A DNA stretch of 64,000 nt from Herbidospora sakaeratensis (GTDB taxonomy: Bacteria; Actinomycetota; Actinomycetes; Streptosporangiales; Streptosporangiaceae), in NCBI RefSeq assembly GCF_001570525.1, contig NZ_BBXC01000010.1:62001-126000 (forward strand), read 5' to 3'. A program made the position numbers and the translations under genes. The notes beneath the pieces were generated by a model. The model was not told the DNA's origin. It was given only the letters and a program-made list of their open reading frames with translations, and did no database searches. Shown piece after piece: positions 1-64,000 of the stretch. Positions within the stretch are counted from its first letter, which is position 1; each line of letters begins with the position of its first letter.

Positions 1-2066
1 CCCTTCGTGTAGTCGATCCGGTAGATGCCGGAGTCGGCGTTGTTGCCGCCGAAGCCCGAGCCCCACTCGATGACGTACAGCGCCCCGTCAGGGCCGAACT
101 TCATGTCCATCGGCTTCTTGAAGCTCATCGCGCCCAGCAGGGGGTTGATGTCGACCAGTTGCGAGCCGTCGGCGCTGAGCTGGAAGGAGTACAGGCGGTT
201 CTGGTTCCACTCGCCGAAGACGGCCTTGCCGTCCCAGTAGGCGGGCCACTTGCGGGCCGACACCAGCGCCGGGTCGTAGCGGTAGGCGGGCCCGGCATGG
301 GGTGCGCCGCCGCCGCCGAGTTCGGGGAACGCGGGGTCGGCGGAGTAGTGGTAGTAGACCGTGGCGGCCTTGGCCGCGGGCAGGTCGGTGAGGCCGGTGT
401 TGTTGGGCGAGTCGTTCTTCGGCGCCGCGCAGTTGAACGCGCCCTTGGACGTGTTCGTCGCGAAGTCGAAGTCGACGTAGGCCTTGTTGTTGCCGACGCA
501 GTAGGGCCAGCCGTAGAACCCCGGGCCGTTGAGGATGTCCCACTCGACGGTGTTCTCCGGGCCGCGGGTGGCGCTGGCCTGGCCGGCGTCCGGGCCGTAG
601 TTGCCGACCAGCAGCTTGTGCGTCTTGGGGTCGATGCCGATCCGGAAGGGGTTGCGCAGACCCATCGCGTAGATCTCCGGGCGGGTCTTCGGCGTGCCCG
701 GCGGGAACAGGTTGCCCGTGGGGATGGTGTACGTGCCGTCCGGCTCGGGGTGGATGCGCAGCACCTTGCCGCGCAGGTCGTTGGAGTTGGCCGAGGTGCC
801 CTGGGCGTCCCAGCTCGACCGTCCGGCGCGCTCGTCGATGGGGGTGTACCCATCGGAGGCGAACGGGTTGGTGTTGTCGCCGTTGGCGAGCCACAAGTCG
901 CCGGTGGCCTTGTCGAACACCATGCCACCGCCGTGGTGGCAACACTCCGCCCGCTGGACCGGCACCTCCAGCACGACCTTCTCGGTGGCCATGTCGAGCG
1001 TCAGGTCCGGCCTGACGGTGAAGCGCGACAGCCGGTCCACGGCAGGGGACTGGGGCGAGTAGTACAGGTACATCCAGCGGTTGGTGGCGAACGCCGGGTC
1101 GAGGGCCAGACCCAGCAGGCCGCTCTCGTTGGCGTTGAAGACGTTCAGGTGACCGGAGGTCACCACGCCGCCGGCCGGCCTGACCGCTTTCACGTCACCG
1201 CTCAGGTCGATGTAGAAGACGGTGCCGTCCGCGGCGACGTCCAACATCATCGGGTTGGACGTGTTGTCGTCGACGGTGACCTTGGCGAACGACGAGCCCA
1301 GGCTCGCCGAGCAGTCGGCCGGCACCACACCCGCGGCGGTCTGCAGGCCGCCGAGCAGCATCTTCAGGAAGTTGGGCTCGGCGAAGGACTCGTCGGTGTG
1401 GCCGAACGCGGTGTACCACGAGCGGCCGCCGTCGTAGTTCTGGCACCAGCTGCTGGGGTGGTCGGCGCCCATCGTGCCGCCGCTGTAGCTGGTCTCGTCC
1501 ATGGAGGTCAGGACGTGGACCGCGGCACGCGGGTTGGTGCGGAAGTCGTACCACTCGTCGGTGCGCGTCCAGCGGGCGGGCAGCCCGGCGGTCGAGGGGT
1601 GCGCAGGGTCCTCGACCTTGACTGCGGCCTGCTGGGGCGCGGGGTGCTGCTTGAAGTACGCGCCGACCAGATTGCCGTACCAGGGCCAGTCGTACTCGGT
1701 GTCGGAGGCCGCGTGTACGCCGGCGTACCCGCCGCCGCCCTTGATGTACTGCTCGAAGGCGGTCTGCTGGGTGGCGTTCAGTACGTCACCCGTGGTGGAG
1801 AGGAAGACCACGACCTGGTATCTGGCCAGGTTGGCGGAGGTGAAGGCGGCCGAGTCCTCGGTGACGTCGACCGTGAAACCCTGTTCCTGGCCGAGCTGCC
1901 TGATGGCGGCGACGCCCGCCGGGATGGAGGTGTGCCGGAAGCCGGCGGTCTTGGAGAAGACCAGCGCGGCGAACGGCGGTCCGGCGGCGGCCTGCGCCGG
2001 ACTCATCTGCAGGGGGATGACGAGGGTGGAGACGAGCAGCAACAGGGCGGTGAGAATTCTTCTCAT
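1..2066 (-). CDS. Secreted ThuA-domain / PQQ-dependent sugar dehydrogenase (3' end off the window)
   Basis: The frame opens at ATG 2066 and stays open to the left edge, so about 688 residues are visible and the C-terminus is missing. It begins with a signal peptide (MRRILTALLLLVSTLV..., cleavage near AQAAA). Residues of about 30-245 form a ThuA-like (trehalose-utilization, glutamine-amidotransferase-like) domain with FSKTAGFRHTSIPAG, GGYAGVHAASDTEYDW and a late GHTDESF. Residues of about 270 onward form a glucose/sorbosone dehydrogenase-like six-bladed propeller with CCHHGGGMVFD, RNPFRIGIDP and FGPDGALYVIEWG. In actinomycetes this pair is common in large extracellular proteins that often carry PKD or CBM domains further on; whether such domains follow cannot be seen. 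Probably an exported sugar oxidoreductase; the substrate is unknown. Confidence 0.9.
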   Translation of the reverse strand, partial: MRRILTALLLLVSTLVIPLQMSPAQAAAGPPFAALVFSKTAGFRHTSIPAGVAAIRQLGQEQGFTVDVTEDSAAFTSANLARYQVVVFLSTTGDVLNATQQTAFEQYIKGGGGYAGVHAASDTEYDWPWYGNLVGAYFKQHPAPQQAAVKVEDPAHPSTAGLPARWTRTDEWYDFRTNPRAAVHVLTSMDETSYSGGTMGADHPSSWCQNYDGGRSWYTAFGHTDESFAEPNFLKMLLGGLQTAAGVVPADCSASLGSSFAKVTVDDNTSNPMMLDVAADGTVFYIDLSGDVKAVRPAGGVVTSGHLNVFNANESGLLGLALDPAFATNRWMYLYYSPQSPAVDRLSRFTVRPDLTLDMATEKVVLEVPVQRAECCHHGGGMVFDKATGDLWLANGDNTNPFASDGYTPIDERAGRSSWDAQGTSANSNDLRGKVLRIHPEPDGTYTIPTGNLFPPGTPKTRPEIYAMGLRNPFRIGIDPKTHKLLVGNYGPDAGQASATRGPENTVEWDILNGPGFYGWPYCVGNNKAYVDFDFATNTSKGAFNCAAPKNDSPNNTGLTDLPAAKAATVYYHYSADPAFPELGGGGAPHAGPAYRYDPALVSARKWPAYWDGKAVFGEWNQNRLYSFQLSADGSQLVDINPLLGAMSFKKPMDMKFGPDGALYVIEWGSGFGGNNADSGIYRIDYTK

Positions 2067-2118
2067 GCCGCACCTCGCGCGCTGCGCAGGTGAACGTCCA
2101 TGTGCATGTGCATGTCGA

Positions 2119-2141
2119 CCTGACCTCACGACTCAGTCAGG
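2119..2141. promoter_or_regulatory. Inverted repeat upstream of the ThuA/PQQ gene
   Basis: CCTGAC (2119-2124) and GTCAGG (2136-2141) form a perfect 6-11-6 inverted repeat 53-75 bp before the start at 2066. Tandem CATGTG units lie just beside it at 2099-2114. The position suits an operator or promoter element for the minus-strand sugar dehydrogenase gene. No regulator is assigned. Confidence 0.3.
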
Positions 2142-2159
2142 CAAGGCGCGCGCCGCCAC

Positions 2160-2815
2160 GCTGATTGCCCGGGGGGGATACGAGGGTCGGAGTGTGCCGA
2201 CTCCGTCGTGCTGTCGAACGGTTGTAGGGCGTGCCAGTAACAGCACATTTACGCGGCGGACGCTAGCCAATGCGGTTTTAACACGTTCGTGCCGGGCGTG
2301 TATAGATGCGAGGCGCGCGTGCGCGTTTCTCGAAAAGACCCGAGGCCGTCGGTCGTGCCATTCGCGACAGCGGCCGCAGAATGAGGCCGGCGGCTCATCC
2401 ATTCTCGGCCCCGACGAACGCGCCGACCACGACGCGCCCGAAGCCGGGCGGTATGCGGAGCAGATCGGCCGTGCGGCCCGGGGCCCTGGCGGCGACCAGT
2501 TGGACGGGCCCGTCGAGCTGCACTTTTCCGGCCGGGCCGCCGCGCATCCACCAGGTGGTCAGGGCGTCCCGCTCGTAGAGTTCGATGCAGCGCCGACTCC
2601 TTGGCCGCCGGGATGCCTTCTGCTGCGTTCGACCGTCGGCTTCAGCTTTCCGGTGGACGACGGCCTCGCCTTCGGGATCGATCTACCGCTCCTGCCTCCA
2701 TCGCAATCTGGAGTTTCCGTGCGGCACTCCAACACCGATCGAGCGCATCGCCGTAGACGACCTGGACGGGATCTTGCAGAGACTCTCGGCACGACCCCCG
2801 CGCCGTCCACGCTGT
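2160..2815. other. Intergenic stretch without a convincing gene
   Basis: No frame here has both an acceptable start and typical actinomycete codon usage. On the plus strand around 2740-2790 one frame reads IERIAVDDLDGILQRL, which resembles the glyoxalase/VOC consensus around a D-D-L-D motif, but it has no start and no upstream domain. On the minus strand a frame between about 2697 and 2396 (LYERDALTTWWMRGG, then PPGFGRVVVGAF) is open but begins right after a stop. I read the stretch as decayed coding DNA. Confidence 0.4.
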
Positions 2816-3055
2816 GTGTTGCCTCGTGAGTGGCGTGGTGAGCCTGTCGTCCAAGAACCAACTATTAGAGGCGCGTCCGCGCTGAGCGCGACCGAGGACT
2901 ACACCCGCAGCGGCTCGGGAAGCTCGGTGTTCAACCTGAACAACCCCAACCGGGGGACCTCAGTCCAAAGCGGCACGGGAACCACGGTGACCAGTCTGCG
3001 CGCGTGTGTCAGCATTCCGGTGCTCCCGGATGACTGCAGCGCCTGGGACGAATAG
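2816..3055 (+). CDS. Candidate small Thr/Ser/Cys-containing peptide upstream of an ABC exporter
   Basis: The frame ends at TAG 3053-3055, with a perfect intrinsic terminator starting 12 bp later and an ABC ATPase gene after that. From GTG 2816 it would encode 79 residues; the true start is uncertain because no clear ribosome site is seen and the frame is open further upstream into decayed DNA. The last 58 residues are polar, rich in Ser, Thr, Gly and Asn, and end TTVTSLRACVSIPVLPDDC followed by SAWDE, with two cysteines ten residues apart. Composition and position resemble a ribosomal peptide precursor whose core follows a leader, but no modification enzyme is encoded nearby and no known family was recognised. 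It could also be a non-coding leader. Confidence 0.35.
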   Translation: MLPREWRGEPVVQEPTIRGASALSATEDYTRSGSGSSVFNLNNPNRGTSVQSGTGTTVTSLRACVSIPVLPDDCSAWDE

Positions 3056-3066
3056 CAATACTTGAT

Positions 3067-3100
3067 GCCGGGCGGAGCCGCTGCTCCGCCCGGCGTTTTT
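3067..3100 (+). terminator. Perfect intrinsic terminator between the small peptide frame and the ABC operon
   Basis: A 12-bp perfect stem (GCCGGGCGGAGC, 3067-3078, with its complement 3083-3094), a 4-nt CGCT loop and a run of five T (3096-3100). It lies 12 bp after the stop at 3055 and 24 bp before the ATPase start, so transcription entering from upstream would mostly stop, or be attenuated, before the transporter. Confidence 0.85.
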
Positions 3101-3123
3101 CGACAAACCAGAAGCGGAGTTTC

Positions 3124-3810
3124 ATGGTCAGCCGTGCCCACGGGCGTCCGGTGCTGAGAATCGAAGAACTGCGATTGGCGGTCTCCGGTCGCCACTTGTT
3201 CGGAACGCTTTCATTTGAGCTCCGATCGGGAGAGTCGGCGGTTCTCTGTGGGCCCAGCGGGACTGGTAAAACCACCCTGCTGAACTGCATCATGGGGCTC
3301 ACCGCACCTGACGATGGAGCGATCTACGTCGCTGGTGAAAACGTTCTCGAGATGCCCAATCGGCGGTTGGCCGCACACCGGCGGGCGTGTATCGGCATGG
3401 TGTTCCAATTCGGGGAACTGCTGCCTGAATTGTCGCCGGTCGAGAACGTGGCCATCGCGGCGCTGCTGGCCGGGCAACCACGCAGGACCGCTTACGAGAA
3501 CGCCAAGACGCTGCTCTACGACCTGGGCGTGCCCGTCACCGGAACGCCGACAGGGCTGCTGTCCGGCGGGGAACGGCAACGCACGGCCGTTGCGCGGGCG
3601 TTGATCACTGAGCCTGTGCTGCTGCTGGCCGACGAACCGACCGGCGCGCTCGACCGGCAGGCCCGCGAGTCGGTGGCCGAGTTGTTGTTCACCCTGCCAC
3701 GCGTGCGTGACTGCGCGCTGCTGGTGGTGACCCACGACGAGGAGGTGGCCCGCCGGGCCGACCGCAGATTCGACCTGCGTGGCGGCGATCTTGCGGAGAC
3801 CAGGGCATGA
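3124..3810 (+). CDS. ABC transporter ATP-binding protein (LolD/MacB-like)
   Basis: 228 residues, normal for the LolD/SalX type of ATPase that pairs with FtsX-like permeases. Visible motifs: Walker A GPSGTGKTT at about 43-51, Q-loop VFQFGELLPE, signature LSGGERQRTAV, Walker B LLLADEPTGALD and H-loop VVTHD. The start ATG 3124 follows AAGCGGAG. The stop overlaps the next gene in ATGA (4 bp), so the pair is translationally coupled. Such pairs export or extract lipoproteins, peptides or antibiotics from the membrane. The small Cys-containing peptide frame just upstream makes peptide export or self-protection a reasonable guess, but the substrate is not shown. Confidence 0.93.
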   Translation: MVSRAHGRPVLRIEELRLAVSGRHLFGTLSFELRSGESAVLCGPSGTGKTTLLNCIMGLTAPDDGAIYVAGENVLEMPNRRLAAHRRACIGMVFQFGELLPELSPVENVAIAALLAGQPRRTAYENAKTLLYDLGVPVTGTPTGLLSGGERQRTAVARALITEPVLLLADEPTGALDRQARESVAELLFTLPRVRDCALLVVTHDEEVARRADRRFDLRGGDLAETRA

Positions 3811-5969
3811 GCCCTCTGTGGCGGCAATTGCTGCGCGTCGGGTTCGCGGCTGGAAGGGGCGCGCCGGGAAGCCGGATCAGGTTCGCCGGGCTGCTGCTGG
3901 CCTCGGCGGTGTTGACGACGACGATGTTGGCCGGCCTCGTCGTCGTGGCGACTTATGACGGTCGTGAGCAACGGGACGCGGCGCGTGGACCGGTGCCCGC
4001 GGGCGAGGACGTGCGCAGGCCGGCCGTGTGGCTGAACATCAACAGGGACGCCATCGGAACCGTGCCCCATTCGGTGATTCATGTGGAGCCGCTCGCCGAG
4101 TCCGTCAGTCCGCCGCCGGGATTACCGCGCTGGCCTGAACGGGGTGAGGTGTTCCTGTCACCGGCGCTCCTGGAAGCCGGTTCCAAGGAGCGCATTCTCC
4201 ACAGGTACGGGACGTTCGCAGGACTCATCGGAGCTGCGGGCCTGGCTTCTCCGGGCGAGCGGTTGGCGTATGTACGGCCCGACGTAAACGGCGGCTATGA
4301 GGGCTGGCGCGGGATCAAACGGTTCGGGGGGATGAACACCATGCTGATCGGCGACTCACGAGACGTCGCGCCGATCGGGCAGTTCCTCACCATGTTGGCG
4401 GCCACGCTGGGCGTCGCAGCGGCTGTGCTGCTGGTCATCGCCGTTCGGTGCGGCTCCGCGGCCAGAGATCGGCGAACGGAGCTGTTGGCGGCCCTGGGCG
4501 CGTCGTGGCGACACCGGGCTCTGTTGAACCTGGGCGAGGGCGTCGTCCCGGCGCTGGCCGGTGCGGTGATCGGTTCGACGCCTTACCTGATTACGTTGAT
4601 CACCTATGTCCGCCTGCCGGGGCCGGGGTATGTGATCAACTCCGATGACACTCGCGCGTGGTCGTGGGCCGTTCCGCCGACTGTGGCCGGCGCTGTCATC
4701 GTCGTGCTGCTGGCTGTAGTGATGCTGCACCGCGTGGACGCGACCGGCCGTTCGGGACGTCCCCGGACGTTCGCGCGGCGGGTGCCCCGGTGGAGGCTCG
4801 TCGCCGGTGTGGCCGGGCTGGTGGCAGTCGTACTGACGCCCTACTTGCCGCGCATGTTCGGGTTTCTGGCCTATCTCGGCGGCACAGCGGTGTTGTGGGC
4901 CGCGCTTCCTTCGGCGTCGGCGATCGTGATCCAGCGGTTCGGCGGCGCGATGGCTGCGCGTGCGGCGAAAGCAGGGTACGTGGCGATGCTGATCGCGGGG
5001 CGGTGGACGGCCGCGCGCCCCGGCATCGTCGTCCGCCTGACTGCGGTGATCGTCATCGGGATCGGAATCGTCGTACAAGCACAGGTGTGGACCAGCAGAC
5101 TCGGCGAGCCATCGGAGAGAGCCCTCGAATTTCAGAAGAGTCTCCAGGACAGCGTTCTCGTCGTCAGTTCTCCTTACCTGGACGGTGAGTCGATCGAGTC
5201 TTTCGCCGGGAAGCTTCCGGCGGGTTCGGCGATGCTGGGTGTGGTGGTCCCGGAGGACGAGACACAGCCGAGACGGCTCTGGGGGTCCTGCGCTGCTTTG
5301 CGCGGGTTGGTGTCAGGCTGCGCCGGGAATCGGGTGTCGTTGTGGGACGGCGATATCCGGGCGCAGACGCTGGTCGGTCATTTCCGGCGGAGCGGAGACG
5401 ACGTCCACGTGCGCCTGACGAATGAGCGAAGCGCTTGGCCGCGTGTTCAGGAACTCGTCGTCGTCTCGGCGGTCGGGACGGGTGGGCTGGCCGCGCACGT
5501 GAACGAAGAGGCGCATCGGGCGTTCGCCATGGCGGAAACGAACCGCCCCGGCGACTCCTGGGCGCAGGGGTCGAATCGGTTGACGACGATTTCCGCTTGG
5601 GTGGTCTTCCTGGTCACGATCGTGCTGACTGTGCTCTTGATGGCGATGGGACTCAGTTCGGCGGCCGAGTTTCTGACGTTCACCGCCGCGCTGGCACCGT
5701 TGACCGTGCTCACCGAGCGGCGCCGGTTCGTGTTCGGCGTGGCCGCCTGGAACCTCGTGGCACCCTGCCTGATCGCGGTCGCGGCCGGGGTGACCATAGC
5801 CGCTTGGCAAGGCAACTTCTTCGTGGCGATGTCGAGATCTGGAGACATGTCATGGAGCCTGCTGGTGAACGTGGCCGTGGCGGCTGCGGGGTTGTCGGTT
5901 GCCATTGGAGCCGCCGGCGGGGTGAACGCCGTCCGCGTCGCCGCCCGCTGGCGCCCCGTGGCCGACTGA
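3807..5969 (+). CDS. FtsX-like ABC permease, large
   Basis: 720 residues, partner of the preceding ATPase. An N-terminal membrane segment (about 25-50) is followed by an extracellular stretch, then a first FtsX-type three- or four-helix bundle at about 190-310, further helices near 330-430, a second extracellular part (about 430-590) and a C-terminal helix bundle (about 595-715). The duplicated layout is that of long MacB/FtsX permeases of Gram-positive exporters. It contains a CAALRGLVSGC segment with two cysteines in the second external loop. Start ATG 3807 lies inside the ATPase stop (ATGA). Confidence 0.88.
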   Translation: MSPLWRQLLRVGFAAGRGAPGSRIRFAGLLLASAVLTTTMLAGLVVVATYDGREQRDAARGPVPAGEDVRRPAVWLNINRDAIGTVPHSVIHVEPLAESVSPPPGLPRWPERGEVFLSPALLEAGSKERILHRYGTFAGLIGAAGLASPGERLAYVRPDVNGGYEGWRGIKRFGGMNTMLIGDSRDVAPIGQFLTMLAATLGVAAAVLLVIAVRCGSAARDRRTELLAALGASWRHRALLNLGEGVVPALAGAVIGSTPYLITLITYVRLPGPGYVINSDDTRAWSWAVPPTVAGAVIVVLLAVVMLHRVDATGRSGRPRTFARRVPRWRLVAGVAGLVAVVLTPYLPRMFGFLAYLGGTAVLWAALPSASAIVIQRFGGAMAARAAKAGYVAMLIAGRWTAARPGIVVRLTAVIVIGIGIVVQAQVWTSRLGEPSERALEFQKSLQDSVLVVSSPYLDGESIESFAGKLPAGSAMLGVVVPEDETQPRRLWGSCAALRGLVSGCAGNRVSLWDGDIRAQTLVGHFRRSGDDVHVRLTNERSAWPRVQELVVVSAVGTGGLAAHVNEEAHRAFAMAETNRPGDSWAQGSNRLTTISAWVVFLVTIVLTVLLMAMGLSSAAEFLTFTAALAPLTVLTERRRFVFGVAAWNLVAPCLIAVAAGVTIAAWQGNFFVAMSRSGDMSWSLLVNVAVAAAGLSVAIGAAGGVNAVRVAARWRPVAD

Positions 5970-6030
5970 TTCGCAAAGAGAGATCAGCGGCCGAATTGAG
6001 TGGCGAGCATGTTCGGAATTCGAATAGGCG

Positions 6031-6061
6031 ATTATCGAAAAGCTGAAAGTTTCACGATAAT
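6031..6061. promoter_or_regulatory. Inverted repeat upstream of the CBM2 gene
   Basis: ATTATCG (6031-6037) and CGATAAT (6055-6061) form a perfect 7-17-7 inverted repeat in an unusually AT-rich intergenic segment. It ends where a TTGACC hexamer begins, so it may be an operator just upstream of the promoter. Confidence 0.35.
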
Positions 6062-6089
6062 TGACCGAATTCGACGCCGACCGTACCGT
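6061..6089 (+). promoter_or_regulatory. Possible housekeeping promoter for the CBM2 gene
   Basis: TTGACC (6061-6066), a 17-bp spacer and TACCGT (6084-6089) fit a sigma70-type actinomycete promoter. A start of transcription near 6096 would give a leader of about 50 nt, with AGGAGAGG before ATG 6145. Judged by eye only. Confidence 0.35.
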
Positions 6090-6144
6090 TCGGGCATCGC
6101 CTGTGCGTGTGTTCAATGCGCGCACTCCCTGACAGGAGAGGCCC

Positions 6145-6567
6145 ATGACAGAACGACGTGTACGTCGGCGACCGACCACCTGGCTGGTGGTCGCCCTGCT
6201 CGGCGCGGCGACCGCGCTCACCGCCCCGGCTCCCGCCGGCGCCGCCACCACCTGCACGTTGACGTTCAAAGCCAACTGGATCGCGAGCACCGCCGACCGG
6301 CACAAATGGATAGTGGAGGCGAAAATCGCCAACACCGGTACGGCGTCGTCGACCACGTGGGAGACGATCATCAATTTCCCCGCCAACGCGGTCATCGCGT
6401 CATTCTGGAGTGCGACGAGGCCGGCGCCGAACGTGTGGCAGCCGGTGGAATGGAACAACGTCATCCCGCGGAACGGGGCCGTCTACTTCGGGTTCGACAT
6501 CCGCATGCCCCTGACCGACACCACGCCGCCTGTTCCCCCGTCGAGCTCGTGCAGCATCACCTATTAG
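6145..6567 (+). CDS. Secreted stand-alone CBM2-like protein
   Basis: 140 residues. A signal peptide with an RRVRRRPTTW n-region and cleavage near AGAAT precedes one domain of about 105 residues. The domain has the family-2 carbohydrate-binding pattern: two cysteines near its ends (TCTLTF... and SSSCSITY), aromatic residues W, W, W spread along the sheet, IANTGTASSTTWET, and VEWNNVIPRNGAVYFGFD. CBM2 modules normally hang from cellulases or chitinases; here the module is alone with no catalytic domain. It may bind cellulose or chitin at the cell surface or act as an accessory protein. The start is supported by AGGAGAGG 5-12 bp upstream. Confidence 0.8.
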   Translation: MTERRVRRRPTTWLVVALLGAATALTAPAPAGAATTCTLTFKANWIASTADRHKWIVEAKIANTGTASSTTWETIINFPANAVIASFWSATRPAPNVWQPVEWNNVIPRNGAVYFGFDIRMPLTDTTPPVPPSSSCSITY

Positions 6568-6577
6568 CGTCACGATA

Positions 6578-6612
6578 ACGGGCGGGTCTCCGGTGGGGGC
6601 CCGCCCGTTTTC
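6578..6612 (+). terminator. Intrinsic terminator after the CBM2 gene
   Basis: ACGGGCGGG (6578-6586) pairs with CCCGCCCGT (6600-6608), with a 13-nt loop and TTTT at 6608-6611. It lies 11 bp after the stop. It also stands close to the end of the fascin-like remnant coming from the other strand and may work in both directions. Confidence 0.8.
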
Positions 6613-6618
6613 GCGGGG

Positions 6619-6968
6619 TCAGGAGATCAGGAACTTCTCGTATGATCCGACGGTGTCGGCCCGGGCGCGGAGCATGGGGTAGCAGTCGTTCGCGTATTTG
6701 CCGTTGGCGGGCGACCTGATCGTGCAGTAGTTGCCGGTATTGCAGTCGACCGTGAACTGCTCGAACGGCTTGACGCTGTCGGAACGCGCCCGCAGCATGC
6801 CCTTGTCGGCGCCCGCGTAGCGCTTGGCGCCGCAGGAGTAGAGCGTTTTATAACCGGGGCCGGGGCACAGGGAGAATTTCTCCCATTCGCCGGGCGATTT
6901 CATCCGCGCAGCCTGCCGGAATAGTATCCGCCGTATTCGACCTCGGCGGCGACGAACCGGTCGCTGGC
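6619..6968 (-). pseudogene. Fascin-like beta-trefoil fragment, frameshifted
   Basis: The frame from ATG 6903 to 6619 gives 94 residues with two fascin/actin-crosslinking-like repeats: GEWEKFSLC... then GMLRARSDSVKPFEQFTVDC, and PMLRARADTVGSYEKFLI. There is no signal peptide. Just upstream on the same strand, in a different frame, the DNA (6968-6909) reads SDRFVAAEVEYGGYYSGRLR and then stops, which is what should precede the EKF block (consensus ...VAAE..y.g..LRAR....WEkF). The domain is therefore split by a frameshift around 6904-6910 and lacks its beginning. Either an old gene remnant or a sequencing error. Confidence 0.6.
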
Positions 6969-7014
6969 CGCGGACCGCGACGGCCCCCGACCGCGCGGGC
7001 GGCCGGGGCGGGGG

Positions 7015-7701
7015 CTACCAGCGCAGCGTCCCCGACTCGTCCTGAAGGGTGCCCGTCGGGCCGTCGGGGCCGAGTGTGGCCAGCCGCACGACGACCTCGG
7101 CGCTCTCCTCGGGTGACCTGCCGATTCCGAAGGCGGCCGTCATGTCGGTGGCGGTGGTGCCGGGCTCGATCGCGTTGAACTTGATGCCGGGCTGGGATTT
7201 GGCGTACTGGAGGGTGAGCATGGTGGCCGCCGCCTTGGACGCCGAGTAGAGCGCGAGCGGCAGGCCGAACTCCGGCCGGTCAGGGTTGGTCACGGCCCAG
7301 AATGACCCGGCGCTGCTCGACACGGTGACCACCGTGGGGTTCGCGGATCTGCGCAGCAGGGGCAGGGCGGCCTCGGTGACCCGCACGATGCTCACCGCGT
7401 TGGTGTCGAACACGTGGAGGGCCGTGGGGCCGTCGAGCGGCCCGTCTCCGAGGATGCCCGCGTTGTGCACCAGGACGTCGAGCCGCCCCTCGGCCGCGTC
7501 GACGACCGCCAGCGCTTCGGCCACCGACGCGTCGTCGGTCACGTCGAGCCGGACGAACCGGGCGCCCAGCGTCGCGGCGGCCTTCTCGCCCCGTTCGGGG
7601 TCGCGGGCGCCGAGGTAGACGGTGTGGCCCAGGTCGAGCAGTCGTCTGGCCGTCGCGAAGCCGATGCCCTTGTTCGCGCCGGTGATCAGTGTGACGGACA
7701 T
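7015..7701 (-). CDS. Short-chain dehydrogenase/reductase
   Basis: 228 residues, classical SDR size. N-terminal NADP(H) motif TGANKGIGFATA (about 7-18), VRLDVTDDASV, NNAG-equivalent HNAG (VLVHNAGILG), catalytic VSSSAGS and YSASKAAA (YxxxK), and the late PGTTATDMT. The start at ATG 7701 (MSVTLITG) is preferred over farther in-frame starts because the fold begins there and the region before it holds TetR operators. It is divergent from the TetR gene at 7784 and is very probably its target. Confidence 0.9.
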   Translation of the reverse strand: MSVTLITGANKGIGFATARRLLDLGHTVYLGARDPERGEKAAATLGARFVRLDVTDDASVAEALAVVDAAEGRLDVLVHNAGILGDGPLDGPTALHVFDTNAVSIVRVTEAALPLLRRSANPTVVTVSSSAGSFWAVTNPDRPEFGLPLALYSASKAAATMLTLQYAKSQPGIKFNAIEPGTTATDMTAAFGIGRSPEESAEVVVRLATLGPDGPTGTLQDESGTLRW

Positions 7702-7723
7702 GCGTCCACCTTCCCCAATTTTT

Positions 7724-7736
7724 GTACCGATCGGTT
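7724..7736. promoter_or_regulatory. TetR operator copy 1
   Basis: GTACCGATCGGTT: a palindrome centred on CCGATCGG, 23 bp from the SDR start. The same core with one central change (GTACCGAGCGGTA) recurs 37 bp away, and both sit between divergent SDR and TetR genes. Confidence 0.6.
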
Positions 7737-7760
7737 GCATCCGCCACCGTACCAGGTTTT

Positions 7761-7773
7761 GTACCGAGCGGTA
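7761..7773. promoter_or_regulatory. TetR operator copy 2
   Basis: GTACCGAGCGGTA, the second copy of the TACCGA(T/G)CGGT(A/T) palindrome, 11 bp before the TetR start codon, where binding would block the regulator's own expression. Confidence 0.6.
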
Positions 7774-7783
7774 GGATGAGCGC

Positions 7784-8413
7784 ATGAGCATCGGGCGGCC
7801 ACGGGCCTTCGACGAGGAGGCGGTTCTCGACCGGGCCGCCGAGGTCTTCTGGCGGCACGGCTACGACGGCGCGTCACTCAGCGAGCTGACCAGGGCGATG
7901 GGCATCAACCGGCCGAGCCTCTACGCCACCTTCGGCAGCAAGGAGGAGCTGTTCCGGCGCGCCTTCGCCCGCTATCACGAGACCAAGGTGGCCAACGCCC
8001 GCGCCGCGCTCGACCAGCCGACCGCCTACGCCGCCATCGAGGTCTTCCTGCGCTCCAGCGCCGACGCGCTCACCACCGGCGACCATCCGCCGGGCTGCCT
8101 GTCCATCCAGGGAGGGCTGGCCTGCTCGCCCGAGAACGCCCACGTCGCCGAGGTCCTGGCCACCGGGCGGGCCGACACCGAGGCGGCCCTCGAAGAGCGG
8201 TTGTCCCGCGCGGACGACCTTCCCGACGGCATGGACGTCCGGGCGCTGGCCCGGTTCGTCATGACGCTCAGCGAGGGCCACGCCGTCCACGCCGCCGCCG
8301 GGGCGAGCAGGGATGACCTTCAGGCCTCCGTCGACATCGCCATGCGGGCGCTCGCCCATTCGGCGAGCCGGCGCAGCTTCTCCTCCGACGGGGAGCCGGT
8401 GGCCGCCGAGTAG
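7784..8413 (+). CDS. TetR/AcrR-family repressor
   Basis: 209 residues. The N-terminal helix-turn-helix is plain: SLSELTRAMGINRPSLYATFGSKEEL at about 29-54. The C-terminal half contains the TetR_C-like pattern ADALTTGDHPPGCLSIQGGL with a cysteine (GCL), typical of the YcdC/AcrR-like group with G-C-L in a ligand pocket. It probably represses itself and the divergent SDR gene through the twin palindromes in the 82-bp gap. Its 3' end overlaps the convergent XRE gene by 94 bp. Confidence 0.92.
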   Translation: MSIGRPRAFDEEAVLDRAAEVFWRHGYDGASLSELTRAMGINRPSLYATFGSKEELFRRAFARYHETKVANARAALDQPTAYAAIEVFLRSSADALTTGDHPPGCLSIQGGLACSPENAHVAEVLATGRADTEAALEERLSRADDLPDGMDVRALARFVMTLSEGHAVHAAAGASRDDLQASVDIAMRALAHSASRRSFSSDGEPVAAE

Positions 8414-9174
8414 ATGATCAGCGACAGGTGGGGGTCGGCGGGCGGGATCAGCGACTCGTAGTTGATGGTCATCGTGCCGACCGCGTCGTGGTGGAAACGT
8501 TTCGTGCCGTGGCTGTGCTGGAAGACCTCGTAGTCGGCCCAGAAGCGGGCGAACTCCGGTGAGCGGGCGGTGAGCTCCTCGACGAGGCGGGTCAGCCGCG
8601 GGTCGCGGGGGTCCTGGGCGGCGGCGGCCCGCAGGATCGCGGTCATCTGGTCGGCCACCTCGTCCCAGTCGGGGTAGACCGACCTCGCCTTCGGGTTCAG
8701 GAACATCCAGCGGACCATGTTGCGCTCGGCCGCCGGCATCGCCGCGAAGTCGTCGAGCAGCACCGCGCCCATCCGGTTGATCGCGACGACCTCCAGATAG
8801 GGGCCGTGCAGGACGGCGGGCACCGGGTCGAGGGCGGCCAGCATCATCCGGACGGCCGCACGGGCCCGGGGCGGCCGGTCGGGCGACGGGTCGGCGGCCG
8901 GTCTGACCAGGTCGAAGAGGTGGCGTCGCTCCAGCGGGCCCAGGCGCAGGGCGTCGGCGACCGCTCCCAGCACCTGCTCGGAGGCGTGCGGCGCGCGGCC
9001 CTGCTCCAGCCGCGTGTAGTAGTCGACGCTGACGCCGGCCAGCATCGCCAGCTCCTCGCGGCGCAGCCCGGCCACCCGCCGGGAGCCGCCCTTGACCGGG
9101 AGGCCGACGTCGGCCGGAGCCAGCCGGGCCCGGCGGGAACGGAGAAACTCGCGGATCTCTTCGGGCCGTGCCAT
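8320..9174 (-). CDS. XRE-family regulator with MmyB-like ligand-binding domain
   Basis: 284 residues. The N-terminal lambda-repressor-type helix-turn-helix (VAGLRREELAMLAGVSVDYYTRLEQGR, about 35-60) is followed by the MmyB-type ligand-binding domain: AVLHGPYLEVVAINRMGAVL, NMVRWMFLNPKARSVYPDW and FWADYEVFQHSHGTKRFHH. This pair is widespread in actinomycetes, usually next to the gene it controls; here the divergent VOC gene at 9325 is the likely partner. The start at ATG 9174 fits the family N-terminus (MARPEEIREFLRSRRARL). The last 94 bp overlap the convergent TetR gene. Confidence 0.9.
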   Translation of the reverse strand: MARPEEIREFLRSRRARLAPADVGLPVKGGSRRVAGLRREELAMLAGVSVDYYTRLEQGRAPHASEQVLGAVADALRLGPLERRHLFDLVRPAADPSPDRPPRARAAVRMMLAALDPVPAVLHGPYLEVVAINRMGAVLLDDFAAMPAAERNMVRWMFLNPKARSVYPDWDEVADQMTAILRAAAAQDPRDPRLTRLVEELTARSPEFARFWADYEVFQHSHGTKRFHHDAVGTMTINYESLIPPADPHLSLIIYSAATGSPSEEKLRRLAEWASARMAMSTEA

Positions 9175-9202
9175 CTGCCCAGTATCACCGACCGCATCCG
9201 GG

Positions 9203-9219
9203 TGGTTCCGCCGGAACCA
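9203..9219. promoter_or_regulatory. Palindrome between XRE and VOC genes
   Basis: TGGTTCC-GCC-GGAACCA is a perfect 7-3-7 inverted repeat 29 bp before the XRE start codon, in a divergent promoter region. It is the best operator candidate for the MmyB-type regulator. Confidence 0.45.
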
Positions 9220-9279
9220 GGTTGAGCGGGACCAGCCTGGCCGTTCAGCCGGAGGCTTCCGGCTTGTTGACTGCTTCGT

Positions 9280-9297
9280 GCCGCCCGATCGGGCGGC
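9280..9297. promoter_or_regulatory. 18-bp perfect palindrome before the VOC gene
   Basis: GCCGCCCGA followed directly by its complement TCGGGCGGC, ending 27 bp before ATG 9325. It could be a second operator or a hairpin in the VOC leader. Confidence 0.35.
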
Positions 9298-9324
9298 GAC
9301 CCCGTTTCCCGTTTGGAGTGCGCC

Positions 9325-9792
9325 ATGCCGATGCCCGCCCATCCGCCCAGGAACCCCGCCAGCCCGTTCGCGTCGTTCACCGGCCACCACGTCGGCATCC
9401 GGGTGCCGGACTACGAGGCCGCCAAGACCTGGTACGTCGAGAAGCTCGACTTCCGGGTGCTGCAGGAGTGGCCGTACGGGGACCTGAAACTGGCCTACCT
9501 CAGCCCCGCCGACGACGACGGCTTCCACGTCGAGATCCTCGCGGGGCCCGTGCCGTTCCCGAAGGAGGTCGTGGACGACCTGGAGGTGAGCCTGCGCCAC
9601 GGCGGCTACCAGCACATCTGCGTGCACGTCGACGACGTCGACGAGGCCCGCGCCGAGCTGCTGCGCCGGGGGGTCGACGTGATCGGCGAGCCGTTCGAGA
9701 TCGAGGACATCAGCCGCCGCCTGGCCTTCTTCCGCGACCCGTGGGGGAACATGATCGAGCTGTCGGAGACGCTGCCCGGCGCGGCCGCCTGA
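9325..9792 (+). CDS. Glyoxalase/VOC-family protein
   Basis: 155 residues. One paired beta-alpha-beta-beta-beta fold: GHHVGIRVPDYEAAKTWYVEKL at the start, GDLKLAYLSP, then YQHICVHVDDVDEARAELLRRG and the terminal RRLAFFRDPWGNMIELSE. The metal-ligand pattern H (GHHVG), E (FHVEI), H (QHICVHV) and E (MIELSE) is complete. Start ATG 9325 has GGAG seven bases upstream and is preferred over a TTG at 9313. Substrate unknown; dioxygenase, lyase or resistance roles all occur in the family. Confidence 0.85.
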   Translation: MPMPAHPPRNPASPFASFTGHHVGIRVPDYEAAKTWYVEKLDFRVLQEWPYGDLKLAYLSPADDDGFHVEILAGPVPFPKEVVDDLEVSLRHGGYQHICVHVDDVDEARAELLRRGVDVIGEPFEIEDISRRLAFFRDPWGNMIELSETLPGAAA

Positions 9793-9856
9793 ACACCGGG
9801 TGTTTGCCCGAACATGACGGTTCCTTCGCAGGTCAGGCCCTAACATCGGGGCTTCT

Positions 9857-11659
9857 ATGTTGCGGGCGTTCTTCAGGACCGAGGCGGGCAGCACGAGCGT
9901 GCTGCTCGGGGCCACCCTTGTGGCGCTGCTGTGGGCCAACTCCCCGTGGGGCCACACCTACGAGGCGTTCTGGCACATGGAAGCCGGGTTGTCGTTCGGC
10001 GACGCCGTCTTCTCGCTCGACCTGCGCCACTGGGTCAACGACGGCTTCATGACCCTGTTCTTCTTCCTGATCGGCCTGGAGATCTCCTACGAGGTGCGCC
10101 TCGGCCAGCTCACCGACCGGCGGCTGCTGGCGGTGCCCGCCGTCGCCGCGTTCGGGGGGCTGCTCGTCCCGGCGCTCGTCTACCTGGCCCTGAACGCGGG
10201 CGGGCCAGGGGCGGGCGGCTGGGGCGTGCCGATCGCCACCGACACGGCGTTCGTGCTGGGGGTGCTGGCCGTCGTGGGGGCGCGCTGTCCCGAGCCGTTG
10301 CGGGCGTTCCTGCTGACGCTCGCGATCGTCGACGACGTGCTGGCGATCATCGTGATCGCGGTGTTCTACACCGCCGACCTGTCGGTGCCGTCGTTGTTCG
10401 TGGCGGCGGCGCTGCTGGCCGCGATCGTGATGCTGCGCTGGCTCAAGATCTGGCGGGCGCCGGCGTACATCGTGCTGGGGTTCGCGTTGTGGGTGGCGAC
10501 GCTGGAGAGCGGGGTGCACCCCACGTTGATCGGCATCGCGCTCGGGGTGCTGGTCTTCGTGTACGCGCCGAGCGAGTACAAGCTGCTGACGGCGGGAGAG
10601 GCCGTCCACGAGTTCACCGCCGACCCCACCGCGCGCGGGGCCCGCAGGGCGGCGCGGCAGGTGCAGTCGGCGGTCTCGGTGAACGAGCGGCTCCAGCTCA
10701 GGATCAGCCCGTGGAGCAGCTACCTGATCGTGCCGGTGTTCGCGCTGGCCAACGCGGGGGTGGTGCTCGACGCCGAGTCGCTGCGGCGGGCGGTCACCTC
10801 GCCGATCACCATCGGGATCGTGCTCGGGCTGCTGCTGGGCAAGTTCGTCGGCATCGCCCTCGGCACGTGGTTGCCGCTGCGGCTGAAATGGGGGGTGCTG
10901 CCGGGCAACCTGGTGTGGGGGCAGCTGCTGGGCGGCGCGGCCGTCTCGGGCATCGGGTTCACGGTGTCGTTGTTCATCGTCGGGCTGGCCTTCGACGATC
11001 CGGCCGTGCAGAGCCAGGCCAAGATCGGCATCCTGGCCGGGTCGTTGTTGTCGGCGCTCACCGGCTGGCTGATCTTCCGGATGGCCTGGGACCGGGGCGG
11101 CGTCTGCGCGCCGCCGGAGGCGGCCCTCGAACCGGTCGAGGAGCTGCCCGTACTGCTCTCGGAGCCGGTGGGGCCCGACGACCATGTGCGCGGACCGGCC
11201 GTCCACAAGGTCACGGTCGTCGAGTACGGCGACTTCGAGTGCCCCTACTGCGGCCGCCTGCACCCGATCATGCAGGAACTGCTCGCCCGGCACCCGACGA
11301 CCCGGCTGGTGTTCCGCCACTTCCCGCTGCGGACCATCCATCCCAGGGCGGTGCCGGCCGCGCTGGCCGCCGAGGGCGCGGCGGCCGAGGGGAAGTTCTG
11401 GGAGATGCACGACACGCTGTTCGCCAACCAGCGTTTCCTCACCGTGAACGACCTGACCCGCTACGCCGCCGACATCGGCGTCGACCCGTGGCCCGACGTG
11501 CCGGGCATGCTCGCCAAGATCGGGCACGACGAGGCGACGGGCCGGGCCAGCGGGGTGCGCGGCACCCCGACGTTGTTCATCAACGGCCTGCGCTACCAGG
11601 GCGGCATGGACCTGGAGTCGATCAGCCGGGCGATCGCCGAGGCCGAGCGGCGGCCCTAG
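9857..11659 (+). CDS. nhaA: NhaA-type Na+/H+ antiporter fused to a DsbA-like thioredoxin domain
   Basis: 600 residues against about 390 for E. coli NhaA. Residues of about 1-415 carry the NhaA membrane domain, with VNDGFMTLFFFLIGLE, PIATDTAFVLGVL and LAIVDDVLAIIVIAVFY (the two transport aspartates of NhaA fall in LTLAIVDD). From about 440 on lies a DsbA/thioredoxin domain with VVEYGDFECPYCGRLH (CPYC active site), FRHFPLRTIHP and the cis-proline GVRGTPTLFING. The fusion is known in actinobacteria. The thioredoxin part may sense or repair redox state, or use the antiporter as an anchor. Its end overlaps the convergent DUF1918 gene by 4 bp. Confidence 0.92.
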   Translation: MLRAFFRTEAGSTSVLLGATLVALLWANSPWGHTYEAFWHMEAGLSFGDAVFSLDLRHWVNDGFMTLFFFLIGLEISYEVRLGQLTDRRLLAVPAVAAFGGLLVPALVYLALNAGGPGAGGWGVPIATDTAFVLGVLAVVGARCPEPLRAFLLTLAIVDDVLAIIVIAVFYTADLSVPSLFVAAALLAAIVMLRWLKIWRAPAYIVLGFALWVATLESGVHPTLIGIALGVLVFVYAPSEYKLLTAGEAVHEFTADPTARGARRAARQVQSAVSVNERLQLRISPWSSYLIVPVFALANAGVVLDAESLRRAVTSPITIGIVLGLLLGKFVGIALGTWLPLRLKWGVLPGNLVWGQLLGGAAVSGIGFTVSLFIVGLAFDDPAVQSQAKIGILAGSLLSALTGWLIFRMAWDRGGVCAPPEAALEPVEELPVLLSEPVGPDDHVRGPAVHKVTVVEYGDFECPYCGRLHPIMQELLARHPTTRLVFRHFPLRTIHPRAVPAALAAEGAAAEGKFWEMHDTLFANQRFLTVNDLTRYAADIGVDPWPDVPGMLAKIGHDEATGRASGVRGTPTLFINGLRYQGGMDLESISRAIAEAERRP

Positions 11660-11856
11660 CCGTCGGCTCTCCGCCCGCTCACCACGTGGGCGTCGGGTCC
11701 CGGGAACACCAGGGACTCGTGGTCGTCGCCCGACCAGCGCACCAGGTAGGGAGGGGAGCCGTCCGGGTGGCGCACTTCGGTGATCACGCCGACCCTCCGT
11801 GACTCGTGGTCGCTGCTGCCCTCGACGATCAGCCGGTCTCCCATAGCGGCCTTCAT
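11656..11856 (-). CDS. DUF1918 small protein
   Basis: 66 residues, a full-length DUF1918 protein: MKAAMGDRLIVEG, RRVGVITEVRHPDGSPPYLVRW and the terminal PGPDAHVV. The fold is a small SH3-like barrel; the function is not established. It is typical of actinomycetes, often next to stress genes, and here it stands beside an antiporter and a universal stress protein. A start at the second methionine (MGDRL) is also possible. Confidence 0.88.
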   Translation of the reverse strand: MKAAMGDRLIVEGSSDHESRRVGVITEVRHPDGSPPYLVRWSGDDHESLVFPGPDAHVVSGRRADG

Positions 11857-12005
11857 CGTGTTCTCCCTCCTCGTCTTTCGTCCATCGTCCGTCAGGGCTC
11901 AGGGGGTGGACGCCCAAGAGAGGTGAAAAAGCTCTCCTCGTGGACCAAGGCCCCTATGGCTTCCGCGACCGGTGGACGAAAGTGGAATCAGAGGGAGGAC
12001 CCACC

Positions 12006-12857
12006 ATGATTCCCATCATCGTCGTGGGGGTCGACGGATCGGCTCCCGCGCTCGCGGCCGTGGAGTACGCGGCCCTGGACGCGGCCCGCAGACGCGCCGC
12101 CCTGCGGATCGTGCACGTGCGTCCGGCGGCCGTCCTGCAGGGCGAGCTGAACACGATGCAGGAGAGGTACCACCAGGAGATCCTCGCCGCGGCGCAGCAG
12201 CGGGCCTGGGAGTGCGTCCCGGACCTCCAGATCAGCGCGAAGCTCGTCGTCGGGCCGCCCGCCGAACGGCTGCGGGAGGCGGCCCGCGACGCCGACGAGA
12301 TCGTGATCGGCAGCCGGGGCAAGGGCGGTTTCGCCGGGCTGATCCTCGGTTCGGTCGGCCTGTCGATGGTGGGCCACACCCCCGGCCCGGTCGTCGTCGT
12401 CCGGAAGCCCGCCCATCGCACCTACGGGAAGCTGGTCGCCGGTTACGACGGCGGCGAGGAGTCGGAGACGGCGCTCGACTTCGCCTTCGCCGAGGCCGAC
12501 CGGCGCGGCGCCCGCCTCGAACTCGTGTACGCGTGGGAGCCGCCGTCGTTCGCGGCCTCCGCCGTGGTCTACGGCGCGCTGATCCAGGAGTTGTACGACG
12601 AGCACGTCGCCCGCGTCTGGGAGCGGCTGGCCCCGTGGACGGACAAGTACCCCCACATCCCGGTGGAGCGCCTGGCCCACTGCGGCCACCCCGTCTTCCT
12701 GCTCTCGGAGGAGTCGCGGTCGGCCGACCTGGTGATCGTCGGCTCCCGCGGACGGGGCGCCTTCGCGTCGCTCGCGCTCGGCTCGGTCGGCCACGGCCTG
12801 CTGCACCGGGCGCACAGCCCGGTCGCCGTCGTCGCCGAACGGGCTCAGGACTCGTAG
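12006..12857 (+). CDS. Universal stress protein with two Usp domains
   Basis: 283 residues in tandem UspA domains, as usual in actinobacteria. Domain 1 starts IIVVGVDGSAPALAAVEYA and ends IGSRGKGGFAGLILGSVGLSMV; domain 2 runs LVAGYDGGEESETALDFA to VGSRGRGAFASLALGSVGHGLL. Both keep the ATP-binding G-x2-G-x9-G(S) pattern. Start ATG 12006 is set by GAGGGAGGA 5 bp upstream. In Mycobacterium and Streptomyces such genes belong to dormancy or stress regulons; no such box was identified here. Confidence 0.9.
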   Translation: MIPIIVVGVDGSAPALAAVEYAALDAARRRAALRIVHVRPAAVLQGELNTMQERYHQEILAAAQQRAWECVPDLQISAKLVVGPPAERLREAARDADEIVIGSRGKGGFAGLILGSVGLSMVGHTPGPVVVVRKPAHRTYGKLVAGYDGGEESETALDFAFAEADRRGARLELVYAWEPPSFAASAVVYGALIQELYDEHVARVWERLAPWTDKYPHIPVERLAHCGHPVFLLSEESRSADLVIVGSRGRGAFASLALGSVGHGLLHRAHSPVAVVAERAQDS

Positions 12858-13351
12858 AGGTCCGTCTCGCTCAGCACCGCCTCGCCGTGGTCGGAGCGGC
12901 CCAGGCGGGACGCGGAGCCGAACATCGGGCCACGGGCCCGCTGCACGCCCGCGAACCGCCCGAACCCGATGGGCTTGGGCACGTCGTCGTAGACGGCCTC
13001 CATGCCGCCCCGCACCGAGTAGGTCTCGTGCCAGAACCCGGTGCCGCCCGAGTCGCGCAGGAAATCGAGCCACCACTGCCGATGCGGCTCGGACCGGGCG
13101 AAGGCGAGCAGCGACGGCAGATCGCGCCAGTACTGGCGCATGCCCATGTTCATCGGGAAGAACGAGTAGTAGACCGGTTCGTGAAGCAGCAGACCGTCGG
13201 GTTTCCCCGCGACCGACTCCTGGATCTTGCGGCCGAAGCCGAAGAAGGTCCTGATTCCGTACAGGTGGTTCACCCGCATGCCCAGGTAGAGGACCATGAG
13301 GTCGGGGTAGGCGGACAGGTCGACGGTCTGCCGGTTCACTCGGGTAGCCAT
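12845..13351 (-). CDS. DUF4188 (monooxygenase-like) protein
   Basis: 168 residues matching the DUF4188 pattern: VDLSAYPDLMVLYLGMRV, YYSFFPMNMGMRQYWRDL, SEPHRQWWLDFLRDSGGTGFWHETY and VYDDVPKPIGFGRFA. The family is a ferredoxin-like barrel related to antibiotic-monooxygenase folds and is poorly characterised. Start ATG 13351 has AAGGAG six bases before it. The 3' end overlaps the universal stress gene (convergent) by 13 bp. Confidence 0.8.
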   Translation of the reverse strand: MATRVNRQTVDLSAYPDLMVLYLGMRVNHLYGIRTFFGFGRKIQESVAGKPDGLLLHEPVYYSFFPMNMGMRQYWRDLPSLLAFARSEPHRQWWLDFLRDSGGTGFWHETYSVRGGMEAVYDDVPKPIGFGRFAGVQRARGPMFGSASRLGRSDHGEAVLSETDLYES

Positions 13352-13419
13352 GCCACGCTCCTTGGGGCTCGGTGTCCTCAAGGTACGAACGCGGACTGGA
13401 CGACTACTGAACGGGCGGC

Positions 13420-15213
13420 TCAGTTCAGCCGGAAGACGGTCAGGACCGCGGCGTGGTCGGAGGTCCAGGCGTTGGCCGACGGGTTGTGCTGCGAGGGCGT
13501 GCCCTCCCACACCGCCTCCGACGACAGGACGGTCAGCGGCCCCCGGTAGTGGACGAAGTCGATGCGGTCCTGGGGTTCCGGCTCGCCGGTGCGGGAGTCG
13601 TAGCCGTAGCCGCCGGTGAAGGTCGTGAAGACCGGCGACCACGTGGTGCCCGGGTGGGTCGACGGGTTGGGGTTGGCCTGGCGGTAGGAGTCGACGAGGC
13701 CCGCGTTCGCCGGTGCCGTGGAGGTCGGCCACGCGACCGCGCCGTAGCCGCAGCGGGAGTTGCCGGACGTCCAGTCGAGGTGGGAGGGGGCGTTGAAGTC
13801 GCCGGTCAGCAGGACCGGGGTGGTCGCCGAGGCGGCGAGGTCGGCCGACATGGCGCTGATGATCGTGGTGATCTGGCCGGTGCGACCCGAACTCGCCTCG
13901 CGGTTCATGAGCTGCTGGACGCTCATCCGGCCGAAGCAGGCGTCGTACGGGCCGTAGGGCGTGTAGCCCAGGTGGGCGCTCCAGAGGCGCAGGGAGCGCG
14001 AGCCCAGGTCGATCCTGGCGGCGACGGCGCTGCCCGCGACGGTCGGCGTGGTGCCGGTGATCGGGTAGCGGCTGAGGACCGCGGTGTCGGAGTTCTGGAA
14101 GTACGACCACCCGAGCGCGGCCGCGAGGGTCTGCGCGGCGGAGCCCTGGTTCTCCTGGATGCCGACGACGTCGACGTCCCGTTCGAGCAGGAACTTCAGC
14201 TGCTTCTCCAGGCCGTTGGCCACCTGGGTGCCGCCGTGCCACAGGTTCCAGCTGAGCGCCCTGAACTGCGGCACCAGCACGCCCGACTGGACGCGGATCG
14301 TCACGGTCGCGTCGGCCGTGCCGGCGGCGGTGGTGGCCCTGATGCCCACGACGGCGTCGCCGGCCGAGGTCGGCGTGCCGGTCACGGCGCCCGAGGAGGA
14401 CACCGACGCCCATGCGGGACCGGAGGTCTTGGTGAAGGCGGCGCCCGGGACGAGCCCGCCGACCGTCGCCGAGTAGGCGGCGCCGACCTTGGCGTTGCGC
14501 AGCGTGAACGCCGAGGCCGGGAAACGCGGCGCGGCGTTGCTGGTGATCCGCAGCGTGACGGGCGGGGCGAGCCAGGTGTACCCGTCGTTGAACAGGTAGT
14601 AGACGACGTAGTCGCCCGCACTGAGGCCCGAGGTCGGCAGGGTGGCCGAGCCGCTGGAACCGGGGGTGTACGCCCAGGTCAGCGACGGCCCCACCTGGGT
14701 CTGGCCGACCGGGCCGTTGCCCGGGTTGCGGTAGAGCCCGACCCAGTTCTTGTTGTTCGGCTTCGACGTGGTGTAGCCGAGCCGGATCGGGTCGCCCGAG
14801 TTCACCGTGGCCGAGGCGAGTGTCAGGGTGCCCGACCCGGGGGCGGTCAGCCGCACGGAGACGGGCTCGGCGAGCCAGGTGTAGCCGTCGTCGTACAGGA
14901 AGAAGAGCTTGTAGTTCCCGGCGGCCAGCCCCGAGGTCGGCAGGGTGCCGGTGCCGTTGGCCGAGGGGGCGTACACCCATTTGAGCGACGGTCCGACGTA
15001 GGTCTCGTCGACGGGCCCGTTGCCGGGGTCGGCGTACAGGCCGACCCAGTTGGCGGCGTCCGGCCGGGGGGTGGTGTAACTGAACCGGAGGTCCGAGCCG
15101 ACCGCGACGGACGCCGACGTGACGCTCAGCGTTCCGTCGGCGGCGGCCTCGGCGGGCTGGACGGTCAGGGTGACGGCCGCGACGGCCAGGACCAGGGCGA
15201 GAAGCCTGCGCAT
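13420..15213 (-). CDS. Secreted endonuclease/exonuclease/phosphatase-family protein with two beta-sandwich repeats
   Basis: 597 residues. Signal peptide MRRLLALVLAVAAVTLTVQPAEA. Two homologous modules (about 25-130 and 130-225) share NWVGLY...PGNGPV, PSL.W.Y and a DGYTWLA(E/P)PV.LRI ending, and look like lectin- or calcium-binding-type beta sandwiches. A cadherin-like putative-Ig segment follows (PRFPASAFTLRNAKVGAAY), then the catalytic EEP domain from about 320: FRALSWNLWHGG, VVGIQENQG, LLTGDFNAPSHLDW (GDFN), and TSDHAAVLTVF (SDH). All key EEP residues (N, E, D, N, D, H) are visible. It may be an extracellular nuclease, phosphodiesterase or sphingomyelinase-like enzyme. Start ATG 15213 is chosen at the signal peptide. 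Confidence 0.88.
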   Translation of the reverse strand: MRRLLALVLAVAAVTLTVQPAEAAADGTLSVTSASVAVGSDLRFSYTTPRPDAANWVGLYADPGNGPVDETYVGPSLKWVYAPSANGTGTLPTSGLAAGNYKLFFLYDDGYTWLAEPVSVRLTAPGSGTLTLASATVNSGDPIRLGYTTSKPNNKNWVGLYRNPGNGPVGQTQVGPSLTWAYTPGSSGSATLPTSGLSAGDYVVYYLFNDGYTWLAPPVTLRITSNAAPRFPASAFTLRNAKVGAAYSATVGGLVPGAAFTKTSGPAWASVSSSGAVTGTPTSAGDAVVGIRATTAAGTADATVTIRVQSGVLVPQFRALSWNLWHGGTQVANGLEKQLKFLLERDVDVVGIQENQGSAAQTLAAALGWSYFQNSDTAVLSRYPITGTTPTVAGSAVAARIDLGSRSLRLWSAHLGYTPYGPYDACFGRMSVQQLMNREASSGRTGQITTIISAMSADLAASATTPVLLTGDFNAPSHLDWTSGNSRCGYGAVAWPTSTAPANAGLVDSYRQANPNPSTHPGTTWSPVFTTFTGGYGYDSRTGEPEPQDRIDFVHYRGPLTVLSSEAVWEGTPSQHNPSANAWTSDHAAVLTVFRLN

Positions 15214-15324
15214 GTCGGTGATCGTCCGTTTTCGGCGTGCCCACCGGGTGACATCGCGGTCGCCTCGAACCGAACCACGGCCCAACACTGGGCGGCTCCC
15301 ACTACTGCGTGGTACTTTGTAGTG

Positions 15325-15345
15325 GTACTCGGTGGCACCGAGTAC
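15325..15345. promoter_or_regulatory. Perfect palindrome upstream of padR
   Basis: GTACTCGGTG and CACCGAGTAC separated by a single G: a perfect 10-1-10 inverted repeat ending 12 bp before the padR start codon. ACTAC (15301-15305) and GTAGT (15319-15323) form another repeat just upstream. PadR-family repressors commonly bind such sites in their own promoters; it also lies about 110 bp upstream of the divergent secreted EEP gene. Confidence 0.6.
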
Positions 15346-15357
15346 CGAGGAGGCGCG

Positions 15358-15684
15358 ATGGATGATCTGACGGAGATGCTCAAGGGCACGCTCGAAGGCT
15401 GCGTGCTGGAGATCATCGGCAGCGAGGAGACCTACGGCTACGCCATCACACGCCGGCTGAACGACCTCGGCTTCGCCGACGTCGTCGAGGGCACGGTCTA
15501 CACCATCCTGCTGCGGCTGGAGAAGAACGGGCTGGTCCAGGTGGCGAAACGACCGTCGGGCCTGGGGCCGCCCCGCAAGTTCTACGCCCTCAACGAGGCC
15601 GGACGCCGCGAGCTGGCGACCTTCTGGGCGAAATGGGAGTACGTCACCGCGCGCATCGAGAAGCTCAGGGAAGGCGGGAGATGA
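15358..15684 (+). CDS. PadR-family transcriptional regulator
   Basis: 108 residues, the short PadR type consisting almost only of the winged helix: MLKGTLEGCVLEIIGSEETYGYAITRRL, VVEGTVYTILLRLEKNGLV (the conserved G-T-[VI]-Y-x-x-L-x-R-L-E recognition block) and RKFYALNEAGRREL. Start ATG 15358 follows GAGGAGG. It overlaps the tandem-DUF1048 gene in ATGA. PadR plus DUF1048 is a recurring pair in actinobacteria and firmicutes, the second protein being a small helical partner of unknown function. Confidence 0.9.
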   Translation: MDDLTEMLKGTLEGCVLEIIGSEETYGYAITRRLNDLGFADVVEGTVYTILLRLEKNGLVQVAKRPSGLGPPRKFYALNEAGRRELATFWAKWEYVTARIEKLREGGR

Positions 15685-16403
15685 AGGTCTGGGACACCAT
15701 GACGGGCAACGACCTCACCCGGGACTGGCTGGCGTTCGAGGCCCGCGCCGAGAAGCTGCCGGCCGACTACCGGGAGGCGTGGGAGCAGATCAAGGGCCAT
15801 CTCTTCCCTTATGGAGACTTCAGCGGCCGGAACCTGATGCCGATCCTCGACGGCGCGCTGGGGCTGCTCGAGGAGACGGCGGCCGACGGGCGGAGCATCC
15901 ACGAAGTGCTGGGCGACGACGTCCCCGGTTTCTGCGCGGCGCTGGCCGGCGGCGAGGGGGCCCGCAGCCATCGCGACCGGTGGCGGGCGCGGTTGAACAG
16001 AAAAGTGGCCCGCAAACTGGGCATCCGGAACATCGTCGAAGGCAAGCGGCAGTGGCGGGCGTACGTCGCCCGGATCAAGGCGCTGCCGCCCGACTACCAG
16101 ATCGTCTACAAGGAGATGCAGCGCTACTTCTTCAGGGTCGGGGCGGCCGACCTGCTCGCCGGCGTCCTCGACTTCTTCGAGGAGGGCGCGGCCGAGGGCA
16201 AGGGGGTGCTGGAGCTGACCGGAACCGACGTCGCGGCCTTCTGCGACGACCTGATCGACGGATCGCGCCTCCGCATGACCGGGCATCCCGACCTGCGGAC
16301 CGCCGCGGGCGTCGTGCTCGCGGGCGGCCGGTCCACCCGGATGGGACCGGCCCAAGGCGTGGCTGGAGTGGCCGGCTCGACCCGGCGCTGGAGTCGGTGG
16401 TGA
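15681..16403 (+). CDS. Tandem DUF1048 protein with a fused mobA-derived tail
   Basis: Two DUF1048 helical domains in a row: about 1-95 (WEQIKGHLFPYGDFSGRNLMPILDGALGLLEE, then VLGDDVPGFCAAL) and about 105-195 (YKEMQRYFFRVGAADLLAGVLDFFEEGAAEGK, then VAAFCDDLIDG). DUF1048 proteins are normally single-domain, about 110 residues. After residue 195 the frame runs without a stop into AAGVVLAGGRSTRMG, which is the nucleotide-binding signature of molybdopterin guanylyltransferase, and ends soon after. The last 40 or so residues therefore come from a neighbouring decayed gene. Coupled to padR by ATGA. Confidence 0.82.
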   Translation: MKVWDTMTGNDLTRDWLAFEARAEKLPADYREAWEQIKGHLFPYGDFSGRNLMPILDGALGLLEETAADGRSIHEVLGDDVPGFCAALAGGEGARSHRDRWRARLNRKVARKLGIRNIVEGKRQWRAYVARIKALPPDYQIVYKEMQRYFFRVGAADLLAGVLDFFEEGAAEGKGVLELTGTDVAAFCDDLIDGSRLRMTGHPDLRTAAGVVLAGGRSTRMGPAQGVAGVAGSTRRWSRW

Positions 16404-16470
16404 ACGTCACCTCGCCCGACGAGTACGCGGCGGCCCGCGACGGGCGGCTGCCTCTGGTGGCGGGCGATGC
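16275..16470 (+). pseudogene. Internally deleted mobA-like (molybdenum cofactor guanylyltransferase) remnant
   Basis: ATG 16275 starts MTGHPDLRTAAGVVLAGGRSTRMG, the start of a MobA-type nucleotidyltransferase (LAGGxSxRMG). The DNA then reads RPKAWLEWPAR in a second frame and LDPALESVVNVTSPDEYAAA in a third; the last resembles the C-terminal NxxTPxDY of MobA. An intact MobA has about 190 residues, so roughly two thirds of the middle is missing and at least two frame changes occurred. In-frame with the DUF1048 gene, which now reads into it. Confidence 0.55.
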
Positions 16471-16496
16471 CGTCGCCTTCTGGTCATCTGCTGTAC

Positions 16497-16513
16497 TTGC
16501 GAATAACTTGCAA
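16497..16513. promoter_or_regulatory. Nur-type (nickel-responsive Fur family) box
   Basis: TTGCGA-ATAAC-TTGCAA fits the tTGCaa-N5-ttGCAA consensus that I recall for Streptomyces coelicolor Nur, with one mismatch. It lies 31 bp before the start of the nickel-type ABC operon and is flanked by a looser inverted repeat (GGTCATCTG 16482-16490 and CAGATGATC 16518-16526). Expected role: repression of nickel uptake when nickel is plentiful. Confidence 0.65.
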
Positions 16514-16543
16514 TAACCAGATGATCGCTTTACCTTCGCTCCC

Positions 16544-18082
16544 ATGACGCCCTTTCGCGCCAGATTCGCCCCTCTCGTCCTGATTTTTGCGCTCACCGCC
16601 TGTGCCGCGCCCGCCCCGAGCTCACCCGACGACACGTTCGTGCTCGGGATGAGCTCGGAGCCGGACACCCTCAACCCGGTCCTCGGCTACGGCGCCGACG
16701 GCGGTTCCTTGTTGTACGACGGGCTGGTCCGCCGCGACGCCGACCTTTCGCTTCAGCCCGCCCTGGCGGACACGCTGCCCGAGATCGACGGCACGACGGT
16801 CACCTTCGCTCTGCGCAAGGACGTCAAGTTCCACGACGGGACCCCGCTGACCAGCGAGGACGTCGTCTACACCTACGAGTCGGTGCTCGACGAGAAGAAC
16901 AACTCCGGCATCCGCGGCGACTTCGCGGCCATCGCGTCGGTGGAGGCGCCCGACCCCGCGACGGTGGTGTTCCGCCTCAAGTACCCGTACGCGCCGATCC
17001 TGCAGCGCGCCACGCTGGGCATCGTGCCGGCCGGTCGCGCGTCCGGCACGCGGCCGATCGGCACCGGGCCGTTCAGCTTCGTGTCGTGGACGCCCGGCGA
17101 CAAGATCGTTTTGAAGGCCAATCCGGCCTACTGGGGCGGCGCGCCGGCGATCAAGCAGCTGGTGCTGGCCTACGCCGCCGACGACAACGTGCGCGCCACC
17201 CGGATGGCGGCCGGGGAGTTCGACGCGACCGTGTTGCCGCCGAAGGCCGCCGCGCGGTTCGACGGCCAGGCCGGGCTGACCGTGCACCGGGTGCCGAGCG
17301 CCGACTACCGGGGCGTCATGTTCCCGTTCGGCGTCCCCGTCACCGGCGACCCGGCGATCCGCAGGGCGGTGAATCTGGCGCTCGACCGGTCGGCGATGGT
17401 CGACATGATCCTGGCCGGAGCCGGCGAACCGGCGTTCGGGCCCGTCGCGCCCGGCACCACCTGGCACAACCCCGCGATCACCGGGTCGGCCACCGCCGAC
17501 CAGACGGGGGCCGCCGAGGTTCTGGACGAGGCCGGCTGGCGCGCCGGCGACGACGGCGTGCGCGTGAAGGACGGCGCCCGCGCGAGCTTCACGCTGATGT
17601 ACCCGGCGGGCGACTCGCTGCGCAAGGACCTGGCCCTGGCCGTCGCCTCCGACGTCAAGAAGGTCGGCGTCGACGTGCGGCTGGCCGGCCTCGACTGGGA
17701 CGCGATCGAGCCACGGATGGCGAAGGACGCCCTGGTCATGGGCTACGGCACGCCGTTCGACCCCGACTACACCAATTACGAGCTGTTCCACTCGGCCTTC
17801 GCCGGCCAGGGCTTCTTCAACCCGGGCGGCTACCAGGTCCCCGAGGTGGACGCACTGCTGGAGAAGGGCCGCGAGGAGCCCGACCCGGCCGTGCGCAAGC
17901 AGACCTACGACGCCTTCCAGCAGCGCATCAGCGACGACGCCGCCTGGGCCTACCTGGTCTACCTCAAGCACGTCTACGTGGTGCGCGGCAAATGGGCAGG
18001 CATCACGCCGTCGGTGGAGGCGCACGAACACGAGACCGGCGGCCTGTTCCGGAACATCGCCGAGTGGAAGCCGGCGGCATGA
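16544..18082 (+). CDS. nikA: Nickel/peptide-type ABC transporter substrate-binding lipoprotein
   Basis: 512 residues. A lipoprotein signal with lipobox LTAC (cysteine at about 19) precedes an SBP_bac_5 (DppA/NikA) fold: SSEPDTLNPVLGYGADG, VTFALRKDVKFHDGTPLTSEDVVYTYE, RPIGTGPFSF, ANPAYWGG and a long C-terminal lobe. The family binds dipeptides, haem, or nickel chelates. Nickel is favoured here by the Nur-type box upstream and the NicO permease downstream. It is the first of five coupled genes (overlap ATGA with the next). Confidence 0.82.
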   Translation: MTPFRARFAPLVLIFALTACAAPAPSSPDDTFVLGMSSEPDTLNPVLGYGADGGSLLYDGLVRRDADLSLQPALADTLPEIDGTTVTFALRKDVKFHDGTPLTSEDVVYTYESVLDEKNNSGIRGDFAAIASVEAPDPATVVFRLKYPYAPILQRATLGIVPAGRASGTRPIGTGPFSFVSWTPGDKIVLKANPAYWGGAPAIKQLVLAYAADDNVRATRMAAGEFDATVLPPKAAARFDGQAGLTVHRVPSADYRGVMFPFGVPVTGDPAIRRAVNLALDRSAMVDMILAGAGEPAFGPVAPGTTWHNPAITGSATADQTGAAEVLDEAGWRAGDDGVRVKDGARASFTLMYPAGDSLRKDLALAVASDVKKVGVDVRLAGLDWDAIEPRMAKDALVMGYGTPFDPDYTNYELFHSAFAGQGFFNPGGYQVPEVDALLEKGREEPDPAVRKQTYDAFQQRISDDAAWAYLVYLKHVYVVRGKWAGITPSVEAHEHETGGLFRNIAEWKPAA

Positions 18083-19062
18083 CCCGTGCGCTCGCCCGCA
18101 TGGCGCTCTGGCGGCTGGTGTTCGCCGTGCCGCTGGTGTTCGCCGTCACCCTGGGCATGTTCGCGCTGGCCAAGGCGTCGCCGTTCGACCCGGTCAGGCA
18201 GTATCTCGGCGACCGCGCGGTCGTCACAAGTCCCGAGGTCGTGGCGCGGATCAGGGAGAACTGGGGGCTCGACCGGCCGGTCGCCGAGCAGTATCTGACG
18301 TGGCTGGGCAACCTGCTGCGGGGCGACCTCGGCGACTCGCGCAGCATGCACCGGCCGGTCGCCGAGGTGATCGGCGAGCGGATCGGCTGGACCCTGCTCG
18401 CGGTGGGCTGCGCGCTGGTGCTGATGCTGGTGGTCAGCCTCGCGGTCGGCGCGCTGGCCGCCTGGCGGCGCGACTCGTGGCTCGACCGGCTGATCTCCGG
18501 CACCGCGTACGCCAACGAGGCGGCCCCGGTGTTCTGGGTCGCGCTGATCGTGATCTGGGTGTTCGCCGTGCAGTTGCGGTGGTTGCCGCCGGGCGGGCTG
18601 ACCGACCCGGCCGCCACCACGCTGGAGGCCGGAGACGTGCTGCGGCACCTGATCCTGCCGGTGACGGTGCTGGCGTTCTCGCAGTCGTCGTGGTTGTTGC
18701 TGTTCGTGCGCGAGTCGCTGATCGCCACCCTGCGGGAGGACTTCGTGCTCGGCGCGCGGGCCCGGGGCCTGCGGGAGCGCACGGTGATCGGGCGGCACGC
18801 GCTGCGCTCGGCGTTGTTGCCGTTCATCACGCTGCTCGGGGCGCGTATCCCCGAACTGGTCACCGGCGCGATCCTGGTGGAGAGCGTCTTCTCGTGGCCG
18901 GGGGTGGCGTCGGCGTCGGTGCAGGCGGCGCTGGCCGCCGACTTCCCGCTGCTCGCCGCGCTCACCCTGCTGGCCACGCTCGCTGTGGTGGTCGGCAACC
19001 TGCTCGCCGACGGCGCCTACGTGATCGCCGATCCGCGGGTGCGGGTCCTGGGGGTGAGCTGA
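18079..19062 (+). CDS. nikB: ABC transporter permease, DppB/NikB type
   Basis: 327 residues, six predicted membrane helices. BPD_transp_1 features: an N-terminal helix, ENWGLDRPVAEQYLTWLGNLLRGDLGDS (the usual loop before helix 2), and the EAA loop FVLGARARGLRERTVIGRHALRSALLPF. Start ATG 18079 overlaps the nikA stop; the stop shares one base with the nikC start (TGATG). Forms the channel together with the next gene. Confidence 0.85.
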   Translation: MTRALARMALWRLVFAVPLVFAVTLGMFALAKASPFDPVRQYLGDRAVVTSPEVVARIRENWGLDRPVAEQYLTWLGNLLRGDLGDSRSMHRPVAEVIGERIGWTLLAVGCALVLMLVVSLAVGALAAWRRDSWLDRLISGTAYANEAAPVFWVALIVIWVFAVQLRWLPPGGLTDPAATTLEAGDVLRHLILPVTVLAFSQSSWLLLFVRESLIATLREDFVLGARARGLRERTVIGRHALRSALLPFITLLGARIPELVTGAILVESVFSWPGVASASVQAALAADFPLLAALTLLATLAVVVGNLLADGAYVIADPRVRVLGVS

Positions 19063-19876
19063 TGAGGACGTCGGTGCGGATCGCCGCCGGAGTGCTCGTC
19101 GCGCTCGCGCTGGCCGTGCTGCTGGTGCCCGCGATCGTGCAGCTCGACCAGCAACTCGTCGACCTGCGGTCGGCCAACCAGGCGCCCTCCTTCGCGCACC
19201 CCTTCGGCACCGACGAAGTGGGGCGCGACGTGCTGCTCCGGGTCGTCTACGGACTGCGCGTCTCGTTGCTCATCGGCCTGGTGGCGGCTCTGGTGTCGGT
19301 CACGGTCGGGACCGTGGCCGGGCTGACCGCCGGCGCGCTCGGCGGGGCCGCCGACCGGGTCATCATGCGGGTGGTGGACGGCTTCAACTCCGTGCCGCAC
19401 CTGCTGTTCGGCATCTTCATCGTGGCGCTGTTCTCGCCCAGCGCGACCGCCGTCGTGGCCTCGGTCGGGCTCACCCACTGGACGACCGCGGCCCGGATCG
19501 TGCGCTCGGAGGTGCTCACGCTGCGCGCCCGGCCGTTCGTGGACGCGGCGATCTCCGGCGGGTCGGGCCGGTTGCGCGTCGTCAGGCGGCACCTCCTGCC
19601 GCACCTGCTGCCGCACATCGCGCTGGCGTCGGTGCTGATGGTCCCGCACGCCATCTGGCACGAGACCGCGCTCAGCTTCCTCGGCCTGGGCCTGCCCCCG
19701 CACCTCGCCTCACTGGGCAACATGATCAACGACGGGGCGCGGTCGCTGCTGGCCGGCAACTGGTGGGCCTCGCTGTTCCCCGGCCTGTTCATCCTGCTGC
19801 CGACCCTGGCCGTCTCGGTGCTCGTCCAACACTGGCGCGACCGCGCCAACCCGCGCCGGCGATCGGAGCTGCAGCT

Positions 19877-19880
<4 letters not shown>
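19062..19880 (+). CDS. nikC: ABC transporter permease, DppC/NikC type
   Basis: 272 residues. Typical DppC layout: N-terminal helix, PFGTDEVGRDVLLRVVYGLRVSLLIG, then four or five further helices and the EAA loop FVDAAISGGSGRLRVVRRHLLPHLLP. The late ALSFLGLGLPPHLASLGNMI is characteristic of the family. Its stop overlaps a GTG start of the next gene. Confidence 0.86.
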
Positions 19881-20795
<915 letters not shown>

Positions 20796-20809
<14 letters not shown>

Positions 20810-21431
20810 CGGCATCACCGTCTCCTACGGCCGTCAGCGCGTGTTGCGCGGCGCCGACCTGACCGTGGCCCCCGGCGTCGTCACCGGGCTGGCCGGGCCG
20901 AGCGGCTGCGGCAAGTCGACGCTGGCCCGGGTGCTCGCCCTGATGTTGCGGCCCGACGCCGGGCGGCTCACCGTCGACGGGACCGAGGTCCGCCGCTGGC
21001 GGCAGCGGGCCGCCCGCGACCTGCGCACCCGGGTCGCGCTGATCTTCCAGCAGCCCCGGCTCGCCGTCGACCCCCGGCTCACCCTGCGGGAGATCGCCGA
21101 GGAGCCCTTCCACGCCACCGGCCGCCCGGTCGAGGACCTGACCGACGACGTGGGCCTCACCCCCGAACTGCTGGTCCGCCGCCCGCACGAAGTGTCCGAC
21201 GGGCAGCTCCAGCGCGCCTGCGTCGCCCGCGCGCTCGCGCTGCGCCCCCGCTACGTGATCTGCGACGAGATGACCACCATGCTCGACGCCTCCACCCAGG
21301 CCCATCTCGTCGCCCGGCTGGAGGCGTACCGGACCGAGACCGGCGCCGGGATCCTCGCCATCACCCACGACGACGAGCTGCTCACCCGCTGGACCGGCCC
21401 GTCGGGCGGCCCTACCGTGCGTATGGGGTAA
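20796..21431 (+). CDS. nikE: ABC transporter ATPase, NikE-like
   Basis: 211 residues, shorter than DppF because it lacks the oligopeptide-type C-terminal extension, which agrees with NikE-like proteins. Walker A GPSGCGKST, Q-loop IFQQPRLAVDP, H-loop ITHDDE. The signature reads VSDGQLQR rather than LSGGQ, and Walker B is YVICDEMTTMLD where DEPTSGLD or DEATSALD is usual; the catalytic glutamate is kept. I read these as features of a metal-uptake subgroup rather than damage. Confidence 0.82.
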
Positions 21432-21536
21432 ATCTTCGCGAATCGGACGTTCATTCACTGGTTGCCCTCCCGTCGCACGCCCGCTGATCGCACCTGGCTG
21501 AATGTGAACGCTCGACCCATTCGTGCAGGAGATCGT

Positions 21537-22181
21537 GTGACCATCCCCAGCCGCGCGCCGGTGGCCGTGCTGCTCGTGGCAGCCGTGCTGACGGTGTGGG
21601 CGGGCCTCGCCGGGCCCGCCTCCGCGCACCCCTTCGGCGCGCCGCCGACCGCGCGGATCAGCGCCAGCGGGTCGCAGGTGGCGATCCACTACACCGCGAG
21701 CGCCGACGACTGGTTCGCCCTCGGCACGGCCAAGGGCGCGTTCGACGACGCGGCCCCCCAGCTCACCGGCGAGGAGAAGCTGGAACGCTCCTCGGTGGTC
21801 CGCGACTACCTGCTGCGCACCATCGCCGTCGCGCAGGACGGCAAGCCGTGCCCCGGCCGCCTGGCGTCGCTGGTGGGCGTGACCGACAACGGCGCGCAGT
21901 TCGACTACGACTGCGGCCGCCCGGTCGACGGCCTCGACGTCACCCTGAGCGCCCTGACCGACCTCGACGGCAACTACCGCACGGTGCTCGTCTTCGCCCC
22001 GCCGGTCGAGCGGGAGCAGATGCTCTTCACCTCGACGACGACCACCCAGCACCTGGACTTCTCCGCCTCCGGCGTCTCGACCGCCGTGGTCGGCGTCGCC
22101 TTGTGGCTGGCGTTCGTCGTGGTCGCCGGGGTCGGCGGCCTGGTCGTGCTGCGCACGCGGCGCCGGAGGGTGGCGGCGTGA
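21537..22181 (+). CDS. Secreted, C-terminally anchored partner of the NicO nickel permease
   Basis: 214 residues. Signal peptide with LLVAAVLTVWAGLAGPASAHP; the mature protein begins HPFGAPPTARI, whose N-terminal histidine could bind metal. A soluble domain of about 150 residues follows, with one Cys pair (PCPGRL...DYDCGR), and a C-terminal membrane helix (AVVGVALWLAFVVVAGVGGLVVL) plus basic tail closes it. Similar proteins commonly precede NicO-type transporters in actinobacteria and are thought to help present the metal. Start GTG 21537 has AGGAG upstream. Overlaps the NicO gene in GTGA. Confidence 0.72.
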   Translation: MTIPSRAPVAVLLVAAVLTVWAGLAGPASAHPFGAPPTARISASGSQVAIHYTASADDWFALGTAKGAFDDAAPQLTGEEKLERSSVVRDYLLRTIAVAQDGKPCPGRLASLVGVTDNGAQFDYDCGRPVDGLDVTLSALTDLDGNYRTVLVFAPPVEREQMLFTSTTTTQHLDFSASGVSTAVVGVALWLAFVVVAGVGGLVVLRTRRRRVAA

Positions 22182-22981
22182 ACGGCCTGAACGGCATCGA
22201 CAGCCGGTTCGTCGCGTTCTTCGACGGCGGCGGGGCCTTCTGGATCGCCCTGGCCATCGCCCTGGGCGTCGGCGCGATGCACGCCGTCGCGCCCGGCCAC
22301 GGCAAGAGCGTCACCGCCGCCTACCTGGTCGGCACGCACGGCCGTTACCGCGACGCCGTCCGGCTCGGCGTCATCGTCGCGATCATGCACACGTTCTCGG
22401 TGCTGGTGCTGGCCCTGTTGTGGGTGGGCGTCTCCGACCTCGCCGGGGTGGGCACGGAGTCCGTCACCGCGTGGATGCAGGTGGTGGCGGCCGTCGTCGT
22501 CATCGGCGTCGGCGTGCACCTGGCCGTCCGGCACCTGCGGCAGAGGGCGCACGTCCATAGCGGACACGGACACGGTCATGGGCACGGCCATGGTCATGGG
22601 CACGGCCATGGGCATGGGCATGGGCACGGGCATGGTGAGGAGGCCACCGACCCGTGGTCGCGGAAGGGATTGATCGCGCTAGCCTTGTCCGGCGGTCTGC
22701 TGCCGTCGCCGTCGGCCTTCATCGTGCTGGTCAGCGGCCTGCTGACCGGGCGGGCGCTCGACGCGGTCGTGCTGGTGCTCGCGTTCGGGTTCGGCATGGC
22801 GTGCACGCTGACGGCGGTGGGGGTCGTCACGATCAAGGGCCACGGCCTGCTCACGCGGGGTCTGCGCGGCAGCTCGGCGGCCGCCGCCGTGTCGGCGTGG
22901 ACGCCGGTCGCGGCGGGCGTCGCCGTCGCCGTCGCAGGGTGTTTCTACCTGGCGAGTGCGGTCTTCGTCCTCACTGGTTAG
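22178..22981 (+). CDS. NicO-family nickel/cobalt permease with (GH)12 loop
   Basis: 267 residues with six or so membrane helices. Features of the NicO (RcnA/HupE-like) family: ALGVGAMHAVAPGHGKSVTAAYLVGTHG with the H-x-x-x-P-G-H-G-K motif, AIMHTFSVLVLAL, and LSGGLLPSPSAFIVLVSGL in the second half. Between the halves is a cytoplasmic or external loop of twelve Gly-His pairs plus HVHSG. The RcnA branch exports, other NicO members import; together with the Nur-box operon upstream, import or metal homeostasis of nickel is most likely, cobalt being an alternative. Confidence 0.85.
   Translation: MNGLNGIDSRFVAFFDGGGAFWIALAIALGVGAMHAVAPGHGKSVTAAYLVGTHGRYRDAVRLGVIVAIMHTFSVLVLALLWVGVSDLAGVGTESVTAWMQVVAAVVVIGVGVHLAVRHLRQRAHVHSGHGHGHGHGHGHGHGHGHGHGHGHGEEATDPWSRKGLIALALSGGLLPSPSAFIVLVSGLLTGRALDAVVLVLAFGFGMACTLTAVGVVTIKGHGLLTRGLRGSSAAAAVSAWTPVAAGVAVAVAGCFYLASAVFVLTG
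22562..22633 (+). repeat. Tandem Gly-His coding repeat
   Basis: Twelve consecutive GGN-CAY codon pairs within the NicO gene, a metal-binding loop. The reiteration makes the tract prone to length changes by slippage. Confidence 0.9.
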
Positions 22982-23203
22982 AGACGGTTTCTTTCCGATC
23001 GCCACCCCCTATCTCGACTTCCGCAATCACCGCATTCCGGAAGTCCTGGGATATGGTGAAAGTCACCGAGGACTTTTCGAGCGTTGGCACTCAGGTCGGC
23101 GTCGCCCCCGGCGAACCATGACTGTGTCAGCCAGTGCGGCCTTGACGTTTTCCCCTGCGAGCGGGGCAATTCGGCCGCCCATGACTCACGAGGAAGTTTC
23201 GTA

Positions 23204-23509
23204 ATGACCGTGCTCGGAACCACGGCGCCCACGATTCTGTACCTGACCGGAGACATCGACGTCTGCACCACCGCCGAACTGCGCCGCCGCATTCTCGTCG
23301 CCGTCGACCAGAGCGTCGAGGTGCTCCTCCTCGACCTGTCGGGGGTGACCTTCTGCGGCGCCGGCGGGCTCGGCATGCTGCTCCACGTGCAGGGCAGGGC
23401 CCGATCGCGGGGCGTGACCCTGGCGTTGACCGGCCTCACCCCGCAGCTGACCCGGCTGCTGGAGATCACTGAGCTGAGTGACCGCTTCCCGATCATCGAG
23501 GCGATGTAG
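23204..23509 (+). CDS. STAS-domain (anti-sigma factor antagonist-like) protein
   Basis: 101 residues, one STAS domain: [45 protein letters not shown] and [19 protein letters not shown]. In SpoIIAA/RsbV-type antagonists the loop reads D-S-S-G-L and the first serine is phosphorylated by the anti-sigma kinase; here it is G-A-G-G-L, so no phosphorylatable side chain is present. The protein may be a constitutive antagonist or act in another partner-switch. Start ATG 23204 follows GAGGAAG. The 3' end overlaps the convergent hydrolase gene by 17 bp. No kinase or sigma gene lies next to it. The 222 bp upstream hold no clear signal. Confidence 0.85.
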
Positions 23510-24308
23510 CCCCTCCGGAGACGAACTCCAGGATGTCGGCGTGCAGGCGGTCGCGGTCGGTGTCGGGCAGGGCGTGGCCGCCGCCCTCGTACACCTTCAA
23601 GATCGCGCCGTCGATCAGCGCGGCTGACCGCTCGCCGCTCACCTCGATCGGCACGATCTGGTCGTCGTCGCCGTGGATGACCAGCGTCGGGACGTCGATC
23701 TTGGCCAGGTCGGGGCGGAAGTCGGCAGCCGTGAAGGCGGCGGCGCACTCGTACGCCGCCCGGTGGCCGCAGGCCATGCTCCGCGACCAGAAGGCGTCCC
23801 GGAGGCCCTGCGTGACGTCGCCCTTGCGGTTGTGGCCGAAGAAGGGGCCGTCGGCCAGGTCGCGGTAGAGCTGCGCCCGGTCGGCCAGCTCGGCTGCCCT
23901 GATCTCGTCGAACGGCTCGGCCGGCAGGCCCCCGGGCGTGACCGCGCCGACCAGGACGACTCTCGCGATGCGACCGGTGCCGTACCGGCCGATGTAGCGG
24001 ACGATCTCGCCGCCGCCGGTCGAGTGGCCGACCAGCGTGAGGTCGCGCAGGTCGAGGTGCTCGATCAGGCAGTCGAGGTCGTCGGCGTAGGTGTCCATGT
24101 CGTTGCCGAACCACGTCCGCGACGACCGGCCGTGGCCGCGCCGGTCGTGCGCGACGGCGCGGTGGCCGTGCCGCGCCAGGAACAGGGCGGCGGCCTCCCA
24201 GGCGTCGGAGTTCAGCGGCCACCCGTGGCTGAACAACACCGGCGGGCCGTCGAGCTCCCAGTCCTGGTAGAAGATCCGCGCACCGTCGTCGGCGATGACA
24301 AAGGACAC
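23493..24308 (-). CDS. Alpha/beta hydrolase (non-haem haloperoxidase-like)
   Basis: 271 residues. [15 protein letters not shown] (oxyanion hole), [12 protein letters not shown], nucleophile elbow [10 protein letters not shown] (Ser at about 95), acid in [11 protein letters not shown] and histidine in [11 protein letters not shown]: a complete triad in the arrangement of the non-haem chloroperoxidase/esterase group. GTG 24308 has AGGAGG five bases before it. Acts on an unknown ester or peroxyacid. It lies 81 bp downstream of the first LAL regulator in the same direction. Confidence 0.87.
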
Positions 24309-24389
24309 CGTGGCCTCCTGCTCACATGGGTCGGAAGTCGAGCATGGCCGCCGGTGGCGGGTAAGGCACCACGCACCCTGCGTAGTCCG

Positions 24390-27125
24390 TCAGGTCACCG
24401 CGATCGTGATCTTGTCGACCAGCTGGCGGCGGGAGGAGACGCCGAGTCTCTTGTAGATCTTGCGCAGGTGGTAGTCGACCGTGTTGACGCTGATGAACAG
24501 GGCCGTGGCGATCTCCGGATTGGTGTGGCCGAGGGCGGCCAGCCGGGCGATCGTGAACTCCTGCGGGGTCAGGTCGGCGGTGCCGGGATCGGCCGCGGCG
24601 GCGGGTTTCAGGCCGACCGCCTCCAGACCGGTCATGGCCCGGGGCACGAACATCTGCGCGCCGCTCTGCTCGAAGAGGGCGATCGCCTGCTGGAGTTGTT
24701 CCCCCGCCTCCCTGCGGCGGCGCATGCGGCGCAACCATTCCCCGTACAGGAGACGGGTTCTGGCGAGGTCGATCTGGGCGCACGTGGGGGCGAGGGCCCG
24801 CAGGGAGGCCGTGAAGCCGGCCTCGGCGGTGTCGTCGTTGCTGATCAGGGCGTCGGCGCGGGCGGCCACGCCCCGGCACCACGAAGAGCCGGTGGCCTCG
24901 GCCGACTCCGTCAGCAGGCCGACCAGGGGGCGCGCCTCGCCGGGGTGGCCGCTGCGCACGGCCGCCTCCACGAAGTCGGCGTACTGGGTGGGGGTGACCT
25001 GGAGGAACGGGTCGGCGATCAGGGGCCTGAGCCGGGCGTGGGCGTCGCGGTAGTTGCCCTCGGACAGGTCCCGCAGGGCCAGGGCGTGGACGGCCGACGC
25101 GCCGACCCCGCCGAAGCCGACGGCGTTCGCCCCGTCGGCGATCTGCTGCACGACCTCGCGGGGCGAGCCGGTCCAGGCCATCAGGGCGGCGTTCTGGACG
25201 TGCTCGGCGTCGTAGCCCATGGCCAGCCGGCCCTCGCGGACGTGCTCCATGGCCTCCTGGGCGTGCCGGACGGTGCCGCCGGTGAGCTCGGCCAGCGAGG
25301 TGACCCACAGCAGCGTGTCGAGGGCCTGGAGCGCGCCCGCCTCCCGGGCCGCCGCGACGGCCCTGCTCAGCCCGGCGCGACGACCCGCGTCGTCCCAGAG
25401 GTAGGTGCCGAGCGCGGCGATGGCCGACCCCATGTGCATCATCTCGTTGCCGGGCAGCGCCAGGATCACGTCGAACGCGGCTCTGACCAGCGGCACCGCC
25501 TCGGAGTGGGGACGGGACATGAGCGCGCCGAGACCGGCCAGGATCGTCGCGGCCGGGCCGCCGCCGCAGGCCGCGCCGATCTCGATGCGCCCGGCCAGCT
25601 CCCGGCGGGTGGCGTCGGGGGTCAGCCGGTCGGTGGTGGCGCAGAACTCGAACGCCTTCAGCAGGGTGCGCTGCTCGCGTTCGAGGTCGTGGCCGTGGAA
25701 CGCCTCGGCCGCCTCGACCAGCCCCGCCGTGGCCGACCGCAACACGGCGGGGTCGGCGGCGAACATGCCGAGCGCGTGGCGCACGACGAGCACCCGGCCC
25801 CGGGAGACCGGGTCGGCCGCCGCGACGTCGATCCGGGCGAGCAGCTCGCCCGCCGTCTGCGCGGCCCCCACCGCCAGCGCCGCCTCGGCGGCGCCCGCGA
25901 GGCGGGAGTCCCTGACCGGGCCGGGCGGGGTCAGGTCGGCGGCCATGGTGAGGATGCTCGCCCGGGAGGCCAGCCCGCCCCGGCGGGCGGCCAGGTCGGC
26001 GCTGTGCTCCAGCCGGTCGGCGACCGTCGCGTCGATGCCGAGGGTGGCCTTGGCCGAGTGCCAGGCCTCCTGCTCCACCATGCCGAGGTTGTCGGCCGCC
26101 CTGGCCAGGGCCCGGTGCGCGCGGCGGCGGCCGGCGCTGGGCGCGGCGTTGTAGACGGCGCTGCGGACCAGCGGGTGGCGGAAGCGGACCGTGTCGCGGA
26201 GCTCGCGGAGCTCGATCAGCCCGGCGGCGTCGGCCCGGTCGGCGACGTCCTCGCCCAGGCCGAGTGTGCGGGCGGCGGAGTCGATCAGGCCCAGGTTGCT
26301 CGTGGTGTCGGCGGCGGCCAGCAGCGCCCACTGGCGTACCTCCGGGTCGGTCTTGGCGACCTGGTCGGCGTAGTAGGCCTCCAGCCGCCGGCCCACCGGC
26401 ATCGGGGTGGTGGCGGAGAGGCCGAGGCCGGTCAGGTCGCGGGCCTGTTCGGCCAGGTCGATCAGGGCGAGCGGGTTGCCACCGGTGGCCTGGGCGATGG
26501 CCGCCGCAGACGCGGGGTCGATCGGGGCCGACAACGACCGCAGCAGCAGCGCGGTCGCGGGCTCCTGGGTGAGCCCCCTGAGGGGGAGCTCGGGCATTCC
26601 GGCGAGCCGGGCGGTGACGCCCTGCTCGTCGCGGGCGGCGAAGAGCAGCGCGACCGGCTCGACCGCGATGCGCCGGGCCACGAACGCCATGACGTCGAGG
26701 CTCTCCTGGTCGAGCAGGTGGGCGTCGTCCACGGCGCAGATCACGGGGTTCGTGGCGGCGGCCGCCGCGAACAGGCCGAGCACCCCGAGGCCGACCAGGA
26801 ACCGGTCGGGCGGCGGGCCCTCCGCGAGGCCCGAGGCGACCCGGATCGCCTCGCGGTGGCGTTCGGACAACGAGGGGAAGTGCTCGCTCAGCGGGATCGT
26901 CAGCCGGTGGACGGCCGCGAACGGCAGCGCCATCTCCGACTCGAAGCCGTCGAGGCGGAACAGCGTCATCCCCGTCGGGCCGGCCGCGGCCGATTCGAGC
27001 AGCGCCGTCTTGCCGATGCCCGGCTCACCCGTGACCAGCAACGACCCGCCGCGGCCGTTGCGGGCGGAGGTGAGCAGCTGGTGCAGCCGCCGCTGCTCGT
27101 CGTCCCGGCCCAACAGCTCGAACAC
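24390..27125 (-). CDS. LAL-type LuxR-family ATPase regulator 1
   Basis: 911 residues, usual for Large ATP-binding LuxR regulators. N-terminal AAA/STAND ATPase: Walker [12 protein letters not shown] near 30 and Walker B PVICAVDDAHLLD near 130; a long helical repeat region (about 350-830) and a C-terminal GerE helix-turn-helix (LTPQEFTIARLAALGHTNPEIA, then [18 protein letters not shown]). GTG 27125 (MFELLGRDDEQRR) is taken as start because the ATPase domain begins there. Closely resembles regulator 2 (same HTH wording). Probably controls one or both flanking hydrolases; effector unknown. Confidence 0.88.
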   Translation of the reverse strand: MFELLGRDDEQRRLHQLLTSARNGRGGSLLVTGEPGIGKTALLESAAAGPTGMTLFRLDGFESEMALPFAAVHRLTIPLSEHFPSLSERHREAIRVASGLAEGPPPDRFLVGLGVLGLFAAAAATNPVICAVDDAHLLDQESLDVMAFVARRIAVEPVALLFAARDEQGVTARLAGMPELPLRGLTQEPATALLLRSLSAPIDPASAAAIAQATGGNPLALIDLAEQARDLTGLGLSATTPMPVGRRLEAYYADQVAKTDPEVRQWALLAAADTTSNLGLIDSAARTLGLGEDVADRADAAGLIELRELRDTVRFRHPLVRSAVYNAAPSAGRRRAHRALARAADNLGMVEQEAWHSAKATLGIDATVADRLEHSADLAARRGGLASRASILTMAADLTPPGPVRDSRLAGAAEAALAVGAAQTAGELLARIDVAAADPVSRGRVLVVRHALGMFAADPAVLRSATAGLVEAAEAFHGHDLEREQRTLLKAFEFCATTDRLTPDATRRELAGRIEIGAACGGGPAATILAGLGALMSRPHSEAVPLVRAAFDVILALPGNEMMHMGSAIAALGTYLWDDAGRRAGLSRAVAAAREAGALQALDTLLWVTSLAELTGGTVRHAQEAMEHVREGRLAMGYDAEHVQNAALMAWTGSPREVVQQIADGANAVGFGGVGASAVHALALRDLSEGNYRDAHARLRPLIADPFLQVTPTQYADFVEAAVRSGHPGEARPLVGLLTESAEATGSSWCRGVAARADALISNDDTAEAGFTASLRALAPTCAQIDLARTRLLYGEWLRRMRRRREAGEQLQQAIALFEQSGAQMFVPRAMTGLEAVGLKPAAAADPGTADLTPQEFTIARLAALGHTNPEIATALFISVNTVDYHLRKIYKRLGVSSRRQLVDKITIAVT

Positions 27126-27141
27126 GGGAACGTACGTTAGT

Positions 27142-27173
27142 GGAGAAGGCCCGCATTCCGGGCGGGCCTCTCC
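27142..27173 (-). terminator. Hairpin between a hydrolase and LAL regulator 1
   Basis: On the minus strand GGAGAGGCCCGC pairs with GCGGGCCTTCTCC, a 12-bp near-perfect stem with a 7-nt loop. It starts 7 bp after the hydrolase stop but has no T-run and sits 17 bp before the regulator start, so it may be a weak terminator or a processing hairpin in the leader. Confidence 0.5.
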
Positions 27174-27180
27174 CGTCGGG

Positions 27181-27975
27181 TCACTTCGCGTGGTCGAGGG
27201 CCCACTCGAGGACCTCGTCCGCGATGGCCTCCCAGCCGGGGGCGGCGGGCAGCAGGTGCGGGTAACCCTCGTAGTGCTTGAGCTCGGTGATCGTCTTCGA
27301 CTTGTAGTGCTTGGCGTTGGAGCTCTGGATGGCCGGCGGCATGATGTGGTCTTCACTCGCCGAGACGAACAGCAGGGGCGCCCGGTCGTCGTTGTGGTAG
27401 TCGACGGCGACGGCCTGCTTGCCGGGCTGGAAGTTGGCCAGCACGCTGTCCCACAGGATGCGGCCGGAGACGGGGATGGAGTAGCGCTCGTAGAGGGCGC
27501 GCGACTCGTCTTCGGGGAAGGTGTTGGTGAAGGCGTACTTCCACTGGTCATACTCGATCGGCACGGCCTTGTGGTGGTTGGCCGGGTTCTTCAGCACCGG
27601 GAAGGTCGACTTCACCTGGCTCAGCGGGACCACCCGCACGCCCTCGGTGGGGGCGGAGTTCAGCGCGACGCCGGCCGCGCCGTAGCCGTGGTCGAGCAGG
27701 ATCTGGGTGAACGCGCCCCCCGCCGAGTGGCCGATGATGATCGGCTTGCTGTCGAGGCCGTCGAGCACGCCTTCGAGCTTCTCGATGATCTGCGGCACCC
27801 GCAGGTCGACGATCGGGGTGGGGTCGGCGCGCAGGGCCTCGACCTCGACCTCGAAGCCCGGGTAGCCGGGGGCCAGGACGCGGAAGCCCTTGGCCTCGTA
27901 GTGCGAGATCCAATGTTCCCAGCTGCGAGGTGTCACCCAGAAGCCGTGGACGAGGACGATCGTGTCGGGTCTCAT
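27181..27975 (-). CDS. Alpha/beta hydrolase
   Basis: 264 residues. Begins IVLVHGFWVTPRSWEHW with the HGFW oxyanion motif, nucleophile IIIGHSAGGAFTQ (Ser near 102), acid near LLFVSASEDHIMPP and histidine in GYPHLLPAAPGW. The family is large in actinomycetes and often annotated only as alpha/beta hydrolase; several members act as lactonases or esterases. Between two LAL regulators on the same strand, with 90 bp to the regulator upstream. Codon usage is less GC-biased at third positions (for example AAC/AAG-rich stretches with CACAAG), not enough to claim transfer. Confidence 0.85.
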   Translation of the reverse strand: MRPDTIVLVHGFWVTPRSWEHWISHYEAKGFRVLAPGYPGFEVEVEALRADPTPIVDLRVPQIIEKLEGVLDGLDSKPIIIGHSAGGAFTQILLDHGYGAAGVALNSAPTEGVRVVPLSQVKSTFPVLKNPANHHKAVPIEYDQWKYAFTNTFPEDESRALYERYSIPVSGRILWDSVLANFQPGKQAVAVDYHNDDRAPLLFVSASEDHIMPPAIQSSNAKHYKSKTITELKHYEGYPHLLPAAPGWEAIADEVLEWALDHAK

Positions 27976-28065
27976 GTAAGCCGCTCTCTGTGGGGGTCGG
28001 GGTGGGTGTCGGGTGATGCCATGCTGCGGGAGGCCGCGCCCGTTGCAATCCCGTGGAACACGTAG

Positions 28066-30810
28066 TCACGACCTCTCTCCGAGGACCTCCTTCAGCTGGC
28101 GGCGTGAGCTCACGCCGAGCTTCCGGAAGATCTTGCGGAGGTGGTAGTCGACCGTGTTGGCCGACAGGAACAGCTGCCCGGCGATCTCGGGGTTGGTGGC
28201 GCCGCCCCGGGCGAGGGTGGCGATCGTCAGCTCCTGCGGGGTGAGGTCGGAGCCCGTCCCGGTGGACCGGGCGCGGGCGTGCTCGCCGGTGGCCGCGAGC
28301 TCGGTCCGGGCGCGGGCGGCGAAGCCCACCAGGCCGTTCTCCTCGAAGAGGGTGAGCGCGGCGCGGAGGTGGTGGCGGGCGTCGCGGCGGCGTTTGCGGC
28401 GGCGCAGCCACTCGCCGTACAGCAGGTGGGCGCGGCCCAGGTCGCTCGGGGCGGGCAGGTCGCCGAGGTGGTCCAGCGCCTGCTGGTAGAGCGGTTCGGC
28501 GTGGTCGTCGTCGGCCGACAGCGCCGCCGAGAAGGCCAGCACGCCCAGCGCGCGGGGCGCGCCGCTGGCGGTGGCGCGGCGGGTGAGGGTGTCCAGCGTG
28601 CGCTCGGCCAGCTCCCGGTCGCCCGAACGCAGCGCCGCCTCGACGAGGTCGGGCAGCACGCGGGTGTGCGCGCCCAGGCCGTCGGCGTCGACGAGCCGCC
28701 GCAGCGCGCCGCTCGCCTGGGCGTAGTCGCCCCGGCCCAGCGCGGAGAGGGCGCCCGCGATCCGGCCCTGCGCCTCGATCGCGCCCAGGCCCAGCGCGGC
28801 CGCGGCCTCCATCGTGCGGGCCAGGCGCACCTCCAGGTGCTCGACCTGCCGCCGGGCCAGCAGCTCGGGGTGGCGGTAGACCTCCCACAGGTCCTCGCTC
28901 GCGCCCATCGCCGACCTGATCTGGTGGCACTGGACGATCAGCGCGTCGGCCCGGTCGAGGTTGCCCAGGATGGTCTCCTGCATCGACCAGGCGTACAGGG
29001 ACGTGTCGAGGCTGAACAGGGAGCCGGTCCGGCGGGCCACGTCGCCGATGCGCCGGAACAGGGCCTCTTCGACGTCGTCGTCCCAGAGGATCATCGCCAT
29101 GGTGACGGTGAGCATGGCCTTGAGCAGCACCTCGTCGTCGGAGGTGGCCGGGTCGAGCATCCGGCCGGTCGCGCGGCGCAGATGGGGGACGGCCGGCTCG
29201 TAGCCGTCGAGGACCAGGACGGTGAAGGCCGACAGGACGGGGTCGGCGGGGCTGAGCGTGCGCGCGGCCTTGGCGATCTCGGTGAGGGTGGTGCCGGTCA
29301 TCAGGTGCTCGGAGGTCACCGCGCGTTCGGCGGCCCGCAACACCGCGCCGCCCGCCAGCTCCGGGGCGACCCCGGTGAACGCGCGGGCGGCCTCCATGAA
29401 CGTCGCGGACGCGGTCGCGAACGAGCCCGGCAGGCCCAGCGCGAAGGACGCGCCGCCCCGGACGACCAGCGCACGGCCCCGGATGACGGCGTCGACGGCG
29501 TCCCGGTCGAGGGTGTCGAGCAGGGTCTGGGCCTGCATGGGCGCGCCCCCGCTGAAGGCGGCCTCGGCGGCGGCGACCCTGCGCCGGTCGCGGAGGGGGC
29601 CCTGCGGGGTGAGCTCGGCGGCCCTGGCCAGATAGGTGGCCCGCGCGGCGTGGCCGCCGCGTGCCCCGGCCCGGTCGGCGGAGCGTTCGAGCTCGGCCGC
29701 GACCTGCTCGTCGGGCAGCAGGCACGCCGCCGCCAGGTGCCAGGCCCGCCGGTCGACGTCGGCCGGACGTGTCGTCGCCTCGGCCAGCGCGCGGTGGGCG
29801 TGCCGGCGGGCCACGCTGGTCGCGCCGCCGTAGACGGCCGAGCGGATCAGCGGATGGCGGAACGCGGCGGTCGTCCCCACGGAGAGCAGCCGGGCCGACT
29901 CGGCCGGCCCGGTCGCCGCCGGCCCGAGCCCCAGCGCCTCGGCGGCGGCGGTGATGTAGGCGAGGTCGCCGCCCGGTTCGGCGGCGGCCAGCAGCAGCCA
30001 GGTCTGGGTGTCGGGCGGCAGGTCGCGCGTCTGCCGGAGGTAGAGCTCCTCCAGGCGGCTGCCGATCGGCAGCGGGTCGGGCAGCGAACGACCACCTCTG
30101 AGCTGCTCCGAGGTCAACTCCCGGCCCAGGTCGGTGAGGGCGAGCGGGTTGCCGGAGGTGGCGGCGACGATGCGGGCGGCGACCCGTTCGTCGAGGGTGC
30201 CGCCGACGGTGGCGCGCAGCAGTTCGAGCGCCTCCGGCTCGGGCAGCCCGGTCACCTCGGTCACCGGCAGCCCGTCGAGGCCCGGCAGCTCGGTGCGCAT
30301 CGCGAAGGCCAGCCCGATGCCCTCGGCGTGCGCCCGGCGCGCCACGAAGGCGAGCACCGCCAGCGATTCGCCGTCGAGCCACTGCGCGTCGTCGACGCAC
30401 AGCAGGATCGGCTGCTCGGCGGTCACGTCGGCCAGCAGGCTCAGCGTGGCCAGGCCGACCAGGAACCGGTCCGGCGGCGGCCCCTCGGCCAGCCCGAACG
30501 CCACCCGCAGGGCCCGCGCCTGGGTGGGCATCAGCCGGTCGTGCCGGTGCAGGAAGGGGATCAGCAGGCGGTGCAGCGCGGCGTACGCGAACGCCGCCTC
30601 CTCCCGCACCCCCGCCACGCGGGCGACCTCGGCGGAGGGCCGCGCCTTCGCCGAGGCGTAGTCGAGCAGCGCGGTCTTGCCGATGCCGGCGTCGCCGCGC
30701 AGCAGGACGACGGCGCTGAAGCCGTTGCGGACGGTGGCCACGAAACGGTCGAGCGCCGCACGCTCGCCGGCCCGTCCGATGATCACACTGGGCGTGCCGC
30801 CCGGCACCAT
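28066..30810 (-). CDS. LAL-type LuxR-family ATPase regulator 2
   Basis: 914 residues. Starts [20 protein letters not shown]; Walker [13 protein letters not shown] near 37, Walker [14 protein letters not shown] near 128, helical repeat region, and C-terminal GerE HTH ([41 protein letters not shown]). Overall plan and HTH match regulator 1, pointing to a duplication with a hydrolase gene between the copies. ATG 30810 has GGAAGG about nine bases upstream; a GTG nine bases earlier is possible. Confidence 0.88.
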
Positions 30811-30844
30811 GCTCAGCACCCTTCCCGAAGCGCCGACTCCCGGC

Positions 30845-30872
30845 GGAAGCGACGCTATGCGCCGTCGCCTCC
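30845..30872. terminator. Intergenic hairpin between LAL regulators 3 and 2
   Basis: GGAAGCGACG (30845-30854) pairs with CGTCGCCTCC (30863-30872), a ten-position stem with two mismatches and an 8-nt loop, 13 bp after the end of regulator 3. No T-run. Could terminate regulator 3 transcription or lie in the leader of regulator 2. Confidence 0.4.
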
Positions 30873-30884
30873 GGGCGGCATCCG

Positions 30885-33599
30885 TCAGCCGACGTACGCT
30901 GACGGGCCCAGCGCGTCGCGCAGCTGCCCGCGCGCGGTGATGCCGAGCTTGCGGAACAGCCGGTAGAGGTGGGTGCTGACGGTGCGGTGCGACAGGTAGA
31001 GCTGCTGGCCGATCTCCCGGTTCGACAGGCCGCCCGCCGCCAGCCGGGCGATGTGCAGCTCCTGCGGCGTCAGCCGGTCGACCCCGCTCGACACGCGCAG
31101 TTCGCTGGCCTCGCCCGCCGCCCGCAACTCCTGCCGCGCCTTCTCGCCCCACGCCAGCAGGCCGAGCGCGTCGAAGGAGTCCCGCGCGGTGCGCAGCGGC
31201 ACCCGCGCCTCCTGGATCCGGCGGCGGCGCCGCAACCAGACCCCGTAGGAGAGGGTCAGCCGGGCCCGGCCGATGGGCAAGGACGACTGGTCGGCGTTGA
31301 GAGCGTCCCGGTAGAGGCCCTCGGCGTCGGCGTCGTCGGCCATGAGCGCCCGCGCGTGCCGCAGGCCCTGGTGCAGGAGGGGGACCGGGGTGCGCTCGCC
31401 GAGTTCCTCCGCTTCGGCGATCAGCGATGCGACGTCGTCCCGGTGCGCTGGCAGCGCCGCCTCGACCAGGTCGGTGAGGGCCCACAACCGGGTCACCGGG
31501 TGGAAGGCCACGTCCGTGGGGTCGAACAGGCGCCGCAGGTGGGCGTAGGCGTCCTCGTGCCGTCCCGCGCACAACGCGAGCACGCCCCGCGCGTGCTCGA
31601 TGAGCGCGAGGTTGGAGCTGTTGGCGCGGGCGCCGAGCGCACGCTCGCCCTCGGCCGCCAGGGCGAGGCCGTGCGTCTCCTCGCCCCGGAACGCCGCGAT
31701 CATCGCCTGCCCGACGTATGCGGACGTCTGCCAGCGGGCCTGGCCGGTCTCCCGGGCCAGCCGCTCGGCCTCCTCGGCGGCCAGCAGGGCGCCGGGCAGG
31801 TCGCCGCCGTAGATCAGGCTCCACATGAGGGAGACCAGGGCCTGGGCCAGCAGCCCCAGCCGGCCCTGCGCCCGCAGATCGGCGACGGCCGCGGCCAGGA
31901 ACGGCATCGCCAGGTCGTACGCGCCGACGGCGCCACCCGCCACTCCGAGGATGCGGGCGACGGGCGCCTCGAAGCGCGTGTCACGCAGGGCTTCCAGGCG
32001 TTCCATCACGAGGCCGCCGCTCTCGATGGGGCTGACGGTGCCGAGGATCTGCAGCAGGTCGGGGTCGTGGGGGCCGGTGGCCAGGCGTTCGGCCAGGGCG
32101 ACGACCCGCTGCCGCAGGTCCCGGCCTGAGCCGGTCCACCAGCAGCGCAGCGCGGCGGCGCGCAGGAAGTTGAGCGCCATCGTCCGGTCGGCGACGCTCT
32201 CGGCGGCTTCGACGAGCCGCAGGATGCGGGGCGGTCCCTCGTTGCGGTTCTCCTCCAGCACCTCCTTCAGCCACGCCAGCCGCGCCTGCTGGCGTTCGCC
32301 CTTCAGCTCCGGTTCGGCCAGCGCGATCAGCTCGGCGATCTGGCCGGTCTGGCCCAGCTCGAAGGAGAGTTCTGCGGCGCGCAGCAGCCGTTCGACCCGG
32401 CCGCCCTGGTCTTCGCTCACCTCGGCGGCGCGGCGCAGCGCCGAGACCGCCACGGTGATCGCGCCGCGCCGCCGGGCCCGGTCGGCGACCTGGTCCAGCT
32501 CGGCGGCGACCGAGTCGTCCCGGTGGGCGATGGCGGCGGCCCGGTGCCAGGTCCTGCGGTCGGGGCTGGCCTCGTGCACCTCGGCCAGCGCGGCGTGCAC
32601 GGCCAGGCGGTCGGCGGTTCCGGCCTTCTGGTAGACGGCCGAGCGCACCAGCGGGTGGTGGAAGTGGATGCCGTCGGCGTCCGCCCTGACCAGCCCGGCC
32701 TCCACGGCGGGGAGCAGCGCGTGTGCGGTCGTCCCGGCGCCCGCGACGATGGCGGCGGCCTTCAGGGCGGCGGTCAGGTCGGGCCCGTCGTTGGCGGCGG
32801 CCGCCAGCAGCAGCAGCCGGGTGCCGGGCGGCAGCAGCGCCAGGCGGGCGGCGAAGGCGCGCTCCAGACGGGCGGTCAGCGGCAGGAACTCCAGGTTGCC
32901 CGTGGACGCCGCCGCCAGCGCCCGGGGCAGCTCCACCAGGGCCAGCGGGTTGCCCGCCGCCTCGGCCAGCACCCGCCAGCGCATGCCCACCGGCAACGCG
33001 GGGGCCCGGGAGTCGAGCAGTTCCTCGGCGTCGTGCGGGCCCAGCCCGGTCAGCCGCAGCTCGGCGACGTCGCCGTCGTCGAGGCTGGTGGGGTGGCCGT
33101 CGCGGACGGCCAGCAGCAGCACGATCGGCTCCGACCGCACCCGTCTGGCCACGAAGCCGAGCACTTCGGTGGTGGGCCGGTCGAGCCACTGCACGTCGTC
33201 CACGATCATGAGCAGCGGACGGTGCGCCGCCGCCTCGCCGAGCAGGTTGAGCACGGCGAGCGCGATGAGAAAGGGCTCGGGAGAGCTCACGTCCACCATG
33301 CCGAAGGCGCCCAGCAGGGCGTCGCGCTGCCGGACGGGCAGGTCCTCGGCCGATTTGAGCAGCGGATGCACGAGCTGGTAGAGCCCCGCGAACGGCAGGT
33401 GCGTCTCGCTCTGGACGCCGGAGGTGCTCGACACGGCCACCTCGCCCGCCCGCGCTCGGGCCGCCGCGACCGCCAGCAGCGCCGACTTGCCGATCCCGGG
33501 CGCGCCGCGCACCACGAGCGCGTCTCCCCGCTCGCGGATGCCGTCGACGAGGGCTTCGAGACGCGCGGTCTCGGCGCCGCGCCCGATCAAGGAGTTCAC
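30885..33599 (-). CDS. LAL-type LuxR-family ATPase regulator 3
   Basis: 904 residues. Walker [12 protein letters not shown] near 35, Walker [13 protein letters not shown] near 130, helical repeats, and Ger[26 protein letters not shown] with [19 protein letters not shown]. Its HTH differs from those of regulators 1 and 2 (HRTVSTHL against NTVDYHL), so it is a more distant paralogue. GTG 33599 has GGGAGGAG eight bases upstream. Divergent from the hydrolase/MFS pair across a 95-bp gap holding a 34-bp palindrome, its likely target site. Confidence 0.88.
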
Positions 33600-33633
33600 G
33601 GTCCGGCTCCTCCCGTGATCGTCATGGGAATTG

Positions 33634-33667
33634 TCTCAGACTTACGTCATGTGACGAATGTCCGAGA
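33634..33667. promoter_or_regulatory. 34-bp imperfect palindrome in a divergent promoter region
   Basis: Nested arms about one centre: TCTCAGAC/GTCCGAGA outside (33634-33641 and 33660-33667, one mismatch) and CGTCA-TG-TGACG inside (33645-33656). It lies 34 bp from the LAL regulator start and 27 bp from the hydrolase start, so one dimer or tetramer could control both directions. Confidence 0.6.
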
Positions 33668-33694
33668 TGCTGACTCCTCTTAAGGTCAACCGTC

Positions 33695-34594
33695 ATGCGC
33701 AGACCCGTGCTGGAGCCCGCCGCCCGGGCGCTGGCCGACGCCACCGCCCAGCCGCCCTTCCTGTACGGCATGCCGCCCCACGAGGCCCGCACCGCCATCC
33801 GCGACCTCCAGAACCCCGAGATGCTGGTGCCGGGCGTCACCCGCGACCACCTCGACGACGCCAACCTGACGATCTTCCGCCCCGAGCGCGTCCCCGGCCC
33901 GCTGGCCGTCGTTGTCTACCTGCACGGCGGCTGGGTCTTCGGCGGCGAGCACAGTCACGGCCGGCTGGCCCGGGAACTGGCCCTGGGTTCCGGGGCCGCC
34001 GTGGCGTTCGTCCACTACGGCCGCTCGCCCGAGGACCGCCACCCCATGGCCCTCCACGAGACGCGGGCCGCGCTCGACTGGCTGCGCGTGCACGGGCGCG
34101 CCCACGACCTCGACCCCACCCGGATCGCGGTCGCCGGAGACGCCGAAGGCGGCACGCTGGCCGCCGCGCTGGCCCTGCTCGACCGGCGTGGCCTGGCCGG
34201 GCAGCTGCTGCTCTGCCCGGTCACCGACGCCTCGTTCGACACCGGCTCCTACCGGGAGTTCGCCGAGGGCTACTTCCTGCGCGCCGCCGACATGCGCCGG
34301 GTCTGGGGCCGGCACCTCGCCCAGATGACCGTCGGCCCGCTGCGCGCCCCGGCGGAGGACCTGGCCAGGCTCCCGGCGGCCCTGATCATCACCGCCGAGG
34401 CCGACGTCCTGCGCGACGAGGGCGAGGCGTACGCGGCCCGGATGCGCTCGGCCGGCGCCACGGCCACCTCCGTACGCTACGACGGGGTGATCCACGGGTT
34501 CGTCGTGCTCGACGCGCTGCGCGGCACGCACGCCGCAGCGCTCGCCATCGATCAGGCCGGGCGCTTCCTGGCCCACATCCTGCAGAGGAAGTGA
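33695..34594 (+). CDS. HSL-type alpha/beta hydrolase-3 fold protein lacking the serine nucleophile
   Basis: 299 residues. The hormone-sensitive-lipase fold is clear: VVVYLHGGWVFGGEHSHGR (HGGW oxyanion), HYGRSPEDRHPMALHETRAALDWL, then AVAGDAEGGTLAAALAL where active members have GDSAGG. The acid (ITAEADVLRDEG) and histidine (GVIHGFVVLD) remain. The Ser codon is replaced by GCC (Ala), with the next residue Glu. It may be an inactive binding protein or use another mechanism. Coupled to the MFS gene two bases downstream. Confidence 0.85.
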   Translation: MRRPVLEPAARALADATAQPPFLYGMPPHEARTAIRDLQNPEMLVPGVTRDHLDDANLTIFRPERVPGPLAVVVYLHGGWVFGGEHSHGRLARELALGSGAAVAFVHYGRSPEDRHPMALHETRAALDWLRVHGRAHDLDPTRIAVAGDAEGGTLAAALALLDRRGLAGQLLLCPVTDASFDTGSYREFAEGYFLRAADMRRVWGRHLAQMTVGPLRAPAEDLARLPAALIITAEADVLRDEGEAYAARMRSAGATATSVRYDGVIHGFVVLDALRGTHAAALAIDQAGRFLAHILQRK

Positions 34595-34596
34595 TC

Positions 34597-35910
34597 ATGA
34601 CCGCGAAACGCGTCGTGAGCGCCGCGGTGGTCGGCAGCGTCGTGGAGTTCTACGACTTCGCCCTCTTCGGGCTGGCCGCCGCGCTCGTCTTCAACGACCA
34701 GTTCTTCCCCTCCAGCAGCCCCGTCGCGGGCACGCTCGGTTCCATGGCCGCCTTCGCCGTGGGCTTCCTCGCCCGGCCGATCGGCGGCGCGGTGTTCAGC
34801 CACTTCGGCGACCGGGTGGGCCGCCGGCCGATGCTGGCCGCCACGTTGCTGCTGATGGGCGTGTCCACGGCGGGCATCGGGCTGCTGCCCACCTACGAGA
34901 CGGCCGGCGTGCTCGCGCCGGTCCTGCTCGTGGTGCTCCGGGTGGCACAGGGATTCGGCGCGGGCGCGGAGTACGCCGGGGCGCTGGTCGTCGCGGCCGA
35001 GGCCAGCGAACCCCGGCGGCGCGGCTTGTGGGCCTCGTTGCCCGGGATGGGGGTGGCCATCGGCATGCTGCTGGCCACGCTCGTCTTCACGGCGGTGTCG
35101 GCGCTGCCCGAGTTCCACGCGTGGGCCTGGCGCATCCCGTTCCTGTTCAGCCTCGTGGGGGTCGGCATCGGCCTGTACGTCAGGTCGCGGCTGCCGGAGT
35201 CGGAGGTGTTCGAGCGCGAGCGGCAGCGGGGGCGCAGCCGTTTCCCCATGCTGGAGGTGTTGCGGCGGCAACCGCGCAGCGTGCTCATCGCCTTCTTCGC
35301 CAACGCGCCGTTCAGTGCGATGGGCTACCTCATCCAGGTGTTCGTGTTGTCGTACGTCAGCCGGACGCTCGGCGTCTCCGCGACGGTGGCCCTGATCGCC
35401 AACCTGGTCTCGTCGGGCCTGTCGATCGTGACCGGCCCGCTGTTCGGCCTGCTCAGCGACCGGATCGGGCGGCGGCCCGTGTATCTCGGCGGGGCGGTCT
35501 TCCTGCTGCTGTTCTCGTTCCCGATGTTCTGGCTGGTCGACACCGGCCACCCGGTGCTGATCGTGTCGTCGGTGGCGCTGGCGTACGGGGTCGGCGTCTC
35601 GGCCCTGTTCGCCGCGCAGGCCGCGCTGCTCGCCGAGTTGTTCGACACCCGTTACCGCTACAGCGGGGTCGCCGTCGTGCGCGAATGGGCGGCGGCGCTG
35701 GTCAGCGGCCCGGCTCCGCTGGTGGCCACGGCCCTGGTCGCGGCGGCGGGCGGGGCGTCCTGGCCGATCGCGCTGCTGATGGCGGGCTGCGCGCTGGTCT
35801 GTCTCGTCGCCGTGGCCCTGGCTCCGGAGACCCGCGACCGCGATTTGAACGAGCCCGTGGGCCGGATGGAACGGACGCCGTCCCACCCGGCCCCGGCGGG
35901 TCACAGGTAG
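34597..35910 (+). CDS. MFS transporter, metabolite:H+ symporter (MHS) type
   Basis: 437 residues, 12 predicted helices. MHS features: SVVEFYDFALFGLAAALVF at the start, GRRPMLAATLLLMG after helix 2 (GDRVGRRP), RVAQGFGAGAEYAGAL, the long loop LPESEVFERERQRGRSRFPMLEVLRRQP, and a second GRRP motif (SDRIGRRPVYL). Such permeases carry proline/betaine, shikimate, citrate or alpha-ketoglutarate; the substrate here is unknown. Two bases after the hydrolase-like gene, so one operon. The last 10 bp overlap the convergent lectin gene. Confidence 0.9.
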   Translation: MTAKRVVSAAVVGSVVEFYDFALFGLAAALVFNDQFFPSSSPVAGTLGSMAAFAVGFLARPIGGAVFSHFGDRVGRRPMLAATLLLMGVSTAGIGLLPTYETAGVLAPVLLVVLRVAQGFGAGAEYAGALVVAAEASEPRRRGLWASLPGMGVAIGMLLATLVFTAVSALPEFHAWAWRIPFLFSLVGVGIGLYVRSRLPESEVFERERQRGRSRFPMLEVLRRQPRSVLIAFFANAPFSAMGYLIQVFVLSYVSRTLGVSATVALIANLVSSGLSIVTGPLFGLLSDRIGRRPVYLGGAVFLLLFSFPMFWLVDTGHPVLIVSSVALAYGVGVSALFAAQAALLAELFDTRYRYSGVAVVREWAAALVSGPAPLVATALVAAAGGASWPIALLMAGCALVCLVAVALAPETRDRDLNEPVGRMERTPSHPAPAGHR

Positions 35911-36416
35911 ACGTACCAGGCGCGCGAGGGGTGGCTGTCGCAGGTGAACTGAACGAGGGACAGGTTCGGGGCGGTGGAGACGCCGCCCGCGACGGTCAGG
36001 CACTTGCCCGTCTGCACGTTCTGCAGCTTGTAGAGGCCCGGCGTCCCGGTGTAGTTCAGCGACCAGGAGCGCGAGTTGTGGTTGTCGCAGTCGAACTGGA
36101 CGATCGGCAGGTTGTTGTCGGTGGAGACGCCGCCGGCGGGGCTGAGGCACTTGCCGGTGTAGACGTTCTGGAGCTTGACGCCGCCGCCGACGCCGGGGGC
36201 GAGGTTCCAGCGGCGGGAGCCGTGGGAGTCGCAGTAGTACTGGACCGCCGCCACGTTGTTGGCGGTCGACACGCCGCCCGCGATGGTGGCGCACATCGAC
36301 GTCTGCTGGTTCTGGACGTAGTAGCCGACCGACGCCTGCGCGGCGGGCACGGTCGCCAGGGCGACGGCGGCCACGGCCGCGAACGCCACACCGGCACGAG
36401 CGAGGTTGCGGAGCAT
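35901..36416 (-). CDS. Secreted ricin-B-type beta-trefoil lectin
   Basis: 171 residues. Signal peptide MLRNLARAGVAFAAVAAVALATVPAAQA, then one complete trefoil (about 130 residues) with three repeats: YYVQNQQTSMCATIAGG...SHGSRRW, VKLQNVYTGKCLSPAGG...NHNSRSW and YKLQNVQTGKCLTVAGG...SHPSRAW. Each has the K-C-L and the terminal W of the Q-x-W pattern, though Q is replaced by SR. No catalytic domain is attached. ATG 36416 is preferred because the signal peptide starts there. A TGAGTA-N6-TACTCA palindrome lies 65-82 bp upstream. Confidence 0.88.
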   Translation of the reverse strand: MLRNLARAGVAFAAVAAVALATVPAAQASVGYYVQNQQTSMCATIAGGVSTANNVAAVQYYCDSHGSRRWNLAPGVGGGVKLQNVYTGKCLSPAGGVSTDNNLPIVQFDCDNHNSRSWSLNYTGTPGLYKLQNVQTGKCLTVAGGVSTAPNLSLVQFTCDSHPSRAWYVYL

Positions 36417-36480
36417 GGGTCTCTCCCTTTCTCGATGGGACTGGGTGAGACCAGGCTCCGGACTTTTGGCACGGTCCACC

Positions 36481-36498
36481 TGAGTAGCCCGGTACTCA
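36481..36498. promoter_or_regulatory. TGAGTA-N6-TACTCA palindrome upstream of the ricin-B gene
   Basis: A perfect 6-6-6 inverted repeat at 36481-36486 and 36493-36498, partly inside the stop end of the TetR gene. The same sequence pattern occurs before the secreted CAP-protein gene at 55218-55237. Confidence 0.5.
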
Positions 36499-37047
36499 TC
36501 TGGGGGAGAGGCCGGCCCGGATCACCGGGTAGAGGCGGTCGGCCCGCTCGCCGCGGAACCGCCGCATCGCCTGGAGGCCCACGATCAGGGTGCGGACGTC
36601 GTCGACGTCGACGTCGCGGCGTACGGTGCCCGCGCGCTGCGCCTGGGCGAGCAGGCCGGCCATCAGGCCGGTGAACTCCCGTTCGGCCTCGGGGAGCGAG
36701 GTGGCCAGGTCGACGCCGACGCCGGCGAAGGCCTCGGTCAGCCCCAGGTCGGTCGCGCCCTGTTCGGCCAGGTGGAAGAGGAAGGCGAACAGGCCCTCGC
36801 CGGGGTCGGCTGCCGCCTGCTCGCGGGTGTGTTCGACGACCTGCCGCAACCGGTCGGCCACGATCGCCTGGAACAGCGACTCCTTGGTGGGGAAGTGCCG
36901 GTAGATCGTGCCCGCGCCGACTCCGGCCCGGCGGGCGATCTCGTCGATCGGCACGTTCGCGCCCTCTTCGGCGAACGTCTCGTAGGCGACCCGCAACACG
37001 CGGGCGCGGTTGCGGGCGGCGTCGGCGCGCAGCGGCTTCTCGGTCAC
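36496..37047 (-). CDS. TetR-family repressor
   Basis: 183 residues. N-terminal [34 protein letters not shown] (about 33-63) is a standard TetR signature, followed by a helical effector domain. GTG 37047 ([16 protein letters not shown]) has GAGGAGG six bases before it. Divergent from the SDR at 37130, with the operator-like repeat between. Likely self-repressor and SDR repressor. Confidence 0.9.
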
Positions 37048-37075
37048 TCGGGTCCTCCTCGACAAACGGGGCGAG

Positions 37076-37102
37076 CGTTCCGGTATGGTGCTAAACGGAA
37101 CG
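37076..37102. promoter_or_regulatory. Inverted repeat between TetR and SDR genes
   Basis: CGTTCCG (37076-37082) and CGGAACG (37096-37102) separated by 13 bp, between divergent starts at 37047 and 37130. Typical spacing for a TetR operator. Confidence 0.55.
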
Positions 37103-37129
37103 ACCGCCCCGATTCTATCTGGAGGACCC

Positions 37130-38059
37130 ATGCCCCCACGGCACTGGACCGCCGCCGACGTGCCCGACCAGCGGGGGCGCGTCGCCGTGGTCACCGGAGG
37201 CAACACCGGCATCGGCTTCGAGACCGCCAAGGTGCTCGCCGCGCGGGGGGCGTCCGTCGTGCTGGCCGTCCGCGACGCGGACAAGGGCAAGCAGGCGGCG
37301 GCCGAGATCACCGCGGCGAGCCCGGAGGCGGACGTCACCGTGCAGCGCCTCGACCTGGCGTCGCTGGCGTCGGTCCGCGCCGCCGCCGACGAGCTGCGGG
37401 CCGCCCACGACCGCCTCGACCTGCTGATCAACAACGCGGGCATCATGTACACCCCCCGCACGACCACGGCCGACGGCTTCGAGTCGCAGTTCGGCACCAA
37501 CCACCTGGGCCACTTCGCCCTCACCGGGCTGCTGCTCGACCTCATGCTGCCGGTCGCCGGCTCGCGGGTGGTCACCGTCAGCAGCGCGGGGCACCGGCAG
37601 GGCCCGCCGATCGACTTCGGCGACGTCGGCTGGACCACCCGCGACTACAACCGGGTGGCCGCGTACGGGAACTCCAAGCTGGCCAACCTGATGTTCACCT
37701 ACGAACTCCAGCGGCGGCTCGCCGGCACGGACACCCTCGCCGTCGCCGCCCATCCCGGCGGCTCCGACACCGGAGGGTCCCGGACGTCGGTGTCGCTCCA
37801 GCCTTTCTACTTCCGGGCCTTCTTCGCGCTGGTCCGGCCGTTCCTGATCCAGCCGGCCGCGATGGGGGCGCTGCCCTCGCTGCGCGCCGCGACCGACCCG
37901 GGCGTCGAGGGTGGTCAGTACTTCGGCCCGGACGGCTTCCAGGAGAGCCGGGGCCACCCGAAGGTGGTGCGGTCGAGCCCCCGGTCGTACGACGTGGCGG
38001 CCCAGCGCCGCCTGTGGACCCTGTCAGAGGAGCTGACCGGGGTGCGGTTCCCCGTCTGA
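37130..38059 (+). CDS. Short-chain dehydrogenase (retinol dehydrogenase-like)
   Basis: 309 residues, in the size range of RDH/WW-oxidoreductase-like SDRs. [23 protein letters not shown] (cofactor site), [49 protein letters not shown] and catalytic [13 protein letters not shown] (YxxxK). ATG 37130 has GGAGG. Controlled presumably by the divergent TetR. The last 36 bp overlap the convergent WYL gene. Confidence 0.9.
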
Positions 38060-39019
38060 TCCTGCGAGCGCCTCGGTGTAGCGGCGGGCGATGGTCCGGA
38101 CGTGGGCGACCAGCTCGGGCGGGCCGTCGACGCGGAAGTCCATCATCAGCATGCTCAGGTAGATGGCGATGGTCTCCAGCGCGTCCGCGCCGGTGACCAG
38201 CACGCTGGTGCGGGAGTCGACCGGCTCGACGAATCCGACGGCCGGGTTGATGCGGGCGATCACGGTCTCGGCCGGGGCGAGCACGGTGACCCGGGCCTGG
38301 ACCTTCCAGCCGGTCTGCGCCACCTCGCGCAGGACGAAGGCGACGAGGTCGTCGTCGGGCAACGAGCGGGCGGCGAACCGGCGCGACGTCGACCTGACCG
38401 ATGAGAGACCGGCCACGGGCAGCGCCCGCCAGGTGTGCGTGCCCAGGTCGTAGGCGACCAGAAACCAGCGCCGCCGCCAGCTGATCAGCCGGTAGGGCTC
38501 GACCTCGATCTCGGCGTCGTCGTGCTCCGTCAGCAGGGTCGCGCCGTCGCGGATCGCGCCCGCGACGACCGTGAGGGTGGCGGCGGGCACGGGGGCGTCG
38601 GGCTCGCGGGAGCCGACCGTGGCGGGCCCGACCGCGGTGGCCGACCGCAACGCCGACACCTTGCGCTGCAGGTGCCTGGGCAGGATGCGCTGGAGCTTGG
38701 CCAGCGCCCGGGTGAGGCTGGCGTCGATGTCGGCGATCCCGCTGGAACCGTCTTCGGCCAGGCCGACCGCGACCGCGACGGCCACCGCCTCGTCGTCGTC
38801 GAGCAGCAGCGGGGGCATCGTCGCGCCCTGGCCGAGCCGGTAACCGCCCACCGCGCCGCGCGCGGCGTGGACCGGATAACCGAGTTCGCGCAGCCGCTGG
38901 ATGTCCTGGCGCAGGGTGCGTTCGGTGACGCCGAGGCGTTCGGCCAGTTCACGGCCGGTCTGCGAGCGGTCTTGCAGCAGCGACAGCAGGCGGAGCACAC
39001 GGGTCGTCGTCTGGGCCAT
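38024..39019 (-). CDS. WYL-domain transcriptional regulator (YafY type)
   Basis: 331 residues. N-terminal winged helix [44 protein letters not shown] (about 7-50), a linker with [29 protein letters not shown] domain near 165-235 ([28 protein letters not shown]) and a C-terminal WCX part. It is divergent from the TIGR03086 gene across a gap with a perfect inverted repeat, so that gene is the probable target. Confidence 0.9.
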
Positions 39020-39034
39020 CTCAACCTCTGCACT

Positions 39035-39057
39035 ATTAGGAAGGAATCTAGCCTAAT
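39035..39057. promoter_or_regulatory. Perfect inverted repeat between WYL and TIGR03086 genes
   Basis: ATTAGG (39035-39040) and CCTAAT (39052-39057) with an 11-bp spacer, 16 bp from the WYL start codon. The centre-to-centre distance is that of a dimeric regulator. Confidence 0.55.
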
Positions 39058-39107
39058 GGGCCCATAGCCTTGTCTCATCAGCACGAACGAGAACGAAAGG
39101 CGTAACC

Positions 39108-39689
39108 ATGAACGCTCGTGAGGTTCTGGCCATCTCGTACCAGGCTCTGGAGAACGCCGTCGCCGGTGTGCGCGACGACCAGTGGAACGCCGCCACCCCG
39201 TGCTCCGAGTGGACGGTCGCGCAGGTCGTCCAGCACGCCGCCGCCGACCAGCTGGTGTGGGCCGGCGCGCTCGGCGTCGGCCCCGGCCCGGCCTACGACC
39301 CCTTCTCGCCCTCCGGCTTGATCGAGGGCGGCGCGGCCGAGCTGGTGAAGAACGCCGTCGAGGTGGGCACGGCGGCGTGGGCCACGGTGTCCGACGACAC
39401 CGCGGCGGTGCCGACGCCGCTGCCGCACGGCGAACTGCCCACGCCGGTCGCGATGGTGATGTGCGCCCTCGACGCCCTCGTGCACGCCTGGGACGTCGCG
39501 ATCGCCACCGGCCAGCCGTCGCCGATCGACGACGAGCTCGGCGGCCACCTGCTCGACGCCGCGCGGCAGGTCGTCGAACCGCTGCGCCAGTGGGGCGCCT
39601 ACGCCCCCGTCGTCGAGGCCGCCGGCGACCCGTCGGCCACCCCCGTCGCCGACGAGCTGCTCCGCTACCTGGGCCGCACCCCCGCGTAG
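39108..39689 (+). CDS. TIGR03086-family (mycothiol-dependent DinB-like) metal-binding protein
   Basis: 193 residues. The four-helix DinB/MDMPI fold shows in SEWTVAQVVQHAAADQLVWAGALG, LPTPVAMVMCALDALVHAWDVAIATGQ and the late ELLRYLGRTPA. Three metal-ligand-type histidines are visible (QHAAAD, VHAWD). Related to mycothiol-dependent maleylpyruvate isomerase; the reaction is not known. ATG 39108 has GAAAGG upstream. Divergent from the WYL regulator. Confidence 0.82.
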   Translation: MNAREVLAISYQALENAVAGVRDDQWNAATPCSEWTVAQVVQHAAADQLVWAGALGVGPGPAYDPFSPSGLIEGGAAELVKNAVEVGTAAWATVSDDTAAVPTPLPHGELPTPVAMVMCALDALVHAWDVAIATGQPSPIDDELGGHLLDAARQVVEPLRQWGAYAPVVEAAGDPSATPVADELLRYLGRTPA

Positions 39690-39693
39690 GCGG

Positions 39694-40299
39694 TCACTCC
39701 GGCGGAGCGCCGATCGGCTCGGCGGCCAGGGCCGCCGCGACGGAGACGAGGTTGGCCGCCATGGCGCGGCCGGTCTTGTCCGACCAGTCGTGGCCGCGCT
39801 GGTCGTCGAGGTAGTCGGGCCCCGCGCCGGGGCCCAGGTGCCAGTACGTCCACGCCTGGCCGGGGATGGTGAAGCCGATGTCGATCAGGGCCCCGCAGAT
39901 CTCGCTGATGACGTGGTGGGCGCCGTCCTCGTTGCCGGTGTTGACCACGCCGGCCACCCGGTTGTACGCCACCGGCCGCCCCTCGTCGTCGGTCTCGGAG
40001 ATCATGGCGTCCATCCGCTCGATCACCCGCTGGGCGACCGACGACGGATGCCCGACCCAGGTCGGGGTGGCGATGACGACGATCTCCGATTCCAGCACCT
40101 TGGCGTGGACGGCGGGCCAGTCGTCGCCCGGCCCCATGTCGGTCTCGACGCCGGGCAGCAGGTTCAGGTCGACCGCGCGTACCGTCTCGACCTCCACACC
40201 CCTCCGGCCGAGTTCGGCGATGACGACGTCGGCGAGCGCCTGGGTGTTGGACGGCGCGGGCGACGGCTTGAGCGTGCAGTTGATGACCAGTGCCTTCAT
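39694..40299 (-). CDS. NAD(P)H-dependent FMN reductase / flavodoxin-like protein
   Basis: 201 residues. Flavodoxin-type fold: ALVINCTLKPSPAPSNTQALADVV (phosphate loop), ETDMGPGDDWPAVHAKVLESEIVVIATPTWVGHPSS and GVVNTGNEDGAHHVISEICGAL. These are the FMN-binding P-loop and 80s-loop of the NADPH-dependent FMN reductase family (flavodoxin family protein). ATG 40299. Ends 4 bp after the TIGR03086 gene end (convergent). Confidence 0.87.
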   Translation of the reverse strand: MKALVINCTLKPSPAPSNTQALADVVIAELGRRGVEVETVRAVDLNLLPGVETDMGPGDDWPAVHAKVLESEIVVIATPTWVGHPSSVAQRVIERMDAMISETDDEGRPVAYNRVAGVVNTGNEDGAHHVISEICGALIDIGFTIPGQAWTYWHLGPGAGPDYLDDQRGHDWSDKTGRAMAANLVSVAAALAAEPIGAPPE

Positions 40300-40349
40300 G
40301 AGCTTCCCCTGCCCCGGGACGTCTCCCTGATCCCGGGTAGGGCTGATTC

Positions 40350-40739
40350 ATGACCAATGACGTGTTCTCCTTCGAATTCGACGACCGCTACCGCCGGTTC
40401 CTGGGGTTCATCGGGATCCGCCCCGAAACGTGCCGGGTGGAGGTGACCGACGACGGAATCCGGGTGGCGTTCGGGCCCTGGAAGGCGGCCACCGACCTCG
40501 CCAACCTGGCCGGGGTGGAGCTGAGCGGGCCCTACTCGGCGATCAAGGCCATCGGGCCCCGGGTCTCGCTCGCCGACCGGGGGCTGACCTTCGGCACGAG
40601 CACCCGGCAGGGCCTCTGCCTCCGGTTCCGCCGCCCGATCGGGCCGCTGCGCCATCCCGGCCTCACGGTGACGGTCGCCGAGCCCAAGGCGCTGATGGAA
40701 CGACTGCTCGCGAAGGCTCCGGGTAGCGGAGGTCCATGA
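40350..40739 (+). CDS. Conserved hypothetical protein upstream of YihY
   Basis: 129 residues, not assigned to a family with certainty. Mixed alpha/beta, no signal or membrane segment. Visible: FEFDDRYRRFLGFIGIRPETCRVEV, then VAFGPWKAATDLANLAGVELSG, and TFGTSTRQGLCLRFRRPI, a domain that looks like a beta-rich DUF of actinobacteria. It overlaps the YihY gene in ATGA, so it is translated with it. May be a soluble partner of the membrane protein. Confidence 0.78.
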   Translation: MTNDVFSFEFDDRYRRFLGFIGIRPETCRVEVTDDGIRVAFGPWKAATDLANLAGVELSGPYSAIKAIGPRVSLADRGLTFGTSTRQGLCLRFRRPIGPLRHPGLTVTVAEPKALMERLLAKAPGSGGP

Positions 40740-41668
40740 CCGAGCCCCAGGTGCCCGACCGCCCCACGCAAGTGCTCAGACGCTCCTGGTGGCAGGTGCT
40801 CCGGCGCACGGTGGCGGAGTTCCAGGAAGACAAGATCGCCGACTGGGCCGCGGCGCTGACTTATTACGCGATCCTGTCGATCTTCCCGGCCCTGCTGGCC
40901 GTGGTCTCGCTGCTGGGCCTGTTCGGCCAGTCGGCCACGCAGCCGATCTCCGACAACCTCGCCGCCATCGCGCCCGGCCCGGCCCGGCAGATCATCGACA
41001 CGGTGCTCCAGTCGCTGCAGGACAGCCGGGGCGCGGCCGGGATCGCCACCGTCATCGGGCTCGCCGTGGCGCTCTGGTCGGCGTCGGGCTACGTCGGGGC
41101 GTTCATGCGGGCCGCCAACATCATGTACGAGATGCCCGAGGGCCGCCCCATCTGGAAGACCCTGCCGCTCCGCCTGGGCATCACCGCGGTGCTGGTCGTG
41201 ATGATGGCCGCCGGCGCCGTCGCCGTGGTGTTCACCGGCGGCCTGGCCGAGCAGGCCGGACGGGTGCTGGGCATCGGCGACACCGGGCTGACCGTCTGGA
41301 ACATCGCCAAGTGGCCGGTGCTGGTGGTCGTCTTCATCTTCGTGCTGGCGCTGCTCTACTGGTTCGCGCCCAACGTCGAGCACCCGGGCTTCCGGTGGAT
41401 CACGCCCGGCAGCACCGTGGCGGTCATCGGCTGGATCGCAGCCTCCGGCCTGTTCGGCTTCTACGTCGCCAACTTCGGGTCGTACAGCAAGACGTACGCG
41501 ACGCTGGCCGGGGTCGTGGTGTTCCTCATCTGGTTGTGGATCACCAACATCGCCATTCTGCTCGGGGTCGAGTTCGACGCGGAGATCGCCCGGGGCCGCG
41601 CGATCGCCGCCGGGCAGCCCGCCGACCAGGAGCCCTACGTCGAGCCCCGCGACACCCGCAAGCTCTAG
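40736..41668 (+). CDS. YihY/BrkB-family membrane protein
   Basis: 310 residues with six or seven membrane helices. Family signatures: DWAAALTYYAILSIFPALLAVVSLLGLFG, ALWSASGYVGAFMRAANIMYE, LYWFAPNVEHPGFRWITPGSTVAVIGWI and GVVVFLIWLWITNIAILLGVEFDAEIARG. Formerly annotated as ribonuclease BN, which is not supported; the function is unknown, possibly an inner-membrane transporter or assembly factor. Overlaps the convergent ANTAR gene by 4 bp. Confidence 0.92.
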   Translation: MTEPQVPDRPTQVLRRSWWQVLRRTVAEFQEDKIADWAAALTYYAILSIFPALLAVVSLLGLFGQSATQPISDNLAAIAPGPARQIIDTVLQSLQDSRGAAGIATVIGLAVALWSASGYVGAFMRAANIMYEMPEGRPIWKTLPLRLGITAVLVVMMAAGAVAVVFTGGLAEQAGRVLGIGDTGLTVWNIAKWPVLVVVFIFVLALLYWFAPNVEHPGFRWITPGSTVAVIGWIAASGLFGFYVANFGSYSKTYATLAGVVVFLIWLWITNIAILLGVEFDAEIARGRAIAAGQPADQEPYVEPRDTRKL

Positions 41669-42306
41669 ATCTCCCGGGCGATGAGGCGTTCGGCCACGTC
41701 TCTGAGCTTCAGGTGGGCGTTCTGGGAGGTGCGGCGCAACTCGGCGAAGGCCTGTTCGGCGTCGACCCCGAGCGCCTGCATGATCATGCCCTTGGCCTGC
41801 TCGATCGTCTCCCTGCCCTCCATGGTCTCGCGGAGCTGGCGGACCTCCCGCGACTGCCGCTCCTGGGCGTCGGCGAAGGTCGACAACCGGGCCGCCTGCC
41901 GGGCCAGGGTCTCGGCGAACGGGGCCGCCGACTCGTCGGGCTCCCCCGGGCGCAGGCCGTAGACGGTGACCACCGCGGTCACCCCGGGGCCGTGGCCCGA
42001 GGCCGCCACACAGCCGCGCAGGCCGCGCGCGAGGGCCTCCCGCCCGAACCTGACCCAGCGGGGGTCGCGGCCGAGGTCGGGCACGGCCACCGGCCGCTCC
42101 GAGCGCAGGGCGGCGAGGCCGGGGCCGTCGCCGAGGAAGTGTTCCAGCTCGACGAGTTCCCCGAGTTCGGGGTGGGAGGCGACCAGCACGGTCTCGGCGC
42201 CGGGGCGCGGCCAGACCGCCATCGTCGCCCCGCACCCGCCCGGCATCGCCGCCGCTTCGTCGGCCAGGGCGTGCAGCACGTCGTCTCGCATGAGGATCTC
42301 CGTCAC
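41665..42306 (-). CDS. GAF-ANTAR antiterminator-type regulator
   Basis: 213 residues. A GAF-like sensor of about 140 residues (VWPRPGAETVLVASHPELGELVELEHFLGDGPGLAAL, VPDLGRDPRWVRFGREALARGLRGCVAA) is followed by ANTAR (ETIEQAKGMIMQALGVDAEQAFAELRRTSQNAHLKLRDVAERL). ANTAR domains bind paired hexaloop hairpins in RNA to prevent termination. GTG 42306 overlaps the isochorismatase stop in GTGA, so it is the last gene of the heptose operon. It may adjust its own or other transcripts; the RNA target is not identified. Confidence 0.88.
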   Translation of the reverse strand: MTEILMRDDVLHALADEAAAMPGGCGATMAVWPRPGAETVLVASHPELGELVELEHFLGDGPGLAALRSERPVAVPDLGRDPRWVRFGREALARGLRGCVAASGHGPGVTAVVTVYGLRPGEPDESAAPFAETLARQAARLSTFADAQERQSREVRQLRETMEGRETIEQAKGMIMQALGVDAEQAFAELRRTSQNAHLKLRDVAERLIAREI

Positions 42307-42842
42307 AGGCAGTCGGTGGCCGGGAGCAGGTCGGCCCGCATGTTCCGCTCCATCATGCGCAGGGCCGCGGCGCCGAGGTCGTCGTGGATGGCCGCCACTC
42401 CGTCGACGGCGACCCTGACCGAGAACTCGCGCACGTAGGCGTCGAGCGCGCTGTAGAGCACGCACTGCTCGGTCACCTGGCCGGCCAGGACGACCGTCTC
42501 GACGTGTTCGCGGTTGAGCGCGTACTCCAGCGGGGTGCCGTAGAAGACGCTGTGGCGCACCTTCGGCAGGAACGCGAAGTTCCCCGGCGGCACCAGCGGT
42601 TCGACCAGGTCGGGACGCCGGCCGGCCAGCGCGCGCCGGATCAGGTCGTCGCGGGTCGCGCTGAAGTCGCCGTGGTTGTCGTTGACGAAGATCAGCTCCA
42701 CGTCGGCCCGCCGGGCCTTGTCGATCAGCCGGACGATCGGCCCGATCGTCTTCTCCACGTTGGCGGCCAGCGTCTCGGCGTCCTCGTGGTCGTAGGCGTT
42801 GAGCACGTCCATCACCACGACCGCGGTCGAGGCGCCGCTCAT
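42303..42842 (-). CDS. Isochorismatase-like cysteine hydrolase
   Basis: 179 residues. Isochorismatase fold with catalytic Asp in VVVMDVLNAYD, Lys in LPKVRHSVFYGTPLE and Cys in AGQVTEQCVLYSALDAY (about 121). This set is also seen in nicotinamidases and N-carbamoylsarcosine amidases; amide substrates such as a carbamoyl group are conceivable given the carbamoyltransferase in the operon, but this is speculation. ATG 42842 overlaps the GT4 stop. Confidence 0.85.
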   Translation of the reverse strand: MSGASTAVVVMDVLNAYDHEDAETLAANVEKTIGPIVRLIDKARRADVELIFVNDNHGDFSATRDDLIRRALAGRRPDLVEPLVPPGNFAFLPKVRHSVFYGTPLEYALNREHVETVVLAGQVTEQCVLYSALDAYVREFSVRVAVDGVAAIHDDLGAAALRMMERNMRADLLPATDCL

Positions 42843-44038
42843 GAGGCCGTGCGTTCCACGCGGCGCATCGCCTGGGCGTAGGCGGCGACGGTGTCGCGCG
42901 CCACCCGGTCCCAGCCGTAGCGGGTGGCGGCCCGGTCGGCTCCGGCGATCCCGAAGGAGTCGCTCTGCAGGGGGTCGTCCAGCAGCCGCCGGACCGCCGC
43001 GGCGACGGCCGTCGGCCGGCGGGGCGGCACCAGCAGGCCCGTCACCTCGTTGACGACGGTGTCCTTCTGGCCGCCGACCGCCGAGGCGATCACCGGCACC
43101 CCGCAGGCCATCGCCTCCAGCACGACCATGCCGAAGGGCTCGTACCAGGGCACGCAGACCACGGCGGCGGCCGAGCGCATCAGGCCCGGCACGTCGTCGC
43201 GCGCCACCTGGCCGGTGAAGGTCACCCGGTCGGCCACGCCGACGCGGTCGGCCTCGGCCCGCAGCCGGATCGCCTCCTCGTCGTGGTCGAGCTCGCCGGC
43301 GGGCCGGCCGCCGCCGACGACCAGATCGGCCTCCGGCACGTACGGCAGCGCCTGGACCACCGTGTCGACGCCCTTGCGCGGCACGAGCCGCCCGATCGAC
43401 AACAACCTCGGCCGCACCGGGCGCGTACCGGGCACGCCGGGACGGAACAGGCCGAGGTCGACCCCGCACGGCACCACGCGGGCACGGTGGCGGGGCACCC
43501 CCATCCGGGCCAGTTCGTCGACCTCGTCGGGGCAGGTCGAGACGATCACGTCGGCGGCGCGCCCGATGGCCGTCTCGGCGGCGATGCGCTCGGCCGGGCT
43601 GGTGTCGGCCGGGCCCTGGTGGCGGCGCTTGACCGTGCCCAGCGCGTGGAAGGTGTGCGCGACCGGCACGCCCAGCCGCCCGGCCGCGCCGAGGGTGGCC
43701 AGGCCGCTCATCCAGAAGTGGCTGTGCGCCACGTCCGGGCGCTCGAAGGCCCACTGCTCCCGCAACCAGGAGGCGAAGTCGGGCACCCACGGCAGGATGT
43801 CGTCCTTCGGGATCGGCGCCGGCGGCCCGGCGGGCACGTGGGCGACCGTGACGCCGGGCCCGAGCGGCACCCGTTCGGGCAGGCCGGGATCGTCTCTGCG
43901 GGTGTAGACGGTGACCTCGTGGCCGAGCGCCGCGAGCGCGGTGGCCAAGGCCGCCACGTGCACGTTCTGGCCGCCCGCGTCCGGGGTGCCCAGCCCGGCC
44001 AGCGGGCTGGCGTGCTCCGAAACCATCGCGATCCTCAT
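42839..44038 (-). CDS. GT4-family glycosyltransferase (MshA-like)
   Basis: 399 residues, GT-B fold. N-terminal SEHASPLAGLGTPDAGGQNVHVAALATALAALGH with the glycine-rich acceptor loop, C-terminal LLSIGRLVPRKGVDTVVQALP and the E-x7-E motif EPFGMVVLEAMACGVPVIASAVGG. The GGQNVHV start is close to MshA and sucrose-phosphate-synthase relatives. Retaining transferase using a nucleotide sugar; the acceptor is the product of this operon. ATG 44038, overlaps both neighbours by 4 bp. Confidence 0.9.
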   Translation of the reverse strand: MRIAMVSEHASPLAGLGTPDAGGQNVHVAALATALAALGHEVTVYTRRDDPGLPERVPLGPGVTVAHVPAGPPAPIPKDDILPWVPDFASWLREQWAFERPDVAHSHFWMSGLATLGAAGRLGVPVAHTFHALGTVKRRHQGPADTSPAERIAAETAIGRAADVIVSTCPDEVDELARMGVPRHRARVVPCGVDLGLFRPGVPGTRPVRPRLLSIGRLVPRKGVDTVVQALPYVPEADLVVGGGRPAGELDHDEEAIRLRAEADRVGVADRVTFTGQVARDDVPGLMRSAAAVVCVPWYEPFGMVVLEAMACGVPVIASAVGGQKDTVVNEVTGLLVPPRRPTAVAAAVRRLLDDPLQSDSFGIAGADRAATRYGWDRVARDTVAAYAQAMRRVERTAS

Positions 44039-44940
44039 CGCACCACCTCCTTGAGCAGCCGGTCCCAGTCGGCGAGGAACCGGTCGAGTCCGTAGCGGCC
44101 GAGGGCCGCCGCACGGGCCGCCTCACCCGTGTGGCGGGCGAGATCGGGGTCGGCGGCGAACTGCCGCGCCGCCTCGGCGAGCCGGCCGGGGTCGGTGGAC
44201 AACACGCCCGCCCCGGGCGGCACCGCCTCCCCGGCCTCGGTCGAGGCGACCGCGACGACGGGCATGCCGAGGGCCATGGCCTCCAGCAGCGACAGGCCGA
44301 GCGAGGTCCATCGGTACGGGTGGACGTAGACCCGCCGCCGCGCCAGCTCGGTCAGCATGCGGTCGTGGGGGAGGTCGCCCTGGCCGTTCTCCAGCGCCTC
44401 GGTGCCGATGCCGAAGACGTCCACGGGCGAGAAGAGGTGCAGCAGGTCGGTGCCGGCCACGCGGGTCCGGCGGACCGGCTCGTTGATCACGGCGGCGGCT
44501 CTGGGGAGCTCGCCGGTGTACCGCCTCCCGGGGTCCGGGACGCCGTGCTCGATCACCCTGGCGGCGGCCCGGCCGTTGTCCCAGAAGAGACGGTTGAAGT
44601 GGGTGACGTGCACGAGCGGCCCGCCCCGGTCGGCCATGGGGTGGCGGGTCTGCACATCGGGCGGGGTGTTGTGCTCGACGTACACCCACGGCACGTCGCG
44701 GCCCAGCCAGCGGCGGGCCAGCTCCAGCTCGTCGGGGCGCTGCAGGACGACGACGTCCACGGGTTCGTCGCGCAGCCGCTCGGGGGCGACCTCGCGGGCG
44801 TTGGCGGGCCAGTCGTAGGTGCGGGCGCGGCCCCGGCCGTAGGGGCCTCGGTCGGGGGTGACCGGGACCAGGTAGTCGTGCGGGCCGTGCACGAACGCCG
44901 TCATCCAGGAGCCGTGCACGTGCCAGGCCAGGATCCTCAT
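44035..44940 (-). CDS. GT-B-type glycosyltransferase
   Basis: 301 residues, shorter than the GT4 next to it. C-terminal donor-site features: YVHPYRWTSLGLSLLEAMALGMPVVAVAST and a short tail DRLLKEVVR. The N-terminus WHVHGSWMTAFVHGPHDYLVP with TPDRGPYGRGRARTYDWP resembles GT families with a glycine-rich G-P-Y-G-R-G-R loop seen in other actinomycete glycan clusters. ATG 44940. Overlap 4 bp on both sides. Confidence 0.82.
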   Translation of the reverse strand: MRILAWHVHGSWMTAFVHGPHDYLVPVTPDRGPYGRGRARTYDWPANAREVAPERLRDEPVDVVVLQRPDELELARRWLGRDVPWVYVEHNTPPDVQTRHPMADRGGPLVHVTHFNRLFWDNGRAAARVIEHGVPDPGRRYTGELPRAAAVINEPVRRTRVAGTDLLHLFSPVDVFGIGTEALENGQGDLPHDRMLTELARRRVYVHPYRWTSLGLSLLEAMALGMPVVAVASTEAGEAVPPGAGVLSTDPGRLAEAARQFAADPDLARHTGEAARAAALGRYGLDRFLADWDRLLKEVVR

Positions 44941-45920
44941 CGCCGGACCTCCTCGATCGCCGCGTACACCTCGGCCGGGACCACCGAGCTCAGGCACGGG
45001 TGCCCGGCGACCGGGCAGACCGTGGCCCGGGTCCCGGCGCAGGCGGCGTGCTGGTCGCCGAGCAGCCGGTACGGCACGCCGTAGGGCGCCCACCGGACGG
45101 CGGGCACCGTCGGCGCGAACAACGACACCACGGGCGTGCCGACGGCGGCGGCCAGGTGGGCGGGTCCGGTGTTCCCGGCCACCACGACCCGGGCCCCGGC
45201 CAGCACCCCGGCCAGCTCCTCCAGGGTGGTTCGCCCGCCGAGGTCGACGCCGTGCCGCCCGGCGACGCGGGCGGTGAGCCCGCGTTCGCCCGGCGAGCCG
45301 GTCACCACCACCGGATGGCCGTGCCGGGCGAGCAGGTCGACCAGCCCGGCGCAGTGCCCCGGCGGCCACGCCCGCGCGGGCACCGAGGCGCCCGGGTGGA
45401 CGACGAGGTACCCCGGCGGCAGGTCCGGCTCGGGCAGCGGCCGCCGCACCGCCAGGTGGAAGCCGCGCGGCGGATATCCGGCCGCCGTCGTCAGGCTGAG
45501 GGCGCGTTCGGCCTCGGGGAGGTCGTCGGGCACCCGGTGCCGCAGGTCGAGCAGCGAGCCCGGGTAGTCGTCGCTGATCGCGCCGATCCACGGCACCCCG
45601 GCCATCCGCAGCAGCAGCGCCAGCGGCAGCGGCGACTGGTGGAACGAGGTGAAGATCAGCGCCCGGTCGACGTCGTCGGCCATCTTGACCAGCAGCCGCA
45701 GGTGCTCGGGGTCGACCGGGTCGGGTTCGGGCTCGATCCAGGGCGCCGGCCACTCCAGCACCCGGTCGACGCCCGGCAGCAGGTCGGCGGCCGACCGGCC
45801 GCGCGGGCCCGCCAGCAGGGTCACCCGGCCGGCCCCCGCCGCCACGGCGCGGACCGCCGGGCCGGTCAGCAGCACGTCCCCGACGCTGTCGAGGCGCGCC
45901 AGCAGCACGTGTGCGCTCAT
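44937..45920 (-). CDS. GT9-family (heptosyltransferase-like) glycosyltransferase A
   Basis: 327 residues. The GT9 pattern: LLARLDSVGDVLLTGPAVRAVA at the start, LVVHPGASVPARAWPP (donor loop), LDLGGRTTLEELAGVLAGARVVVAGNTGPAHLAAAVGTPVVSLF (NTGP-x-H-L-A, catalytic region) and a late Cys-containing tail. GT9 enzymes such as WaaC and WaaF use ADP-heptose, and this gene shares an operon with ADP-heptose synthesis genes. ATG 45920. A 12-bp tandem repeat lies across its start and the previous stop. Confidence 0.88.
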   Translation of the reverse strand: MSAHVLLARLDSVGDVLLTGPAVRAVAAGAGRVTLLAGPRGRSAADLLPGVDRVLEWPAPWIEPEPDPVDPEHLRLLVKMADDVDRALIFTSFHQSPLPLALLLRMAGVPWIGAISDDYPGSLLDLRHRVPDDLPEAERALSLTTAAGYPPRGFHLAVRRPLPEPDLPPGYLVVHPGASVPARAWPPGHCAGLVDLLARHGHPVVVTGSPGERGLTARVAGRHGVDLGGRTTLEELAGVLAGARVVVAGNTGPAHLAAAVGTPVVSLFAPTVPAVRWAPYGVPYRLLGDQHAACAGTRATVCPVAGHPCLSSVVPAEVYAAIEEVRR

Positions 45921-46885
45921 CCCCTCGTCGATCCCCTCGTCGATCCCTTCGTCGGCTCCCGTTCCTCCGCGAACCAGCGGATCGTGCGGCGCAGCCCGGC
46001 CGTGGCCGGCACCGCCGGCCGCCAGCCGAGCCGGGCGGCGGCCAGCGAGGTGTCCGGGCAGCGCCGGTGCGGGTCGTCGACCGGACGGTCGACGTGGACG
46101 ATCGGGGACGACGACCCGGCCAGGTCGCGGATCTCCCTGGCCAGCTCGGTCATGGTCGTCTCGGCCGGGTTGCCGATGTTCACCGGCCCGGCGAAGTCGC
46201 TGTCGGCCAGGGCGAGCACGCCGTCGACCGTGTCGTCGACGTAGCAGATCGAGCGGGTCTGCTCGCCGCTGCCGGTGACCGTGATCGGCTCCCCGGCCAG
46301 GGCCTGGCGGATGAACGTCGGGATGGCGCGGCCGTCGTGGGGGCGCATGCGCGGCCCGTAGGTGTTGAAGATGCGGACGATCGCGGTGTCCATGTCGTGG
46401 GCGTGGCCGTAGGCGGTGGTCAGCGACTCGCCGAACCGCTTGGCCTCGTCGTACACGCTGCGGGGGCCGACCGGGTTGACGTTGCCCCAGTAGTCCTCCC
46501 GCTGCGGGTGCTCCAGCGGGTCGCCGTAGACCTCGCTGGTGGAGGCCAGCACGAACCGGGCGCCCTTCTCCCTGGCCAGGCCCAGCGTGTGGAGGGTGCC
46601 GGTGCTGCCGACCTTGAGGGTCTCGACGGGATAGGCCAGGTAGTCGGCCGGGGAGGCGGCCGAGGCGAAGTGGAGCACCAGGTCGACCGGTCCCGACACG
46701 TGCAGGAACTCGGTCACGTCGCAGTCGACCATCCGGAAACCCGGCCGCTCCATCAGGTGGGCGACGTTCTCGGGGTCGCCGGTGAGCAGGTTGTCGAGGC
46801 AGACCACCTCGTCGCCCCGGTCGAGCAGCCGTTCGCACAGGTAGGAGCCGAGGAACCCGGCCCCGCCGGTCACGACGGTCCTCAT
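45917..46885 (-). CDS. UDP-glucuronate decarboxylase-like NAD-dependent epimerase/dehydratase
   Basis: 322 residues, extended SDR. VVTGGAGFLGSYLCERLLDRGDEVVCLDNLLTG, FASAASPADYLAYPVETLKVGSTGTLHTL, STSEVYGDPLEHPQREDYWGNVNPVG, and catalytic RSVYDEAKRFGE. The WGNVNP(V/I)G...Y-D-E-x-K-R combination is that of UXS (UDP-xylose synthase) rather than HldD heptose epimerase. It could supply UDP-xylose or a derived sugar. The C-terminus ends with EPTKGSTRGSTRG, produced by a 12-bp repeat. Confidence 0.85.
   Translation of the reverse strand: MRTVVTGGAGFLGSYLCERLLDRGDEVVCLDNLLTGDPENVAHLMERPGFRMVDCDVTEFLHVSGPVDLVLHFASAASPADYLAYPVETLKVGSTGTLHTLGLAREKGARFVLASTSEVYGDPLEHPQREDYWGNVNPVGPRSVYDEAKRFGESLTTAYGHAHDMDTAIVRIFNTYGPRMRPHDGRAIPTFIRQALAGEPITVTGSGEQTRSICYVDDTVDGVLALADSDFAGPVNIGNPAETTMTELAREIRDLAGSSSPIVHVDRPVDDPHRRCPDTSLAAARLGWRPAVPATAGLRRTIRWFAEEREPTKGSTRGSTRG
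45918..45953. repeat. 12-bp tandem repeat across a stop/start junction
   Basis: Three copies of a 12-bp unit (CCCCTCGTCGAT on the plus strand, the third CCCTTCGTCGG- with changes) lie at the end of the epimerase gene, directly before the start of GT9 A. Gain or loss of units keeps the frame and would only lengthen the epimerase tail. Confidence 0.8.
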
Positions 46886-47748
46886 GCGACGCTCACCTCC
46901 AGCCGGTCCCGGGCCGCGCCCAGCACCTCGGTCACCGTGATCTCCAGCAGCCCGGGGTCGGGCACGCGGCCGTGCGGGTCGCCGGTGCGGCCGTGCCAGA
47001 TGACCCGGTGCGGCCCCGGCGGCGGCCCCCACGACGACGGGGACGTGGGGCCGAACAGCACCACCGACGGGGTGCCGTAGGCGGCGGCGAGGTGGGCCAC
47101 GCCGGTGTCGCCGCAGATCACCAGCTGAGCCCGGCGCACCGACTCGGCCAATTCCGGCAGGGTGGGCGTCAGAACCGGCAGGTCTCCCGCGACCCGCGCG
47201 GCCAGGTCGGTCTCGCCCGGCCCGGCCGTGACCACCACGGGCCGTCCTTCCGCGGTCAGCGCGGCGGCCACCTCGGCGAACCGCTCCGCCGGCCAGCGAC
47301 GGGCCGCGAAGGCCGCGCCGGGGTGGACGACGATCGGCCCGCCGCCCTCGTGCGGGCCGAGCCGGAGGTCGGCCGGGTCGGCGGGCACGCCGTACCAGCC
47401 GAGCAGGTCGCACCACCGGGCCACCTCGTGCGCGGCCGGGTTCCAGGGCGGCCCGGCCGTGTGGCTCATCAGCAGGCGGGGCCCGGCCGCGCGCAGCGCC
47501 GCGACGCTCTCGGGCCCCCGGCCGTGCAGGTTGACCGCGACGTCGCAGCCGGTCACCGGAACCGGACCGGGCCCGCGCACGTCGAGCCACGCGTCCGCCT
47601 CCCCGCCCAGCAGTTCCCGGTACGTCTCGGGCGCCGCCAGCACCAGCCGGTGGCGGGGGAAGGCCCGCCGCAGGGCGCGCAGCGCGGGCAGCCCGGTGAG
47701 CAGGTCGCCGAGCCCCAGGCCGCGCAGCACCAGCAGGTCTAGGGCCAC
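46882..47748 (-). CDS. GT9-family (heptosyltransferase-like) glycosyltransferase B
   Basis: 288 residues. LLVLRGLGLGDLLTGLPALRALRRAFP at the start, IVVHPGAAFAARRWPAERFAEVA, and RRAQLVICGDTGVAHLAAAYGTPSVVLFGPTSPSSWGPP (GDTG-x-x-H-L-A and the GPT motif of GT9). Related to, but clearly different from, GT9 A. The GTG 47748 start lies 10 bp inside the SDR end. Both GT9 genes imply at least two heptose-type transfers. Confidence 0.88.
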   Translation of the reverse strand: MALDLLVLRGLGLGDLLTGLPALRALRRAFPRHRLVLAAPETYRELLGGEADAWLDVRGPGPVPVTGCDVAVNLHGRGPESVAALRAAGPRLLMSHTAGPPWNPAAHEVARWCDLLGWYGVPADPADLRLGPHEGGGPIVVHPGAAFAARRWPAERFAEVAAALTAEGRPVVVTAGPGETDLAARVAGDLPVLTPTLPELAESVRRAQLVICGDTGVAHLAAAYGTPSVVLFGPTSPSSWGPPPGPHRVIWHGRTGDPHGRVPDPGLLEITVTEVLGAARDRLEVSVA

Positions 47749-48416
47749 GACGTCTCCATCGAGTGGCAGACGACCAGTTCGCGCACCTCGCACCCGGACG
47801 GCTGGGACAACACGAACACGACCGTCTCGGCGACGTCCTCGGGGCGGTTGAGCTGGGCGTCCGGGCCGGGTTTGTACTGTTCGGGGCGGCCGTCGAAGAA
47901 AGCGGTGCTCATGCCGCCGGGGATCAGCAGCGTCACGCCCACCGTCCCGGCCAGCTCGGCCGCCAGCGCCCGGGTGAACCCGACGACGCCGAACTTGCTC
48001 GCGCAGTAGGCCGTGGCGTCGCCGACGGCCTTGATCCCGAGCGTGGACGCGCAGGTCACCACCCGTCCCCGGCTCTCGATCAGAAACGGCAGCGCGGCCC
48101 GCACCACGGCGGCCGTGCCCAGCAGGTTCACCCGCACGACCCGTTCCCACGTGCCGGCCGGCACGTCGGCGAGCGCGCCGCAGGCGTCGGTCCCGGCGGC
48201 GGTGAAGACGCCGTCGAGCCCGCCCGCCTGCTGGGCCAGCGACCGGACGGCCGCCTCGGTCGCCTGGCCGTCGGCCAGGTCGGCGCGGACGTGCTCGAAG
48301 TCCTCCGGCACGGCGCGGTCGATGATCAGCGGCCGTCCGCCCGCCTTGGCGACGGCCCGCGCGGTGGCCAGCCCGAGGCCGGACGCGCCTCCGGTGATCA
48401 GGATGTTTCCCAGCAT
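47739..48416 (-). CDS. Short-chain dehydrogenase of the heptose operon
   Basis: 225 residues. ILITGGASGLGLATARAVAKAGG, TAAGTDACGALADVPAGTWERVVRVNLLGTAAVV, VVTCASTLGIKAVGDATAYCASKFGVVGFTRA (YxxxK) and an LIPGGMSTAFFDG late segment. A complete classical SDR that may modify a nucleotide sugar or another intermediate. ATG 48416 lies 19 bp inside the end of hldE. Confidence 0.87.
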   Translation of the reverse strand: MLGNILITGGASGLGLATARAVAKAGGRPLIIDRAVPEDFEHVRADLADGQATEAAVRSLAQQAGGLDGVFTAAGTDACGALADVPAGTWERVVRVNLLGTAAVVRAALPFLIESRGRVVTCASTLGIKAVGDATAYCASKFGVVGFTRALAAELAGTVGVTLLIPGGMSTAFFDGRPEQYKPGPDAQLNRPEDVAETVVFVLSQPSGCEVRELVVCHSMETSWP

Positions 48417-49756
48417 CGACGTTCCTTCCAGAGATCGGGCCGTCGGGCGGCGGCCGTGATGAGCCGGGTGGTGGAGCGTTCGGGCACCGTGTCGAGCAGC
48501 ACCAGTTCGGCGCCGACGTCGGCCAGCACCGCCGACTCGGGCAGCACCCGGCCGCCGTAGTCGGAGCCCTTGACCCACACGTGGGGCCGCAGGGCACGGA
48601 TGACCTCGGCCGGGGTGTCCTCGTCGAACACGACGACGCCGTCGACGTCCTCCAGCGCGGTCAGCACGGCCATCCGGTCGTCCTGCCGGGAGACCGGGCG
48701 GCCCTTGCCCTTGAGGCGGCGGACCGACAGGTCGGAGTTGAGGCAGACGACCAGCAGGTCGCCGAGCTCGCGGGCGCGGCGCAGCAGGCTGACGTGCCCG
48801 GCGTGCAGCAGGTCGAAGCAGCCGCCGGTGGCGACCACCCGGCCGCCCGCGCGGCGCACCCTGTCGGCCCGGCGCAGCACGTCGGCGTCGCCCTCCGGCG
48901 GCGCGGCGGGCACGCTCGCGACGCCGCCGGCCGACACGAACGCGGTGGCCGCCGTGGTCGCCGCCACGGCCGCCTCTGCGCAGGTCGCCCCGCCGAGCAG
49001 CGCGGCGGCCGCCGCCGTGGCGAACCGGTCGCCCGCGCCGCAGGTGTCGCCGCTGGTGACCGGCTCGGGCACGGGCACGTGGAAACCCCGGTCGCCGGAG
49101 TGGAACCGGGCGCCCTCGGCCCCGAGGGTGACCGCCACCGCCTCTCCGCCGAGCATGGCCAGCAGGCGGCGGGCCGCCTCGGCGGGCTCGCCGGAACCGG
49201 TCAGCGCGGTCGTCTCGGCCAGGTTCGGGGTCACCATCGTGCACTCGGGCGGCAGCGGGCCGCGCGGGTGCGGGTCCCACACCACGGGCCCGGCGGCCAG
49301 GCCGGGCAGCAGCTTCGCGACCAGGTCGGCGGCGCCGCGCCCGTAGTCGGAGACGAGGATCGCCCCCGCGCGGCGCAACACCGGCAGCGCCCGGCCGGTC
49401 AGGTCGCCGGCCACGCCGTCGCCGGAGTCGAGCCGGGCCAGCGTCGCGCCGCCCACCCTGATCCGGGTCTTGCGCACGGTCGTGCCGCGCATGGGCAGCG
49501 GGACGACCATCACGTGCCGGGCCAGCAGGCGGTGCAGCAGGCGGCCGTCCGGGTCGTCGCCGAGCGGCGTGACCAGCACGACCTGCATGCCGTCGGCCGC
49601 CGCCAGCAGCGCGGCCAGCCCGGCCCCGCCCGGCCGCACGCGCTCCGAGGCGTCCTCGACGACGGGCGCGCCGGAGTCGGGCGCGACCCGGTCGCTGCGC
49701 CCGTCGAGATCGCAGTCCAGCAGGGTGTCGCCGATGACGACCAGAGGTCCGGTCAC
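48398..49756 (-). CDS. hldE: Bifunctional heptose-7-phosphate kinase / heptose-1-phosphate adenylyltransferase
   Basis: 452 residues, close to the 477 of E. coli HldE. Residues 1-300: ribokinase-like kinase with VVIGDTLLDCDLDGRSDRVAPD, GGAGLAAL, VVWDPHPRG and SGDTCGAGDRFATA (the GAGD anion hole and base). Residues of about 315-452: cytidylyltransferase-like domain with VVATGGCFDLLHAGHVSLLRRARELGD (HxGH motif), LNSDLSVRRLKG and KGSDYGG. It carries out steps two and four of ADP-heptose synthesis. GTG 49756 overlaps the gmhA stop in GTGA. Confidence 0.9.
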   Translation of the reverse strand: MTGPLVVIGDTLLDCDLDGRSDRVAPDSGAPVVEDASERVRPGGAGLAALLAAADGMQVVLVTPLGDDPDGRLLHRLLARHVMVVPLPMRGTTVRKTRIRVGGATLARLDSGDGVAGDLTGRALPVLRRAGAILVSDYGRGAADLVAKLLPGLAAGPVVWDPHPRGPLPPECTMVTPNLAETTALTGSGEPAEAARRLLAMLGGEAVAVTLGAEGARFHSGDRGFHVPVPEPVTSGDTCGAGDRFATAAAAALLGGATCAEAAVAATTAATAFVSAGGVASVPAAPPEGDADVLRRADRVRRAGGRVVATGGCFDLLHAGHVSLLRRARELGDLLVVCLNSDLSVRRLKGKGRPVSRQDDRMAVLTALEDVDGVVVFDEDTPAEVIRALRPHVWVKGSDYGGRVLPESAVLADVGAELVLLDTVPERSTTRLITAAARRPDLWKERRCWETS

Positions 49757-50304
49757 GGCAGGGCCTCCTCGATCGCCTCGCAGAGCAGGTGCACCAGCAC
49801 CAGATGGACCTCCTGGACGACGCACGGGCTGCCCGACGGGACCGGGATCGCGTCGTCGCAGAGGGTCGCCAGGTCGTTGGGCGGCGGGCCGGTCAGCGCC
49901 CAGGTCATCAGGCCGGCGTCGCGGGCGGCGTGGGTGGCGGCCAGCACGTTGGGGCTGGTCCCGCTGGTCGACAACGAGAGCAGCACGTCGCCGGGGCGTC
50001 CGTGCGCCCGCACCTGGCGGGCGAAGACCTCCTCCGGGCCGTAGTCGTTGACGATCGCCGTGGTCGACGAGGTGTCGGCGTGCAGGGCGATGGCCGCGTA
50101 CGGCCGGCGGTCGGCCCGGAAGCGGCCGACGAGTTCGGCGGTCAGATGTTGCGCCTCGGCCGCCGAGCCGCCGTTTCCGCAGGCCAGCAGGCGTCCCCCG
50201 TCGTTCAGGACACCGGCCAGCTTGCGGCCCCACACACGGACCCGGGCCGTCTCGTGCTCCAGCCGGTTCAGCGTGGCGGTCAGATCGTTCAGGTGCGGAT
50301 GCAC
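49753..50304 (-). CDS. gmhA: Sedoheptulose-7-phosphate isomerase
   Basis: 183 residues. SIS fold: LLACGNGGSAAEAQHLTAELVGRF (the CGNGGSAA-D/E-AQH motif), ALHADTSSTTAIVNDYG, VFARQVRAHGRPGDVLLSLSTSGTSPNVLAA and a late VVQEVHLVLVHLLCEAIE with the zinc/active-site histidines (QEVHL-x-x-x-H). It converts sedoheptulose 7-phosphate to D-glycero-D-manno-heptose 7-phosphate, the first step of heptose synthesis. GTG 50304 overlaps the GT2 end by 16 bp. Confidence 0.92.
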   Translation of the reverse strand: MHPHLNDLTATLNRLEHETARVRVWGRKLAGVLNDGGRLLACGNGGSAAEAQHLTAELVGRFRADRRPYAAIALHADTSSTTAIVNDYGPEEVFARQVRAHGRPGDVLLSLSTSGTSPNVLAATHAARDAGLMTWALTGPPPNDLATLCDDAIPVPSGSPCVVQEVHLVLVHLLCEAIEEALP

Positions 50305-51260
50305 GCGCCTCCCCCTCTCACTCGGACCCGCAGTTCGCCGCCCAGCCGGTGCAGGCAGGCGGCGGGCGGTATCAGCACGCTGGTCGCGGCCATGCGCAGC
50401 ACCTCCGAGGGTGTTCTCGGCCCCGGCGCGATCCGGCTCCAGGCGAACCGGGCGGTCAGCGCCGCCCAGCCCGCGAACGCCGTCAGGGAGGCGGCCCGGT
50501 GGCCGCGACAGGCCAGCGCGGCGGCGGCCAGGCCGAGCGCCGTCGTCAGCGCGTGGTCGCCCAACCGGCCGGGCCCGCCGACGCGGGCCCGCCAGCCGGG
50601 GCCGTGGATCCGGCGCATCAGCGCGTCGTCGGCGTTGCCGCGCTGCCGTCGCAGGCTCGCCCAGAACCCCTCGTCCCTGACGGGGTGGACGGTGGTCCGC
50701 CGGCCGGTCACCAGCCGGTGGCCGGCCGAGGTCAGCCGCAGGGCCAGGTCGGCGTCCTCGCGGTAGGCGCGGGGGAAACGTTCGTCGAAGCCGCCCACGG
50801 CGGCCAGCGCGCTGCGCCGGAACGCCATGTCGGCGGTGATCCACCGGGCCGTGGTCAGGCCCAGGGTGTTACGTTCGGCGTCGGTCGGCGGCCGGCCCTT
50901 GTCGAGCGGCACCACGATCCGGGCCTGCGAGCCCGCCACCTCCGGCGGCAGGCCGCGCAGGTCGTCGCCGATCTTGTCGGCCCAGCCGGGCCCCGGCAGC
51001 ACGTCGTCGTCGAGGAAGACGACCCATTCCGTCGAGGCCGCACGCCACCCCTGGTTCCGGGCCGCCGCCGGGCCGCGTCCGCCCGAGGGCAGGATGACCA
51101 GCGTCGCCGACGGCTCCCCGACGGGCAGCCGGTCGGTGCGCCGCCACGGCCGGTCGTCGACCACGACGAGCGGGAACCCCTCCGGCACCGCCTCGGCGAC
51201 CGCGCGCAGCGTGTCGCGGCCGACGGTCGGGATCACCACGGTGATCTCCGGGTCGCTCAT
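50289..51260 (-). CDS. GT2-family glycosyltransferase
   Basis: 323 residues. GT-A fold: ITVVIPTVGRDTLRAVAEAV, VVDDRPW, ILPSGGRGPAAARNQGWRAASTEWVVFLDDDVLPGPGW (D-D-D motif), FRRSALAAVGGFDERFPRAYREDADLALRL (acidic ED-x-D base). A hydrophobic C-terminal part (ALTTALGLAAAALACRGHRAASLTAFAGWAAL) probably contacts the membrane. ATG 51260 overlaps the carbamoyltransferase in ATGA. Confidence 0.9.
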   Translation of the reverse strand: MSDPEITVVIPTVGRDTLRAVAEAVPEGFPLVVVDDRPWRRTDRLPVGEPSATLVILPSGGRGPAAARNQGWRAASTEWVVFLDDDVLPGPGWADKIGDDLRGLPPEVAGSQARIVVPLDKGRPPTDAERNTLGLTTARWITADMAFRRSALAAVGGFDERFPRAYREDADLALRLTSAGHRLVTGRRTTVHPVRDEGFWASLRRQRGNADDALMRRIHGPGWRARVGGPGRLGDHALTTALGLAAAALACRGHRAASLTAFAGWAALTARFAWSRIAPGPRTPSEVLRMAATSVLIPPAACLHRLGGELRVRVRGGGACIRT

Positions 51261-52885
51261 ACCGACCTCCGCACCAGGAACGGCCCGATGGCCAGCACGT
51301 CGACCGGCGCCGACCCGAAACACTCCAGGGCGTCGCGCGGATCGTCGACCATGGGCCGCCCGGCCGTGTTCAGCGAGGTGTTGACCACCACGGGCAGCCC
51401 GGTCAGCGACTCGAAGGCGTTCAGCACGGCCGCCATGAGCGGGTCGCGCCCCGCCGACACCGTCTGGATGCGGGCCGTCCCGTCGACGTGCACCACGGCC
51501 GGGATCCGGTCGCGCCACACGGGGGCGACGTCGTGCACGAACAGCATGTACGGGCTGGGCACCGGCCCCCGCGAGAAGATCTCGGCGGCCCGGCCCTCCA
51601 GCACCATGGGCGCGACCGGCCGGAACTGCTCCCGGCCCTTCACGTCGTTGAGCCGTTCGGTGTTGCGCGGATTGCCGGGGTGGGCCAGCAGCGAACGGCG
51701 GCCCAGCGCGCGGGGGCCGTATTCGCTGCGGCCCTGGAACCAGGCCACGATCCGGTCCTGGGCGAGGGCGTCGGCCACCGCCACCGCGATGTCGGGCGGG
51801 CGGGAATAGGGGATCTGGGCGACGTCGAGCCAGGCCGCCAGCTCGGCGTCGGTGAAGCCGCGGCCCAGGTCGGCCCCCGGCATCGGGGCGACCGGGTCGC
51901 CGTAGGTCTTGGCCAGGTGGAGGGCGCCGCCCAGGGCGGTGCCCGAGTCGCCGGCCGCCGGCTGGGCCCACACCTCGCGGAACGGGCTCCGCTCGAACAG
52001 GCGGGTGTTGGCCACGCAGTTCAGCGCCACCCCGCCGGCCAGGGCGAGCCGGTCGAGGCCGGTGCGGTCGTGCAACCACGCGGCCAGGTCGAGCAGCACC
52101 TCCTCCAGCCGGGCCTGGACGCTGGCCGCCAGGTCGGCGTGCTCGCCGTTCCAGGCGCCGCCGCGCGGCACCTGCTTGGCGAAGACGTTCCAGTCGATCG
52201 GGCCGACGTGGAAGCCGCCGTCGCCGGTCGCGCCGATCAGGTCGCGGAGCGCGGGCAGGTGCTTCGGCGTGCCGTAGGAGGCCATCGCCATGACCTTGTA
52301 CTCGTCGCTGGAGCGCAGGAAGCCGAGGTGGTCGGTGACGTCCTCGTACATGAGCCCGAGGGAATGGGGCAACGCCTGGCTCGCCAGCACGGTCAGCTCG
52401 CCGTCGCGGTAGGCGCCCGCCAGGTGGGAGACCGCCTCGCCGCGGCCGTCGCAGACCAGCACGGCGCAGTCGCCGAACGGCGCGGCCAGCCCGGCCGAGG
52501 CGGCATGGGCGATGTGGTGGGGGACGAACTTCACCTGCGCGGGGTCGAGCCCCGGCAACGCGGTCGCCAAGAAGGCGGGGGCCCGCACGGCGTAGGCGGT
52601 GCGCAGCATCTCCCAGGCCCCGTCCTGGCCGGGCCCGCCGTCCACCACCAGGGCCGGATCGTAGGAATAGGCCACCCCGTCGAGGTCCTCCGGCCGCAGC
52701 CCGGCCTTCTCCAGGCACCAGGCGGCCGCCGTCTCCGGCAACTCCCAGGCCGAGAACGCCAGTGGACGTTTGCCGTGTTTCCTCCTGCTGAATCGCTCCT
52801 CTTCCGCGGCGGCGACGGTACGCCCGTCCACCACCAGCGCGGCCGAAGGGTCATGGAAGATCGCGTTGATTCCCAGAAATCTCAT
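51257..52885 (-). CDS. Carbamoyltransferase (NodU/CmcH/TobZ family)
   Basis: 542 residues, the usual size. N-terminal Kae1-like domain with LGINAIFHDPSAALVVDGRTVAAAEEERFSRRKH, VPHHIAHAASAG (HHxxHA metal motif), VCDGRGE and GGVALNCVANTRL; C-terminal YrdC-related domain with GRSEYGPRALGRRSLLA, VLEGRA and TSLNTAGRPMVDDP. It transfers carbamoyl from carbamoyl phosphate through carbamoyl-AMP to a hydroxyl. As first gene of a sugar operon it most likely carbamoylates a sugar of the product. ATG 52885 fits the family N-terminus. Confidence 0.93.
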   Translation of the reverse strand: MRFLGINAIFHDPSAALVVDGRTVAAAEEERFSRRKHGKRPLAFSAWELPETAAAWCLEKAGLRPEDLDGVAYSYDPALVVDGGPGQDGAWEMLRTAYAVRAPAFLATALPGLDPAQVKFVPHHIAHAASAGLAAPFGDCAVLVCDGRGEAVSHLAGAYRDGELTVLASQALPHSLGLMYEDVTDHLGFLRSSDEYKVMAMASYGTPKHLPALRDLIGATGDGGFHVGPIDWNVFAKQVPRGGAWNGEHADLAASVQARLEEVLLDLAAWLHDRTGLDRLALAGGVALNCVANTRLFERSPFREVWAQPAAGDSGTALGGALHLAKTYGDPVAPMPGADLGRGFTDAELAAWLDVAQIPYSRPPDIAVAVADALAQDRIVAWFQGRSEYGPRALGRRSLLAHPGNPRNTERLNDVKGREQFRPVAPMVLEGRAAEIFSRGPVPSPYMLFVHDVAPVWRDRIPAVVHVDGTARIQTVSAGRDPLMAAVLNAFESLTGLPVVVNTSLNTAGRPMVDDPRDALECFGSAPVDVLAIGPFLVRRSV

Positions 52886-52918
52886 GGGACCCGCTTTCGC
52901 GTGGAGAACACCACTCGA

Positions 52919-52943
52919 GAAGCGCTCCTCCGAGTAGCGCTTC
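52919..52943. promoter_or_regulatory. Perfect inverted repeat in the bidirectional promoter of the heptose cluster
   Basis: GAAGCGCT (52919-52926) and AGCGCTTC (52936-52943) with a 9-bp spacer, 34-58 bp before the carbamoyltransferase start and upstream of gmhB. A TTGACA hexamer at 52981-52986 may serve the gmhB side. Possible operator for both directions. Confidence 0.55.
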
Positions 52944-53018
52944 ACCGGCGTCGGAAACGACCGCACCTGGTTTGGCGGCGTTGACATCCCCGGCCGGCGT
53001 CATGGGTAGCGCGAGATC

Positions 53019-53588
53019 ATGCGCGCGATTCTGTTCGACCGGGATGGGACCCTGATTGTCGACCTCCCCTACAACAACGACGCCAAACGTGTGCTCCCGA
53101 TGCCCGGCGCGCGGGCCGCCCTCGATCGCCTGCGGGCGGCGGGCGTGCCGATCGGAGTGATCACCAACCAGTCGGGGGTGGCCCGGGGCCTCATCACTCT
53201 CCGTGAACTCCGGGAAGTCAACGATCGGGTGGAGGAACTCCTCGGCCCGTTCGACGTGTGGGAGGTCTGCGTCCACGGCGAGGGCGACGGTTGCCCCTGC
53301 CGGAAACCGGCGCCGGGCATGGTCCTGTCGGCCGCGCGGCGGCTGGGGGTGCCGCCCGCCGAGTGCGTGGTGATCGGCGACATCGGCCGTGACATGGAGG
53401 CGGCGCGGGCCGCCGGGGCGCGGGGCATCCTGGTGCCCACGGCCGTCACGAAGATCGGCGAGATCCGGGCGGCCGAGCGGGTCGCCGCCGATCTCCCGGC
53501 GGCGGTCGAGGCGGCGCTCGCTTTTCAACCGCCGTCAGAGGGGCAGCGGGGCCCTGACGGAAGGAGAGGCCATGACCACCGCACGTGA
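53019..53588 (+). CDS. gmhB: D-glycero-beta-D-manno-heptose 1,7-bisphosphate 7-phosphatase-like HAD protein
   Basis: 189 residues. HAD-IIIA/histidinol-phosphatase-like: LFDRDGTLIVDLPYNNDAKRVLPMPGARAALDRL (DRDGT motif I), VITNQSGVARGLI (motif II), CVHGEGDGCPCRKPAPGM with the zinc-binding C-x-H-x5-C-x-C loop of GmhB, and VVIGDIGRDMEAARAAG (motif IV). It removes the 7-phosphate after HldE kinase action, completing ADP-heptose synthesis with gmhA and hldE across the divergent promoter. Its 3' end overlaps the CBS gene by 17 bp, making the last residues (PSEGQRGPDGRRGHDHRT) suspiciously non-conserved. Confidence 0.88.
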   Translation: MRAILFDRDGTLIVDLPYNNDAKRVLPMPGARAALDRLRAAGVPIGVITNQSGVARGLITLRELREVNDRVEELLGPFDVWEVCVHGEGDGCPCRKPAPGMVLSAARRLGVPPAECVVIGDIGRDMEAARAAGARGILVPTAVTKIGEIRAAERVAADLPAAVEAALAFQPPSEGQRGPDGRRGHDHRT

Positions 53589-53988
53589 GATCATGACCCC
53601 GAACGCGGAGTGTGTGAACTCCGACCAGACCATCGCCGAGGCGGCCGAGAAGATGCTCAGCCTCGACGTGGGCTCGCTGCCGATCTGCGGCGAGGACAAC
53701 CGGCTCCAGGGCATGCTGACCGACCGCGACATCGTGGTGAAGGTCATCGCCCAGGGCCGCGACCCGAAGTCGTGCCTGGCCGGTGAGCTGGGCGGCGCCG
53801 AGGTCGTCACCATCGGCGCCGACGACGACGCCCGCGAGGTCCTGCGGACGATGGGCTCCCACAAGGTCCGCCGGCTGCCCGTGATCGACGGGCACACCCT
53901 GGTGGGCATGGTCGCCCTGGCCGACGTCGCCCGGGCCGTGCCCGACGCCACGGTCGGCGACCTGATGGACGCCCTCACCACCGACTGA
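53572..53988 (+). CDS. Two-CBS-domain protein
   Basis: 138 residues, two CBS motifs: TAREIMTPNAECVNSDQTIAEAAEKMLSLDVGSLPICGEDNRLQGMLTDRDIVVKV and VVTIGADDDAREVLRTMGSHKVRRLPVIDGHTLVGMVALADVAR. Stand-alone CBS pairs bind adenine nucleotides. ATG 53572 has AAGGAGAGG upstream. It runs together with the hemerythrin gene (24 bp gap), a combination met in actinomycete stress regions. Confidence 0.92.
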   Translation: MTTAREIMTPNAECVNSDQTIAEAAEKMLSLDVGSLPICGEDNRLQGMLTDRDIVVKVIAQGRDPKSCLAGELGGAEVVTIGADDDAREVLRTMGSHKVRRLPVIDGHTLVGMVALADVARAVPDATVGDLMDALTTD

Positions 53989-54012
53989 CCCTCTTCGCAC
54001 TCTGGAGACGAG

Positions 54013-54567
54013 ATGAGCCAGACCGTCATCGACCTGATCTTGGCCGACCACCGCGACGTCGAGCAGCTCTTCGCGAAGCTCAAGGCCGAGCGGGAGAACC
54101 GCCCCGCGCTGGTGGCCGAACTGGCCGCCAAGTTCGTCGCGCACGCCCGCGCCGAGGAGGCCCACGTCTACGCCGCGCTGGCCCAGGCCGCGCCGAGCGA
54201 ACGGGGCGAGGTGCACCACGGCACCGAGGAGCATCACGAGGCCGAGGAACTGCTGGCCGCGCTGATGGCGGCCGATCCCGACAAGGCGGAGTTCGCCTCG
54301 GTTCTGGAGCAGATGGAGAAGGCCGTCAAGCACCACGTCGAGGAGGAGGAGAGCGACATCCTCCCCGTCCTCGCCAAGGCCGTGCCGGGCGACAAGCTGG
54401 TCCGGCTGGGCCGCGTGTTCAGCGAGGCCAAGGCGGCGGACCTGGCCAGGCCGCCGAAGCCGCGCGGCCGCACCAAGGAGGAACTGCTCGAACAGGCCAA
54501 GGAGAAGAACATCGAGGGCTACAGCTCGATGACCAAAGACCAGCTCCTGGCCGCGCTGGGCGAGTGA
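54013..54567 (+). CDS. Hemerythrin-like protein with a Rho-N/SAP-like tail
   Basis: 184 residues. Residues 1-130: HHE four-helix bundle with DHRDVEQLF, HARAEEAHVYAAL, HHGTEEHHEAEELL and KHHVEEEESDILP, which supply histidines and carboxylates for a di-iron site. Residues of about 150-184 (TKEELLEQAKEKNIEGYSSMTKDQLLAALGE) look like the helix-extended-loop-helix of Rho-N or SAP domains and could bind nucleic acid. Such fused hemerythrins are known in actinobacteria; oxygen or nitric oxide sensing or iron handling is likely. Ends one base before the convergent methyltransferase gene. Confidence 0.9.
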   Translation: MSQTVIDLILADHRDVEQLFAKLKAERENRPALVAELAAKFVAHARAEEAHVYAALAQAAPSERGEVHHGTEEHHEAEELLAALMAADPDKAEFASVLEQMEKAVKHHVEEEESDILPVLAKAVPGDKLVRLGRVFSEAKAADLARPPKPRGRTKEELLEQAKEKNIEGYSSMTKDQLLAALGE

Positions 54568-54568
54568 C

Positions 54569-55204
54569 TCAGCCGGCCGGCTTCTCCCAGGTCAGGAGAT
54601 AACGCCAGAAGACGAGCCGCCGCACCCGCACACCGGGCAGCACAACGGCGGCTTCGCGGGCGACCTCGCGGGTGGTCAGCGGCGGGTTCAGCACCATGGG
54701 CATGGCGTCGTGCGCCGGCTCCTTGGCGAAGAACCCGCCGCCGCCGTTCAACCGCCGTCTCGTCAGGTACGCCGCCCCGAGGGCCCGGTGCCCGGCCGCC
54801 GCCGCGAGTTCGACGTGCGACTCCCTGAACAGGTCGAGCCGGGGCAGCGCGATGGCCGCGAGCACCCCGCCGGGCCGCAGGGCCGCCGACAGGATCGGCA
54901 GCACCTCGCGCAGCGGCATGTGGTGCAGGGCGCAGATCGAGAAGATCCCGTCGTAGTCGCGGCCCGGCAGCGGGTCGGTCAGCACGTCGCCGAGAACCCA
55001 GGAGACGTTGCCGAGGTCGCGTTTGGCGGCCTGCTCGATCATCTCGGGGGAGCGGTCGAGGGCGTCCACGTGGGCGGCGCGGGCGGCCAGTTCGGCGGCG
55101 AAGCCCCCGGTGCCGCAGCCGACGTCCAGCACCCTTGAGGGGTCCGGCGGCAGGTGGCCGAGCAGCAGCCGGTGGTAGTAGGCGTTGTGATCCCAGTCGA
55201 GCAC
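54569..55204 (-). CDS. Class I SAM-dependent methyltransferase
   Basis: 211 residues. Motif I VLDVGCGTGGFAAELA, motif II DALDRSPEMIEQA, then LTDPLPGRDYDGIFSICALHHMPLREVLPILSAALRPGGVLAAI. Methyltransf_11/25-type small-molecule methylase; substrate unknown. The start ATG 55204 (MLDWDHNAYYHRLLL) matches family N-termini. It is divergent from the secreted CAP gene. Confidence 0.88.
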   Translation of the reverse strand: MLDWDHNAYYHRLLLGHLPPDPSRVLDVGCGTGGFAAELAARAAHVDALDRSPEMIEQAAKRDLGNVSWVLGDVLTDPLPGRDYDGIFSICALHHMPLREVLPILSAALRPGGVLAAIALPRLDLFRESHVELAAAAGHRALGAAYLTRRRLNGGGGFFAKEPAHDAMPMVLNPPLTTREVAREAAVVLPGVRVRRLVFWRYLLTWEKPAG

Positions 55205-55217
55205 AACGAGAGGCTAG

Positions 55218-55237
55218 TTGAGTAAAGGCGTACTCAA
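55218..55237. promoter_or_regulatory. TTGAGTA-N6-TACTCAA palindrome upstream of the CAP gene
   Basis: A perfect 7-6-7 inverted repeat (55218-55224 and 55231-55237), 35 bp before the CAP start and 14 bp from the methyltransferase start. Its core equals the palindrome upstream of the ricin-B gene at 36481. Confidence 0.55.
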
Positions 55238-55271
55238 GCGGCCGGCAAGGACACCGGCGCACGCTCGGCCC

Positions 55272-55952
55272 ATGAGAAGTCTCGTCCTCCTCGGTGTGCT
55301 GGCCGCGCTGGCCGTCCCCGCCTCGCCCGCGCTGGCGAACACCGCCGCCCCCTGCGCCGACGCCGACCTCGTCTACCGCGAGAAGTCCGCCTTCCCCGAC
55401 ACCGCCCGGGGCCGCTACGACCACCTGATGCAGACCAGCAAGATCGAGAAGTCGGTGCTCTGCCTGGTCAACGCCGAGCGCACCGCCCGGGGCCTCCAGC
55501 CGGTGAAGCGGTACATCGGCCTGGGCGGCAGGCAGGTGCCGCTGCGCGCCGCCGCCTCCAAGGAGGCCGCCGCCGCCGTGCGCATCCGCTGGTGGGGCAC
55601 GGTCGCCCAGGTCGGCGACTGCACGCCGCTCAAGTCGGACCCGTCGCGCTGCGACGTCCACATCAACCCGGAGACCGGCACCGACCCGGCGGCCCGCGCG
55701 AAGGCGGCCGGCTACTGCCGGAACGGCACCTCGTGGGCGGTGGCCGAGAACGCCTACCTGGGCTGGGGCCGCGCCTCCGTCACCCCCCGCGCCGCCGTGA
55801 CCTGGTGGATGGGCAGCCCCCCGCACCGCGCGACCATCCTCACACCGGGCTACACCGAGATGTACACCCGGGCCGCCTACGGCAGCGCCGACCCGTCGGT
55901 GTCGGCGACCCCGGCGATGACCTACGTGCAGATGTTCGGCCGCTGCTCCTAA
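55272..55952 (+). CDS. Secreted CAP/SCP-family protein
   Basis: 226 residues. Signal peptide MRSLVLLGVLAALAVPASPALA, then a CAP domain: CLVNAERTARGLQPVKRYIGLG, AASKEAAAAVRIRWW, SWAVAENAYLGWGRASVTPRAAVTWWMGSPPHRATILTPGYTEMYTRAAYG, with the AEN and S-P-P-H-R motifs and a late MTYVQMFG. In place of the first CAP histidine (xxH near SA.LAxxA) I see no clear H, so the cavity may be incomplete. Six cysteines could form disulfides. ATG 55272. Confidence 0.85.
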   Translation: MRSLVLLGVLAALAVPASPALANTAAPCADADLVYREKSAFPDTARGRYDHLMQTSKIEKSVLCLVNAERTARGLQPVKRYIGLGGRQVPLRAAASKEAAAAVRIRWWGTVAQVGDCTPLKSDPSRCDVHINPETGTDPAARAKAAGYCRNGTSWAVAENAYLGWGRASVTPRAAVTWWMGSPPHRATILTPGYTEMYTRAAYGSADPSVSATPAMTYVQMFGRCS

Positions 55953-56653
55953 GGACGCAGCACGCAGAACTCGTGCCCCTCGGGATCGACCAGGCACGAC
56001 CACGCGACCTCGCCCTGACCGAGGTCGAGGTCGCCGGCCCCCAGCTCACGCAGTCGCGCCGCCTCCCCGTCGTGATCGGGCAGCAGATCGAGGTGGACCC
56101 GGTCGGGCCCGGTCTTCGGCTCGGACGTCCGGGAGAAGTCGAGGAACGGACCCGTGCCCGCGGCCGAGCGGAACACGGCGTGGTCGTCGCTCACCCGGAG
56201 GAGGGTCCAGTCGATCGCCTCGCCCCAGAACCGGGCCATGGCCCGCGGATCGGCGCAGTCGACGACGATCGCCGCGATGGGCCCGGTGTCCCGGTAGATT
56301 TCCCTCGGCTCCAAGACGCAGAACTCGTTGCCTTCGGGGTCGGCGAGCACCGTCCACGGCACCTCGCCCTGCCCGACGTCCACGGGCGTCGCGCCGAGAT
56401 CCAGCAGCCGCGCGACGGAGGTGGGGTTGAGATCGAGATGCATCCGGTTCTTCGCCGCCGACTTGCCCTCGGGCACCGGCACGACGTCGACCCCGACGAA
56501 CACGGGGTCGGGCCAGACCAGGCCACCCGGCGGCCCGGCGTAGGTGGTCACGCCGGGACTGTAGGCACTCCAGCCCAGGGCCTCGGCCCAGAACCGGCCG
56601 ACCGCCGAGGCGTCGAGCGCCTTGATGTTCACCTGCACGGGTCGCAACGCCAT
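55949..56653 (-). CDS. Double glyoxalase/VOC-domain protein
   Basis: 234 residues. Two VOC half-domains: about 1-112 (VQVNIKALDASAVGRFWAEALGWSAY..., VPWTVLADPEGNEFCVLEPRE) and about 115-234 (AAIVVDCADPRAMARFWGEAIDWTLL, VAWSCLVDPEGHEFCVLRP). This is the glyoxalase-like domain (VOC_18 type) in which both halves have the DPEG-x-EFC-VL ending. Poorly characterised. Convergent overlap of 4 bp with CAP. Confidence 0.87.
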   Translation of the reverse strand: MALRPVQVNIKALDASAVGRFWAEALGWSAYSPGVTTYAGPPGGLVWPDPVFVGVDVVPVPEGKSAAKNRMHLDLNPTSVARLLDLGATPVDVGQGEVPWTVLADPEGNEFCVLEPREIYRDTGPIAAIVVDCADPRAMARFWGEAIDWTLLRVSDDHAVFRSAAGTGPFLDFSRTSEPKTGPDRVHLDLLPDHDGEAARLRELGAGDLDLGQGEVAWSCLVDPEGHEFCVLRP

Positions 56654-56677
56654 GCCGAAATCATAGGCGCGTCCGTT

Positions 56678-56703
56678 GATTTATAACTAATGTCGGTTAA
56701 ATC
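56678..56703. promoter_or_regulatory. AT-rich inverted repeat upstream of the HsdR-N-like gene
   Basis: GATTTA (56678-56683) and TAAATC (56698-56703), spacer 14 bp, in the most AT-rich intergenic stretch of the window (about 56654-56813). Confidence 0.3.
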
Positions 56704-56813
56704 ATATTTTGCGGTCGTATCAAGAAGTCGATTCGGTATCGATTGCAAATCGCGCCACGCTGTCGCGCTATTTCTGCCTAACGTGCCTTGTCCTACTACG
56801 AAGGGTGGAAACC

Positions 56814-57520
56814 GTGAGCGAGCAGGTGGCGTCCATCGATCTCCCGGCGGCGTCGGCGAAAAAGGCTCCGGCGGTGCGGGCGACCCCGAAATGGGAGACG
56901 GAAGCACGCGATCGTGTCCGTACGGCCATACGGCGCTTCTCCAAGACACCCGTCTCCTGATCACGGATTTCCTGTGTGAGGGGCTCGGTTACGACAAGTA
57001 CGAAGACCTGACCACGGAATATCAGGTCAAGGGCGAGTTCGCCGACTACGGCATCCGCATCGACAAGCAGCTCATCGCCTTCATCGAGGTGAAACGCTGC
57101 AGCCAGAAGCTCAACATCAAGCACCTGCGCCAAGTGCAGATGTACGCCGTCAACGAAGGCGTCGAATGGATGATCCTGTCGAACGGGCAGGTCTGGCAGG
57201 TCTATCACATGACCGCCGGCCTGCCGGTGATCATCGATCTGGCCCTGGAGGTGGATCTCCTGGGAGACGCCGGTCTGGCGGCCAAGACCGATTCGCTTTT
57301 CTACCTCACGAAGGAAGCCTTCAAGCGCCGGCTCATCGACGACCTCTGGAAGGCGCGGGCGGCGACTTCTCCACGGGTGCTGGCCCAGGTCATTTCCTCC
57401 GACGTGGTCGTCGACGCCGTGCGAAAGGAACTCCGCCGTCAGACGGGCTACAACGCCGATTCATCGGAAATCCAGCGGGTGTTGCGCGAGGAAGTGCTCC
57501 GGCCGGAAACCGTGTCCTGA
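56814..57520 (+). pseudogene. HsdR N-terminal-type nuclease-fold gene with a frameshift
   Basis: GTG 56814 (MSEQVASIDLPAASAKK) opens a frame that ends at 56960 after ...ETEARDRVRTAIRRFSK. From about 56945 a second frame, shifted relative to the first, continues DTRLLITDFLCEGLGYDKYEDLTTEYQVKGEFADYGIRIDKQLIAFIEVKR to a stop at 57520. The E-Y...G-x-x-x-D-Y-G...IEVKR pattern is the PD-(D/E)XK fold of the HsdR_N domain. In relatives as I recall them a loop of roughly 15 residues (PL.DL.ARDANEGD) joins the halves; here it is missing, as by a deletion that broke the frame. There is no methylase or specificity subunit. Possible sequencing error. Confidence 0.72.
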
Positions 57521-57532
57521 TCTGAACGGCGA

Positions 57533-58426
57533 TCAGCCGTTCGCCGGTCCCGCTCCGGTGAACAGGTCGCGGTTGGTCCTTACGTACTGTTCGACCGTTT
57601 GGGGTTTCCGGCCGGTGATCTGTTCGATGAGGTCGTCGGTGCCGGCGAAGACGCCGTTCCGGTAGTCGAGGGCCACCTCTGACAGGTGCTGGATCAGGTG
57701 TTCCGGGCTGCCGGCCTTGCGCAGCGTCTCGGCGAAGGCGTCGATCTCGATCGGGTCGTAGCGGACCGGGACGCCCAGTTCCTTCGACATCGCCGCGGCG
57801 ATCTCGTGGTGGTTGAGCTCCACCGGGCCGTAGAGCGGATAGGTGTGGCCGACGTGGTCGTCGGGGGACACGAGGATGGCGGCGATCACGCGGGCCTGGT
57901 CGGCGGCGGCGATCGGGGCGTGCCGGCCTTCGCCGAAGGGCAGGGGGAGCACGCCGGAGCCGTCGATGAAGCGCCAGTTCACCGGCAGCCACTCGGCGAA
58001 GAACGTCGGGCGCAGGTGGACGGCGCCCGCCGGCGCCCAGTCGAAGACGCGCTCGGAGAGCCAGTGCTGGCGGGCGGCGTCGCTCTTCGCGGTGCGGCGG
58101 GCCGAGATCTGGGACATGTTGACGACCAGTTCCAGGCCCGACTCGGCGCCGGCCTGGGCGAAGGTCGTGGTGGCCTCGACGAGGCCGGGGCGGATCGGGT
58201 AGACGAAATAGGCCCGGCGGACGTCGGCCAGGGCGTGGGCGACGGCGTCGATGTCGAGCAGGTCGCCGGTGACGATCTCGGCGCCCTGTTTCGCCAGCCA
58301 GGCCGAGCGGTCGTCGTCGCGGTGGACCAGGGCGCGGACGCGCCGGCCCCTGTCGAGCAGGTCTCCGACCACCTGGGCGCCCGTCTTTCCGGTCGCGCCG
58401 GTGACCAGGATCGGGTTGTCGTTCAT
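57533..58426 (-). CDS. NmrA-like NAD(P)-binding protein
   Basis: 297 residues. ILVTGATGKTGAQVVGDLLDRGRRVRALVHRD (cofactor motif GATGKTG), GAEIVTGDLLDIDAVAHALADV, VNMSQISARRTAKSDAARQHWLSERVF, then FIDGSGVLPLPFGEGRHAPIAAADQARV. An atypical SDR like the NmrA/triphenylmethane-reductase-like group, usually lacking the YxxxK pair. ATG 58426 has GGAGG five bases before; a GTG one codon upstream is possible. Ends 13 bp after the HsdR-N-like gene (convergent). Confidence 0.88.
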   Translation of the reverse strand: MNDNPILVTGATGKTGAQVVGDLLDRGRRVRALVHRDDDRSAWLAKQGAEIVTGDLLDIDAVAHALADVRRAYFVYPIRPGLVEATTTFAQAGAESGLELVVNMSQISARRTAKSDAARQHWLSERVFDWAPAGAVHLRPTFFAEWLPVNWRFIDGSGVLPLPFGEGRHAPIAAADQARVIAAILVSPDDHVGHTYPLYGPVELNHHEIAAAMSKELGVPVRYDPIEIDAFAETLRKAGSPEHLIQHLSEVALDYRNGVFAGTDDLIEQITGRKPQTVEQYVRTNRDLFTGAGPANG

Positions 58427-58509
58427 CACCGCCTCCAGTTCTCACCCTAAGCGCTATGCGGGACGACCCATGGTCGCCGTTTGGTCACTCAGGGTCGAGA
58501 CTGGACGGC

Positions 58510-59118
58510 GTGACCGATGAACAGCGGATGGCCGACCACTGGTGGTGGCGGCCCGGCTGGCGGGTGGGGCGGCGGGGGTACGCCTGGCATCTCACCTTCC
58601 GCGACGCCGCCGACGTACATCGCCTCGCCGCCGTCTACCGGCAGGGGCTCGCGGGGCTGACGGAGCTCGACCCGGTGCCCGACGCGTCGCTGCACCTGAC
58701 CATGCAGCAGGTCGGGTTCGTCGACGAGGTCACCGACGAGCAGGTGAAGCTGATGGTCGAGGCGGCCACCCGGCGGCTGGCGGCGCTGCCCGCCTTCGAC
58801 CTCGAACTGGACCGGCCGGTGATCACCCGGGAGGCGGTGCGGTGGGACCCGGTCCCGGCCGCGCCGGTCGTCGCGGTGCGGCTGGCGATCCGGCAGGCGA
58901 TGGCCGAGGTGTGGCCGGAGGCGCCGGGGCGCGAGGGAGGGTTCGTCCCGCACGTCTCGATCGCCTACAGCAACGCGGCCGTGCCCTACTCCGCCGTCGC
59001 CACCGCGCTCGCGCTGATCGACGCGCCCCCGGCGCGGGTCCGCGTCGAGAAGGCCGACCTGATCGTCATCCACCGCGACCGGCGCATGTACGAATGGACC
59101 GATCACACCGCGGTGTGA
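58510..59118 (+). CDS. 2'-5' RNA ligase/cyclic phosphodiesterase-family protein
   Basis: 202 residues. 2H-phosphoesterase fold with the two signature motifs: SLHLTMQQVGFVDEV (HxT) and VPHVSIAYSNA (HxS), separated by about 90 residues. Such proteins process 2',3'-cyclic phosphates of tRNA or small nucleotides. GTG 58510 is proposed; an ATG at 58528 (MADHWWWRPGW) and one at 58456 are alternatives because no strong ribosome site decides. Confidence 0.82.
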   Translation: MTDEQRMADHWWWRPGWRVGRRGYAWHLTFRDAADVHRLAAVYRQGLAGLTELDPVPDASLHLTMQQVGFVDEVTDEQVKLMVEAATRRLAALPAFDLELDRPVITREAVRWDPVPAAPVVAVRLAIRQAMAEVWPEAPGREGGFVPHVSIAYSNAAVPYSAVATALALIDAPPARVRVEKADLIVIHRDRRMYEWTDHTAV

Positions 59119-59175
59119 GAAGACCTTCTTCCGGGGTAGCGGGCATCCGGTTGCCCCACGAGAAGGATCACGCCC

Positions 59176-59409
59176 ATGGGAATGTCGGCGGCTGAACAGC
59201 GCATCCTGACGGAGATCGAACACTCGTTGCGCACGAACGACCGCGCCTTCGCGACGCGGATCGACCGCATGAACGCCGCCTGCGCCCACCGCGCCGAGAG
59301 CCGGCCCGGCTGGCCGGGCACGGCGAAGAAGGCGACGCTGCTGGTACTGGCGGGGGTCATGACGGGGATCATCGTGGCGGTGCTCGTGTTGGCCGTGCTG
59401 AACACCTAG
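59176..59409 (+). CDS. DUF3040 small membrane protein
   Basis: 77 residues. DUF3040 pattern: MGMSAAEQRILTEIEHSLRTNDRAFATRI, with a C-terminal membrane segment (ATLLVLAGVMTGIIVAVLVLAVL). DUF3040 is confined to actinobacteria; its role is unknown. ATG 59176 has GAAGGA upstream. Its stop overlaps the convergent siderophore-interacting gene by 4 bp. Confidence 0.87.
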   Translation: MGMSAAEQRILTEIEHSLRTNDRAFATRIDRMNAACAHRAESRPGWPGTAKKATLLVLAGVMTGIIVAVLVLAVLNT

Positions 59410-60095
59410 TCGAGGCCGGTACGGCCCTCGGCCCAGTACGCCTTGCCGAACACCTTGCCCGGGGCGGGCGTCCAGTCGCGGGCGTCGCGCCTGACCGGGC
59501 CGACGGTCGCGGCGTCGCCGGTGACGACCAGGTCGTAGGCGTCGGGCCGGGCGGCGGCGAGCAGGTCGCGCCGGTCGGCGGTCTTCGGCACGACCGTCGC
59601 GGTCACCCCGAGCGCGGCCAGCACCTCGGTGTACTCGGCCGGGTCGGCGGCCTCCAGCACGAAGGTGACGCCCGGGGTCTGCCCGAGCACGGCGGCCAGA
59701 CCGACGCTGGTCTCGTCGCCCAGGAAGAGCACCCGTGACCCGACGCCGGTCAGGTCGATGGAGCGGCGTGGGCCGAGCAGTTCGCACGGGTCGCCGGGCT
59801 TCACCCGGTCGAACCAGCGGGCGGCCGGGCCGGTGCCGTGCAGGTAGGCGACCAGTGAGACGGCGCCCTCGGCGGGGTCCCACGCGAACGGGGTGTAGGT
59901 GCGCATCGTCATCTGGCCGCGGTCGGTGCGCAGCTGGACCTTGCAGCCGGGCGTCCACGACGCCGACCGGAACCGGTCGGACCGGAGGTCGACCCGCACG
60001 AAGTGCGCCGACAGCGCCGTCTTCGCGGTGACGACCGCCTGCGTGAGGAAGGCGCCGCTGGCGAGGTCGGCGAGCCGTTCGGTGATCCGTGCCAT
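59406..60095 (-). CDS. Siderophore-interacting protein (SIP-family FAD reductase)
   Basis: 229 residues. The SIP fold: FVRVDLRSDRF, TPGCKVQLRTDRGQMTMRTYTPFAWDP (R-T-Y-T FAD contact), YLHGTGPAARWFDRVKPGDPCELLGPRRS, FLGDETSVGLAAVLGQ and a late AYWAEGRTGLD (YWAxGR). It reduces ferric siderophores using flavin and NAD(P)H. No siderophore synthesis or uptake gene adjoins it. ATG 60095. Confidence 0.88.
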   Translation of the reverse strand: MARITERLADLASGAFLTQAVVTAKTALSAHFVRVDLRSDRFRSASWTPGCKVQLRTDRGQMTMRTYTPFAWDPAEGAVSLVAYLHGTGPAARWFDRVKPGDPCELLGPRRSIDLTGVGSRVLFLGDETSVGLAAVLGQTPGVTFVLEAADPAEYTEVLAALGVTATVVPKTADRRDLLAAARPDAYDLVVTGDAATVGPVRRDARDWTPAPGKVFGKAYWAEGRTGLD

Positions 60096-60112
60096 GGCGC
60101 CCGACTCTAGCG

Positions 60113-61186
60113 TCACCGCGCCACGGGTTGGCGCCCCCGGTTCCACCACATCGACAGGCCCACTCCGGCGAACGTCAGCAGGGTGCCGGCCAGGACGAAC
60201 CAGACCGTCGTCTCGCGCTCGGCCTCGTGCAGGCCGATCTCGCTGGGCAGGTCGGTCAGGACGTCGGTGAGCTGGCCGGCGTCCTCGGCGCGGAAGTACT
60301 TGCCGCCGGTGGTGTCGGCGACCTGGGTGAGGGTCGCCTCGTCGATCTGCATGACGCGGCGGCGCAGGCCGCTGTCGTCGCCCCAGCGGCCGAAGCCCCC
60401 GCCGCCGCCCCGCCAGTTGTCGCCGCTCACCTGGTCGGCGGTGCACACCATCGCGGCCGGTTCGGTCGTGCCGAAGCCGATCGTGAAGACCCGCAGGCGG
60501 CGGGCGGCGGCCTGTTCGGCGGCGGTGACCGGGTCGACGCCGGTGGTGTTGGAGCCGTCGGTGAGCACCACGATCGTGTCGGGCTCGAAGCCGTTCTGAC
60601 CGGCCGCCGGGGCGCTCAGGTCGACGCCGGTCTCGGCGACGTCGGCGTTGTACTCGGCGATCGTGTCGATCGAGGTGAGGATCGCCTGGCCGATCGCGGT
60701 GCCCCGGGAGGTGCGCAGGCCGTCGATGGCGTCGAGCAGCTGGTCTTTGTCGGTGGTCGGCGGGACGAGCAGGCCGGCGATGCCGGCGAAGGCGACCAGG
60801 CCGATCCGGGTGCCGTCGTCGCTCTGCTCGACGAACGCGCGGGCGGCCTCGATGGCCGCCGTCAGGCGGTTGGGCTCGACGTCGGTCGAGCACATCGAGC
60901 CCGAGGCGTCCATGGCCAGGATGATCGAGGTGTTGTCGGCCGGCACCGACACCGTGGCCTGCGGCCGGGTGAGGCTGAAGCCGATCAGCAGCAGGCCGAC
61001 GAGGAACAGCGCGACCGGCGCCCGCCGCCGCCACGCGCTGCGGCCGGGGATCGCCGCGCGGATCAGCCCGACGCTGGAGACGACGATCGCGGAGCGCTTG
61101 CGGCGGCGGTTGAAGAACCAGCGCGCCAGCAGCAGTAACGGCACGACCAGCAGCGCGAGCAGGGCCAGCGGCCAGCTGAGCGACAT
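60113..61186 (-). CDS. VWA-domain membrane protein (BatA-like)
   Basis: 357 residues. N-terminal membrane helices (LALLALLVVPLLLLARWFF and APVALFLVGLLLIGFSL), a von Willebrand A domain with MIDAS motif ILAMDASGSM (DxSxS), TDGSNTTG and a C-terminal helix (TVWFVLAGTLLTFAGVGLSMWW). It is the last gene of the MoxR-DUF58-VWA-VWA operon; ATG 61186 shares one base with the stop of its neighbour. BatA/BatB-like proteins are tied to stress tolerance and envelope work with MoxR ATPases. Confidence 0.9.
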   Translation of the reverse strand: MSLSWPLALLALLVVPLLLLARWFFNRRRKRSAIVVSSVGLIRAAIPGRSAWRRRAPVALFLVGLLLIGFSLTRPQATVSVPADNTSIILAMDASGSMCSTDVEPNRLTAAIEAARAFVEQSDDGTRIGLVAFAGIAGLLVPPTTDKDQLLDAIDGLRTSRGTAIGQAILTSIDTIAEYNADVAETGVDLSAPAAGQNGFEPDTIVVLTDGSNTTGVDPVTAAEQAAARRLRVFTIGFGTTEPAAMVCTADQVSGDNWRGGGGGFGRWGDDSGLRRRVMQIDEATLTQVADTTGGKYFRAEDAGQLTDVLTDLPSEIGLHEAERETTVWFVLAGTLLTFAGVGLSMWWNRGRQPVAR

Positions 61187-62148
61187 CAGACGATCCTCCC
61201 GTGCCAGCGGGTGCCGAGCAGGCCGCCCAGGGTGAGCAGCAGCAGCCCGGCCCCGGCGAACGGTGCGGTCAGCTCCAGGGGCTCTTTCTTCATGGTGAGC
61301 CGCAGGTCGATCGCGTTGGTCGAGGCGGCCAGCGCCTGCGCGTCGGCGGCCTCGTGGTACTTCCCGCCGGTGAGCTGCGCGACGGACGACAGCAGCTCCG
61401 CGTCGAGGGCGGTGGCCAGCCGGAAGCCGTCGACCTCGACGGTCGAGCCCCGGGCCGTGCCCACGCCGACGGTCTGGACGCGCACTCCCGAGGCCGCCGC
61501 GAGTTCGGCCGCCGCCGCGACGTCGGGACCGCCCGTCTCCTGGCCGTCGGAGAAGACGACGATCGTCGCCTCGGGGAAGTAGCCGAGGCTCGGCGGCTGC
61601 TGCCCCTCTTCCGGCAGGGCGACCGGCGTGCCGGTGATGGCGCCGAGGCCGACGAGGATGGCCCGGCCGAGCGAGGTGCCGCCGCTCGCGCCCGCCCGGC
61701 CGATCGCGGCCAGCACCGCGCCGCGGTCGTCGGTCGGGGGCTGGGTGAGCAGCGCCTGGTCGCCGAAGAGGATGACGCCGACGTCCACCGAGGAGGGCTG
61801 CTTGTCCACGAAGCCCTTGGCGGCGGCCTGCGCGGCGGCCAGCCGGGAGGGCCGCACGTCGTCGGCCTTCATGCTGTTGGAGACGTCGAAGGCCAGCAGC
61901 ACGGTGCCGGAGATGCGCGGCACGCTCACCTCGGCCTGCGGGCGGGCCAGCCCGGTCAGCAATATCGGCAGGGCGGCGAGGAGGAGGGCGGAGGGGAGGT
62001 GCCGGCGCAGGCCGCCGCCGGCCAGACCGGCGAAACCGGCCGCCGCGAGGGCGGCGGTGCGCCGTTTCTGGATCGCGACGTACGCCGCCACCGCGCCGAT
62101 CGTGAGCAGCACGGCGAGCGCCAGCACGAGGGGTTGGTCGAAGGTCAC
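61186..62148 (-). CDS. VWA-domain membrane protein (BatB-like)
   Basis: 320 residues. N-terminal helices (LVLALAVLLTIGAVAAYVAI, then LPSALLLAALPILLTGL), VWA with LLAFDVSNSMKADDVRPSR (DxSxS MIDAS) and FSDGQETGG, and a C-terminal hydrophobic segment (APFAGAGLLLLTLGGLLG). Paralogue of the previous VWA gene, coupled to DUF58 by GTGA (GTG 62148). Confidence 0.9.
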   Translation of the reverse strand: MTFDQPLVLALAVLLTIGAVAAYVAIQKRRTAALAAAGFAGLAGGGLRRHLPSALLLAALPILLTGLARPQAEVSVPRISGTVLLAFDVSNSMKADDVRPSRLAAAQAAAKGFVDKQPSSVDVGVILFGDQALLTQPPTDDRGAVLAAIGRAGASGGTSLGRAILVGLGAITGTPVALPEEGQQPPSLGYFPEATIVVFSDGQETGGPDVAAAAELAAASGVRVQTVGVGTARGSTVEVDGFRLATALDAELLSSVAQLTGGKYHEAADAQALAASTNAIDLRLTMKKEPLELTAPFAGAGLLLLTLGGLLGTRWHGRIV

Positions 62149-63005
62149 CGGGCCCTCCGTCCGTTGACGAGGCCGAGGAGGGTGGCCACCAGGTCATGGT
62201 CCGTCGTGACGCGGTGGGCGTCGACCCCCGCCCTGCGCATGGCGGCGGCCAGCTCGGCCTCCCGGGTCGCGACCTGCTCGGCCAGCCGCCCGCGCAGCAG
62301 CGGATCGCTGGAGTCGACGAGCAGTTGCTCGCCGGTCTCGGCGTCCTCGACCACGATGAGGCCGAGGTCGGGCAGTTCGAGCTCCGACGGGTCGACGATG
62401 CGGACCACCACGACCTCGTGCCGGTGGGTCAGCATGCCCAGCGGCTTCTCCCAGCCGGGGTCGCCGATGAAGTCGGACATGACGACGACCAGGCTGCGCT
62501 GCCGGATCGTCGCGGCGGCCAGCCGCAACATGCCGGCCAGGTCGGTGGACGCCTTCGCGAACGCGGTCTCCCGCATCAGGTCCTTGGCCAGGCGCAACAC
62601 CTGGTCCCGGCCGCCGCGCGGGGGGATCAGGCGGTGCTCGGTGTTGTCGTACAGGATGGCCCCGACCTTGTTGCCGCCACGGGAGACGACGCGGGCGATG
62701 CTGACCGCCAGGTCGGTGGCGGCCTCGGTCTTCCCGGCCCGCATCGAGGCCGACCGGTCGACGACCAGCCAGGCGGTCATCTCGCGGTCTTCGGTGTAGA
62801 GGCGCACGAAGGGCTCGTCGAGCCGCGCGGTGACGTTCCAGTCGATGTGCCGCACGTCGTCTTCGGGCAGGTAGCCGCGCAGGTCGGTGAAGTCGATGCC
62901 GGCTCCGCGCCACACCGTGCGGTAGGCGCCCTGCAACCGGCCGTCGAGCCGTCTGTTCAGCCGCCACTCCAGGCGGCGCAGCAGCCGGTCGGGCGGGGTG
63001 GCCAT
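62145..63005 (-). CDS. DUF58-domain protein
   Basis: 286 residues. DUF58 pattern: GAGIDFTDLRGYLPEDDVRHIDWNVTARLDEPFVRLYTEDREMTAWLVVDRSASM with the R-x-Y-x-x-x-D-D-x-R-x-I-D-W motif and a VWA-like D-R-S-A-S MIDAS start. It is thought to join MoxR ATPases with VWA partners as a scaffold. ATG 63005 lies three bases after the MoxR stop. Confidence 0.93.
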   Translation of the reverse strand: MATPPDRLLRRLEWRLNRRLDGRLQGAYRTVWRGAGIDFTDLRGYLPEDDVRHIDWNVTARLDEPFVRLYTEDREMTAWLVVDRSASMRAGKTEAATDLAVSIARVVSRGGNKVGAILYDNTEHRLIPPRGGRDQVLRLAKDLMRETAFAKASTDLAGMLRLAAATIRQRSLVVVMSDFIGDPGWEKPLGMLTHRHEVVVVRIVDPSELELPDLGLIVVEDAETGEQLLVDSSDPLLRGRLAEQVATREAELAAAMRRAGVDAHRVTTDHDLVATLLGLVNGRRAR

Positions 63006-63008
63006 CGG

Positions 63009-64000
63009 TCAGCGTCCCCGGCCGGCGGGCCTGGGCACCGGCAGGTTGGCCAGGATCTTCGACAGGACCAGGTCGGCCGTCACGTCGTCGGAGAGGGCCT
63101 CGTACGACAACACCAGCCGGTGCCGGAAGACGTCGAGGGCCAGGTCGAGGAGGTCCTCCGGTACGACGTACTCCCGTCCCCGGATGTAGGCCAGCGCGCG
63201 GCCCGCGAGCACCAGGTTGATCGACGCGCGGGGGCTCGCGCCGTAGGTGACGTACCGGGCCAGGTCGCCCTGGCCGACGCGGGCGGGGTCGCGGCTGGCG
63301 TGGGCGAGCTGGACGGAGTACTCGATCAGCGACGGGTCGACGTAGACCTGGTCGGCTTCTTCCTGGAGGTCCTTCAGGTGCTCGGGCTCGATGATCTTCT
63401 GGATGGCGGCCGTGCGGGTGAGGGCCCGCTCGACGACCACGAACTCCTCGGTCGCGCTCGGGTAGCCGACCACGACCTTCATCATGAACCGGTCGACCTG
63501 CGCCTCCGGCAGCGGATAGACGCCCTCGTTCTCGATCGGGTTCTGGGTCGCCATGACCAGGAACGGGTTCGGCACCCGGTGGGTCTCGCGGCCGATGGTG
63601 ACCTGGCGTTCCTGCATGACCTCCAGCAGGGCGCTCTGCACCTTCGCGGGGGCCCGGTTGATCTCGTCGGCGAGCAGCAGGTTGGTGAACACCGGCCCGA
63701 GCTGCACCTGGAACTCGCCGCTGGGCTGGTGGTAGACGCGGGTGCCGACGATGTCGGCGGGCACCAGGTCGGGGGTGAACTGCACCCGCCGGAAGTCGCC
63801 GCCCATCGCCTCGGCCAGCGACTTCACGGCCAGCGTCTTGGCCAGGCCCGGCACGCCCTCGACGAGGACGTGCCCGCGCGCCAGCAGCGCCACCAGCAAA
63901 CGCTCCAGGAGGGCGTCCTGGCCGACGATGGTCTTCTTGACCTCGTACAGGAGCTTCTCGATCGGGCCCGACGGGACGGTCTCGGGGTCGTTCCAACTCA
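63009..64000 (-). CDS. MoxR-family AAA+ ATPase (start codon one base off the window)
   Basis: About 330 residues visible. The N-terminal reading from the right edge is (M)SWNDPETVPSGPIEKLLYEVKKTIVGQDALLERLLVAL; the first in-window bases are TG, so the start codon lacks only its first base. Walker A GVPGLAKTL, Walker B NLLLADEINRAPAKVQSALLEVMQE, sensor 1 MATQNPIENEG, and C-terminal lid with ISAPR-like YGASPRASINLV. MoxR proteins act as chaperone-like ATPases with DUF58 and VWA partners, exactly the order found here. Confidence 0.93.
   Translation of the reverse strand, partial: SWNDPETVPSGPIEKLLYEVKKTIVGQDALLERLLVALLARGHVLVEGVPGLAKTLAVKSLAEAMGGDFRRVQFTPDLVPADIVGTRVYHQPSGEFQVQLGPVFTNLLLADEINRAPAKVQSALLEVMQERQVTIGRETHRVPNPFLVMATQNPIENEGVYPLPEAQVDRFMMKVVVGYPSATEEFVVVERALTRTAAIQKIIEPEHLKDLQEEADQVYVDPSLIEYSVQLAHASRDPARVGQGDLARYVTYGASPRASINLVLAGRALAYIRGREYVVPEDLLDLALDVFRHRLVLSYEALSDDVTADLVLSKILANLPVPRPAGRGR

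Follow-up and report, generated by a model that had tools for sequence, protein, structure and literature searches.

The window, a 64,000-nucleotide stretch of DNA from a Herbidospora, a soil actinomycete, carries on its minus strand a run of 12 genes that reads from position 52885 down to 41665, with a gmhB gene lying divergent from it (Table 1). Start and stop analysis found overlaps at all 11 junctions, of 4, 16, 4, 19, 10, 4, 4, 4, 4, 4 and 4 bp along the operon, in agreement with an earlier sequence-only reading of this DNA that had reported overlaps of 4-19 bp throughout. The starts, several of which are GTG, were chosen with overlaps in view, and an alternative ATG at 42291 in the GAF-ANTAR gene would remove its overlap. 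A codon-usage caller written for this analysis, and trained partly on ten of the operon genes, recovered all 12 genes and 10 of the 11 overlaps; for one GT9 gene it favoured a start further on, at 45908. Since fewer of the other same-strand neighbours among the called genes of the window overlap (7 of 24 pairs to the left, 3 of 7 to the right), the packing of the operon is above the local background.

Table 1. Predicted products, window positions and supporting domains or matches of the operon genes and the divergent gmhB gene.
Predicted product	Positions	Strand	Support
GmhB-type HAD phosphatase (heptose 1,7-bisphosphate phosphatase), cwgD counterpart, divergent	53019..53588	+	HAD domains
NodU/TobZ-family O-carbamoyltransferase, cwgB counterpart	51257..52885	-	Carbam_trans_N + _C
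GT2 glycosyltransferase, cwgC counterpart	50289..51260	-	Pfam
GmhA, sedoheptulose 7-phosphate isomerase, cwgH counterpart	49753..50304	-	SIS_2
HldE, heptose 7-phosphate kinase + heptose 1-phosphate nucleotidyltransferase, cwgI counterpart	48398..49756	-	PfkB, CTP_transf_like
Classical SDR oxidoreductase	47739..48416	-	adh_short
GT9a, heptosyltransferase-family GT, DTG motif	46882..47748	-	PF01075
UDP-glucuronate decarboxylase (UDP-xylose synthase, UXS)-like, cwgA counterpart	45917..46885	-	2b69 match
GT9b, heptosyltransferase-family GT, NTG motif, cwgE counterpart	44937..45920	-	PF01075
GT-B glycosyltransferase (GT1/GT4-type C-terminal domain), cwgF counterpart	44035..44940	-	Pfam
GT4 glycosyltransferase, cwgG counterpart; nearest solved relatives Tll1590 + MshA-type	42839..44038	-	
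Isochorismatase-like hydrolase, overlapping neighbour outside conserved module	42303..42842	-	PF00857
GAF-ANTAR protein (putative RNA-binding regulator), overlapping neighbour	41665..42306	-	ANTAR, GAF_2

Pfam confirmed the enzyme kinds of the operon proteins, among them the two GT9, the GT2, the GT4 and the further GT-B enzyme that the earlier reading had named; its list had omitted the SDR, isochorismatase-like and GAF-ANTAR genes. None of the 10 operon proteins scanned passed an NCBIfam equivalog cut-off, so we regard them as divergent members of these kinds.

The cwg operon of Streptomyces coelicolor was reportedly described by Hong and colleagues in 2002. According to Tran et al. (2019; PMC6767563), it comprises cwgA-L (SCO6179-SCO6190) and before 2019 was one of only two known sigmaE targets in the envelope stress response of this species. 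It is sigmaE-dependent and induced by vancomycin, and cwgA is also raised by salt. Ten of the 12 positions of cwgA-L have counterparts in the window, and the kinds shared are UXS, carbamoyltransferase, GT2, GmhB, GT9b, GT-B, GT4, GmhA, HldE and GT9a; the two terminal GT2 genes have none. In contrast to cwg, the window operon begins with the carbamoyltransferase gene, has its UXS gene moved and its gmhB divergent, and adds the SDR, isochorismatase-like and GAF-ANTAR genes. Of the eight published cwg labels found, seven fit these proteins, whereas 'dehydratase' for cwgD does not match GmhB.

The exact published cwg promoter is present in 1 of 392 genomes of the genus Streptomyces (g50), where the first possible start of a UXS-type ORF lies 147 bp downstream, which is the published distance, and the same gene kinds then follow in the published order. 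A separate scan of genome contigs for this promoter found nothing. With up to three mismatches it occurs in 9 of the 392 genomes; among the four that were fetched, G656 and G536 have the operon, whereas G783 and G297 gave no match to the window genes within 20 kb, so a near-match promoter alone does not imply the operon. Six upstream stretches from Herbidospora contained no convincing sigmaE-type promoter; a loose CAAC-N-GGTCG match, counted without a chance control, is present in four of them and absent from the other two.

We read the window operon as the Herbidospora version of cwg, a known kind of operon. That the gene set is undescribed is not supported, as it matches S. coelicolor cwg in content and order. 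The product itself is named in none of the papers found: searches for what cwg makes, or for a heptose- or carbamoyl-heptose-containing product from actinomycetes, returned none, one of the latter being swamped by a wheat gene name.

Comparison of gene order in other actinomycete genomes, a check proposed with the sequence-only reading, revealed a module that is syntenic across many families. Its eleven genes encode the carbamoyltransferase, GT2, GmhB, two GT9, GT-B, GT4, GmhA, HldE, SDR and UDP-glucuronate-decarboxylase-like proteins. For neighbour and motif counts we accepted orthologues that scored 100 bits or more (70-80 where the gene is short), had no internal stop, and showed at least 44% identity (50% for UXS) and at least 60% of the query length; the GT9a rows so obtained include three paralogues of the second locus type. 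On this basis GT2, GmhA, HldE, GT9a, UXS, GT9b, GT-B, GT4 and GmhB are each found in 39-44 of the 55 named loci with both 10 kb flanks. GT2 and GmhB form a single fused ORF in 17 of 33 loci. The SDR gene occurs in 32 of the 55 loci and is absent from the Streptomyces loci examined. The isochorismatase-like gene, moved or inverted in two congeners, occurs in 4 of the 55, and the GAF-ANTAR gene, seen only in Herbidospora, in one. Because of this rarity, and of the shifting position of the former among congeners, we dropped both as pathway members: of the proposed twelve-gene biosynthetic operon, ten genes plus gmhB stand, and the last two are local neighbours.

The product of the module appears to be a short sugar chain made from heptose and probably xylose and tagged with carbamoyl. 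In 64 clusters, a single core protein (a GT9b) has at least two hydrophobic segments, as does 1 of the 23 non-core proteins inside them. A dedicated flippase, polymerase or ligase was seen neither inside the clusters nor among their neighbour families, whose 30 most frequent were assessed by eye, with three representatives scanned against Pfam; this fits a wall polymer badly. With almost no membrane proteins in the module, 'wall polymer' is unproven. The same scarcity would suit a soluble oligosaccharide or glycoside serving as a stress solute or signal, begun by GT4 on a soluble acceptor and completed in the cytosol, and so would the response of cwgA to salt. The nearest solved relative of GT4, Tll1590, which we take to be a sucrose-phosphate synthase, also points in this direction. 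However, the residues that in MshA presumably hold the acceptor phosphate (K78, Y110, T134, R154) are only partly kept in GT4: K78 is retained, but GT4 has F for Y110, A for T134 and, opposite R154, E followed by Arg at the next position. A phosphorylated acceptor for GT4 is therefore not clearly supported. In addition, an envelope-stress sigma factor controls cwg, and membrane steps could have their genes elsewhere, so that we consider a soluble product rather unlikely. An MshA-like function of GT4 is not supported, as the protein scored 233 of 462.5 bits with TIGR03449 and two of these four acceptor residues are changed.

The presence of the module is patchy: the carbamoyltransferase is found in 49 of 150 genomes of the genus Streptomyces, in the class the count is 80 of 394 genomes, and HldE of this type is missing in one of six congeners (G006). 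Its absence there and the Streptomyces figure imply that the product is dispensable. Such patchiness might indicate a diffusible natural product instead of a house glycan, all the more as the named solved relatives of the carbamoyltransferase are antibiotic enzymes. The actinomycete pathway to hygromycin B uses ADP-heptose. According to a commentary, so does that to septacidin, another actinomycete product. Beyond this common trait, the gene content of both pathways is wholly different, and the window operon has no recognisable aglycone genes, just as the earlier reading had it. Moreover, no aglycone, resistance or exporter genes were seen inside the clusters, the same module recurs in many families, which its tree for the most part follows, and cwg is a sigmaE target, making a septacidin- or hygromycin-like glycoside very unlikely.

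The sequences support the heptose part of the favoured reading. The complete GmhA/HldE/GmhB set claimed earlier is borne out by domains and by catalytic motifs that are kept across the aligned orthologue rows, so that all activities of the Gram-negative LPS pathway to ADP-D-glycero-D-manno-heptose would be represented. Equivalog cut-offs were not reached by GmhA (TIGR00441, 168.8 bits against 209.45) or HldE (nucleotidyltransferase domain 173.3/181.5, kinase domain 99.2/345, NF008454 236.4/521); 4e84, a heptose kinase, and 5x9q are among the nearest solved relatives of HldE. GmhB, whose C-x-H..C-x-C motif is present in the rows listed, is closest to an uncharacterised HAD protein (3l8h), with solved heptose bisphosphatases among its best matches (4pnh, 4.2e-21; 2gmw, 1.1e-15). 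In contrast to the LPS pathway, none of 17 matches in the Herbidospora genome exceeds the HldD cut-off (TIGR02197, 274.6 bits), which was exceeded in 2 of 14 genomes in the control; D-glycero-heptose is therefore expected. HldE also differs in having an Arg before its S-T-T-like triplet, as do 27 of 38 rows including the window (Y, Q or H in 8, gaps in 2, one misaligned). A commentary links an Arg as fifth residue of (F/L)XXGXSTT to CTP/UTP use by heptose nucleotidyltransferases; the window protein has E in place of the G of this motif. Both GT9 proteins pass the PF01075 cut-off and fall short of the equivalog heptosyltransferase cut-offs. The Asp of the DTG motif is present in GT9a in 34 of 34 rows, and GT9b has Asn in 35 of 35 rows opposite D261 of WaaC (match 6.4e-10), an Asp that we take to be functional in WaaC. 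Its loss in GT9b counts against the favoured reading and, like the sub-cut-off scores, above all that of the HldE kinase domain, would fit enzymes acting on other sugar phosphates with no heptose made, but the co-occurrence of GmhA, HldE and GmhB with their motifs kept, the heptose enzymes among the nearest solved relatives of kinase and phosphatase, and the two GT9 in the same operon render this very unlikely.

The UXS-like protein had been called an epimerase. Its likeness to UXS holds, but UDP-glucuronate decarboxylase is the better assignment: among solved SDRs it lies closest to UXS (2b69, 9.4e-98), and it matches UDP-glucose 4-epimerase, the second-best enzyme kind, at 1.3e-41. Its STSEVYG motif, which is found in 34 of 34 rows, and the HHxxH motif of the carbamoyltransferase presumably have catalytic roles. 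Genes of the UDP-glucose-dehydrogenase family lie near 12 of 64 clusters, one of the 12 having been scanned against Pfam. Both Carbam_trans domains, the HHxxH motif and the match to TobZ (3.8e-81) bear out the NodU-type assignment and support a carbamoyl reading of the operon; H123, H124, H127 and D146 are invariant in 15 aligned rows. WapO (PA5005), for which PMC8005017 proposes heptose O-carbamoyltransferase activity in the Pseudomonas LPS core, shares with the window, by description, a carbamoyltransferase beside heptosyltransferases, whereas the heptose of the Pseudomonas LPS inner core is L-glycero-heptose.

We consider the following explanation, as a whole, fairly probable. The genes present, their order, their relation to cwg and the conserved motifs are observed; from these we infer the enzyme activities, the order of the sugars, the acceptor, the carbamoylation site and any role in the host. 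Starting from sedoheptulose 7-phosphate, GmhA, the kinase part of HldE, GmhB and the transferase part of HldE would yield a nucleotide-activated D-glycero-D-manno-heptose, in the form of ADP-heptose and possibly of CDP- or UDP-heptose as well, and the UXS homologue would convert UDP-glucuronate into UDP-xylose. On the cytosolic side, the five glycosyltransferases (GT4, GT2, GT-B and two GT9) would assemble a short heptose/pentose oligosaccharide, which the TobZ/NodU-family enzyme would O-carbamoylate, perhaps on heptose as proposed for WapO. Since the Streptomyces operon is induced via sigmaE on envelope damage, its product probably serves to modify the envelope or to protect it.

New details are the lack of an HldD over the cut-off, the Asn of GT9b at the position of WaaC Asp261, the GT2-GmhB fusion and the scarcity of membrane proteins. 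A conserved cwg-type module is now defined across actinomycete families, and it would represent a non-LPS heptose route distributed among Gram-positive soil bacteria. The likely donors, D-glycero-heptose, xylose and carbamoyl, make the 'putative cell wall glycan' a target for mass spectrometry in a laboratory strain of Streptomyces.

The twelve-gene operon of the window belongs to the cwg type of Streptomyces, i.e., the sigmaE-dependent operon cwgA-L (SCO6179-SCO6190) of Streptomyces coelicolor, which is assigned to a putative cell wall glycan. The sequence-only reading had described an operon for a heptose- and carbamoyl-containing product. Its gene set was borne out by the Pfam kinds and by the overlapping run with divergent gmhB, and we judge its heptose/carbamoyl logic correct. 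That the gene set is undescribed is not supported, given the promoter, spacing and gene order of a Streptomyces-type locus; the reading missed that the operon was already known.

Operon genes (minus strand, named by Pfam kind), divergent gene and related loci
Feature	Position	Remark
Carbamoyltransferase	51257-52885	
GT2	50289-51260	
GmhA (SIS)	49753-50304	
HldE (PfkB + nucleotidyltransferase)	48398-49756	
SDR	47739-48416	
GT9a	46882-47748	
UXS-like epimerase family	45917-46885	
GT9b	44937-45920	
GT-B	44035-44940	
GT4	42839-44038	
Isochorismatase-like	42303-42842	
GAF-ANTAR	41665-42306	
gmhB (HAD phosphatase)	53019-53588	divergent from the twelve-gene run
Beside gmhB	53572-54567	CBS-domain protein; hemerythrin-domain protein with Rho_N-like tail
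L010, second heptose-type locus (G000:C21)	6312-10835	HldE-like protein, two GT9, one GT4
L011, third heptose-type locus (G000:C13)	7747-11982	GmhA-nucleotidyltransferase fusion, separate PfkB kinase, one GT9
L115, extra GT2 genes	2851-4697	

In this 8.6 Mb Herbidospora (Streptosporangiaceae) genome, the genes overlap at all 11 junctions with starts as chosen. A codon-usage gene caller, whose training set included part of these operon genes, returned the identical set with 10 of 11 overlaps. For comparison, same-strand gene pairs called in the rest of the window overlap less often, 7 of 24 to the left and 3 of 7 to the right. The CBS gene adjoins gmhB in several congeners too.

The exact published cwg promoter was found in one of 392 genomes of genus g50 (G656), and 8 further genomes carry it with 1-3 mismatches. 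At locus L115 of G656, the UXS-type (UDP-glucuronate decarboxylase) ORF could start at the earliest at 16277, which is 147 bp downstream of the promoter, as published; the gene caller favoured a later start, 16217. A polysaccharide-deacetylase-like ORF, read by eye, lies divergent to it, the arrangement published for SCO6178. The twelve ORFs run in the order UXS, carbamoyltransferase, GT2, GmhB, GT9b, GT-B, GT4, GmhA, HldE, GT9a, GT2, GT2, and seven of the eight published labels compared (cwgB, C, D, E, G, H, I, and J) agree with these kinds, the exception being cwgD, whose label "dehydratase" disagrees with its GmhB-type counterpart. The G656 carbamoyltransferase clusters with named Streptomyces. 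Neither L115 nor the named Streptomyces loci yielded an SDR. One or two extra GT2 genes, which the window does not have, lie in or beside 24 of the 64 clusters holding at least six core genes (L115 and 23 other loci).

At E <= 1e-150, 80 of the 394 genomes in the class have the carbamoyltransferase, and they represent 36 of 137 genera; within Streptomyces it is in 49 of 150 genomes, one partial. Both counts are of this gene, with the neighbours checked in a minority of cases. Among the best 80 of 573 relatives in named genomes, 55 loci have both 10 kb flanks and contain GT2 (44), GmhA (42), HldE (40), SDR (32), GT9a (43), UXS (43), GT9b (42), GT-B (40), GT4 (43), and GmhB (39), together with the non-module isochorismatase-like (4) and ANTAR (1) genes. 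No other core gene was found in 18 of these 80 loci: 15 are Geodermatophilaceae by title, and the other three come from one Microtetraspora, one short contig of Actinomadura, and one Bacillus-labelled record. Geodermatophilaceae carbamoyltransferases of 69-72% identity, with no other cwg-type gene in the fetched flanks, occur at L169, L181, L183, L186, L187, L192, L196-L199, L204, L205, and L209-L211. The midpoint-rooted carbamoyltransferase tree, which includes 39 of the 41 sequences intended for it, mostly tracks families, except for two Nocardiaceae-labelled rows inside Pseudonocardiaceae. Window-type HldE is present in five of six congeners, and the remaining one, G006, holds a paralogue only.

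None of 10 scanned proteins passed the NCBIfam equivalog cut-offs. Against solved structures, the UXS-like protein matched UDP-glucuronate decarboxylases at 9.4e-98 and the next enzyme kind at 1.3e-41, and all 34 aligned orthologues carry STSEVYG. Solved relatives include 7xb6 and TobZ for the carbamoyltransferase, 5x9q (putative cytidylyltransferase) and 4e84 (heptose 7-phosphate kinase) for HldE, and an uncharacterised HAD protein followed by heptose bisphosphatases for GmhB; GmhB-type proteins also match HisB weakly. GT-B matched Tll1590 only weakly, and GT4 is related to Tll1590 and MshA-type proteins. Two of four MshA acceptor residues are changed in the window GT4, which gives no clear support for an MshA-type acceptor. 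HldE shows GAGD in 38 of 38 rows and HxGH in 36, the other two being gaps. The residue directly before the S-T-T-like triplet is Arg in 27 of the 38 (window included), Y/Q/H in 8, a gap in 2, and misaligned in 1. In a commentary on Tang et al., the use of CTP and UTP is linked to an Arg in the fifth position of the motif; the window HldE differs from the motif given there at the Gly position.

All 35 GT9b rows have Asn opposite WaaC Asp261 (numbered off the printed alignment), all 34 GT9a rows retain the Asp, and among the five GT9 proteins of the window's genome GT9b alone carries Asn. No HldD over cut-off was found in this genome. GT2 and GmhB form a single ORF in 17 of 33 loci, which ties the heptose route to glycosyltransferases. 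UDP-glucose-dehydrogenase-family genes lie inside or <=4 kb from 12 of the 64 clusters (one of the 12 checked by Pfam scan), consistent with the UXS requirement for UDP-glucuronate, and four over-cut-off members lie outside the operon in the window's genome.

The L010 locus type occurs in all seven Herbidospora genomes examined (L010, L070-L075). Its GT4 is 72% identical to the window GT4, and its HldE-like protein has QPAH for HAGH and lacks the STT end, suggesting that nucleotidyltransferase activity has probably been lost. At L011, only the C-terminal part of the carbamoyltransferase was called.

The product may be attached to the envelope (wall or lipid) or remain soluble. Regulation in Streptomyces favours an envelope product. 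The scarcity of membrane proteins keeps a soluble product in play: hydropathy gave at least two segments in one core protein (a GT9b) and in 1 of 23 non-core proteins inside the 64 clusters, single peaks were seen in 23 of 56 GT-B and 13 of 53 GT9a proteins, and by eye none of the 30 commonest families of neighbours was recognised as a flippase, polymerase, or ligase.

The operon likely produces two donors, nucleotide-D-glycero-D-manno-heptose and UDP-xylose, from which soluble glycosyltransferases would assemble a short chain on the cytosolic side. The carbamoyltransferase would then likely decorate this chain. By analogy with Pseudomonas WapO, whose carbamoyltransferase role is labelled putative in its own paper (PMC8005017), the carbamoyl acceptor may be a heptose.
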